Of a stretch of 32,037 bases of DNA, positions 1 to 32,037 are shown piece after piece. Location of the stretch: IMG/VR virus record IMGVR_UViG_3300021961_000370, positions 1 through 32,037 of that record. One strand, written 5' to 3'. The notes below the pieces were generated by a model, which saw nothing but the letters and a program-made list of their open reading frames with translations, did no database searches and was not told the DNA's origin. Position numbers and translations under genes: made by a program. The stretch is from a virus. How positions within the stretch are numbered: the first letter of the stretch is position 1; the number at the start of each line of letters is the position of its first letter.

Positions 1-1728
1 ACATATGATAATGGTACTGCATTAATTTCATATTCAGGGGCAAATGGATTCCCTTCTTTTAGTGTCGATATGTCTTCTTTAGATTTAAATGACACTTATG
101 TAACAGGGGGTACATTAACACAACCAACGGATAATACAAATAGTGGATTAATAAACTTATTATATAGTCAAGATGTTTCACCATCTACATATTCTATACC
201 ATACACAGATACATTTATAACAGGATTTACCTATAACAATAATAACACATTTACCATTGTAGAAAATAATGGTGATACATATAGTGTTACATTTAATGAA
301 GTTAGTGGATTAACAGTTAATGGTGATTTAAATGTTACAGGTAACACTTATTTGGTGGATGTCTCAGGAACCTCTTTATTTACAGATTATATTGATTTTA
401 GAAATATAGGTGCTTCATTACCTACCGATCAACAAGGACGAATCTATTGGGATGATGATAATGGTACACTTTCATTAGGAATGTATGGTGGACAAGTTGT
501 TCAACAAATTGGTTTAGAAAAATATTATTATATTAAAAATCAAAGTGGTGCAACAATTAGTAATGGTAGAGTTGTTAGAGCGGCAGGAACATTAGGTGCG
601 TCAGGTAGGATATTAGGTGAATATATGATTGCGGATGGTACAATACCTCCTAAATTTACATTGGGTATTGCAACAGAAGATATTATTAATGGTGATGATG
701 GTTATGTAACAGAATTTGGTTTAGTTAGGGGAATTAACACCACAGGTACACCATATGGTGAGGTTTGGAATGATGGTGACATTCTTTGGGTTTCACCTAC
801 AATTCCTGGTGGACTTACTAAAGTAGAACCACAAGCACCTAATTTAAAAATAGAAATAGCTATTGTTATATACGCAAATGCTAATGGTTCTATTTTCGTT
901 AGACCTAATAGATATCCTTACTTATATGATATACAACAAGTAAACTATTCCGCAGGTACAGAAAATAACTTAGATATTTTATTTTGGAATAATTCAAATC
1001 AAACTTGGGATAAAACAAATACACCTTCATTTAGTGGGTTAACAATTTATGGTGATACCACACAAATAGGTAATTTTAATATCACAGGTAATACTTTACA
1101 AAATGGTAATACTACAACAAATGGTAATGTAGATATTATAACCACAGGAGGAACTGGATGTACTCTTTCAGTCACTGGAAAAACTTGTTTAGATGGTGAT
1201 TTAGAAGTTACAGGTAATGTTTTTGTTGTAGGTAACTTAGATTATGATGGTAACTTAATAGTAACAGGATCAACCATAATTAGTAGTGGTTTAACAGTAT
1301 TTAGCGGTGTATCTGCAGATTTTATTACTATCACAACAACACCTACAGAAAATAATGATTTAATACAAATCTTAGGTAGAAATTCTTCTACAGGTGATGT
1401 AGAATATAGAGATGTTAAAACAATAGGTAATAATATTACAACAGTTACAGGAACAACTTACTCCGCCACAACAACTGACGATGTAATTGGTATAGATAGT
1501 TCTACTAATACAGTAACACTTTATTTACCTGATTCTGTTTCTTCAGGAAGATTAAGATATGATATAAAAGATATTGGGGTTAATTCATTTAATAATCCAA
1601 TAACAATACAGGCGGCAGGTTCAGATACCATAATAACAACATCAGTAGTTTCTTCTTTTGAGTTATCCGCTGATGGTGGGGCGGTTATATTAGTTAATAC
1701 AGGTACAGGACAATGGTGGCAAATGTAA
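1..1728 (+). CDS. Tail-fibre-like structural protein, 5' end outside the window
   Basis: The frame is open from base 1, so the internal ATG at 70 is probably not the true start and the N-terminus lies upstream. The visible 575 residues are rich in Thr, Gly and Asn. Short beta repeats of the type 'GDLNVTGN' and 'GDLEVTGNVFVVGNL' recur, as in the beta-helical shafts of phage fibres and long appendage proteins. A middle segment (about bases 520-930, 'NQSGATISNGRVVRAAG' through 'GSIFVRPNRYPYL') resembles a module I know from many marine phage fibre proteins. The C-terminus is beta-rich and ends in 'GTGQWWQM'. No enzymatic motif is visible. It heads a run of small structural genes and is followed by a weak hairpin. 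Likely a virion appendage or receptor-binding fibre; the exact T4 counterpart cannot be named. Confidence 0.7.
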   Translation, partial: TYDNGTALISYSGANGFPSFSVDMSSLDLNDTYVTGGTLTQPTDNTNSGLINLLYSQDVSPSTYSIPYTDTFITGFTYNNNNTFTIVENNGDTYSVTFNEVSGLTVNGDLNVTGNTYLVDVSGTSLFTDYIDFRNIGASLPTDQQGRIYWDDDNGTLSLGMYGGQVVQQIGLEKYYYIKNQSGATISNGRVVRAAGTLGASGRILGEYMIADGTIPPKFTLGIATEDIINGDDGYVTEFGLVRGINTTGTPYGEVWNDGDILWVSPTIPGGLTKVEPQAPNLKIEIAIVIYANANGSIFVRPNRYPYLYDIQQVNYSAGTENNLDILFWNNSNQTWDKTNTPSFSGLTIYGDTTQIGNFNITGNTLQNGNTTTNGNVDIITTGGTGCTLSVTGKTCLDGDLEVTGNVFVVGNLDYDGNLIVTGSTIISSGLTVFSGVSADFITITTTPTENNDLIQILGRNSSTGDVEYRDVKTIGNNITTVTGTTYSATTTDDVIGIDSSTNTVTLYLPDSVSSGRLRYDIKDIGVNSFNNPITIQAAGSDTIITTSVVSSFELSADGGAVILVNTGTGQWWQM

Positions 1729-1741
1729 TTAATGATAACAA

Positions 1742-1757
1742 ATCAAGAAAACTTGAT
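1742..1757 (+). terminator. Weak hairpin after the fibre gene
   Basis: ATCAAG-AAAA-CTTGAT forms a perfect 6-bp stem with a 4-nt loop, followed by 'ATTTATTT'. The stem is short and the T tract is broken by A, so at best it is a weak terminator or a transcript-processing hairpin. It overlaps the ATATTTAT motif by two bases. Confidence 0.3.
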
Positions 1758-1763
1758 ATTTAT
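1756..1763 (+). promoter_or_regulatory. ATATTTAT element, candidate late promoter
   Basis: ATATTTAT followed by 'TAAAAAGAT', ending 17 nt before the ATG at 1781. The same octamer with an A-rich tail occurs before most gene-group starts here (6370, 9660, 10515, 11098, 11545, 15675, 18904, 18930, 19890, 23291). The promoter role is inferred from this recurrence only. Confidence 0.4.
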
Positions 1764-1780
1764 TTAAAAAGATAGAAAAG

Positions 1781-2122
1781 ATGGCATTTTTACCACAAAG
1801 AAACTACGTAGAACAAACTTTAGCTAATAATTATAATTTAGGTAATGGTTTAACTGCGTTCACTAGTGTTAATATTGCGGAGTACAACAAATTTTCTTTT
1901 CAAATTAATACTACTGGTTTAAGTGGGTCTAATAGATTTACTATAGAACAAAGTTCTGATAACGTCAATTGGATACCAATAAATGATACAGTTTATAATT
2001 TAGATAGTGGTTCAGGTACCTTAACAATACAAAAAAATGATTTTAGTGGTAAATACATTAGAATAAATTTAATTGATGCGGGTAATGGAACTTTAACAAT
2101 AATTTTAATTGCAAAAAGATAA
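1781..2122 (+). CDS. Small beta-rich structural protein, function unknown
   Basis: A 113-aa protein predicted to be almost entirely beta strand. The segment 'FTIEQSSDNVNWIPINDTVY' and the end 'GKYIRINLIDAGNGTLTIILIAKR' look like the small jelly-roll or discoidin-like modules often found as separate phage virion proteins or fibre domains ('SxDgxnW' followed by 'yiRi'). No signal peptide, membrane helix or catalytic motif. It sits between the fibre gene and a 75-aa ORF and is probably co-transcribed with the paralogue array downstream. Fibre accessory or decoration protein is an inference from position and fold; no family was firmly recognised. Confidence 0.6.
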   Translation: MAFLPQRNYVEQTLANNYNLGNGLTAFTSVNIAEYNKFSFQINTTGLSGSNRFTIEQSSDNVNWIPINDTVYNLDSGSGTLTIQKNDFSGKYIRINLIDAGNGTLTIILIAKR

Positions 2123-2131
2123 TTATAAGAT

Positions 2132-2359
2132 ATGGCAGAACAAATATTATCATATGGTGAGTTAGTAGATTTAAGTTCTACTTCAGGTGAATTAAATGTA
2201 ATTGTTGAAAACTTAGGTGATCAAGAAAGTATATTACTAAACCAAATAAGTTTAACACAAAAACTAATTCATCAATTAAGAATTAGTAATATGTATAAAG
2301 CACACGAAAATGATATGATTATAGATGATAACATTTTTGAAAATGATGAATTAGATTAA
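2132..2359 (+). CDS. Small acidic protein, function unknown
   Basis: A 75-aa ORF beginning 9 nt after the previous stop and ending 12 nt before the next start, so it fits the operon. It has an N-terminal beta-type segment, a central helix ('ESILLNQISLTQKLIHQLRI') that could form a short coiled coil, and an acidic tail ('DDNIFENDELD'). Small proteins with a helix and an acidic tail are frequent beside fibre genes as assembly helpers or minor structural proteins, but nothing in the sequence identifies it. Confidence 0.55.
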   Translation: MAEQILSYGELVDLSSTSGELNVIVENLGDQESILLNQISLTQKLIHQLRISNMYKAHENDMIIDDNIFENDELD

Positions 2360-2371
2360 AAATAAAAAACT

Positions 2372-2983
2372 ATGGCAACAACAATTGAAGATGGTTCAGG
2401 ACAAGGGTTTTCTGCAAAAGTAGATCAAGATAACCGTTTGTTTATGAGGGGTGTAACAGAAGATGAGTTTGAACACTCAGTTCGTAATGGACGTTCATTT
2501 AATGTGAACACACAATTTATTTCTATAACAACTGGTTCTACAACAGAACACGCAATATTATACATTAAAAATAATGAAGATACTGATATAGTATTGGGCG
2601 CTTGGTTTGTTGGAACTGCGGGTGCATCTGGAACTACTTTTGGTGTTGGTCCATTATTAAGTGTTTATTACAACCCAACTGGAGGAAGTTTAATTTCAGA
2701 TGCAAGTCCTGTAGAAATAGTTAATAGACAAGGGGGTTCTAGTGAAACTTTTGATTTAACAGTTTATAAAGCAACGGGTCCAAATAAAACAGTAACAGGT
2801 GTTGGGACTCCTGTTTTATTTCAGACACATCCAAAGGAAGGAAGAGCGTTTGGTACGGTTTATCTTTCATTGAAAAAGGGTGCGTCATTAGCAGTCACAT
2901 ATATACCAAATGGTGCTGAACCATTAGAAATTTATACAGGTTTTCAAGGATATAAACCAGAATCATTTAATACAGGAGAATAA
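2372..2983 (+). CDS. Virion protein of the DGTG/YIKNNED paralogue family, copy 1
   Basis: 203 aa, first of six tandem paralogues. It opens with 'TTIEDGSGQGFSAKVDQDNRL', the family's N-terminal signature (I-x-DG-[ST]-G ... KV-x-x-x-NRL), followed by a Glu-rich link, a beta segment and 'AILYIKNNEDTDIVLGAWFV', the second family signature. After this comes 'VYYNPTGGSLIS', equivalent to 'xRNPTxxxxI' in the sister copies. The C-terminal third ends in 'YTGFQGYKPESFNTGE' and lacks the 'ITPP.GNTS' motif of copies 2-4, so it is a divergent member. Proteins of this kind occur in marine phage structural modules; the virion location is not established here. The short A-rich spacer lacks a Shine-Dalgarno sequence. 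Confidence 0.7.
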   Translation: MATTIEDGSGQGFSAKVDQDNRLFMRGVTEDEFEHSVRNGRSFNVNTQFISITTGSTTEHAILYIKNNEDTDIVLGAWFVGTAGASGTTFGVGPLLSVYYNPTGGSLISDASPVEIVNRQGGSSETFDLTVYKATGPNKTVTGVGTPVLFQTHPKEGRAFGTVYLSLKKGASLAVTYIPNGAEPLEIYTGFQGYKPESFNTGE

Positions 2984-2994
2984 AAAGTTAAATT

Positions 2995-3588
2995 ATGAGT
3001 ACAACAATACAAGACGGGACAGGTACTAAAGTAAAATTAAAAGTAACTGGTGAAAATAGAGCTTTAGTACAGGCGGTAACTATTAGTGAAGAAGATAATG
3101 CAATTACAAAAGGAGAAGGGTATCAAATTGCTTCAGGTACCGTTTCTTTTACTGGTGCAACAACAACAGGTGTACTATATATTAAAAACAATGATGATAG
3201 AGATTTTGTATTAGATAGATGTGTACTTATTTTAGGTAGTGCGATTGGTGCGGCATCTGATCAAGATTGGACATTTACAGTATTGAGAAACCCAACTGAA
3301 GGTACAACAATTACAAATCAATTAAATGCGGGTGTTTCTAATTCTAATCATGGTTCGGCTAATACACCAAAATCAACTAATTACAGAGGTGTCGAGGGTG
3401 ATACAATAACTAATGGTACTGGTGCTGCACAACCAATTAAACAATCTATTGATAGAATTATTTTACCATTAGGTAGAAGACTACCAAAAGGTACATCAAT
3501 TGGGTTTAGAATAACACCACCATCAGGGGTTACATCAACAAAAGCGTTAGTTGTAACACATTGGTGGTATGATGATGCAACAGGATAA
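2995..3588 (+). CDS. Virion protein of the DGTG/YIKNNED paralogue family, copy 2
   Basis: 197 aa. Signatures in order: 'TTIQDGTGTKVKLKV' at the N-terminus, 'GVLYIKNNDDRDFVLDRCVLI' near residues 60-80, 'VLRNPTEGTTI', and 'LPKGTSIGFRITPPSGVTST' near the end. The 'LPKG(S/T)S-(I/L)G' plus 'TPP.G.T' tail is shared with copies 3 and 4, so these three form a subgroup that probably arose by recent tandem duplication. No membrane or catalytic features. Most likely a beta-sandwich structural protein of the virion; adaptor, decoration and fibre-tip roles are all possible. Confidence 0.7.
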   Translation: MSTTIQDGTGTKVKLKVTGENRALVQAVTISEEDNAITKGEGYQIASGTVSFTGATTTGVLYIKNNDDRDFVLDRCVLILGSAIGAASDQDWTFTVLRNPTEGTTITNQLNAGVSNSNHGSANTPKSTNYRGVEGDTITNGTGAAQPIKQSIDRIILPLGRRLPKGTSIGFRITPPSGVTSTKALVVTHWWYDDATG

Positions 3589-3600
3589 AATTAAATAGAT

Positions 3601-4191
3601 ATGGGATTTCAAATACAAGACGGAACAGGTAGTAATAGAAGAGCTAGAGTAGGTAAATCTAATAGACTTTTTGTGGAGTCAACAACAAGAAGTGAAAGAG
3701 AAGAAGAAGCTCTTTTAGGTGAGGCATATATCATAGGTACTGGTTTTGTTAATTTAACAACATCAGGAACAAGTGCGGTATTATATTTTAAAAATAATGA
3801 AGATGTAGATTTAGTAATAACAAGATTTTTAATTGGGGTTAAAAAGAGTGTTGGTGGTACTGAAAATTTTGTCACAGGTATTATTTATAAAAACCCAACA
3901 AGTATGGTTAGTGGTACTGGAAATCCATTGGCAATAAACAACGTAAATTTTGGCTCTTCTAACACAATTGATTCAGATAGTGAAATTGGGCAACAAGGAG
4001 CTTTATTAGCTGGTGGTTCTGCTTATTTAGCGACTGTAGCACCAACTGAAAGTTTAACCTCAGAAGATGCTTCAACCATATTACCTAAAGGATCAAGTAT
4101 CGGTGTATTTATAACACCACCTCCTGGTAATACTAGTATTGATATAAGTGTTGGTATATACTTACATAAATTAACAACCGATTTAACATAA
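3601..4191 (+). CDS. Virion protein of the DGTG/YIKNNED paralogue family, copy 3
   Basis: 196 aa. Begins 'MGFQIQDGTGSNRRARV', followed by 'SNRLFVESTTRSEREEEALL', the beta segment 'AVLYFKNNEDVDLVITRFLI', 'IYKNPTSMVSGTG', 'NFGSSNTIDSDSEIGQQGALL' and 'LPKGSSIGVFITPPPGNTSI'. The order and spacing of motifs match copies 2 and 4; copy 4 is the closest, sharing the 'NFGSSNT' and 'TPPxGNT' blocks. It starts 12 nt after copy 2. An 88-aa reading frame on the opposite strand in this gene is a shadow. Structural protein of unknown position. Confidence 0.7.
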   Translation: MGFQIQDGTGSNRRARVGKSNRLFVESTTRSEREEEALLGEAYIIGTGFVNLTTSGTSAVLYFKNNEDVDLVITRFLIGVKKSVGGTENFVTGIIYKNPTSMVSGTGNPLAINNVNFGSSNTIDSDSEIGQQGALLAGGSAYLATVAPTESLTSEDASTILPKGSSIGVFITPPPGNTSIDISVGIYLHKLTTDLT

Positions 4192-4214
4192 TAAAAAATT
4201 AAAAATAAAATAAA

Positions 4215-4796
4215 ATGGGATTTGAAATAACAGACGGAACGGGTAAAGGTAACTCAGCGGGTGTCGATAGAACAAATAGATTATTAGTTAGGAATATTAG
4301 TGAGACACTTTTCCAAAACGCAGCGGAAGAAGGTGAAGCCTTTTTTATTGGTACCCCTATTATAACCGCAACAACCGCAGGTGAAAGTGCTTTAATTTAT
4401 ATTAAAAATAACGAAGACTCTCAGTTAATTTTGGGATCTTTCTTTTTAATTGCTGAAGCTACGGCAAGTGGTTCACCTAATATGTTTAGGGTTAATTGGT
4501 ATAGAAACCCTACTTCAATATCTAGTGGTACTGCAATTCCTGCTTTAAATCAAAACTTTGGTTCTTCGAATACATTAGATGCCGATATTGAATATGGTGC
4601 AGAAGGTTCTACTGTGACAGGTGGTTCATTAGCGGCAACACTTTCTTTCCCAATAGGACAATTTAATCAATTAGATGCAAATTTAGTTTTAGAAAAAGGT
4701 TCTTCATTAGTAGTCACAGTCACACCACCAGCAGGTAATACTAATATGCCAGTACAGTTCGGTACTAGAACAATTAAATACATAGAACAATATTAA
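4215..4796 (+). CDS. Virion protein of the DGTG/YIKNNED paralogue family, copy 4
   Basis: 193 aa. Motifs: 'MGFEITDGTGKGNSAGVDRT', 'GESALIYIKNNEDSQLILGS', 'WYRNPTSISSGTAI', 'NFGSSNTLDADIEYGAEGS', 'LEKGSSLVVTVTPPAGNTNM'. Closest to copy 3. The 23-nt spacer before it is almost pure A/T with no ribosome binding site, typical of this genome. As with its sisters it has no enzymatic signature and should be read as a small beta-rich virion protein. Confidence 0.7.
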   Translation: MGFEITDGTGKGNSAGVDRTNRLLVRNISETLFQNAAEEGEAFFIGTPIITATTAGESALIYIKNNEDSQLILGSFFLIAEATASGSPNMFRVNWYRNPTSISSGTAIPALNQNFGSSNTLDADIEYGAEGSTVTGGSLAATLSFPIGQFNQLDANLVLEKGSSLVVTVTPPAGNTNMPVQFGTRTIKYIEQY

Positions 4797-4802
4797 TAAA
4801 AT

Positions 4803-5450
4803 ATGTCAATTAGAACAAATATAGAAGATGGTTCAGGTAACGGATATTTAGCAAAAGTATCCCCACAAGGTTTTTTATATACACAAGAGGCTCCCTATCC
4901 CCCAACTGATGAAGAAACAAAAATTACTGTATATCGAGAATTTTTAACATTAAACAATGATGGAACAACAACTGATATGAGGGTTAATGGTTCTACAACA
5001 CCACAAGAATTCTATATACAAGCAGAACCAAATGTAGACATTTATATCACAACAGTTTCGTTTATTATTGCGGGTCCCGGTGCTACGTTAAACGAATTTG
5101 CCAACTTAGCTGCACTAACAAATGGATGTAGGTTTTATTATGAAGATAATAATGGTGAGATTAATATTGGAGCCAACCTTGTGTCAAACTTTGAGTTTGT
5201 AAGATTGTGTCAAGGTAACCCATCTTTTGGTGGTGGAGCTTCAGCTTTTTTAGCAAATAACGTTGTTGGTACTTCCGAAGCATTCATTCCAGTATTTGAT
5301 TTTAGAAACTTTGGATTTAAATGGGGGTTAAAATTAACATCAGCGACATTAAATAGATTAGTTTTAGAGGTTAATGATAATTTAACTCCTAGTGCTAATT
5401 TAACTGGATTTAATGCAATCGCGTACGGATTTAGAAGAGTTTTAACTTAA
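4803..5450 (+). CDS. Virion protein of the DGTG family, divergent copy 5
   Basis: 215 aa. It keeps the N-terminal signature ('NIEDGSGNGYLAKVSPQGFL') but the rest differs from copies 1-4. The body begins 'FLTLNNDGTTTDMRVNGS', then 'PQEFYIQAEPNVDIYITTVS', a 'NLAALTNGCRFYYE' block and 'NLVSNFEFVRLCQGNPSFG'. The body is clearly paralogous to the next gene (shared 'LTLNNDG.TTDM.V.GST..QEFYI'). It therefore combines the array's leader module with a second body type. Probably a structural or receptor-facing protein; a role in binding diversity is only an inference. Confidence 0.65.
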   Translation: MSIRTNIEDGSGNGYLAKVSPQGFLYTQEAPYPPTDEETKITVYREFLTLNNDGTTTDMRVNGSTTPQEFYIQAEPNVDIYITTVSFIIAGPGATLNEFANLAALTNGCRFYYEDNNGEINIGANLVSNFEFVRLCQGNPSFGGGASAFLANNVVGTSEAFIPVFDFRNFGFKWGLKLTSATLNRLVLEVNDNLTPSANLTGFNAIAYGFRRVLT

Positions 5451-5452
5451 TT

Positions 5453-6124
5453 ATGTCTAGAAATGGTAAAATTCTATATAAAAACTTATCTCCAAGTGTA
5501 AATAAAGATGGGTTATTATTTGAGATTGACTCTACTTTTCCACCAGTAGGGGAAGAAGTACAAAATATAATATACGTCCAACCACTAACATTAAACAATG
5601 ATGGTATTACTACTGATATGAAAGTAGATGGGTCGACAACTGTACAAGAATTTTATATAGAATCGGAAAATGATTATGATATTATTATAAATTCAGTTTC
5701 TTTTTTTATTGGTGCAGAAACAAATGTTATTGATTTATTTGAGTTTGGGGCAATAAACGGAACATTATCAAATGGATGTCAATTAGTTTACGAAAGTTCA
5801 AAATACGGTGAAATATTTATTGGGGATAATTTAAATTCAAATTTTGAGCTACTAAGAATGTGTAATATGAATCCAGAATTTGGTTTGACTTCAAATGAAG
5901 CTTTTGAGATTGTACAAACATTTTCAAATAATGATCGTGGATACTTCTTCATATTAAAGTTTTCCAACTATGGTTACGAATCAGAATATAGGGGAGGTTT
6001 AAGACTAAAGAAAAATGAAAAAGAAAGATTAGTTTTTAAAATTAGAGATGATTTAAATTTTATTGTATCTGAACTATCTAGTCTTAATGGAACTGCATAT
6101 GGATATAAAACAGTTACTAGTTAA
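5453..6124 (+). CDS. Virion protein of the DGTG family, divergent copy 6
   Basis: 223 aa, starting 2 nt after the copy 5 stop codon. The N-terminus is the most degenerate of the array ('LSPSVNKDGLLFEIDSTFPP'), but the body matches copy 5: 'LTLNNDGITTDMKVDGSTTV', 'QEFYIESENDYDIIINSVSF', 'LSNGCQLVYE', 'NLNSNFELLRMCNMNPEFG'. The C-terminus is charged ('LRLKKNEKERLVFKIRDDL'). The last 8 bp overlap the 3' end of the convergent minus-strand gene at 6117-6275. Structural protein, position in the virion unknown. Confidence 0.65.
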   Translation: MSRNGKILYKNLSPSVNKDGLLFEIDSTFPPVGEEVQNIIYVQPLTLNNDGITTDMKVDGSTTVQEFYIESENDYDIIINSVSFFIGAETNVIDLFEFGAINGTLSNGCQLVYESSKYGEIFIGDNLNSNFELLRMCNMNPEFGLTSNEAFEIVQTFSNNDRGYFFILKFSNYGYESEYRGGLRLKKNEKERLVFKIRDDLNFIVSELSSLNGTAYGYKTVTS

Positions 6125-6275
6125 TCTGGTCACCATACATATCAGTCTTAGGTTTACAAGTTTCTTTAATTAATTTTTCTACAAATGCAAACATCTTCAA
6201 ACCATTCTTTTCACAATATTCTTTTAAAAGTTTGTGGGTTTGTGGTGTAATTTTTAAGTTTTTATCCCTTTTCAT
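6117..6275 (-). CDS. Small ribbon-helix-helix-like DNA-binding protein
   Basis: A 52-aa ORF on the minus strand: ATG at 6275-6273, stop TAG at 6119-6117. The sequence starts 'MKRDKNLKITPQTHKLLKEY' and continues 'CEKNGLKMFAFVEKLIKETC'. A basic N-terminus, a short beta strand ('NLKIT'), a helix ('PQTHKLLKEYCEKNG') and a second helix ('MFAFVEKLIKE') is the layout of Arc/MetJ-type ribbon-helix-helix proteins, and similar tiny proteins occur in T4-like phages. RHH proteins bind DNA as dimers through the strand and repress promoters. It is the only convincing minus-strand gene here and converges on copy 6 with an 8-bp overlap. Three AGTATGA-type heptamers lie just upstream of its start, compatible with autoregulation and control of the sheath operon. 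The fold is assigned by eye, so confidence is moderate. Confidence 0.65.
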   Translation of the reverse strand: MKRDKNLKITPQTHKLLKEYCEKNGLKMFAFVEKLIKETCKPKTDMYGDQIN

Positions 6276-6291
6276 ATTATATAAATATGAA

Positions 6292-6322
6292 AGTATGACA
6301 AAAGTATGATAAAATTCATACT
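6292..6322. promoter_or_regulatory. AGTATGA heptamer array, candidate operator
   Basis: AGTATGA occurs at 6292-6298 and 6303-6309, exactly 11 bp apart (one helical turn). Its reverse complement TCATACT occurs at 6316-6322. The array lies between the minus-strand RHH-like gene and the sheath gene. Same-face half-sites spaced about 11 bp are typical for RHH repressors such as Arc and MetJ. The operator role is inferred. Confidence 0.4.
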
Positions 6323-6325
6323 ATT

Positions 6326-6346
6326 TTTTGTTGTAAAACAACAAAA
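6326..6346. repeat. Perfect 9-bp inverted repeat, possible operator or hairpin
   Basis: TTTTGTTGT-AAA-ACAACAAAA is a perfect inverted repeat with a 3-nt centre. It lies just beyond the AGTATGA array and 24 bp before the ATATTTAT element of the sheath gene. It could be a dimeric protein binding site or a weak bidirectional terminator separating the two gene directions. Confidence 0.4.
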
Positions 6347-6369
6347 TAAAATTTTTCAAAAATAACTGC

Positions 6370-6377
6370 ATATTTAT
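6370..6377 (+). promoter_or_regulatory. ATATTTAT element upstream of the sheath gene
   Basis: ATATTTAT followed by 'TATAAAAAGAAAT', 43 nt upstream of the sheath ATG. This leader is long enough for a normal transcription start, and the sheath is expected to be highly expressed, so this is one of the best candidates for a functional late promoter. Confidence 0.45.
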
Positions 6378-6420
6378 TATAAAAAGAAATTAATAATAAA
6401 AGTTTAAAAAATAAAATTAA

Positions 6421-9267
6421 ATGGCATCAACAGACAGAATTTTTGTAAGTCCAGGTGTATTCACATCAGAAAAGGACTTAACATTTGTTACGAGACAAGT
6501 AGGTGTTACAACGTTGGGGTTGTTGGGGGAAACTCCTAAAGGACCAGCGTTTGAACCTGTATTTATCTCTAACTACGATGAGTTTATTAGTTACTTTGGT
6601 GGACTTAACACTGAAAAGTTTAAGGGAACAGGATACCAAAAGTACGAACTAAACTATATCGCCAAATCATTTTTAACACAAACCAATCAACTATATGTTA
6701 GTAGAATTTTAGGTTATTCGGGGTATAAAGCAGGTGATGCATGGGCAATCACATTAGATTCTGCAGAAGATCCAGATACTGTAGCGAGTGCATCCACTTA
6801 TACAGGACCTCTTTTAACTTATACCGCTGAAACAACTGGTAACCCTGTCGCTTTAAGTTGGTCAGATTCTAATTTAGAAGCACTTTATGATGATGGACAA
6901 ATTAGTTCATTATTTACGACATTAGGGTTATTAGATACTGGATCAACAATTTCGCTAACATCACCAAAATATGTTAAAACAGGATGTAACTTTAGTGGTG
7001 GTACTTTTGATATGGAGATTACTGAAACAGGGACTACAGGAAGTTACGTAACTGGTGCCACTACAGGTACTGTTGTTAGTTATACTGCAACTTGTTTAAC
7101 AGACATCGATGGTAGTGTTATTGCGACATTGAGATCTAGAGGTACTTACAACTCAGATGAGGAGTTGGTATTCGAAGTTACAGGTAACTCTACAACAATG
7201 AGTAATACTACAAATATAAAAAGTAATGCATTGGCATCATTTACTATTGGTGGTACTGCAACAAATGGTAGTACATTTAGTTATGATGTATCTATGGATA
7301 GAACTAAAAAGAATTATTTACCTAGAGTATTTGGTTCTTCTGCACAAGATAAAGAAACTGAATTATGGGTTGAGGAAATCTATGAAAATGTATTGGTAGA
7401 CTTAATCGCTAAAAATCAAGTTAGAGGTTTAGATATTGACTTCAACACTATTAGTGGAGATTCGTCTAATACAGGTAACTTAAATAACTATCAAGAACAA
7501 TGGAAATCTGCGGCATCACCTTGGGTTCTTTCAGAACTAATGGGTACAGGAACTGGTGCAACGTTACAAAGACTATTTAGATTCATTACAATATCTGATG
7601 GTAACGCAGCGAATGAAGACGTTAAATTCTCAATCGTTAATATCAGACCCGATAATAGAACATTTGACTTATTAGTTAGAAGTTTTAATGATACTGACGC
7701 TAACCCTAATGTAGTAGAGAAATTCTCAAACATTACTTTAGATGTAAACGCAACAGGATATATCGGTAGAAAGATTGGTACATCTAACGGAGAATATCCA
7801 TTGAGAAGTAGATATATTATGGTTGAGTTGTATGATGAAAACGATCCTAGTTTAGCAAGTAGAGTACCTGCAGGGTTTGAAGGTGTATTGAATAGAACTT
7901 ATATTGGAAGTAGAAATTCTCTACCACCAAAAATCGAATATAAAACAGAATATCCATCATCATTGACTACCGCACAATTAAGAAGAACTTATTTAGGTTT
8001 AAATTCTGAAATTGGTGTGGATCAAGACTTCTTTGACTACAAAGGTAAAAACGCAGTTAATAACGGTGTATTTACAGGGAAAACAGATGGTTTCCACTTA
8101 GACGTAAACGCAAATGGTGCGGAAGTCAATTTAGGAGATGATAGTTATATTCCTACACTACAAGTTGGTGTGTCAGCGTTTACAAATGAAGCTAGTTTGG
8201 TAGGTGGACCTTATGAGAAACTATCAGCAAGAAAATTCACATTCACATCATTCGGTGGATGGGACGGATGGGATGTATATAGATTACAAAGAACTAATAC
8301 TGACAATTATACTAAAACAGGTTCTAAAGGTTCTATAGGATTAACAAATGGAACATTCTCAACGTTTGTGACAACTGAAGGTGATCAAGGGATTACTTCT
8401 GACTACTACGCATACTTAAATGGTATTTACACTTTTAACAACCCTGAAGCGGTTAACATTAACGTATTCGCAACACCAGGTATTGACATTAGAGATAATA
8501 TTGGTTTAGTAAACAACGCTGTTGATATGGTAGAGGTTGATAGAGCGGATTCACTTTATGTTATCACAACACCTGATACAGATGCAGATGGACAAGTACT
8601 TACACCAGACGAAGCGGTAGATATTATAGAAGATTCGGCAATCGATTCTAACTACTCCGCTACATACTGGCCGTGGTTACAGATGAATGATACAGAAAAT
8701 AACAGATATGTATGGTTACCACCTACATTAGAAGTTATGAGAAACATCGCACTTACCGATAATGTGGCGTTCCCTTGGTTCGCAGCGGCAGGTTTAAATA
8801 GAGGTACGACAAACGCAATAAAAGCGAGAGTTAAACTTAAGTTAGATGATAGAGATGACTTATACGAAGGAAGAATTAACCCAATGGCGACATTCTCAGA
8901 TGTAGGAGTTGTAATCTTCGGTAATAAAACACTACAAGTTAAAGAAACTGCACTTAACAGAATCAATGTTAGAAGATTGTTGTTACAAGCGAGAAAACTT
9001 ATTTCAGCGGTGTCAATCAGATTGTTATTCGAACAAAATGATGATGTTGTAAGAAATCAATTCTTAAGTTTGGTTAACCCAATTTTGGATAACATTAGAA
9101 AAGAGAGAGGTTTAACTGACTTTAGAGTTGTATTGGATGACACACCAGAGTCTATTGATAGAAACGAACTTAACGGTAGAATCTTTATTAAACCAACGAG
9201 ATCATTAGAATTCATTTCGATCGAGTTCAACATCACTAACACAGGAGCATCGTTTGATGATATTTAA
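6421..9267 (+). CDS. Contractile tail sheath protein (gp18-like)
   Basis: 948 aa. The N-terminus 'FVSPGVFTSEKDLTFVTRQV', then 'TTLGLLGETPKGPAFEPVFI' and 'YDEFISYFGG', is the classic opening of myovirus sheath subunits. The C-terminal domain has the conserved sheath end: 'NVRRLLLQARKLISAVSIRL', 'FEQNDDVVRNQFLSLVNPIL' and 'IFIKPTRSLEFISIEFNITN'. It polymerises around the tail tube and contracts to drive the tube into the host. T4 gp18 is 659 aa; the excess here lies largely in a Thr/Ser/Gly-rich beta region at about residues 110-290, probably an outward-facing insertion, before the conserved 'NYLPRVFG'. The codons show more C-ending Phe, Asn and Tyr codons than the neighbouring unknown genes, consistent with high expression. 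No Shine-Dalgarno precedes the ATG; a hairpin terminator follows. Confidence 0.95.
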   Translation: MASTDRIFVSPGVFTSEKDLTFVTRQVGVTTLGLLGETPKGPAFEPVFISNYDEFISYFGGLNTEKFKGTGYQKYELNYIAKSFLTQTNQLYVSRILGYSGYKAGDAWAITLDSAEDPDTVASASTYTGPLLTYTAETTGNPVALSWSDSNLEALYDDGQISSLFTTLGLLDTGSTISLTSPKYVKTGCNFSGGTFDMEITETGTTGSYVTGATTGTVVSYTATCLTDIDGSVIATLRSRGTYNSDEELVFEVTGNSTTMSNTTNIKSNALASFTIGGTATNGSTFSYDVSMDRTKKNYLPRVFGSSAQDKETELWVEEIYENVLVDLIAKNQVRGLDIDFNTISGDSSNTGNLNNYQEQWKSAASPWVLSELMGTGTGATLQRLFRFITISDGNAANEDVKFSIVNIRPDNRTFDLLVRSFNDTDANPNVVEKFSNITLDVNATGYIGRKIGTSNGEYPLRSRYIMVELYDENDPSLASRVPAGFEGVLNRTYIGSRNSLPPKIEYKTEYPSSLTTAQLRRTYLGLNSEIGVDQDFFDYKGKNAVNNGVFTGKTDGFHLDVNANGAEVNLGDDSYIPTLQVGVSAFTNEASLVGGPYEKLSARKFTFTSFGGWDGWDVYRLQRTNTDNYTKTGSKGSIGLTNGTFSTFVTTEGDQGITSDYYAYLNGIYTFNNPEAVNINVFATPGIDIRDNIGLVNNAVDMVEVDRADSLYVITTPDTDADGQVLTPDEAVDIIEDSAIDSNYSATYWPWLQMNDTENNRYVWLPPTLEVMRNIALTDNVAFPWFAAAGLNRGTTNAIKARVKLKLDDRDDLYEGRINPMATFSDVGVVIFGNKTLQVKETALNRINVRRLLLQARKLISAVSIRLLFEQNDDVVRNQFLSLVNPILDNIRKERGLTDFRVVLDDTPESIDRNELNGRIFIKPTRSLEFISIEFNITNTGASFDDI

Positions 9268-9277
9268 TAAATAACCT

Positions 9278-9302
9278 ATGGGGGAGATTAATTTCTCCCC
9301 AT
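9278..9302 (+). terminator. Hairpin terminator after the sheath gene
   Basis: ATGGGGGAGA and TTCTCCCCAT form a GC-rich stem with one bulged G and an AT loop, 11 nt after the sheath stop. It stands out in this AT-rich DNA. The downstream T run is poor ('TTATAATAAT'), so it may attenuate transcription or protect the 3' end rather than stop all readthrough. Confidence 0.6.
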
Positions 9303-9330
9303 TTATAATAATGACTAAAATAATAAAAAG

Positions 9331-9603
9331 ATGAAAATTAAAAAAAACGGAAAAGTAATTACACTTTCAGAAAGTGATTTACGTAGAATTGCAAAGAGGT
9401 ATTTAAATGAAAGTGACGATTGTTTACCTAAATTTGCAGGAGAATCTGCATTAGATAAGGCAAAATGTTGTGCAAATAAAGCAGGAATGTCTGAGAAAGA
9501 ACTTACTAATGTTAAAGACATCAAAGAATTGGCACAAATATTAATGAAAAAAGGTGGAGATTTTGCTAATTGTCTTTTTACCGTACCAAATGTGTTCGCT
9601 TAA
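9331..9603 (+). CDS. Small Cys-containing protein with a capsid-targeting-like leader
   Basis: 90 aa. The N-terminus 'MKIKKNGKVITLSESDLRRI' followed by 'AKRYLNE' is a basic helical leader ending in L-N-E at residue 27, which fits the (L/I)-x-E cleavage rule of T4-type prohead protease gp21. The predicted mature part starts 'SDDCLPKFAGESALDKAKCC' and carries a cluster of Cys (C31, C47, C48, C70), predicted helical. The serine-rich 'SESDLRRI' matches the leaders of the HAD protein and the 933-aa protein. It lies between two hairpin terminators, so it is a self-contained unit after the sheath. No known enzymatic family. Internal head protein or ejected effector is an inference from the leader. 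Confidence 0.65.
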   Translation: MKIKKNGKVITLSESDLRRIAKRYLNESDDCLPKFAGESALDKAKCCANKAGMSEKELTNVKDIKELAQILMKKGGDFANCLFTVPNVFA

Positions 9604-9623
9604 AAATATTAAAAATTAAATTT

Positions 9624-9648
9624 AAAACCCACCTATGGTGGGTTTTTT
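9624..9648 (+). terminator. Strong intrinsic terminator
   Basis: AAAACCCACC-TAT-GGTGGGTTTT is a perfect 10-bp stem with a 3-nt loop running into TTTTTT, 20 nt after the stop of the 90-aa gene. This is the cleanest rho-independent terminator in the window. Confidence 0.85.
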
Positions 9649-9659
9649 ATTTATAGACA

Positions 9660-9667
9660 ATATTTAT
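9660..9667 (+). promoter_or_regulatory. ATATTTAT element directly before the HAD gene
   Basis: ATATTTAT ends only 5 nt before the ATG at 9673 and 12 nt after the strong terminator. If it is a -10-like element the transcript would be leaderless or nearly so. Confidence 0.4.
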
Positions 9668-9672
9668 ATTAT

Positions 9673-10497
9673 ATGAATATTAAACTTACAGAATCACAAT
9701 ATAAATTATTAAAGGAGTTTAAAAAAAAATCTTATTCATTTGATTGGGATGATAATATATTAATCATGCCAACAAGAATTTATTTAGAATACAACCTTAA
9801 TAATGTCGGTGTATGGGCACCCGTATCAGTATCCACAGAACAATTTAGAAGTATTAGACATAAATTGGGATCTGAGTTTAGATACCCAAATAACGACATA
9901 TTACAAGCGTTTAAAGATTTTAGAGATTATGATGCGTTTATTAACGATACAAAAAATGCGTTATCTCATAATAGATTAGGTCCAAGTTTTCAAAAATTTA
10001 GGGAGGCATTAATAAGTGGTAGTGACTTTTCTATTATTACCGCAAGATCTAATCCACCACAGGCAATTAAAGAAGGAATTAAAATTATAATAAACAATGC
10101 ACTTAGTTTTACTGAAAGAAAAGAGATGGAAAAAAATCTTAATGGGTTGACAATAGATGAGTATTTAAATTTACAAGATTATCATCCAGTATCTTCAGTA
10201 GAATTTGCGAATCAATTTGGGTTAGATGTTAGTGGTACTAAACCTGAGGAGGGTAAAAAAATTGCGTTTAAAAGTTTTGTAGACAGAGTGGTAAATCAAA
10301 TATCTAAAATTAAAGATGATGAAGAATTTGAAGGTATTAGTGTTGGATTTAGTGATGATGATGAAAGTAATGTAGAAGTTATAGAAGATTTAATTAGAAA
10401 TGAATTAAAAAATTTATACCCAGAAATTAATTTTATTATTTATGATACATCAGATCCAAAAGATACTAAAAAGAAAAGAATAATAATTAAAAAATAA
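9673..10497 (+). CDS. HAD-superfamily phosphatase-like protein with a capsid-targeting-like leader
   Basis: 274 aa. The leader 'MNIKLTESQYKLLKE' ends in L-K-E at residue 15, a good (L/I)-x-E prohead-protease site, and the enzyme core begins directly after it. HAD motifs: motif I 'FDWDDN' (D24 nucleophile, D26 acid/base), motif II T123 in 'SIITARS', a Lys in 'KKIAFKSFVDRV' (K196 or K200) as motif III, and motif IV 'GFSDDDESN' (D228-D230). HAD enzymes transfer phosphate from substrates such as nucleotides, sugars or nucleic-acid ends using Mg2+; the substrate cannot be read from the sequence. A 27-residue insertion with 'LNLQDYHPVSSVEFANQFGL' near residues 160-185 could be the cap. It lies between two terminators and promoter-like elements, just before the tail tube. 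The catalytic residues look intact, so activity is likely. Confidence 0.75.
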   Translation: MNIKLTESQYKLLKEFKKKSYSFDWDDNILIMPTRIYLEYNLNNVGVWAPVSVSTEQFRSIRHKLGSEFRYPNNDILQAFKDFRDYDAFINDTKNALSHNRLGPSFQKFREALISGSDFSIITARSNPPQAIKEGIKIIINNALSFTERKEMEKNLNGLTIDEYLNLQDYHPVSSVEFANQFGLDVSGTKPEEGKKIAFKSFVDRVVNQISKIKDDEEFEGISVGFSDDDESNVEVIEDLIRNELKNLYPEINFIIYDTSDPKDTKKKRIIIKK

Positions 10498-10514
10498 TTT
10501 TTTTTAAAAACTGA

Positions 10515-10522
10515 ATATTTAT
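10515..10522 (+). promoter_or_regulatory. ATATTTAT element upstream of the tail tube gene
   Basis: ATATTTAT followed by 'ATAATAAATAAG', 47 nt before the tube ATG, the same layout as at the sheath gene (43 nt). The tube is needed in high copy, so its own late promoter is plausible. Confidence 0.45.
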
Positions 10523-10569
10523 ATAATAAATAAGATAATAACTATAACAAAGAATTAAAAAAGAAAAAA

Positions 10570-11058
10570 ATGGCAGATTTATTAATGAGAATGCCTGTTC
10601 CTTACGAACCGTTAAGAAAGAATAGGTTTATTTTGAGATTCCCAGATGAATTGGGAATTCAAGAATGGTGGGTTTCTACAACATCTAGACCTAAATATAC
10701 GAGTCAGGAAGTGGAAATTCCATTTTTAAATACATCTACTTATGTGATTGGTAGATTTAATTGGGAATCTATTTCCGTAACATTTAGAGATCCTATCGGA
10801 CCTTCCGCAACACAAGCGTTGATGGAATGGGTACGTTTACACTCTGAAACTGTAACAGGTAGACAAGGTTACGCAGCGGGTTATAAGAAAGACGTAGAAT
10901 TAGAGATGTTAGACCCAACAGGTGTTGTTGTTCAGAAATGGATCCTACAAGGTACGCAATTGAATGACGCAGATTTTGGTTCATTAGATTATTCATCTTC
11001 TGATTTGGCGGATATTACATGTACGCTCAGGTTTGATAGGGCGATAAACGTGTTTTAG
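10570..11058 (+). CDS. Tail tube protein (gp19-like)
   Basis: 162 aa, almost the length of T4 gp19 (163 aa). Family features: the N-terminal 'PYEPLRKNRFILRFP', then 'SRPKYTSQEVEIPFLNTSTY', 'FNWESISVTFRDPIGPSAT', the helix 'QALMEWVRLH', 'GYAAGYKKDVELEMLDPTG' and the end 'LADITCTLRFDRAINVF'. This is the beta-barrel plus helix plan of myovirus tube proteins. Hexameric rings stack on the baseplate around the tape measure to form the channel for DNA. It has its own upstream element and a strong terminator 26 nt after the stop, so it is probably a single-gene transcript. It is separated from the sheath by two genes with capsid-targeting-like leaders, which is unusual because 18 and 19 are adjacent in T4. 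Confidence 0.92.
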   Translation: MADLLMRMPVPYEPLRKNRFILRFPDELGIQEWWVSTTSRPKYTSQEVEIPFLNTSTYVIGRFNWESISVTFRDPIGPSATQALMEWVRLHSETVTGRQGYAAGYKKDVELEMLDPTGVVVQKWILQGTQLNDADFGSLDYSSSDLADITCTLRFDRAINVF

Positions 11059-11083
11059 AATTCCTTCATCGAATATAAGACTT

Positions 11084-11125
11084 TCCCTTTTATATATATA
11101 TTTATATATAAAAGGGATTTTTTAT
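11084..11125 (+). terminator. Intrinsic terminator after the tail tube gene
   Basis: TCCCTTTTATATATA pairs with TATATATAAAAGGGA (15-bp stem, short AT loop) and is followed by TTTTTTATT. The loop and right arm contain ATATTTAT (11098-11105), the element seen upstream of other genes, 44 nt before the next ATG. Confidence 0.8.
11098..11105 (+). promoter_or_regulatory. ATATTTAT element inside the terminator
   Basis: The octamer lies in the loop region of the tube-gene terminator, 44 nt upstream of the acidic-protein ATG at 11150. It may be a promoter for the next gene embedded in the terminator, or an accident of the AT-only hairpin. Confidence 0.3.
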
Positions 11126-11149
11126 TAACATTTAATTAAAGTATATAAT

Positions 11150-11470
11150 ATGAAAAAGAATATAAATAACATAACTGAAGAGATAGTTAGAATTAAGTCT
11201 CTTTTTGGTGAAAGTAGATTATCTGGTAATCTTGTTGAAGAATCTGAGGATGATTCTCCTTTGGGTGAGTACGGAATATTTGATGATATTGAAAATGATT
11301 TGATGGAGATGTCTGATCGTGATAGATCTTATTATTTGCAATCAATAATATCTTTTTGTCAGGATTTATTGTATAATTCTGAATATGATGATGACGATGA
11401 TGATGACGATGATGATGATAAGTTAACTAATAGGACTATCTTTGGTGGTGGTGAATATGATAATCTATAA
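11150..11470 (+). CDS. Highly acidic small protein with a capsid-targeting-like leader
   Basis: 106 aa. The leader contains 'NITEEIVRIKSLFGESRL' and 'GNLVEE', with L-V-E ending at residue 30, a match to the (L/I)-x-E prohead-protease rule. It is closely similar to the leaders of the 428-aa and 273-aa proteins downstream. The rest is very acidic: 'ESEDDSPLGEYGIFDDIEND', a short helix with one Cys, then eleven consecutive Asp residues. No family recognised. T4 packages small internal proteins with such leaders, some of which block host nucleases (for example IPI against GmrSD), and acidic phage proteins can mimic DNA. That comparison is only a lead here. Terminators lie on both sides. Confidence 0.6.
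   Translation: MKKNINNITEEIVRIKSLFGESRLSGNLVEESEDDSPLGEYGIFDDIENDLMEMSDRDRSYYLQSIISFCQDLLYNSEYDDDDDDDDDDDKLTNRTIFGGGEYDNL
11387..11419 (+). repeat. GAT/GAC trinucleotide tract coding for 11 Asp
   Basis: Eleven successive GAT or GAC codons inside the acidic-protein gene. The tract is a simple-sequence repeat that could expand or contract by slippage in steps of three without breaking the frame. Confidence 0.85.
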
Positions 11471-11500
11471 TTAAAAATAACATTATTTAATTTAAAAAAA

Positions 11501-11533
11501 AAATCCTTATCATTAATTTGATGAGGATTTTTT
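11501..11533 (+). terminator. Intrinsic terminator after the acidic-protein gene
   Basis: AAATCCTTATCA pairs with TGATGAGGATTT (one G-U pair) around a 6-nt loop and runs into a T tract. The position, about 30 nt after the stop, supports it. A TTG start at 11518 in the next frame falls inside this hairpin and was not used. Confidence 0.75.
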
Positions 11534-11544
11534 GTTATTTAGAT

Positions 11545-11552
11545 ATATTTAT
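11545..11552 (+). promoter_or_regulatory. ATATTTAT element before the PG-binding gene
   Basis: ATATTTAT followed by 'TATATATATAAAAAAA', 12 nt after the preceding terminator and 22 nt before the ATG at 11575. The terminator-then-element arrangement marks a new transcription unit covering 11575-15666. Confidence 0.45.
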
Positions 11553-11574
11553 TATATATATAAAAAAATTTATT

Positions 11575-12861
11575 ATGAAAAGAATTAATAACTTAAATGA
11601 AGAAATAAAAAGGATTAAATCTTTATTTACTGAAGAAAGGATGTTCGGTAATTTAGTGGAACAGGAAGAAGTTTTATCTGAGGGAAATGTTCTTAAATTG
11701 GGATCCAAAGGTGAAGACGTTGGTGCATTACAAAACCTTTTAAAAATAGAACCTGTTGACAATAAATTCGGTAATATTACTAAAGGTAAAGTAGAAGAAT
11801 TCCAAAAAAACAACGGACTTAAGGTAGATGGTGTTGTTGGTGAGGAAACTCTAAAAGCGATAATTAAAAAATTTACTAATAAGAATGAATCTGTTGATTT
11901 AAATGAAGATGTCTCTGACGATATCAATAAACTTAGTAAAACAATTGTAAATCAAGAGGTTTTAGATGATAATGGAAATCCATTACCTACTTCTGATTGG
12001 GTAAAGTCATTAGATATGTTTAAAAACGCCCCAACTTTAGATACTAAAAATCAACCTGAACAAATTAAAGGGGAGTTAGAGAGTGAACCAGTAAAAAACA
12101 AACCTGAAGAAATAAAAATAAATAACCAAAACGATAAAAAAAGTGGGGATAGTGAAGGTGAAAACGAAAAGCAGGATGATGGTTCATTAAATAAAAAAAG
12201 AGGTGGTACAGGTACAGAAGCCAAAGGACAAGGAATGGATCAAAAAGATTTTAATAAATCTAGATCCGACATAGAATCTGAAAGAGGTGGGTTAAGTGTC
12301 TTAGGTATGAAACTAGATAGAGTTGACATTATTAATAATAAAGCGGTTTGTAGAAGACTTTTGAATAGTATGATTAAATTGTCTAAAAATGGTAAAACGA
12401 GACGAGAGTTAGAAAATTATGAGTTTGATGATAAGGGTGGTAATGCTCATACAGGTAAAGAATATATTGAGCGTATTGAGTGGTGTTTAAGTAATTTTTA
12501 TAATGTTTATGAAAAAGAAGGGTGGTCAGGTAAAATTGATACTTTATTACAAACATGGAAAATACCTATGCCTGAGAAAGTTTCTAATGCGGTTCAAGGA
12601 GAAGTTTATAAAATAATTAGTGATGATAATAATCATATAGGTTGGATTAAAAAAGTTAAGAATAATAAATTTAGGTTTAAAGGGAAGGGTGTTGCACCAT
12701 TATTAGATAATACAAAAGGTAAAGCTGGTAAATTTAACCCTAAATATGAAAAAAATGTTTATAAGGCAATAAATGTTAATCCTAATGAATATGATATTGT
12801 GATACAAAAATCTAAAGATCAAGAAAAGGATTCGGGAATATTTGTTTTATCCCCAAAATAA
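11575..12861 (+). CDS. Peptidoglycan-binding-domain protein with a capsid-targeting-like leader
   Basis: 428 aa from the ATG at 11575; the frame is open to 11518, but that extension lies in a terminator and precedes the leader. The leader has 'EEIKRIKSLFTEER' and 'GNLVEQ', with cleavage predicted after E29 (L-V-E). Residues 39-98 are a typical PG_binding_1 domain: 'LKLGSKGEDVGALQNLL', 'DNKFGNITKGKVEEFQKNNG', 'KVDGVVGEETLKAI'. Residues 150-240 are a low-complexity, charged Lys/Glu/Asn linker. The C-terminal 190 residues form an unrecognised domain ('AVCRRLLNSMIKLSKNGKTR', 'RIEWCLSNFYNVYEKEGW'). No muramidase or peptidase catalytic motif was seen, so cell-wall binding rather than cutting is the supported reading. 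The next gene starts 3 nt after its stop, so the two are co-expressed. Confidence 0.75.
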   Translation: MKRINNLNEEIKRIKSLFTEERMFGNLVEQEEVLSEGNVLKLGSKGEDVGALQNLLKIEPVDNKFGNITKGKVEEFQKNNGLKVDGVVGEETLKAIIKKFTNKNESVDLNEDVSDDINKLSKTIVNQEVLDDNGNPLPTSDWVKSLDMFKNAPTLDTKNQPEQIKGELESEPVKNKPEEIKINNQNDKKSGDSEGENEKQDDGSLNKKRGGTGTEAKGQGMDQKDFNKSRSDIESERGGLSVLGMKLDRVDIINNKAVCRRLLNSMIKLSKNGKTRRELENYEFDDKGGNAHTGKEYIERIEWCLSNFYNVYEKEGWSGKIDTLLQTWKIPMPEKVSNAVQGEVYKIISDDNNHIGWIKKVKNNKFRFKGKGVAPLLDNTKGKAGKFNPKYEKNVYKAINVNPNEYDIVIQKSKDQEKDSGIFVLSPK

Positions 12862-12864
12862 AGT

Positions 12865-15666
12865 ATGAGTAGAAAAATTATTATATCGGAATCTCAATAT
12901 AAAAGGGTTTTTTTAAATGAAGTGCAAACTTTAGACACAGATCCAATAAATCCCAATAGTGAGTTATCATTAGATATGATTCCAGGTACTATTAATGTAC
13001 CATGCAAACCTAAAAACATAATTGGTGGTAGTATATCTGGTTTGGATCCATCTATTGATTGGTGTGAAGTAACTAAATTCTCAGATTGTTATATGGGTAA
13101 TTGCTCCTCAAAGTATAAAGGGGTAGTATACACCTGGAAACAGGATTCGGAATTGGGTGATAAAAGAGTTAATCCGTTACATAAAGAATTTGAGGGGTAT
13201 ATTTTAAATTGGAATAAGGTGCTGAATAAGTTTAATAACTTAAAAAGTTTATCTAAGTGGGATGGATCAATTTTACTTATTGATAAAAAATGGTTAACAA
13301 GCAATGATATTAGTAAAGTATTTAATAGAAATTCTTATAATAGTAATAGTATAGGTATTGGTACTACTAATATTTTTAATCCTGGATGGGTAATACAGGA
13401 ATACTTTAAATATAAAGATGCATTAGAAACTGATTTATTAAGTATTATATATCAAGAGGAATGGAAAACTTCTGTTAAAGAAGCCGAAGAAGAATATAGA
13501 AAAAAATATCAAAAATATAAAAATGAATTAAATAAATGGAATGAAAATTTTTTATTTAAAATTATTGCAAAAGAATCTGAATATTATACAAAAAACAATA
13601 TTTATCACCCTTCTTATAATGTTAATGTTAGACAAGAGGAAAATTACCCTAGACCATTAAAATTAGATACAAAATACTTTGATAAAAACAACCCTTTTGG
13701 TAAAAGTCATACTAAAAGTGATGAAACTTCTATAAGTTATGATTATAAAAAGAAAATAAAACCTGATAATGTTAAAGATTTTCAAGATTGGTTAGATAGT
13801 AAAAATTTAAAATGGGTTAATGGTGTAAATTTAAATAAGGGTGCTGGGTATGGTAATTTTGGTTCTTACACTTCCGCAGCTTGGGACATGTATGGTATAA
13901 TCTATGATTATGAAAAAGGTAATACAGGAAATAAAATACCCCCAATGCCTGTGGCACCAGGGAAACCAGAAATTTTATTACCTAATACTAAGAGAAATAA
14001 TCTTAGTGATTTAGAAAATACAATAGAAAATTTTAAACTTTTATTATCTGCAATAGACAGTTTTAATAGTTTAATACTTACACAAAATAATAATGATATA
14101 GTAGAATTTTGTAATACTAACCTTAAAGTCAATTCTTTAGGTCAGGCAGTACCTGAAAGTAGTGTAGTGAGGATAAATTCTGGAACTAAGGACAGTAAAA
14201 TGTTGTTTTGGTATAGGGATATATGTCCAGATAATGGTGGTGTGTGGGTTTATTCACAAGGTAAAAATAGTAAATCTTGTGGTTGTGTTAGAACACCTAA
14301 TATAGATGGACTCTATTCTTCTGGTAAAGTTACTAATTTTGCAAAAACATTAGAATATAGATTATCTACAACGGATTTACGTACTCCTTTTGAAAAAATT
14401 AGTGATTGGGCAGAAGGTTGTTCGGATGATTGGCATTGTTTAGCTGATGTTGCATCTATTGGAGTATTATTTTTACCAGTACCTGGTTTAAATGTTGCGT
14501 TATCCGCAGCAATTGATTTAATAAGTGCGGCTGGATATGTTATCGAAGGAGAAGAGGGGTGGGAACTCAATGCGGGATTAACGTTTTTGGGGGCGGCGTT
14601 TTCAGGGTTTGATGCTTATAAATATACTAATAAAGCTTTAAAAGGATCTAAAGACGTAATAAAATTAAGTAATGGGTTAAATAAGGGGTTGCAAAATGCT
14701 GAGAAAATTAAATTAAGTCCAGAGTGGTCAAAATTAAGTAAAACCGAACAAGCAACTAAATACTCAAATGAATTTAGGAAAGGTTTAAAAGGTATGACAT
14801 CTCAAGAATTAAAAGATTTATCTAATATAATGCGCACTTTTTCTAAGGAAGGTGATGAATTACTAATGGGATTACAAAAAGTAATGGGGGATTTAAAAAC
14901 ACTTAGTACCGCAGAAAAAGCTGGTTTTAAAGACATAACAGATAAAATCTTAAAAGATCAAAATTTTAAAAATATAATAGCAAAAGAAATTGTAGAAAAT
15001 GGCGGAAAAGTAGATTTAAAATCAATAATTAAAAAACATGGATCACAAAGTATTTTAAAAAGTACTTTAGTGAATTCAGCTTTATTTAGTGCAATGCAAG
15101 TTTGGCCAGAAGAAACTGCAGAACTTATTAAAAAGGCGATTAAATTAATTGATCTTATACCAGGTGTTGACGGAGCACTTTCTAAATACTTAGGTATGAA
15201 AGATAAAGGTGGTACTGATGATGCAAATTCCCATTATATTTTAAATAAATTAAAAGAATTAGAGAATTATGGACCAACAATAGATGCGGTGAATAATATA
15301 ATAAATTCTGAATACTATTCATTTTTACTTAAAAAATATGATATTAAAGTAGATACAGAAATAATAAAATTAATTCTAAATGGTAAAAACAGTATAATTG
15401 GTAAACCTTTGGAGGTTGCTTTAATGTTATTAAATGATTTTATTAGTATAGAAAAAACTCTTACTGATGAAGGAAAGACATTTGACGAAATAAAAAATAA
15501 ACTACAAGAAAATTATGATCATATAATTAATTATTTAAAAGATGAAAGTAAAAAAGAAACTATTTTTGATAAATTAGACGCAGAAATGTCACCTTGGTCT
15601 AAAGAAGAAGAGAAAAGGCTTAAAGAAGAAGGTTATGATGTTGAAAATATGAGTGTAGTTTTTTAA
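12865..15666 (+). CDS. Large protein with a capsid-targeting-like leader and a hydrophobic pretoxin-like segment
   Basis: 933 aa. The leader 'MSRKIIISESQYKRVFLNE' ends in L-N-E at residue 19 and shares 'ESQYK' with the HAD protein leader. There is a charged helical or coiled-coil region around residues 190-230 and Cys-containing motifs near residues 440-475 ('GVWVYSQGKNSKSCGCV'). Residues 526-587 form a long hydrophobic Ala/Gly-rich hairpin, including 'ADVASIGVLFLPVPGLNVAL' and 'WELNAGLTFLGAAFSGFDAY'. That pattern, with a Pro-Gly turn and an Asp after the second strand of Ala, resembles the pretoxin segments that precede effector domains in polymorphic toxins, and membrane-inserting hairpins. 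The C-terminal 350 residues are helical and Lys-rich, with no enzyme recognised. The gene is translated 3 nt after the PG-binding gene. A capsid-carried effector or channel protein is an inference. Confidence 0.6.
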   Translation: MSRKIIISESQYKRVFLNEVQTLDTDPINPNSELSLDMIPGTINVPCKPKNIIGGSISGLDPSIDWCEVTKFSDCYMGNCSSKYKGVVYTWKQDSELGDKRVNPLHKEFEGYILNWNKVLNKFNNLKSLSKWDGSILLIDKKWLTSNDISKVFNRNSYNSNSIGIGTTNIFNPGWVIQEYFKYKDALETDLLSIIYQEEWKTSVKEAEEEYRKKYQKYKNELNKWNENFLFKIIAKESEYYTKNNIYHPSYNVNVRQEENYPRPLKLDTKYFDKNNPFGKSHTKSDETSISYDYKKKIKPDNVKDFQDWLDSKNLKWVNGVNLNKGAGYGNFGSYTSAAWDMYGIIYDYEKGNTGNKIPPMPVAPGKPEILLPNTKRNNLSDLENTIENFKLLLSAIDSFNSLILTQNNNDIVEFCNTNLKVNSLGQAVPESSVVRINSGTKDSKMLFWYRDICPDNGGVWVYSQGKNSKSCGCVRTPNIDGLYSSGKVTNFAKTLEYRLSTTDLRTPFEKISDWAEGCSDDWHCLADVASIGVLFLPVPGLNVALSAAIDLISAAGYVIEGEEGWELNAGLTFLGAAFSGFDAYKYTNKALKGSKDVIKLSNGLNKGLQNAEKIKLSPEWSKLSKTEQATKYSNEFRKGLKGMTSQELKDLSNIMRTFSKEGDELLMGLQKVMGDLKTLSTAEKAGFKDITDKILKDQNFKNIIAKEIVENGGKVDLKSIIKKHGSQSILKSTLVNSALFSAMQVWPEETAELIKKAIKLIDLIPGVDGALSKYLGMKDKGGTDDANSHYILNKLKELENYGPTIDAVNNIINSEYYSFLLKKYDIKVDTEIIKLILNGKNSIIGKPLEVALMLLNDFISIEKTLTDEGKTFDEIKNKLQENYDHIINYLKDESKKETIFDKLDAEMSPWSKEEEKRLKEEGYDVENMSVVF

Positions 15667-15674
15667 TAACTAAT

Positions 15675-15682
15675 ATATTTAT
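15675..15682 (+). promoter_or_regulatory. ATATTTAT element before the EF-hand gene
   Basis: ATATTTAT followed by 'TATAAAAGAT', 10 nt before the ATG at 15693 and 8 nt after the previous stop. The whole 26-nt spacer is little more than this element, so its preservation there is suggestive. Confidence 0.4.
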
Positions 15683-15692
15683 TATAAAAGAT

Positions 15693-16514
15693 ATGAGAAA
15701 TATTAAAGAAGAAATAAATAGAATAAAGTCATTATTTAATGAAGAAAGGTTATATGGAAATTTAATTAATGAACAACCATTTGCAAATGATGCAAATAGT
15801 GATGGTAACATTGATGAGCCAGAGGCGATAGATTTTTTAAAATCTTTAGATTATAGTGTTACAAAATTAAGTGATGAAGGTAATAGTGTTGCAGGTTTTT
15901 GTTATAGTAAAGATATAATAAAAGATATTTATACTAAATACAAATTAAACTTTAAAGATTCTTCTGTATCTACAGGAATACATTCTAGTGGGGGAATGTG
16001 TTTTATTTCATCAGTTAGAAAAGCTTTTGTATCAGGTGTTTCTAATCTAAATAAATTAGTTTTTTGGGATAATCAGTATATTAGTTTTTTTGTTTCTTTA
16101 GAATTGCCTATTGATTTATCTACGGCTGAAAATTTTAAAAAGACTTTTGAGGATTTAGACATATCTTCACCTATAGGTGTTTTAGTTAAAGGTAATGAAG
16201 CTATAGGTAAAGATGATGATACAACAAAAGTCCAATGGCTAAGATATGAGGCACGTATAGATAGAAATTACGAAAATTATAGTAGCCTTAAATTTTTAGA
16301 TTTTTGGGATAAAGATGGTAAAAAAATGAAAATATACGCACCTTTAGTAAATAAAATACAGACAAATGGATATAACCCACTAACAGATCCTAGTAATCCA
16401 ATGTCTGCTAGAAAATACGGAACAAGTTTGGATTTAACAGGAATAATAACTACAGGATTAAGAATAGGGGAAACAGGAACAGTTAATGATTTATTTGGTA
16501 AACTTACAACATAA
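15693..16514 (+). CDS. EF-hand protein with a capsid-targeting-like leader
   Basis: 273 aa. The leader 'RNIKEEINRIKSLFNEERL' followed by 'YGNLINE' gives a predicted I-N-E cleavage after residue 27 and is nearly the same as the leaders at 11150 and 11575. Five residues later comes a textbook EF-hand loop, D33-A-N-S-D-G-N-I-D-E-P-E44, with Asp/Asn at positions 1, 3, 5, 7 and 9, Gly at 6, Ile at 8 and Glu at 12. A single Ca2+-binding loop of this kind also appears in dockerin-like and extracellular proteins. The rest is a mixed alpha/beta domain ('SSGGMCFISSVRKAFVSGVS', 'DISSPIGVLVKGNEAIGKDD') without a recognised family. The next gene starts 2 nt after its stop. A Ca2+-dependent fold or switch after ejection is an inference. 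Confidence 0.6.
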   Translation: MRNIKEEINRIKSLFNEERLYGNLINEQPFANDANSDGNIDEPEAIDFLKSLDYSVTKLSDEGNSVAGFCYSKDIIKDIYTKYKLNFKDSSVSTGIHSSGGMCFISSVRKAFVSGVSNLNKLVFWDNQYISFFVSLELPIDLSTAENFKKTFEDLDISSPIGVLVKGNEAIGKDDDTTKVQWLRYEARIDRNYENYSSLKFLDFWDKDGKKMKIYAPLVNKIQTNGYNPLTDPSNPMSARKYGTSLDLTGIITTGLRIGETGTVNDLFGKLTT

Positions 16515-16516
16515 TT

Positions 16517-18901
16517 ATGAAAAATAGGAAACAAATATTTTTAGACACCAAAAAATTTAATTTGATGGTTGAAAGAATGGACTCAAAATATACGTACAAT
16601 GAGTCGGTGGAAAAATTAAAAAAACTAATAACTGAAGGTTTTGGTAAAACCATCATAAGGGCATTTATGGGAGTTTCTGAGATAAGTGACGCATCAAAAT
16701 TATTTTTAAGAGCCATAGGAGATGATATAACATCCATTGATTCAATGCTTAGGAGAGTAGATTTAAAAGATTTTTTAAGATACGTAGAATCTGATCTAAT
16801 TACTTATTTAAAAAATTCTGGTAAATACACTAAATTTGTGGAAGACGATATTAAAATGATGATGAAATCTATCAATGCAGTAAGTAGTGCTAGAATGGGT
16901 GGTACTAAAAGTACTGTAACAGGATTTATAGAACAATTTCCACCTGGACAATCTTTAGAATCTATTAAACGTGACCTTAGAGCATTTTATGAAGATAGTC
17001 CAGAATTATTTAATAGTGGTATGCCTACAAGCTCTAGAATATCAAGTATAGATGAATTTGACGCAAAAATTAAAGATCGTATTAGAGTGGATCTTAAGTA
17101 TCTATCTGATACACATTTTAAACCATTGATTAAAGAAGTTGTAACCACTACATGGGGTGAGTGGACACCTAAAAAAATATTAAAAATCTCACAAGGTTAC
17201 GATGGATACTTTATTTTTAAAAAAGGTGATAAGAAATTATTATTTATAGAAAGATCACAGTACCCTAAATTTCAGGATGTGATTGAGTCTAAAGGTTATC
17301 AAGCGGTAGATACTAATAAACCATTAAAAAATCAAGGATCTTCAGGAAAAGAGTTTCAACGTACTATAACAAACAAAGATGGTAATACAGTAGTTATAAC
17401 GCGAACTGCTTTAGGACAGTTTTTAATTAATACTGCAAAAGCAAAAAATTGGCTCGGAAAAATTATGTATGGGACATCAGCCTCAGGTTTAATAGGTTTA
17501 TTTGTAGATTGTTTGTGGACAACAATGGATACTGATCCGAAATGGAGGGAAGATAAGACGACTGGTCAAAAAGAAAAAATAGAATATGATTTTAAGGAGT
17601 GTTTACTTCCTTTATTATATCCTCCAGATCCTGAGTTTTTTAATACACCACAAAAAATTGGTTTTAATTGGCTAGATGTTATTCCATTTGTAATGCCGTT
17701 TCATCAGTTAATAAATTTTGTGAGTCCTGACTTATCTGATTATTCTGATTTTTTAAATGGTGTAAATACAAAAGTTAAAAATCTTGTATATGATGCAGAG
17801 GTTGAAGCTATGGAACCTTTAACAATTGTTCAAATTTTAAATGGTAATTGTGATGGATATGATGCATCAAATATTTTAAGTAGTGTAATTTCAGAATCAG
17901 GTTTAGGAGAAAAAGGAGAACAACTAAATAAAATTTTAGGTATGGTTGGGATTAATACTAACTTAGACAGTGATGAGTTTGAAAAACAATTACAAGAATT
18001 GGCTAATAAGGCAGAGCAAGCTAAAGAATTAAAAGACCAAATTAAAAAAGAAAAAGATAGGATTCATATAGAGGTTCAAGGTTTGCCTGATAAGTCAAAA
18101 TTTAAAGTGGAAGGTATAGATATTAAATCAAAAGTAAAAAAAGCATGTTTTTCTGCAAAATGTAACGTAATAAGTAAAAAAGTAAATGAATTGGCTAGAT
18201 TACAAAGAGAAAATCCAAATAACCTTAATTGTGATCTTAGTGAGGGTTGTATCGATATTTATACAGATGCTGGATATAAAGATAAAAATACTGCTACTGG
18301 TGTTGATAAATGTGAAACAAATAAAAAATTGTTAACGGAATTATTTTTATTCGGAAGCAATCAAGAAAAATCGGTAGGTGGATCAGGTTTTGAAACTCCA
18401 GATTTTATTAAGAATATTACTTGTAGTGAAAGTAATTTAGTAAAACTTAAAAGTAATATGGATACTTGTGAAGAATATAATAAGAAAAAACAAGAATTAG
18501 AAAATGAAGGTGGGTTAAAAGTAGATATCGAAATAGATCCTGTAGAACCTGTCGATGAAATTAAAGGTGATGACTATGATTGGCAAAGTTTTGTAATAGA
18601 TAGTGATCCAAAAAATATTTGTTTGGTTACAGACACAAATTTAACTTCTAATCCGTCACTTTTTAACATGGTAGAAAGTGGTAGACTACCAACAGATACT
18701 TATAAAATTGTAACTAAACCTAACGGGTTTAAAATTCCTGTTTATAAATTTAATGATTTAAATATCACTACAATGGCGAAGACAAGTTGGTGTAAAAAGG
18801 GTGTTGGTATACGAAATTCAGAAAAATCTGAATCTGATTGTGTCGGAGATTTAATTGGTACTTTAAAATCGTCTGGATGTTGGGGAAGTTTTTATGAGTA
18901 A
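16517..18901 (+). CDS. Large Cys-containing protein of unknown function, possible capsid-targeting leader
   Basis: 794 aa. The N-terminus is basic and helical ('MKNRKQIFLDTKKFNLMVER'), with a clear (L/I)-x-E site later at 'KKLITE|GFG' (residue 40) and a weaker M-V-E at residue 19. So it fits the leader class more loosely than its neighbours. Further features: a helical region to about residue 230; hydrophobic segments at about 321-337 ('ASGLIGLFVDCLWTTMD') and 384-401 ('WLDVIPFVMPFHQLINFV'), which may be membrane-active; a charged coiled coil at about 490-530; then a Cys-rich region ('KKACFSAKCNVISKK', 'NLNCDLSEGC', 'DKCETNKK') and C-terminal Cys ('SDCVGDLIGTLKSSGCWG'). No catalytic motif recognised. 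It is probably co-translated with the EF-hand gene. The large size and odd Cys content make it a candidate ejected protein. Confidence 0.55.
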   Translation: MKNRKQIFLDTKKFNLMVERMDSKYTYNESVEKLKKLITEGFGKTIIRAFMGVSEISDASKLFLRAIGDDITSIDSMLRRVDLKDFLRYVESDLITYLKNSGKYTKFVEDDIKMMMKSINAVSSARMGGTKSTVTGFIEQFPPGQSLESIKRDLRAFYEDSPELFNSGMPTSSRISSIDEFDAKIKDRIRVDLKYLSDTHFKPLIKEVVTTTWGEWTPKKILKISQGYDGYFIFKKGDKKLLFIERSQYPKFQDVIESKGYQAVDTNKPLKNQGSSGKEFQRTITNKDGNTVVITRTALGQFLINTAKAKNWLGKIMYGTSASGLIGLFVDCLWTTMDTDPKWREDKTTGQKEKIEYDFKECLLPLLYPPDPEFFNTPQKIGFNWLDVIPFVMPFHQLINFVSPDLSDYSDFLNGVNTKVKNLVYDAEVEAMEPLTIVQILNGNCDGYDASNILSSVISESGLGEKGEQLNKILGMVGINTNLDSDEFEKQLQELANKAEQAKELKDQIKKEKDRIHIEVQGLPDKSKFKVEGIDIKSKVKKACFSAKCNVISKKVNELARLQRENPNNLNCDLSEGCIDIYTDAGYKDKNTATGVDKCETNKKLLTELFLFGSNQEKSVGGSGFETPDFIKNITCSESNLVKLKSNMDTCEEYNKKKQELENEGGLKVDIEIDPVEPVDEIKGDDYDWQSFVIDSDPKNICLVTDTNLTSNPSLFNMVESGRLPTDTYKIVTKPNGFKIPVYKFNDLNITTMAKTSWCKKGVGIRNSEKSESDCVGDLIGTLKSSGCWGSFYE

Positions 18902-18929
18902 ATATATTTATATTTTTTTTTTATATATT

Positions 18930-18937
18930 ATATTTAT
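18930..18937 (+). promoter_or_regulatory. ATATTTAT elements before the gp26-like hub gene
   Basis: Two copies lie in the 64-nt spacer, at 18904-18911 and 18930-18937, separated by a run of ten T. The second ends 28 nt before the ATG at 18966 and is the more likely to act for this gene. Confidence 0.4.
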
Positions 18938-18965
18938 ATTAATAATAGTTTTAAAATAAGTTTAT

Positions 18966-19745
18966 ATGGACAATTTGTCAAATATGGATCCTAATTATAT
19001 ACCGGAAGATTTAAGAACTCCTTACGATATAATAGAATTACCATCTCAAGGACTTTTATATAAAAATAAAATTTCCAAAGTAAAGGTTGAGTATTTAACT
19101 GCGATGGATGAAAACATTTTAAGTTCTCCTAATTTAAGTGCGAATCCAGATGAAATGATTTCTACACTTTTAAAAAGAAAAGTAAAAGATTTAAATATAG
19201 ATATAGATGATTTACTAATTGGTGATAGAATTGCATTACTAATATTTTTAAGGGTAACTGGATTAGGAGAAAGTTATAAACAAATTGTTTATGATCCTGA
19301 AAGTAATGATTTTGTTGAGGGTGATATTGATTTAAGTTCTTTAAAACAGAAAAAATTACTTATTAAACCAGATGAAAATGGTGAATTTGACTATATTTTA
19401 CCCAACTCAAAGAAAAAAATTAAATTTAAATTTCTCACTTCTAAAGATGATAAAGAAATAGATATTGCCGATGAACTACAGATGAGACGTAGTGTTGAGA
19501 AAGTTTCTAATAAGATAACACTTAGATTAGAAAAAGCGATTACAGAAATAGACGGAGAACGAGATAAAATTAAAATATCTAACATTATTAAAAAATTACC
19601 TATATTAGATTCAAGAAGTTTGAGATCTTATATAGAAAAGAATGAACCAGGAATTGATTTTAATACAAATGCTAGGATCCATGGGGGAGGATCCGTAAAT
19701 TGCTTTCTTAGACTCGGAAAGAATTTTTTATGGCCTGAACTCTAA
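18966..19745 (+). CDS. Baseplate hub protein, gp26-like (T4_baseplate family)
   Basis: 259 aa. 'TPYDIIELPSQGLLYKNK' followed by 'VKVEYLTAMDENILSSPNL' is the hallmark opening of the T4 gp26-like baseplate family: 'LPSxGxxY' then 'lTxxxExxL'. Also present are 'LLIGDRIALLIFLRVTGLG', 'FKFLTSKDDKEIDIADEL' and the C-terminal 'LRLGKNFLWPEL', equivalent to the family's 'FFWP'. T4 gp26 (208 aa) helps assemble the central hub; this copy is somewhat longer. It lacks a capsid-targeting leader and breaks up the run of leader-bearing genes. A second ORF overlaps its last 47 bases in another frame (19699-19875), recalling the T4 order 26-51. No Shine-Dalgarno precedes its ATG. Confidence 0.75.
   Translation: MDNLSNMDPNYIPEDLRTPYDIIELPSQGLLYKNKISKVKVEYLTAMDENILSSPNLSANPDEMISTLLKRKVKDLNIDIDDLLIGDRIALLIFLRVTGLGESYKQIVYDPESNDFVEGDIDLSSLKQKKLLIKPDENGEFDYILPNSKKKIKFKFLTSKDDKEIDIADELQMRRSVEKVSNKITLRLEKAITEIDGERDKIKISNIIKKLPILDSRSLRSYIEKNEPGIDFNTNARIHGGGSVNCFLRLGKNFLWPEL
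19675..19694 (+). promoter_or_regulatory. GGATCC/GGATCC hairpin carrying a GGGGGAGG ribosome-binding-like sequence
   Basis: Two palindromic GGATCC copies at 19675-19680 and 19689-19694 can pair as a 6-bp stem with an 8-nt loop of ATGGGGGA. The loop and right arm spell GGGGGAGG, the best Shine-Dalgarno match in the window, 8 nt before an AUU codon at 19699. Since other genes lack such a site, it may drive the overlapping ORF and be occluded or exposed by the hairpin. It also encodes 'HGGGS' of the gp26-like protein, so some constraint may be at the protein level. Confidence 0.45.
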
Positions 19746-19875
19746 TTATTTATCTTATTTACATAAAGAAATTGCATTTTTAGTGAAAAATGGATACTCT
19801 TATTCAGATATTATGATAATGCCTACTTACTCTAGAAAAATATTTATAAATATGTTAGTACCTAAAACTGAATAA
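19699..19875 (+). CDS. Overlapping 58-codon hub-accessory ORF (gp51-like?), AUU start proposed
   Basis: After the gp26-like stop, the +1 frame encodes 'NSNYLSYLHKEIAFLVKNGY' and then 'SYSDIMIMPTYSRKIFINML', ending 'VPKTE'. This resembles small T4-like hub proteins of the plan 'lHkeIf.L...g.fsy.di..MP...R.f...l', placed after gene 26 as T4 gene 51 is. T4 gp51 itself is much longer, so the name is tentative. The frame has no ATG before the conserved block. It is open from 19699, where AUU follows GGGGGAGG by 8 nt, inside the gp26-like gene. I recall that T4 gene 26 itself uses an internal AUU start for gp26*, so a rare AUU start is not without precedent. The alternatives are a +1 frameshift near 'CTC TAA' giving a fusion, although that site is not slippery, CUG at 19735, or a sequence error. 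Confidence 0.5.
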   Translation: MAFLDSERIFYGLNSNYLSYLHKEIAFLVKNGYSYSDIMIMPTYSRKIFINMLVPKTE

Positions 19876-19889
19876 ATATATTTTTTTTG

Positions 19890-19897
19890 ATATTTAT
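19890..19897 (+). promoter_or_regulatory. ATATTTAT element before the 381-aa gene
   Basis: ATATTTAT followed by 'TTATAAAAAGAT', 12 nt before the ATG at 19910. A run of eight T (19881-19888) precedes it. Confidence 0.4.
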
Positions 19898-19909
19898 TTA
19901 TAAAAAGAT

Positions 19910-21055
19910 ATGAAAAAATCAATCGAAGATATTAATTTTATAATCGAAGGTATTAATGTGTATATAAATAACCTATTATCCGAACAAGTTACTTTTGACC
20001 CCGATCCACCAGGTGAAGATAGTGATGAAGAAGAGGAAATAAATAAATTAAAAAATCAAAAATCTTCTGGAGAAAAAATAGATGCTAAAGAAGTATATAG
20101 AGATATAAAAAATGGTGATTTTGAAAAAATTTTCCCACAAGAAGAATTAAAAAGATTAGAGGAGTGGAGAGATTCTGGATATAAAGTTGGTGAATATACC
20201 ATAGAAGATGGTAAATATGCTGGAAAAGTGATTACCTCAGCCGCTTATGATAGTTTTAGAATTGCTGCGGGATACAAAAGTGCTAAAAATAAAATTTTAA
20301 AAAATAAAGTAGAGAAAAAAGTTTCACCCGATGCGTGTAATTGTATTGCATTGGCTAGAATGTATATAGATAAAAATGAACCAAGTGAAGAGGAAACAAT
20401 GTGCCCTAGGTCAAGTCCAAAGGATTGTGAAAAAACCTTTATGAGTAAGTTTGATGAGGACATGAAAACCAAAAACGAATATAGACAGAAGACTATGGAA
20501 GATTATCTATCAGATTGTAAGAATTCCCATCTGGAGGTGATGTTTAATAGAAAAAAAAGGGATGATTATGTTTTAGGAAATAACCCTTGGTGTGAAAACT
20601 GGAATGATGAAGTAAAAAGCTCTTTTGAAAATTTGGATAGTCAGATGATATCATTATTAAATCAATGGTTTAGGATTGGTACGAAGAAAAAAGGTGATTT
20701 AGAATCATCTGAGTCTAAAACTGTTGCTCAAGAAATAGGTAGTCACAATAAAGTCACTATTAATTTTGATTATAAGATGGAATTTTCTAATGGGGGAACT
20801 TTTACGGACTGTGAACCTTGGAGGAAAGATTTATCGGCAAGTAGGCATGAATTCACCCCAATACAATGGAGTCCACTATCTAAAGGTAAAACTGTGGTAT
20901 TAGAAAAGGATGGTAAATATGCTAGATTAACTTTTAAACATGCTGAAAAAGGTAAACCAAATGAAGGTATGATGACTTGGATAGAAAGTGAAAATGATAC
21001 AAGTCCCAATTGTGTAGAGAAACGTTGGACAGGCCAAATTACAAGATTTGATTAA
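19910..21055 (+). CDS. Cys-containing protein of unknown function with a capsid-targeting-like leader
   Basis: 381 aa. The leader 'MKKSIEDINFIIEGINVYIN' continues 'NLLSEQ', giving two possible prohead-protease sites: I-I-E|G at residue 13 and L-S-E|Q at residue 25. Residues 26-45 are acidic ('DPDPPGEDSDEEEEINK'). A helical region follows, then a Cys-rich stretch ('DACNCIALARMYIDK', 'MCPRSSPKDCEKTF', 'YLSDCKNSHLEVMF', 'NNPWCENWNDE'), then a beta-rich C-terminal domain ('KVTINFDYKMEFSNGGTFTD', 'YARLTFKHAEKGKPNEGMMT', 'CVEKRWTGQITRFD'). No family recognised. The tape measure starts 13 nt after its stop, so they share a transcript. Ejected internal protein is inferred from the leader; an extracellular or periplasmic destination would fit the Cys content. 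Confidence 0.55.
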   Translation: MKKSIEDINFIIEGINVYINNLLSEQVTFDPDPPGEDSDEEEEINKLKNQKSSGEKIDAKEVYRDIKNGDFEKIFPQEELKRLEEWRDSGYKVGEYTIEDGKYAGKVITSAAYDSFRIAAGYKSAKNKILKNKVEKKVSPDACNCIALARMYIDKNEPSEEETMCPRSSPKDCEKTFMSKFDEDMKTKNEYRQKTMEDYLSDCKNSHLEVMFNRKKRDDYVLGNNPWCENWNDEVKSSFENLDSQMISLLNQWFRIGTKKKGDLESSESKTVAQEIGSHNKVTINFDYKMEFSNGGTFTDCEPWRKDLSASRHEFTPIQWSPLSKGKTVVLEKDGKYARLTFKHAEKGKPNEGMMTWIESENDTSPNCVEKRWTGQITRFD

Positions 21056-21068
21056 AATATAAATAATA

Positions 21069-23141
21069 ATGTCTAAATATGAAGAATTTTCTGATGATTG
21101 GTATAAAAATCAAAAAGAAAATGCACAAAAGTACTTAAAAGAAGCTACCAATTTTTACGATCAACTGAACGGAGTTAGTAGAAAGGCTAGACAGGAACAA
21201 CTACAAGAGGTAGATGAGTTAATTCAAAAAATAAAAGATCAAAGTGCAAATACAGGTAAATTAACAAAACAATCAGAAGAACTATTAAACCTTTATGAAA
21301 AACAAAAAAAGGTTCTTAAATCGCAACATGAGGTAGTAGGTAGGATTGGGATGGAGGTTAGCGTAACCTATAACGAATTCAAAAATTTTTTAACAACTAG
21401 TGCGGCACAATATAACTATGCACAAAATATAGCAAAAGAATATTTACGAGTTAATAGAAATATAGGATTGTCTGGTACTAAAGCAGAAATGTTAACTAGA
21501 AATTTTAAAAATTCATTACCAATTGTAGAAACATTAGGTGGGGATATGTCAGACTTAACTGATATGATGGAAACAATTGCGGAAGAGAGTGGTAGGGCTA
21601 AAATATTAAGTGTAGATGATGTAATTAATATAGAAAAAATAGCGAAAGGGATAAATATTAGTGCTTCTGACGCGGCTAAAATGGCAGAAACTTTTGACTT
21701 AATGGGTCCTTCTACTGATATGATGGCGGAACATTTGGAAAACGTATATAAAGAATCCCAAAATTTAGGTCTAAATGCTAACAAAGTAGTTAAAGCAATT
21801 TCTAGTAACATGAAATCTATGCAATCTTACTCATTCAAAGACGGAGTAAAGGGGATGACAGAAATGGCTAAACAGGCGGTTAGGATGAGATTAGATATTT
21901 CAGATGTTTTAGCTATGTCCGATAAATTCTATCAACCAGAAGCTGCAATAGAGGCAGCTGCAAACTTACAAATGTTAGGTGGTGATATTGCAAAAGCATT
22001 CGGTGATCCGTTTGAGACGATGTATTTAGCTAGAAACAAACCACAAGAACTAGCTGAGAGGGTTGGGGAGATGACTAAAAATATGATGCAATTTAATGCA
22101 GAAACAGGTGAATATGAATTCCCACCTGAAGTAAGAATGCAATTAAAAGCGGCTGGAGAACAACTAGGGATTAATACAGATAAAATGATAGAAATGTCTC
22201 GTCAAACATCTAAAATAAGGGATGTTAAGATGAAGTTCACTTCTGTCGGTGATGACGCAGCTAGAGAAAATTTAGCATCTTTAGCTACATGGTCAAAAGA
22301 TCAAAATAAGTTTGTTATTAAACATAAAGTAGACGGTAAAGATGTTGACTTAGGTTTAGATGAGATAACTAATGATATGGCTGAAGAAATAATGAAAGCC
22401 AACGAAAACGAAGGTAAAACAGATAGTGATCTTTTTAAAAATATCGCAATTAATACTCAAACTATGTCAGAACAACTTAAAGGTTTACAGGAGTCTGCGA
22501 TGGCAACAATTGCGGGTACTACTGATTTGTATGAGATTACCGCTGAAAACATGAAAGAAAGTCTAGTAACGCCTATGAAGGAAAGTATGGATGAATTAGT
22601 TTTAAATTTTAAAGCGGGATTTGATCCAAAAAAATTATTTGATACTGAGGAATGGGATATTGTACAAGAAAATTTTAGAACTACTTTAGATGAAACTGCT
22701 GAGGAAATTGCTGATTGGGTAAATACAATTACTGGTGGAGGTGGTGGAGGTGCAGGTAATGATAAAAATGCGAAAAATAATAATAAGTCTGGACCTGTCA
22801 ACTCTGCAACGGAGGATTTAGTATCTTTACCGGGATCAAATGGTAGAGTTTTATCGGGAGAATTCGGTTCATTTTCATTAGACGATAGAGATTTAATAGT
22901 GGCAGGTGATCCTAATAAATTATTGGGTGGTAATTCATCAGGTTTACCTTCTAAAATGGAATTTGGGAATTTAAATATAAGTGGTAGAATAGAAATTGTT
23001 TCACCTAATGGTTCTGCAACTAATTTGGATATGTCTTCATTAAAACCACAAATTGAAAAAATGATTATAAATCATATGAATGGAACGTTTAGAGATGGAG
23101 GAGTACCTTCTAGTAAACAGGCAACTGACTATATGGCATAA
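21069..23141 (+). CDS. Tail tape measure protein
   Basis: 690 aa. The N-terminal 130 residues are a charged coiled coil ('EQLQEVDELIQKIKDQ', 'KQSEELLNLYEKQKKVLKS'). A long Met- and Ala-rich helical region follows ('DLTDMMETIAEESGRAKIL', 'AAIEAAANLQMLGGDIAKAF'). A Gly-rich linker at about residues 555-565 leads to a C-terminal beta domain ('GRVLSGEFGSFSLDDRDLIV', 'NLNISGRIEIVSPNGS'). This plan and the position between the hub and baseplate genes are typical of myovirus tape measures. At about 0.15 nm per residue the tail would be near 100 nm, as in T4 (gp29, 590 aa). It fills the tube lumen and sets tail length. No lytic transglycosylase or peptidase domain is visible. The 131-aa and 114-aa reverse frames inside it are shadows. 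Confidence 0.8.
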   Translation: MSKYEEFSDDWYKNQKENAQKYLKEATNFYDQLNGVSRKARQEQLQEVDELIQKIKDQSANTGKLTKQSEELLNLYEKQKKVLKSQHEVVGRIGMEVSVTYNEFKNFLTTSAAQYNYAQNIAKEYLRVNRNIGLSGTKAEMLTRNFKNSLPIVETLGGDMSDLTDMMETIAEESGRAKILSVDDVINIEKIAKGINISASDAAKMAETFDLMGPSTDMMAEHLENVYKESQNLGLNANKVVKAISSNMKSMQSYSFKDGVKGMTEMAKQAVRMRLDISDVLAMSDKFYQPEAAIEAAANLQMLGGDIAKAFGDPFETMYLARNKPQELAERVGEMTKNMMQFNAETGEYEFPPEVRMQLKAAGEQLGINTDKMIEMSRQTSKIRDVKMKFTSVGDDAARENLASLATWSKDQNKFVIKHKVDGKDVDLGLDEITNDMAEEIMKANENEGKTDSDLFKNIAINTQTMSEQLKGLQESAMATIAGTTDLYEITAENMKESLVTPMKESMDELVLNFKAGFDPKKLFDTEEWDIVQENFRTTLDETAEEIADWVNTITGGGGGGAGNDKNAKNNNKSGPVNSATEDLVSLPGSNGRVLSGEFGSFSLDDRDLIVAGDPNKLLGGNSSGLPSKMEFGNLNISGRIEIVSPNGSATNLDMSSLKPQIEKMIINHMNGTFRDGGVPSSKQATDYMA

Positions 23142-23169
23142 ATTTTTTTAAAATTTTTTCACTTTACTA

Positions 23170-23198
23170 TTGACTTTTCAATAAAAATTTACTATTAT
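23170..23198 (+). promoter_or_regulatory. Sigma70-like promoter match TTGACT-17-TATTAT
   Basis: TTGACT (23170-23175), a 17-nt spacer, then TATTAT (23193-23198): one mismatch from consensus in each hexamer at ideal spacing. It lies in the 177-nt non-coding gap before the baseplate gene. The gap otherwise holds only A/T runs and an ATATTTAT element. Bacteroidota sigma factors prefer a different consensus, so this could be chance. Confidence 0.3.
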
Positions 23199-23290
23199 TA
23201 CTGTGACCAGAATTATACAAGATTATTAATAATTAAAAATAAATCAAGTATAATAAATATAATTTAATTTTCCTGAATTTTATTGATGTA

Positions 23291-23298
23291 ATATTTAT
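23291..23298 (+). promoter_or_regulatory. ATATTTAT element before the baseplate operon
   Basis: ATATTTAT followed by 'ATAATAAGAAATT', 20 nt before the ATG at 23319. It would serve the operon 23319-32037, whose three genes are separated by only 5-7 nt. Confidence 0.45.
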
Positions 23299-23318
23299 AT
23301 AATAAGAAATTATTATAT

Positions 23319-26300
23319 ATGGCAGGAATATTATACCATCAAGGAATATTTTACCAACAAGGTATTTTATCAACACAACAATTTAGAGATAATTTACTTG
23401 GTAGAAATTTACCACCACCCGTTAATGAAACATTAACTCAATCAGGATTAGTATCAAAATTAGATGATATTGGTAAAGTAATTAATGTACCTATATTTGG
23501 TACAGGTGATGAGAATATACCTGTACACTATAATGAAGATGAAAGGATGTTTCCTTTGGGTACTTTTTTTAGAACTACCCAAAACGTTAATTTAAATCCT
23601 TACAAACCGCAAGACGATACATATATAACATATGAATTAACAATACCACCTACTTTACCTATACCACAACCTGAAGTTTTTGGACAAAAGGAAAGTGGAC
23701 CTTACCCTAAATCATATTCATCTGATCGTTTTGATTTAATTAATAAGGGGGATAAAAAAGGTGTGGGTTTTCCTTTCAATGTAATTGACAAATATAAATC
23801 ATTGAATTTTCAAAAAGAAACTTCTATTGGACTTGTTGGTGGTCAACAACTTGAAAAGACAGTTATTGATAAGATTTCACAAGTTGAGATGAAAGAAACT
23901 AATGGAATAACGGAACCTGTTACTAATATTAAAAACAATTATATTGATACGTTAAAAGGGAATAATCAATTCTTTAATGCATTACCTAACGATGCGGTAG
24001 GGTGGAATGAATATAATAGTAGTAATATAGTGAATGGAGGCAACGGGGATTCTCCCGAAGGTGTAGAACCTACTATGTCTACTGAAATAAGAATGAAAAC
24101 TTTATTAGGTAGAACTAGTATAGAACAAGTACAATTTACTTTTAATTTATTAAATAGAAATTCTTATCGTCCATTATATGAAGATAGAAGATTAGAAGGT
24201 ACATCCGATGCGGGAACTAATAGTAGGTATTATATTGGTACGGAAAAAAATACTAATAGAGGTGCAACTATTACTAAAACATTTAGTAGTTCTGATTTTA
24301 ATGGTGCGGTAGACACATCAGGTAATTCTAAAAGAACTACAATAGAAGGTGTAGGAGAACCTTTTGGTGAACCTAATAAATTCTTTTGGACTACTGGTGG
24401 TGAAGGAAACTTTAATGAGAAAACATTATTATATAAAACACAACAACTTGTTAATAATAATGAAAATGAGGTTTTCATAAACCAAACAAAAAAGTACTTT
24501 AAAGATAAAAAACAAGATAGGTTAATAAGTAGAGGTAATGCGATAAGTGAATTGGCGTTAATAGATGCAATTACAAACGGAAATTTCTGTAGGGTGTGGA
24601 CAGTAAATGATAGGTACAGTTATTTCAACGCAATTAGAAATACTGGATTATTTACATCACCTAATGGTACAAAAGGATTTTCATCAACTACGGATAAGGC
24701 AAAATTAAGTGTTTTAATGGATAATGGTATTCCTAAATACCATCCAGTAAAAGAAGACTCTAAAACAACAAGAAAAAAGTTTATGTTGTCTTTGGAAAAT
24801 TTAGCATGGGCGGATAATTTGGCGGATTTACCTTTATGGGAAATTGGGCCTGGTGATCCTGTGTCTGGAACAAAAGGTAGAATAATGTGGTTTCCACCAT
24901 ATGATTTAAAATTTGATGAGAGTACTTCTGCAAATTGGACGAAGACAGATTTTATAGGTAGAAGTGAACCTGTTTTTACATATAATAATAGTACTAGATC
25001 AGGTTCATTATCTTTTAAAATTATTGTAGATCACCCTAGAGTTATAAATTGTTATAGAGGTAAAAGTAATAATTTAAATGAAAGGTTTTTCGCTGGTTGT
25101 GTTACACCAGATGATTTTTTAAGGGCGTTGGAATGTGAACAATCCCAAACAAACTATGCCGAAATTGAAAAAAAATTAAATGAGTATAAAAGGCAAGAAG
25201 TGGTTTTAACAGAAACTAGATCAGAAAGTACTGACATTTATTTTGACTCTTCTTGTGTTTCTACAAATAGTGAAGATGTAGAAAGTTGTGCGGCGACTAC
25301 TAACATTAATGTAGATAGTTTAGTAGCTGCGATTAAAATTATATCTGAATTTTCTGAAATTCAGAGTGGACAAACTCTTTCTAAAACAGTGGTAACTTTA
25401 GATTCATATTGTGGTATAGCAATAGAAAATTTAGAAAAAGATGGGTTTGGACCAAGCCCAAAGGCATATACAAAAACTCAAGGTGAATCAGTTAAAACGG
25501 AAATTGAAAAATTAACACCACCTAATATATTAAAAAATATTACTTTTATAATTAATGCAAAAGGGGTTATTGATAATACTGATGACCCAAAAGACTATAG
25601 AGTTACTGCTAATATAGAAACGGATGTCCAAAACGCACCTCAATTAACTGAAAACTTTGTAGATAAAGACGGTAAAGAAATAAATCCATTAGAAACAATA
25701 AATTTTGTTGATAATTTAATTATAGACGAATCAGTTTATTTTGATTATATCGATGCAAATTATCCTAATTATTTTAAAACCATATCAGAAAAAATCAAAT
25801 ACTTCCAACCTGGATACCATAGTATTACACCAGAGGGATTAAATAGTAGGTTGACTTTCTTAAATCAGTGTATGAGGCAAGGTCCTAGTATATATGATAG
25901 AAAAACTGATAAAAATGGGCAAGAAGTAGGAATACAACCACAAAATTTATCTTTTGGTAGACCACCTATCTGTATTTTAAGAATAGGTGATTTTTTCCAC
26001 ACTAAAGTTGCAATAAATAGTTTAAGTATTTCTTATGAAGGTGGTAATGGTATACAATATGATTTAAATCCAGAGGGTATTGGTGTACAACCTATGATTG
26101 CGAATGTGCAATTAAGTATTGATTATATTGGTGGTAATACATTGGCAGGGCCAATTAATAGGTTGCAAAACGCAGTATCGTTCAACTATTATGCGAATAC
26201 AGAAATATATGATGTTAGATCAGATAGTGTTGTTGATGGTATATTAGTCGAAGGATTAAAATTAGGACAACTTAAACAACAATTAATTGGGTCAGAAACT

Positions 26301-26909
26301 TTGAGTGAAATATATAATGGTTTACAAAAAAGTGATACATTAAATCAGATTAAAGAGAATGAAAACAGTGACGATAATGATCAGGAAGATAATAGTAATG
26401 ATTTTTTAGAAATAGTAGTAAATAGTGGTAATGAAATTATTAGTAAAACTAAAAATGGAAAAACTTTAAAAGAATTATTACCTAAATCATCAGGAGAGAC
26501 ACTTGCTATATACCTATCATTAAAAGTAGGTGATAATACACAAGAATTTGATGAGAAAGATGTGACATTAGTAAATTCGACTAATATTTATAATTTAGAA
26601 AAATTTAAAGATATTATCGCCAAACCTGAAATTATACTTAGTGCTAATACAGAAATTAATACCGCTAAAACTAATTTAACAAATGCGGAAAATCTGTATA
26701 AATCAAATAGGAATAATAATGAATATAGAAAAGATGTAGATCGTAAAAGAAAAATTTTACAAGATAAAGAAAATTATTTAAAAACTTATTTGGATGGTAA
26801 AGAAACTAAAATAGTTGTTAAAACAGAAATTCGTAAAAAGGAAACAAAGGGAATAAATAAAACTAAAATAAATAAAACCTTTACTGTGACAGAAAAAGGT
26901 ATAATATAA
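23319..26909 (+). CDS. Large baseplate protein, possibly tube-initiator-like
   Basis: 1196 aa. It starts with repeated 'GILYHQGIFYQQGILSTQQF'. Two conserved-looking blocks stand out. About residues 524-575 read 'WFPPYDLKFDESTSANW' and 'TDFIGRSEPVFTYNNSTRSG', the 'W ... GR.EP...Y..T.R' pattern seen in tube-like baseplate proteins. About residues 876-970 read 'GRPPICILRIGDFFHTKVAI', 'YDLNPEGIGVQPMIANVQLS' and 'LQNAVSFNYYANTEIYD', again a beta domain of tail and baseplate type. The C-terminal 200 residues are charged and helical. T4 has gp48 and gp54 capping the tube between the tape measure and the wedge genes; this protein occupies that region but is far larger and not alignable by eye. It is first in an operon with the gp53-like gene and the hub gene. 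Baseplate is well supported, the exact role is not. Confidence 0.6.
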   Translation: MAGILYHQGIFYQQGILSTQQFRDNLLGRNLPPPVNETLTQSGLVSKLDDIGKVINVPIFGTGDENIPVHYNEDERMFPLGTFFRTTQNVNLNPYKPQDDTYITYELTIPPTLPIPQPEVFGQKESGPYPKSYSSDRFDLINKGDKKGVGFPFNVIDKYKSLNFQKETSIGLVGGQQLEKTVIDKISQVEMKETNGITEPVTNIKNNYIDTLKGNNQFFNALPNDAVGWNEYNSSNIVNGGNGDSPEGVEPTMSTEIRMKTLLGRTSIEQVQFTFNLLNRNSYRPLYEDRRLEGTSDAGTNSRYYIGTEKNTNRGATITKTFSSSDFNGAVDTSGNSKRTTIEGVGEPFGEPNKFFWTTGGEGNFNEKTLLYKTQQLVNNNENEVFINQTKKYFKDKKQDRLISRGNAISELALIDAITNGNFCRVWTVNDRYSYFNAIRNTGLFTSPNGTKGFSSTTDKAKLSVLMDNGIPKYHPVKEDSKTTRKKFMLSLENLAWADNLADLPLWEIGPGDPVSGTKGRIMWFPPYDLKFDESTSANWTKTDFIGRSEPVFTYNNSTRSGSLSFKIIVDHPRVINCYRGKSNNLNERFFAGCVTPDDFLRALECEQSQTNYAEIEKKLNEYKRQEVVLTETRSESTDIYFDSSCVSTNSEDVESCAATTNINVDSLVAAIKIISEFSEIQSGQTLSKTVVTLDSYCGIAIENLEKDGFGPSPKAYTKTQGESVKTEIEKLTPPNILKNITFIINAKGVIDNTDDPKDYRVTANIETDVQNAPQLTENFVDKDGKEINPLETINFVDNLIIDESVYFDYIDANYPNYFKTISEKIKYFQPGYHSITPEGLNSRLTFLNQCMRQGPSIYDRKTDKNGQEVGIQPQNLSFGRPPICILRIGDFFHTKVAINSLSISYEGGNGIQYDLNPEGIGVQPMIANVQLSIDYIGGNTLAGPINRLQNAVSFNYYANTEIYDVRSDSVVDGILVEGLKLGQLKQQLIGSETLSEIYNGLQKSDTLNQIKENENSDDNDQEDNSNDFLEIVVNSGNEIISKTKNGKTLKELLPKSSGETLAIYLSLKVGDNTQEFDEKDVTLVNSTNIYNLEKFKDIIAKPEIILSANTEINTAKTNLTNAENLYKSNRNNNEYRKDVDRKRKILQDKENYLKTYLDGKETKIVVKTEIRKKETKGINKTKINKTFTVTEKGII

Positions 26910-26916
26910 TATAACT

Positions 26917-27246
26917 ATGGGAAAAGAGTATTACGACAGATATCAAAAATTTAAATTTGATGGTAAATATTTACCACTACCATTTATACCAATACAACCA
27001 AAAGGAAGTGATAAATCAGTAGTCTATAATTCTGATAGAACTAGATTAGATAAATTAAGTCAAAGTTATTATGACACACCTTATTATAGTTGGTTAATAT
27101 TAAGTGCTAATCCACAATATGGTGGAGTAGAGGAAAATATACCTGACAAAACCATTATAAGAATTCCTTTCCCATTAAGAGATAGTATACAACAATATAT
27201 TGCGGAAGTAGAAAAATATAATAAATTATACGGAAAAATTAGTTAG
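26917..27246 (+). CDS. Baseplate wedge protein, gp53/LysM-like
   Basis: 109 aa. The core 'SDRTRLDKLSQSYYDTPYYS' followed by 'WLILSANPQYGG' and 'IPDKTIIRIPFPLRD' matches the LysM-like fold of T4 gp53 and related tail proteins: 'D.LA..yyg.p.yw..I..aN' and a closing 'g..iriP.p'. In T4, gp53 (196 aa) joins neighbouring baseplate wedges; this version is about half that length and keeps mainly the LysM-like unit. It starts 7 nt after the large baseplate gene and ends 5 nt before the hub gene, so all three are translationally linked. The P2 gpX-type LysM tail protein is the main alternative. Confidence 0.75.
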   Translation: MGKEYYDRYQKFKFDGKYLPLPFIPIQPKGSDKSVVYNSDRTRLDKLSQSYYDTPYYSWLILSANPQYGGVEENIPDKTIIRIPFPLRDSIQQYIAEVEKYNKLYGKIS

Positions 27247-27251
27247 TTTTT

Positions 27252-30200
27252 ATGCCGTCAAATATACCATCAGTTAACGATCAAAGTTCAACAGAATCTA
27301 ATAAAGGAAGAATAGGAAAAGTATTCGTAGTTGACCCAAATCCTCCAGGAATGGAACAAATACCGCCTGAAGATTTATTTATATACGTTAATTTTTCCGC
27401 ATACCCTAGAAGTAAAACAACATATGGTGGTACTTTAGAAGGGGATGCGGTTCTTTTTGATTCTGGTGTAGAAGATGAAGTGAATTTTATATCAACAAAA
27501 ATAAGTTATAAGGATGGTAAATTAGACCCTAACCCACAACAAACATATGCAACTACAGATTGGACAGAGATAGGTGGTTTTAAAAGAAGTGACACAAGAA
27601 GTTCTGGTATTTTAGAGGGGTTTGGAATAAAAAGTATAGATATTAAATATGATGCGAGTTTAGTACCTGTGGTAGATATTACATTTACGGATGTTAGGGG
27701 TTCTGCATTATTTGATGTTATAGAATCAGATGATAGAAAAACACCTTATAGTTTATTTTTTAAGATGCCTTATCCAGTATTTAAATTATCTATTAAAGGT
27801 TATTTTGGTAATAAGGTAGACTATTGTTTACATATGGTTAACTGGACATCTAATTTTGATGGTTCTACAGGTAATTTTGATATAAGTGCAAATTTCTTAG
27901 GATTCCAGCAAGCATTTTTAAATGATATGGTTATTGGAAATATAATCGCAACAAATAATACTTCGAGAGGTAGAGCGAATTTAGATAAAATATATAATAA
28001 AAGAATTCAAGAGGGTAAAAATTCTATACCTAATGATAATGGTGAAGATTTAAGACAAATAGATGATTTTTTAACAAAAATAGCTAAAATACAAATTGAT
28101 TCTGAAAATATTAAATCAGATAATAAAAATTTTGATGTTTTAAAAAGTTTAAATGGTAAATTAAAACTTTTAAAAGATATAAAAGATTTTATTGGTGGGG
28201 CTATTGAAAAGCAATCTAAAAAGGGTAATTCAGATAATAAAACTCAAGAAGAATATTTAAAAAGGGAAAACAGAGTAAATTATTTTGATACTACAAAAAT
28301 AAAAGACGATGAATTAATTGAAAAACAAAATTATTTATCGATAAGAGATTTTATTGTTTTTAAAAGTATTAATCTTGACGCATTTAAAACTTATATATTT
28401 ACATTATCTGATATAATAAATAAATATGAAGAATATGTAAAAGGCATTGGTGGAAAAAAATATGTATCACCTACAAATTCAGTAGAAGATGAAAAAAATA
28501 AAACTTTAAATAAATTAACAGACGGTTTACAAGAAACATATGACGATGAAATTTTTAAATCATTTCAAAGAACCGATATAAATACTAATTGGGAAAATTA
28601 TATAATTTTTACTAAAGATACCAATGATAAACCTAAAAGTAGAAAATTATCAGATGTTTTTAACGCATTTATTAATGGTGTTAAAGATATAAATATTAAA
28701 TTAACAACTAACTATGTTGGTGGTCCAGATATAAATAATGGTATAGACTTATCTGGATTCACAAAAGAAGTGTTAATAAATGGGCAAAATGGTGGAAAAT
28801 ATTATAAAGGTCAATATAAATTCAAAGAAGACACTAATGTATTTGTTGCTGACTTTAGAAAACAGAGAGCAGTTATAGAGGATGCAATTCAACAATTAGA
28901 AGAATCTATTAAAGTTCTTAGAGATAAAGTACAATTAGAACTTAATGAAGAAATATTTGCGAATTTTGAAAAACAATTTAAATTTAGACCTACGGTAGAT
29001 AAATGTTTTGAGATTTTAGCGAATAACACACAAGCTATGGTAGAAACTATATGGGATATATCAGATGAGGCAGAAAAAATAGGTGACGCAAGAAAAAGTG
29101 ATCTTAGTAATTATGAAACTGATATTGTTGATGGGGCAAAAGAAGTTGCTTGGCAATCAGTGTATTCGATAGGATCCGATAATAGTTTAAAAGAGATATA
29201 TATTGGTGAAGCGGGAGTTAATGTAAACAATTTTCCTGAGTTAAGATTTGTAGAGGAAGTTTATAAAATATTAGTTGCAAAAAAAACAAGTTTAGGAGAA
29301 ATTACTAGATCATCAGTCCTGAAAAATGGGCAAGATACGGATAATTGGTTTCCTTTAAACCCTATAGATTATAAAATAAACCCTTGGATAAAATTAAATT
29401 CTTTACAAACAGAAAAAGAAATAGGTAATGAATTAGTTAAAAACATATTTTTAAGATTAGCACTATTAAAAAATTACTCTAGATTTTCACCAACAACAGG
29501 ACTAAATGATACAACAAATTTCGACCCATATGGAAATTTAGAGTCTATTGCAATGAATAAAACAATTGTATCAGAAACAACTAGAAAAATTATAGGTAAT
29601 TTATTACCATCAATAAAAGATCAATTATCTAGTTCTTTATCTAATTCTACAGATGATAAAAAATTTAATTTAGTAAATAGTGATTTTTGGAAAGATTATG
29701 TAGATTCATCGGGAAATGATTATATAATTAAAGAAAATTTAAATGTAGAAATAGGTGGTTTTAAGATTAGTGGTAACTATAATGGTGACGCAGAATATAT
29801 TTTATTCGATGATAAGGATATTATAAATAATAGTAAAAAACTGTTTACCGAAATAAAAGAAGATCAGACTTATCGTGATAAAATAATAGATCAAAATAAA
29901 AACAATATATATGGACAAAGTTCTCAGGAACCTTACGTTTATAAAAACATATATGTAAATAATAATTTAAATACATATAATGCTTATAATGTGTGGGATA
30001 AAGATGTAATGGTAAATATTACAAATATTAAAAAAGAGGTTACCGATAATTTAAATGGTGTATCATTAACTACTTTTAACCCTTCGGGTAATAGTATTAA
30101 CAGTAAATTTTTAAATAACCCTTATTTTGATAAAAATTTTACACCATCTTCAGGATGTTCATTTGGAGATACATTAATCAGTAGTAATTTATACCAACAA

Positions 30201-32037
30201 CAGAATAGTAATTATGCTAGGGCGTTACTTTTACTTTCTACTTTTCCTTTTAGAAAATTTGAAGACTCATTTTTGAAAAGTGTTTTTGGAGATAAAAAAG
30301 TATTTAATGGTGCTAGAATAGTAAATATACCTATCACATATGTTTATTATTTAGGTGGTTTGTTAATGAGGTATGAGAACCAATTCACAATAGATTTTAA
30401 TATGAATGCTTCTGGGTGTTCTAGTAATTATACTATTTTTGATTCAGGTAAAGATAGATATATTAATTTAGGGTATCATAGATATCTTAATACTGGTAAT
30501 ACATCATCTGTTTTAGAAAACGAATTAATATCCCTACCAAGTTCAGTAAAAAATGCTCTAATAAATAAATTTAAAATTTGGGTTGATCAAGGAAATTTTA
30601 ATAATACAAAAAATGGTTTTTTAGAGTTAAAAATGAAACGTATGGTACCGTCAAAAAATGATTTACCTACAAGTACTCAAGACTTACAATTGGCGGAAAA
30701 ACAAATTTTAGATGAATTAAAAAAAACAACTAATTTAATAATATTAAACCCAAATATATTTAATCCAAATAGAAATAATTATGGATTAACAGTTCCCAAA
30801 ACTGAAATAGAATCTTATATAGATATTATAATAAAAAAGTTTGGTGTGGTAGAAAATGAAAGAGATTTAATACCTGAACCTAAAACAGACGAAGAAATAA
30901 AAAAGGCGACATTAGAAAAGTTACAAATATATAATTATTTTAAAAACATAAATAATAAATGGGTTGGTGGTGATCGTAGAGCTTTTAATATATGTGGTGG
31001 AGGTGATAAAGATTTAATTGAGTATTTTAAATTTATTGATAGGGGTTGGAGGAATATTGGTTCAGAAGCTACATTTAACCTTAAAAGTTTTTTAACTTTA
31101 GGAAGTAATTTAAATACTAGCGTTTACTTTTTTATGTCTAAATTATTAAGAGATAGTAATTTCTTATTTCAAATACTACCAACATATATAGATTATAAAG
31201 ACTCTAAGGAAGTGGCTAAGATGTTTCAACCACAAACACAATTAGAAGTTAATTCTCAGACAGGACCAATTTTTTGTTGTATTTATGTTGGTGGAGCATC
31301 AGAAGTTTTAGATATTGGAGAAAGAAATAATTATTATTTTAAAAATGATGGTTTTAGTTTCCCTAACCCCAATGATCCAAATGATAAAGGTGATTTACCA
31401 CCTGATATGGTTAGTCCTGATGATAGTTCTTTAGTCGCATTTAGAGTTGCGTTTGGTGCACAAAATCAAGTTATTTTCAAAAACGTGTCACTTAGTCAAC
31501 AAGAACATAAAGAAACTGGAGAATATTTTAAGGCGTTAGGAGATTTAGTAGATAAAAGAGGTGGCACACAAAAAACTTATGTGGGTACAGATTTGTTAAG
31601 ATTATTTAAAACTAGATCGTACACATGTAAAGTTGACGCATTAGGGTGTATGAATATACAACCATTAATGTATTTCGATTTACAAAATGTTCCATTTTTT
31701 AATGGTGCGTATTTAGTGACAAGTGTAAACCATAATATATCTCCAAATCATATGACTACTAATTTTCAAGGGGTTAGACAATCAAAATTTATATCGCCAC
31801 CATCAAACAAAATTACTGCGGAATTAGATTTGGATTTAAATGAAATTAATGATATACCTAAATTAGAATTCTTTAATTTTAATAATAAAAATGAATTATT
31901 TAAAATAGGTGTATTAAATCCAACAGAACGGTTTGATTTTGAAACAAATTTTGGTACCGAAAGTGACGGATTTACTAGAGGTATTGATAAATTCAAACAA
32001 ATAGGAGTTACCCAATTTACCGATGAGAAATTAAAAA
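27252..32037 (+). CDS. Very large baseplate hub protein, 3' end outside the window
   Basis: The frame opens at the ATG at 27252 and stays open to the last base (at least 1595 aa), so it is partial. It begins 'MPSNIPSVNDQSSTESNKGR'. An N-terminal beta domain (about residues 120-236) has 'ASLVPVVDITFTDVRGSALF', 'MPYPVFKLSIKGYFGNKVDY' and 'GNFDISANFLGFQQAFLNDM'. The middle 1000 residues are Asn/Lys-rich with coiled-coil stretches. Near residues 1449-1510, 'CKVDALGCMNIQPLMYFDLQ' followed by 'NVPFFNGAYLVTSVNHNISP' and 'HMTTNFQGVR' matches the gp27/gpD/VgrG hub motif '..G.....p...v.l.....f.G.Y.v..v.H.i....~tT.f...r'. Position after gp53 is where T4 has gene 5, the lysozyme-bearing hub protein; any lytic domain would lie beyond the window. 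Hub role well supported, size exceptional. Confidence 0.65.
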   Translation, partial: MPSNIPSVNDQSSTESNKGRIGKVFVVDPNPPGMEQIPPEDLFIYVNFSAYPRSKTTYGGTLEGDAVLFDSGVEDEVNFISTKISYKDGKLDPNPQQTYATTDWTEIGGFKRSDTRSSGILEGFGIKSIDIKYDASLVPVVDITFTDVRGSALFDVIESDDRKTPYSLFFKMPYPVFKLSIKGYFGNKVDYCLHMVNWTSNFDGSTGNFDISANFLGFQQAFLNDMVIGNIIATNNTSRGRANLDKIYNKRIQEGKNSIPNDNGEDLRQIDDFLTKIAKIQIDSENIKSDNKNFDVLKSLNGKLKLLKDIKDFIGGAIEKQSKKGNSDNKTQEEYLKRENRVNYFDTTKIKDDELIEKQNYLSIRDFIVFKSINLDAFKTYIFTLSDIINKYEEYVKGIGGKKYVSPTNSVEDEKNKTLNKLTDGLQETYDDEIFKSFQRTDINTNWENYIIFTKDTNDKPKSRKLSDVFNAFINGVKDINIKLTTNYVGGPDINNGIDLSGFTKEVLINGQNGGKYYKGQYKFKEDTNVFVADFRKQRAVIEDAIQQLEESIKVLRDKVQLELNEEIFANFEKQFKFRPTVDKCFEILANNTQAMVETIWDISDEAEKIGDARKSDLSNYETDIVDGAKEVAWQSVYSIGSDNSLKEIYIGEAGVNVNNFPELRFVEEVYKILVAKKTSLGEITRSSVLKNGQDTDNWFPLNPIDYKINPWIKLNSLQTEKEIGNELVKNIFLRLALLKNYSRFSPTTGLNDTTNFDPYGNLESIAMNKTIVSETTRKIIGNLLPSIKDQLSSSLSNSTDDKKFNLVNSDFWKDYVDSSGNDYIIKENLNVEIGGFKISGNYNGDAEYILFDDKDIINNSKKLFTEIKEDQTYRDKIIDQNKNNIYGQSSQEPYVYKNIYVNNNLNTYNAYNVWDKDVMVNITNIKKEVTDNLNGVSLTTFNPSGNSINSKFLNNPYFDKNFTPSSGCSFGDTLISSNLYQQQNSNYARALLLLSTFPFRKFEDSFLKSVFGDKKVFNGARIVNIPITYVYYLGGLLMRYENQFTIDFNMNASGCSSNYTIFDSGKDRYINLGYHRYLNTGNTSSVLENELISLPSSVKNALINKFKIWVDQGNFNNTKNGFLELKMKRMVPSKNDLPTSTQDLQLAEKQILDELKKTTNLIILNPNIFNPNRNNYGLTVPKTEIESYIDIIIKKFGVVENERDLIPEPKTDEEIKKATLEKLQIYNYFKNINNKWVGGDRRAFNICGGGDKDLIEYFKFIDRGWRNIGSEATFNLKSFLTLGSNLNTSVYFFMSKLLRDSNFLFQILPTYIDYKDSKEVAKMFQPQTQLEVNSQTGPIFCCIYVGGASEVLDIGERNNYYFKNDGFSFPNPNDPNDKGDLPPDMVSPDDSSLVAFRVAFGAQNQVIFKNVSLSQQEHKETGEYFKALGDLVDKRGGTQKTYVGTDLLRLFKTRSYTCKVDALGCMNIQPLMYFDLQNVPFFNGAYLVTSVNHNISPNHMTTNFQGVRQSKFISPPSNKITAELDLDLNEINDIPKLEFFNFNNKNELFKIGVLNPTERFDFETNFGTESDGFTRGIDKFKQIGVTQFTDEKLK

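Follow-up and report, generated by a model that had tools for sequence, protein, structure and literature searches.

The window analyzed here, a viral DNA stretch of 32,037 nucleotides, contains open reading frames at 9331, 9673, 11150, 11575, 12865, 15693, 16517 and 19910, all eight of which were present in an ORF check; the start at 11575 is an ATG within a longer, mechanically called ORF. When re-read from the DNA, each of the eight begins with a short leader that reaches an (L/I)-x-E site after 15-40 residues, as an earlier note on this DNA had claimed. The leaders end at LNE|S (27 residues), LKE|F (15), LVE|E (30), LVE|Q (29), LNE|V (19), INE|Q (27), ITE|G (40) and LSE|Q (25), respectively. 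The same note had described the anchor tail genes as leaderless, and indeed no such leader is found on the sheath (6421, phrog_23), tube (10570, phrog_4542) and hub-like (18966, phrog_150) genes or on the genes at 21069, 23319, 26917 and 27252 of the window. The features are as follows.

9331..9411, plus strand: class B leader (MKIKKNGKVITLSESDLRRIAKRYLNE|S), 68.9 bits with the class B HMM, of a 90-residue protein (9331-9603)
9412..9603, plus strand: predicted mature part of the 9331 protein, singleton cluster 197
9660..9668, plus strand: ATATTTATW, candidate late-promoter element upstream of 9673
9673..9717, plus strand: class A leader (MNIKLTESQYKLLKE|F) of the 9673 gene, 44.4 bits
9718..10497, plus strand: predicted mature HAD-like protein, cluster 1, with the motifs DWDDN, ITAR and GFSDDD recognized by eye
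11150..11239, plus strand: class C leader (..EEIVRIKSLFGESRLSGNLVE|E), 56.9 bits, of an acidic 106-residue protein ending at 11470
11575..11661, plus strand: class C leader (..EEIKRIKSLFTEERMFGNLVE|Q), 61.2 bits, of a 428-residue PG_binding_1 protein ending at 12861
12865..12921, plus strand: class A leader (MSRKIIISESQYKRVFLNE|V), 44.8 bits, of a 933-residue protein ending at 15666
15693..15773, plus strand: class C leader (..EEINRIKSLFNEERLYGNLINE|Q), 53.6 bits, of a 273-residue protein ending at 16514
16517..16636, plus strand: fourth leader type (..FNLMVERM..YNESVEKLKKLITE|G), based on site conservation in cluster 35, of a 794-residue protein ending at 18901
19910..19984, plus strand: fifth leader type (..INVYINNLLSE|Q), based on L[LI]xE conservation, of a 381-residue protein ending at 21055
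6370, 10515, 11098, 11545, 15675, 18904, 18930, 19890 and 23291, plus strand: other ATATTTATW elements

Six leader patterns were drawn up after such leaders had been seen. Three of them match the N-termini of 6 window ORFs, out of 24 with 60 or more residues, and none of 162 internal 50-residue windows (one of the six was not scored internally), which exceeds chance; none of the six fits the genes at 16517 and 19910.

Protein families behind the leaders

Searches of the eight proteins against Pfam and PHROGs returned only one clearly informative match, PG_binding_1 (PF01471, 1.4e-13), which bears out the peptidoglycan-binding protein named earlier; 27 of the 28 members of its family (cluster 5) have a class C leader. 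The "HAD enzyme" proposed alongside it has the three motifs seen by eye in its favor, but no match in Pfam or PHROGs, and since its AlphaFold2 model is poor (pLDDT 70.6) and no HAD was among the Foldseek matches listed (best E 0.015), the label remains motif-based. This HAD-like cluster comprises 46 loci, some on overlapping records. In its alignment, into which 27 of 33 listed ORFs were taken, E15 of the class A leader is invariant (27/27) and L13 is conserved at 90 % or more. Residues 1-5 and 7-18 of the 9673 product are modeled at pLDDT below 50, the alignment with HAD-like homologues in five records of 634-735 kb phages begins at residue 21-23, and the homologue of a 642-kb phage carries another leader, FDQFIRE|S.

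All 40 members of the cluster of the 933-residue protein have a class A leader. Among 25 aligned sequences (of 29 listed ORFs from this cluster) the sole invariant columns are E9, Q11 and E19, all in the leader, the last being the putative cut-site (P1) Glu. Mean column identity is 20 % in this family as against 72-93 % for the sheath (80 loci kept), and the AlphaFold2 model of the 933-residue protein is poor (pLDDT 41.4). The mature part at 9412..9603 has no homologue among the relatives' proteins in our clustering.

Leaders throughout the genomes of relatives

In a 254-kb relative, leaders are present on 44 of 305 genes, 37 of them beyond the tail interval and 7 among the tail genes. A search for the same leaders in the rest of the genome had been recommended, and in relatives they do occur genome-wide; with just 7 of 44 among tail genes, the proposed tail-module cassette has to be given up, the eight genes being rather part of a genome-wide set. 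Across the relatives, we count leaders on 276 of 1438 distinct proteins and in 88 of 430 mature clusters (cluster set A1 holds 87 of these 88), the controls being four other phages (6 of 885 proteins) and internal windows (18 of 7117). The patterns and HMM seeds were, however, derived from the same proteins that were later counted, and one counted protein is a dUTPase that we judge to be a false positive, so that others may be false too. Leader-bearing proteins vary in length between 61 and 1214 residues and differ in their domains (PG_binding_1, M23, MORN), and some of their clusters, such as cluster 12, are paralogue arrays.

Among non-homologous proteins of the 254-kb relative, a seed-free comparison yielded 105 pairs of N-termini as against 2 pairs of internal windows, and when applied to T4 its top group consisted of exactly IPI, IPII and IPIII. 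These figures are those of a stricter run; a looser one gave 123 N-terminal versus 3 internal pairs for G013, 105 versus 4 for the LR756508 half, 28 versus 1 for immuto, 9 versus 9 for Mel-JY01 and 2 versus 6 for RM378. In the stricter run, Flavobacterium phage immuto, which also encodes a gp21-type protease, shows two small groups of leader-like N-termini, of 4 and 3 genes. An ADP-ribosyltransferase assignment for the MKFKxLLxE proteins of LR756508, based on a YRG motif seen by eye, was abandoned, as Pfam searches of 7 of the 19 returned nothing supporting it.

Conservation around the putative cut site

An [LIVMF]xE motif lies within reach past the leader core in 69 of 71 class A, 54 of 54 class B and 59 of 59 class C leaders (182 of 184 distinct leaders), compared with 25-31 % of equal-length internal windows. 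Class D scores merely 5 of 25 because its core pattern already includes the site. In class B, position P3 is L in 63 % and I in 28 % and P1 is E in 89 %, whereupon conservation collapses. All 5 distinct homologous N-termini of cluster 35 retain the [LI]-x-E site of the 16517 leader, and all 7 homologues in the 19910 family retain L[LI]xE, the next 15 columns of the latter averaging 30 % identity. The drop in conservation past the x-E site that the earlier note had suggested looking for is seen in several families but not in the HAD-like one, where identity does not fall past LLKE|FKKK. In a scripted comparison, only clusters 3, 13, 36 and 61, out of 13 leader families, showed a fall of at least 0.2 past the chosen site column, as did 2 of the 13 control families listed; in some families the chosen column missed the leader site, and over-long ORF calls affected clusters 1 and 5. 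Given that a conserved [LIVMF]xE is also found in 10 of 32 leaderless families, site conservation alone is weak and was rejected as a sole criterion. No clear depletion of (L/I)xE is seen in mature cargo, the ratio being 0.86 versus 0.93 for other proteins, with overlapping intervals.

Exchange of leaders and fusion of predicted cargo genes

Five mature clusters bear two or three leader classes. The segment EGLxSxLKGIGGMFKGTGY, for example, is found behind either a class B or a class C leader, with LDE, TNE, LNE or INE at the junction. Seven fused ORFs of relatives retain a complete internal class C leader; it is that of the 15693 gene, joined here to its upstream neighbor. Another seven fused ORFs retain the bare site before the HAD-like part, as YLTE|S (4), YLVE|S (1) or LLTE|F (2); in the five with YLTE|S or YLVE|S the leader has been lost and the site kept.

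Protease, capsid and scaffold

The 32-kb window stops short of any capsid gene, and the gp21-like protease whose presence had been named as a check was found, as an S77 type, in relatives whose records reach the capsid genes. Of 20 relatives' records, 3 have a PF03420 match above the cut-off, and these are the three that contain a whole MCP gene (3/3). The relatives' protease matches the structure of T4 gp21 (5JBL, 5.5e-18), the pro-region of their MCP carries by sequence the same site (ALLNE|STS, ALLTE|ATD; cleavage has not been shown), and their scaffold is rich in (L/I)xE.

A shared upstream element

ATATTTATW has 23 matches on both strands of the window versus 9.0 expected, and structural and leader genes are enriched for it in their upstream regions. 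In the relatives, ATATTTAT is present at most 70 bases upstream of 49 of 132 leader, 57 of 133 structural and 142 of 721 other genes, the counts in reverse orientation being 4, 12 and 50; this element was chosen from late genes of G013 and tested on all relatives, G013 included. The T4 late promoter TATAAATA was rejected, as in G013 it precedes 0 of 44 leader genes (late genes 5/70, other genes 16/191).

Discussion

The leaders and their modularity, the conserved sites, the swaps and fusions, the relatives' protease and capsid site and the shared upstream element are all observed here. The computational checks proposed in the earlier note speak for its interpretation, with the corrections given above and below. 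We consider it highly probable that the leaders are capsid-targeting propeptides like those of the T4 internal proteins, expanded to several interchangeable types on dozens of proteins. During head assembly, a leader would deliver the protein it precedes to the prohead, probably through binding to the scaffold core. Cleavage past (L/I)-x-E would follow, carried out by the gp21-type S77 protease while it matures the major capsid protein and removes the core, and the mature proteins would stay inside the head alongside the DNA and be ejected on infection. The device would have been extended genome-wide to dozens of unrelated proteins, eight of which are encoded in the tail-gene interval. In the absence of proteomics and cleavage data, scaffold binding, cleavage, virion presence, ejection and what each cargo protein does are all inferred.

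Could the leaders instead be docking tags that are never removed and that direct their proteins elsewhere (the tail tube lumen, a membrane or a replication compartment), with x-E forming part of a binding helix? The eight genes do sit among tail genes, and E9 and Q11 of class A show the same invariance as the presumed P1 Glu. However, a terminal (L/I)xE is common to unlike leader types and also ends the MCP pro-region, five fusions have lost the leader but kept YLTE|S or YLVE|S ahead of the HAD-like part, and most leader genes of the 254-kb relative lie beyond the tail interval, which makes this explanation improbable in our view. We give still less credence to ordinary homology, i.e. to diverged paralogues of which the leader is the best-conserved part. 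Paralogue arrays such as cluster 12 do exist, and relationships below the reach of BLAST would make 88 clusters an overcount, but different leader classes on homologous mature parts in five clusters, unlike domains in leader proteins of such different lengths, and the different behavior of internal windows in the seed-free comparison all speak against it, the swaps largely refuting it.

A more serious, though still rather unlikely, possibility is that only some leader proteins are injected cargo, the others (e.g. those of 12865, 16517 and 19910) being structural proteins of the head, neck or tail that merely need maturation by the protease. The families of 12865 (40 members), 9673 (46) and 11575 (28) occur widely in the group and are located among tail genes, as would be expected of structural proteins; on the other hand, the 12865 family is highly variable, unlike the sheath, and T4 tail proteins are not known to be processed.

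The capsid-targeting reading has a close precedent in the T4 internal proteins (PMC12373910, PMC9391042, PMC5694885), which proved to be injected inhibitors of host restriction enzymes (PMC12373910). IPI, IPII and IPIII, together with Alt, share with the present system a short N-terminal leader on unrelated proteins, an x-E site and a gp21-type protease. T4, however, has one leader family (MKTYQEFIAE-like) on three internal proteins, whereas five or more leader types occur here, along with swaps and fusions into polyproteins. Because none of 246 T4 N-termini reaches 12 bits with the profiles of classes A, B, C, D and F (the internal proteins score at most 0.5 bits), leaders of these classes, judged from their sequences, would work like the T4 CTS (MKTYQEFIAE) but do not mark homologous internal proteins. 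Class E (MKFxxLITES) stood outside the profile comparison and has, by eye only, a T4-like layout.

In phiKZ and SPN3US, too, several head-internal proteins are cut by the prohead protease and thought to be ejected; their propeptides mostly exceed 100 residues, with one of 20, and SQE and ALE are named as sites (PMC5694885). Long propeptides of this type are not what we find, the window leaders having 15-40 residues and the relatives' protease matching T4 gp21. Phage P1 DarA/Hdf offers a further likeness, as anti-restriction proteins linked to head assembly (PMC12810830). Among the matches listed from the openly licensed literature, judged by title or the start of the abstract, none describes such leaders in these phages. 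The cargo set had been called undescribed; given the T4 precedent its principle is already known, while its scale and modularity are unusual, and the scale, the several leader types, the swaps and the polyprotein cargo look new.

Going further, we are inclined, by a little, to believe that large environmental contractile-tailed phages use an address-tag code for virion loading, in which several leader types can be traded among cargo genes at the point of protease cleavage and 40 to more than 100 proteins per genome are addressed, including polyproteins cut apart in the head. If so, the injected protein arsenal of uncultured phages would be readable from N-termini. Should leaders of this sort indeed identify cargo, sequence alone would suffice to list dozens of injected effectors per phage, most of them unannotated; the question of what is injected by large uncultured phages would become directly testable, and the leaders would provide ready-made packaging tags.

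As for the host, Prochlorococcus, suggested by a single-cell contig, was not adopted and Bacteroidota is the better fit, because Shine-Dalgarno-like sites are nearly absent from genes of at least 100 residues in the window (0/22), in G013 (9/234) and in Flavobacterium phage immuto (6/155), as compared with T4 (97/168) and a Microcystis phage (69/192).

The leaders and their setting

The 32,037 bases spanned by the window are the complete virus record. In it the earlier note had read eight genes whose products begin with a short leader ending in an (L/I)-x-E site, and all eight leaders and sites were found again on re-reading the DNA.

Features of the window (nucleotide positions; leader genes by start)
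70-6124: fibre-like gene run (by eye)
2372-6124: six tandem genes, ~190-220 aa, paralogous-looking by eye, most with an xxDGxGxxxxAxV-like N-terminus
6117-6275, minus strand: small ORF starting MKRDKNLKITPQTHKLLKEYCEKNGLKMFAFVEKLIKE.., between fibre genes and sheath
6421-9267: tail sheath (phrog_23, 2e-58)
9331: class B leader (SESDLRRI)
9673 (HAD-like), 12865 (933-aa family): class A leaders (ESQY)
10570-11058: tail tube (phrog_4542, 1.7e-26)
11150, 11575, 15693: class C leaders (EEIxRIKSLFxEERLxGNLxE)
16517; 19910: two more leader types
18966-19745: hub-like protein (phrog_150, 1.6e-7)
26917-27246: baseplate wedge-like protein (phrog_7145, 3.7e-4)

Loose patterns for classes A-F, composed after such leaders had been seen, match the N-terminus of 6 of the 24 window ORFs and none of 162 internal windows (class E unscored on the latter). 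The window further encodes large unnamed proteins, and ARAGORN found no tRNA in it. The tandem genes probably specify fibre or decoration proteins; the minus-strand ORF, with look-alikes in the same place in the relatives G013 and G017, perhaps encodes a small DNA-binding protein. The 106-aa product of 11150-11470 is very acidic, with an Asp run, and its weak match to the prohead family phrog_1064 (E 0.012) is likely compositional. Directly behind the leader of 15693-16514 stands an EF-hand-like D-x-N/S-x-D-G-x-I motif, which reads DANSDGNID in the window and recurs in one form or another in 5 of 5 aligned homologues. Shine-Dalgarno-like sites are nearly missing from the window, where none of 22 genes has one, and from its relatives; a Flavobacterium phage shows the same lack, which hints at Bacteroidota as host; contrary to this hint, one relative's contig (L205) lies within a Prochlorococcus single-cell assembly.

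A protease and a capsid site in relatives

For the sheath, 319 relatives were confirmed in IMG/VR, of which 80 loci were kept, on contigs of up to 253,879 bases. The window record stops short of any capsid gene, and the gp21-type protease presupposed by the earlier note had to come from these relatives. Among the 20 largest, exactly three (G013, G017, G020) hold a whole major capsid protein (MCP) gene, and these three alone have such a protease scoring above the PF03420 cut-off, in a search in which T4, the positive control, behaved as expected. Four other weak MCP matches (28-38 residues) were disregarded; the record of G002, with a sheath 85 % identical, starts inside an MCP gene 96 % identical to that of G013. 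The protease matches one solved structure, T4 gp21 (5JBL), with GEADHP over GELNAP and GVSSRG over GVASRG. The relatives' MCP has an N-terminal pro-region ending ALLNE/STS or ALLTE/ATD (slash, predicted cut), T4 gp23 reads SFLTE/AEI at residue 65, the length given for its propeptide in the available part of PMC5694885, and the relatives' acidic scaffold protein contains many (L/I)xE. Since these proteins carry the same kind of site, it has support independent of the eight genes.

Recurrence of the leaders

That the same leaders might occur elsewhere in the genome was borne out in G013, the 254-kb relative, throughout which 43 of 305 ORFs match by pattern (6 by class E, unscored on internal windows), against 12 of 1034 internal windows. 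With a threshold of 12 bits, profile HMMs built from the leaders match 276 of 1438 distinct proteins (class A 105, C 79, B 58, D 25, F 9), and of the 430 clusters into which the mature parts fall, 88 bear leaders; the G013 total including class E is 44 of 305, 37 of them outside the tail interval. The same HMMs match none of 246 T4 proteins. They match 6 of 885 from a further four phages, 5 of them in LR756508, a phage with its own leader-like groups, and 18 of 7117 internal windows, fused cargo ORFs accounting for 11 of the 18. Cluster 12 is represented in G013 (L084-L085, ~7.9-27.1 kb) by diverged paralogues, and several of these begin xxYLNKIVEYLVDDTxI and lack the x-E leader; their relatives in other genomes have class A or D leaders.

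The HMM seeds came from the protein set then counted, remote homology may join some of the 88 clusters, and at least one is wrong, a dUTPase cluster having been judged a false positive. A seed-free test was therefore run, comparing N-terminal 45-mers all against all within each genome after removal of pairs with homologous remainders. G013 gave 105 pairs (58 genes, 48 with [LIVMF]xE) versus 2 internal. N-terminal and internal pairs were 7 and 1 in G002, 9 and 1 in G006, 8 and 0 in G016 (shorter relatives), 6 and 0 in T4, whose largest group (3) is IPI, IPII and IPIII, 2 and 3 in RM378, 6 and 1 in Mel-JY01, 13 and 0 in the Flavobacterium phage immuto, and 152 and 16 in LR756508. A few pairs per genome are thus the background level. 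Only in G013, LR756508 and, to a modest degree, immuto is this level clearly exceeded; the shorter relatives stay close to it.

The two groups of LR756508.1, a 484-kb huge phage (L193-L204, L208-L220), comprise 29 genes (xLRRIVKEE..) and 19 (MKFKxLLxE). Several of the 19 show a YRG motif reminiscent of ADP-ribosyltransferases, an identity unsupported by Pfam in the 7 run. The 642-kb huge phage LR756502.1 (bases 1-400000, L230-L249) gave 664 N-terminal versus 20 internal pairs between proteins non-homologous at E 0.01, and a single linked group takes in 111 of its 561 genes; among 40 members listed, most begin like MKHLKKYKIFES or MKYLKRYNES. These leaders are a different family, perhaps with an aromatic-tolerant x-E site.

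Conservation, swaps and fusions at the site

The drop in conservation expected behind the x-E site shows plainly in part of the families and is missing from the rest. Class B columns are strongly conserved (L 94, E 100, D 92, R 82, I 98, V 77 %, then P3 L 63/I 28 and P1 E 89 %), and past the site no residue exceeds 35 %. The 933-aa family (25 sequences, mean column identity 20 %) keeps only E9, Q11 and the P1 Glu, E19, invariant, with P3 L17 almost so; all 7 homologues of the 19910 family keep the site, and identity behind it is 30 %. The HAD-like family keeps E15 in 27 of 27 sequences, although the ESQ core in some members decays to NQKQ or SQYQ, and identity does not fall past the site. Four leader families among the 13 (3, 13, 36, 61), and also 2 of 13 control families listed, lose at least 0.2 past the chosen column, so that the drop is family-dependent. 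A conserved [LIVMF]xE is also found in 10 of 32 leaderless families, because the entire N-terminus is conserved there; one of the ten, cluster 44, may be an unrecognised 16517-type leader family.

Leaders of two or three classes occur within each of five mature clusters: 13 (B, D, F), 45 (B, C), 61 (A, D), 12 (A, D) and 83 (A, C). In cluster 45 the common domain begins right behind LDE, TNE, LNE or INE in 4 of 6 members shown, regardless of leader, and the remaining members shown are similar. The 15693 protein, a separate gene in five relatives including the window, is elsewhere joined to 12865 in seven single ORFs of 1164-1199 aa, all of which retain inside them an intact class C leader with NLVNE or NLINE at its end; such a leader is missing in 2 of 9 long ORFs examined. 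The HAD-like domain follows another protein in seven fused ORFs, preceded by YLTE/S (4), YLVE/S (1) or LLTE/F (2); in the first five the leader proper is gone and the site remains. Such kept leaders and bare sites would be best explained by cutting at the site. The HAD-like homologue in a 642-kb phage has another leader, MDILRFDQFIRE/S.

Interpretation

Modules, sites, protease and swaps are observed; on the best reading of these sequence data the leaders are most likely propeptides of the T4 capsid-targeting sequence kind, which would bind the scaffold and be cleaved off, the cargo being packaged and ejected. It is well conceivable, though less likely than not, that the picture is mixed, some widespread proteins (12865, 9673, 11575) or 16517 and 19910 being structural and not injected, a possibility that overlaps the propeptide reading. 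Cargo functions remain mostly unassigned: among 87 representatives Pfam gave few domains, namely PG_binding_1 in 6, MORN in 2, M23 peptidase in 1 and dUTPase/DCD in the false-positive one, the others having E >4e-4 or unclear meaning.

As far as the available parts of the sources go, T-even internal proteins share only the N-terminal leader, inhibit type IV restriction enzymes and number at least 10 in relatives (PMC12373910); T4 internal protein propeptides have 10-20 residues, those of SPN3US being mostly longer (PMC5694885); and IPIII functions in the cytoplasm without its targeting sequence (PMC9391042). Among the publications listed in our literature search, none deals with leaders in the present phage group. 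What is new is a much enlarged version of an already known T4-type device, with the T4 internal proteins as precedent. That the leader system is real is strongly supported by comparison, direct biochemical proof being lacking.

Upstream elements

The element ATATTTAT, chosen from late-region genes of G013 (which is also in the test set), precedes 49 of 132 leader genes and 57 of 133 structural ones at a distance of no more than 70 bases. Of the remaining genes, 142 of 721 have it there (Fisher p for leader and structural genes against these, 3e-5 and 4e-8), and this last class surely includes unrecognised late genes. The element is strongly oriented, with reverse-orientation counts of 4, 12 and 50. 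Its presence upstream of both sets makes leader and structural genes look co-expressed. Within the window ATATTTATW occurs 23 times versus 9.0 expected, a number reached in 0 of 100 shuffles:

6370, 9660, 10515, 15675, 18904, 18930, 19890, 23291: examples of ATATTTATW

This motif may be a late promoter element of the phage group.

Follow-up and report, generated by a model that had tools for sequence, protein, structure and literature searches.

The gp26-like gene of this window and the reading frame that overlaps its 3′ end together encode, in all likelihood, two forms of the tail assembly chaperone in a myovirus of the T4 superfamily, namely a short protein, G, and a +1-frameshifted fusion, GT. 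The window, by which we mean the whole stretch of 32,037 bases that was analyzed (30% GC; the single metagenomic virus record IMGVR_UViG_3300021961_000370), is a part of such a myovirus, one whose sheath is of the T4 type. GT is very probably made by +1 ribosomal frameshifting, which is very probably programmed. We infer that most ribosomes would read G to its stop at 19743, and that a minority would slip by +1 at UUU_U (19725-19728); here, the peptidyl-tRNA-Phe would leave UUU and re-pair with the UUU one base on, with UAU as the next codon, to yield a GT fusion of ∼302 aa (...LGKNF-YGLNSNYLSYL...) bearing the T domain. If the two forms behave like lambda gpG/gpGT, the tape-measure protein would be covered by many copies of G and few of GT, and T would bring in the tail-tube subunits.

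A preliminary description of this DNA had reported a 58-codon ORF in the +1 frame, overlapping the gp26-like gene and lacking an ATG, and its coordinates were confirmed: the frame is open between a TAA at 19696-19698 and a stop whose last base is 19875, the overlap of the ORF (19699-19875) with the gp26-like ORF is 47 nt, and no ATG lies 5′ of the conserved block. The other landmarks were likewise found where they had been placed, namely (i) the GGGGGAGG motif at 19683-19690, with an ATT 8 nt further on at 19699-19701, and (ii) two GGATCC copies, at 19675-19680 and 19689-19694, that can pair as a 6-bp stem with an 8-nt loop. The absence of a Shine-Dalgarno-like motif from the other starts also holds, for 21 of the 22 main ORFs of the window. 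The ordered, helical T domain begins at ∼19738.

Table 1. Features of the G/T locus in the window.
Feature	Coordinates	Strand	Basis
G: gp26-like short tail assembly chaperone, 259 aa	18966..19745	+	PF12322/phrog_150 relative; gp26-family profile match P=2.3e-9; AF2 pLDDT 86.6
T: +1-frame C-terminal extension, 48 codons after the slip plus stop	19729..19875	+	own-sequence relatives; independent G loci; similarity to gp51 C-terminus; AF2 model
Proposed +1 slip site, 0-frame UUU_UUA	19725..19730	+	UUU then U/C at c1 or c2 in 94/94 loci; putative position
0-frame TGG CCT (Trp/Arg-Pro), conserved, 3′ of the slip site	19731..19736	+	c3 = TGG or CGN in 93/94; c4 = CCN in 91/94
RNA hairpin GGATCC / loop ATGGGGGA / GGATCC	19675..19694	+	31-50 nt upstream of the slip codon; pairing in 15 relatives
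TAA, 0-frame stop of the short form	19743..19745	+	read from the sequence
ATT, start proposed in the preliminary description	19699..19701	+	codon varies among relatives

The two parts of the fusion were assigned by profile comparisons. Window G scores 23.2 bits against PF12322 (Pfam T4_baseplate), which is below the cut-off of 24.5, whereas its relative in locus L005 scores 69.5 bits. A direct profile-profile comparison of G with the gp51 family gave nothing useful, and the link between the two runs via gp26, which is matched by G (Table 1) as well as by gp51 without its tail (P=3.9e-14). For T, which has no model in NCBIfam or Pfam, the matches are to the gp51 C-terminus (P=1.9e-5) and to the cyanophage T (P=1.8e-7), and the latter in turn matches the gp51 C-terminus (P=1.7e-9). 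Further, PF12322 spans only residues 1-201 of gp51, and the remainder is exactly the T part. By these comparisons, homology links G to gp26 and T to the last 48 residues of T4 gp51. The block that the preliminary description had called conserved-looking and hub-type is indeed conserved, but it is the T domain with which a gp51-like tail assembly chaperone ends.

Structures of G and T, predicted separately with AF2, were also compared with known folds. The T model has a pLDDT of >90 for most of ORF residues 21-50, its confident domain lies only after the overlap, and its top BFVD match is a gp51, at a weak E value of 0.56. In alignments with PDB chains, the G model ranked YqbN first (3KLU, Z 6.0) and the tail assembly chaperone of HK97 second (2OB9, Z 5.8), with the next at 3.2; all being below a Z of 8, these predicted-fold alignments are in line with a chaperone but no more than suggestive. 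A Foldseek search of the PDB with the same model gave no match at E<0.001. In the relatives, the gene order is tube, G/T, and a large gene, with the gene before G/T being a tail tube in L005, L006, L020, and L037. In Flavobacterium phage immuto, an annotated tape measure lies downstream, preceded by a short CDS that belongs to T. In the window, the gene that follows T cannot be recognized as a tape measure. T4 needs gp51 to assemble, and the particle does not contain it (PMC3004832).

An alignment of relatives, which the preliminary description had suggested, revealed a conserved +1 arrangement. The +1 ORF (T) sequence alone retrieved 28 relatives. In a blind test, a single G motif near the N-terminus served as the query, T being left out, and found 80 gp26-like loci; T lies in +1 across the G stop in 79 of these, and the 80th (L056) meets its contig edge within T. 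A short protein with an overlapping-frame extension at its 3′ end is therefore the gene architecture in 79/80 loci, and by these counts the conservation of the +1 ORF is far beyond chance. The same arrangement occurs in two cultured phages, immuto and Microcystis phage Mel-JY01. Across loci, the G/T overlap is 23-155 nt long, and beyond the junction the +1 frame stays open for at least 48 codons, versus a median of 12 before the -1 frame closes. The zero-frame end of G is also real, since G can be aligned with its relatives in the zero frame to the last residues, up to the stop.

To locate the shift, the four zero-frame junction codons c1-c4 (TTT TTA TGG CCT in the window) were compared in 94 loci. 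In 94/94, UUU stands at c1 or c2 with U or C as the next base; because of this invariant UUU_Y, tRNA-Phe can always re-pair one base on, at UUU or UUC. Moreover, c1 is TTT in 93/94 loci versus ∼76 expected, in a count uncorrected for relatedness. Thus, as read from the alignment, a P-site codon able to re-pair in +1 is conserved beyond what the protein needs. In subgroup B, the larger subgroup, with Arg at c3, this Arg codon is CGN in 61/61 loci (uncorrected for relatedness), whereas Arg in the genes of the subgroup is CGN in 17% and AGA/AGG in 83% of cases; CGC and CGG, the rarest two Arg codons at 4% together, nevertheless fill 34 of the 61 c3 positions (likewise uncorrected). In the subgroup of the window itself, the A-site codon after the slip would be UUA, UUC, or CUA, which are not rare, and no rare codon was seen. 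Phe at c5 is always TTC, versus TTT in 81% of upstream Phe codons (again uncorrected for relatedness), which is expected because the +1 frame reads Ser there. The preliminary description had named a +1 frameshift fusion as the main alternative to its favored idea, and this is the reading that the evidence supports; as it noted, CTC TAA is not a slip site, and the most likely place is instead TTT TTA at 19725-19730, inside the overlap.

A programmed shift of another kind, either by -2 or elsewhere in the overlap (e.g. on the CCU codon at c4), is an unlikely variant. Either event would reach the same frame, c4 is CCU in 83/94 loci, and a -2 shift is possible on TTTTTT. However, the T run, which is 6-7 long at most loci (six T at 19724-19729 in the window), is interrupted in L015 (TTTCTA), L037 and L087 (TTTCTT), and L070 (TTCTTT), where -2 re-pairing fails and the T domain still lies in +1. 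Elsewhere c4 is CCC, CCA, TCT, TTT, or GTT, several of which are poor at +1 re-pairing, and a slip at c4 was set aside, this codon being not always re-pairable.

Termination-coupled re-initiation at a nonstandard codon, which would make T a separate protein, is improbable. Annotations of cyanophages and KVP40-like phages do show a small ORF on its own behind gp26, and nearby ATGs could there serve as a start for T alone. Among the 94 loci of the +1 clade, however, 15 contain none of seven start codons (ATG, GTG, TTG, CTG, ATT, ATC, and ATA) within the region open to a T start; TTG is present there in many loci, but no start codon is conserved in position. Re-initiation would also leave the codon bias at c1-c3 unexplained. 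A change of frame already in the mRNA, through RNA polymerase slippage on the T run, has still less in its favor: runs of the length seen at most loci, including the six T of the window, would allow it, but the four interrupted runs keep T in +1, and the rare c3 codon would serve nothing.

The idea favored in the preliminary description, a separate small protein started from the AUU at 19699 behind the hairpin-borne GGGGGAGG, is hardly tenable. The spacing of the ATT from this motif speaks for such a start, as does T4 gene 26′ (L039:3803-4090, minus strand), which is annotated from ATT. Yet the codon is ATA, ACA, or GTT in close relatives with the same hairpin, ATT being confined to the window and L018/L019, Shine-Dalgarno sites are mostly absent from the genes of this genome, and residues 1-13 of the AUU-started product are of low confidence in the model, the ordered domain coming later. 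The T4 parallel drawn there is correct as a fact, in that gene 26′ shares the gene family and a non-AUG start, but it fails as a parallel: gene 26′ lies in-frame within gene 26 and does not make the T domain, which T4 puts in gene 51. Finally, that a sequencing or assembly error or gene decay split one gene over two frames has a negligible probability, for although the window is a single metagenomic record, error is refuted by relatives with the same arrangement (dozens of independent contigs and two cultured-phage records), and the zero-frame C-terminus is conserved up to the stop.

Returning to the +1 ribosomal shift, we examined the RNA around the junction. The GGATCC hairpin proposed in the preliminary description stands, at a new place in the argument: it ends ∼31 nt 5′ of the slip codon, 94.4% of cells in its 6 bp are paired in 15 relatives (versus at most 61% for slid versions), and both sides have changed in four of the six pairs. 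Judged by these compensatory changes, the stem has been conserved as RNA structure, with covariation between its two sides. Subgroup B has a different six-pair stem, positions -48 to -43 with -10 to -5, in which all six pairs form in 53/61 sequences, versus a mean of at most 3.7 of 6 pairs for slid versions; RNAalifold, unprompted, chose part of this stem. Its key synonymous pair (-46/-7) varies among C-G, A-U, and G-C in only two to three independent events, and in tree terms the covariation is suggestive. RNAalifold found no conserved downstream structure in subgroup B between +9 and +90.

Both the rare codons and the upstream structures may stimulate the shift, and a stem that refolds behind the ribosome could favor forward slipping. 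It is conceivable, if doubtful, that the upstream stem represents a new kind of +1 stimulator, which would refold behind the ribosome, pull the message forward, replace the Shine-Dalgarno stimulator in hosts that hardly use such pairing (e.g. Flavobacteria), and cooperate with a rare A-site Arg codon. Separately, two Gly codons of subgroup B are biased: the one at -39 (e.g. L026:3961-3963) is GGA in 55/60 loci versus ∼33% in the same genes, giving AGGAG, and the one at -9 (e.g. L026:3991-3993) is GGG in 54/61 versus ∼16%. The loop of the subgroup B stem carries a Shine-Dalgarno-like string.

The gp26/gp51 pair as chaperones of T4-like phages and -1 shifts in some of these phages are already in the literature. 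Vladimirov, Gautam, and Davidson are said to have identified gp26/gp51 as the T4-like tail assembly chaperones in 2022, under a title that reportedly argues for a non-frameshift mechanism in T4-like phages. In T4, gp51 itself comprises a gp26-like part plus T, with G corresponding to gp26 and T to the gp51 C-terminus; T4 uses a short and a long gene for this, whereas the window has one gene and an overlapping +1 frame. A short gene plus a long fused gene is described for some T4-like phages in one paper that cites this work (PMC10885494), and poly-T -1 sites in T4-like chaperone genes in another (PMC12846349). In agreement with these papers, we found T in the -1 frame at a U_UUU_UU[C/U] heptamer in S-PM2, S-SSM7, S-RIM8, PC-Liy1, nt-1, DLP6, phiM19, pf16, and SRB7757. 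These chaperones of cyanophages, KVP40-like, and other T4-like phages share with the window G followed by T at the gp26 stop and a homologous T, but differ in the heptamer and its -1 frame, the window type using +1 at UUU_Y. The -1 junctions at the gp26 stop are those of L120, L121, L122, and L128-L133.

More distant systems share parts of this design. Lambda G/GT, the work of Xu, Hendrix, and Duda, reportedly uses a -1 shift; it resembles the locus in arrangement, with a short and a frameshift-extended chaperone between the tail tube and the tape measure. The +1 site of influenza PA-X is UUU CGU. As in PA-X and prfB, a P-site codon would re-pair in +1 before a slow next codon, and subgroup B, with UUU_CGN, is like PA-X; these genes are unrelated to G/T. 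The prfB site is CUU_U, or UUU_U in a few species (PMC5009743), and works with a stop codon and, three bases before the site, a stimulator resembling a Shine-Dalgarno sequence; the window-type site showed neither. Atkins and colleagues, in their review, describe the G/GT frameshift as conserved among long-tailed phages "except T4", +1 shifts as rare in tail chaperones, and archaeal HSTV-2 as very likely to have one (PMC5009743); besides HSTV-2, we found no other +1 tail chaperone named there. T4 is thus the long-tailed phage that the review names as lacking the frameshift (PMC5009743), and the +1 branch belongs to the same superfamily. In the literature covered, which took in Vladimirov et al. 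2022 only through papers citing it, we found no description of the conserved +1 version, the slip-site rule, the rare codon, or the upstream structure.

One chaperone would accordingly have three modes of expression in one virus group, namely a +1 shift, a -1 heptamer, and two genes (T4), with a large environmental branch of the T4 superfamily keeping one gene and the +1 shift. The junction would be a rare example of a natural +1 site that has been conserved, and the viruses carrying it probably have bacterial hosts that make little use of Shine-Dalgarno sequences. The reading also corrects annotations of cultured phages in which T is cut or mis-started. The immuto CDS immuto35A_232 (L037:6857-6967; 36 aa, hypothetical) covers the end of T from an internal ATG onward and should be joined to the gp26-like gene via the +1 shift. 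The Mel-JY01 protein WWT39326.1 (L038:4734-4970) corresponds to T, given there as a gene of its own with a TTG start that lies within G. For gp51 of S-RIM8, the start has been annotated at an internal ATG, so that the beginning of the conserved domain is missing.

Elsewhere in the window, positions 6421-9267 encode the tail sheath (948 aa), with recognized sheath domains only in its C-terminal third, and a 447-aa ORF with a TTG start (11518-12861) has an endolysin-like stretch at residues 55-134.
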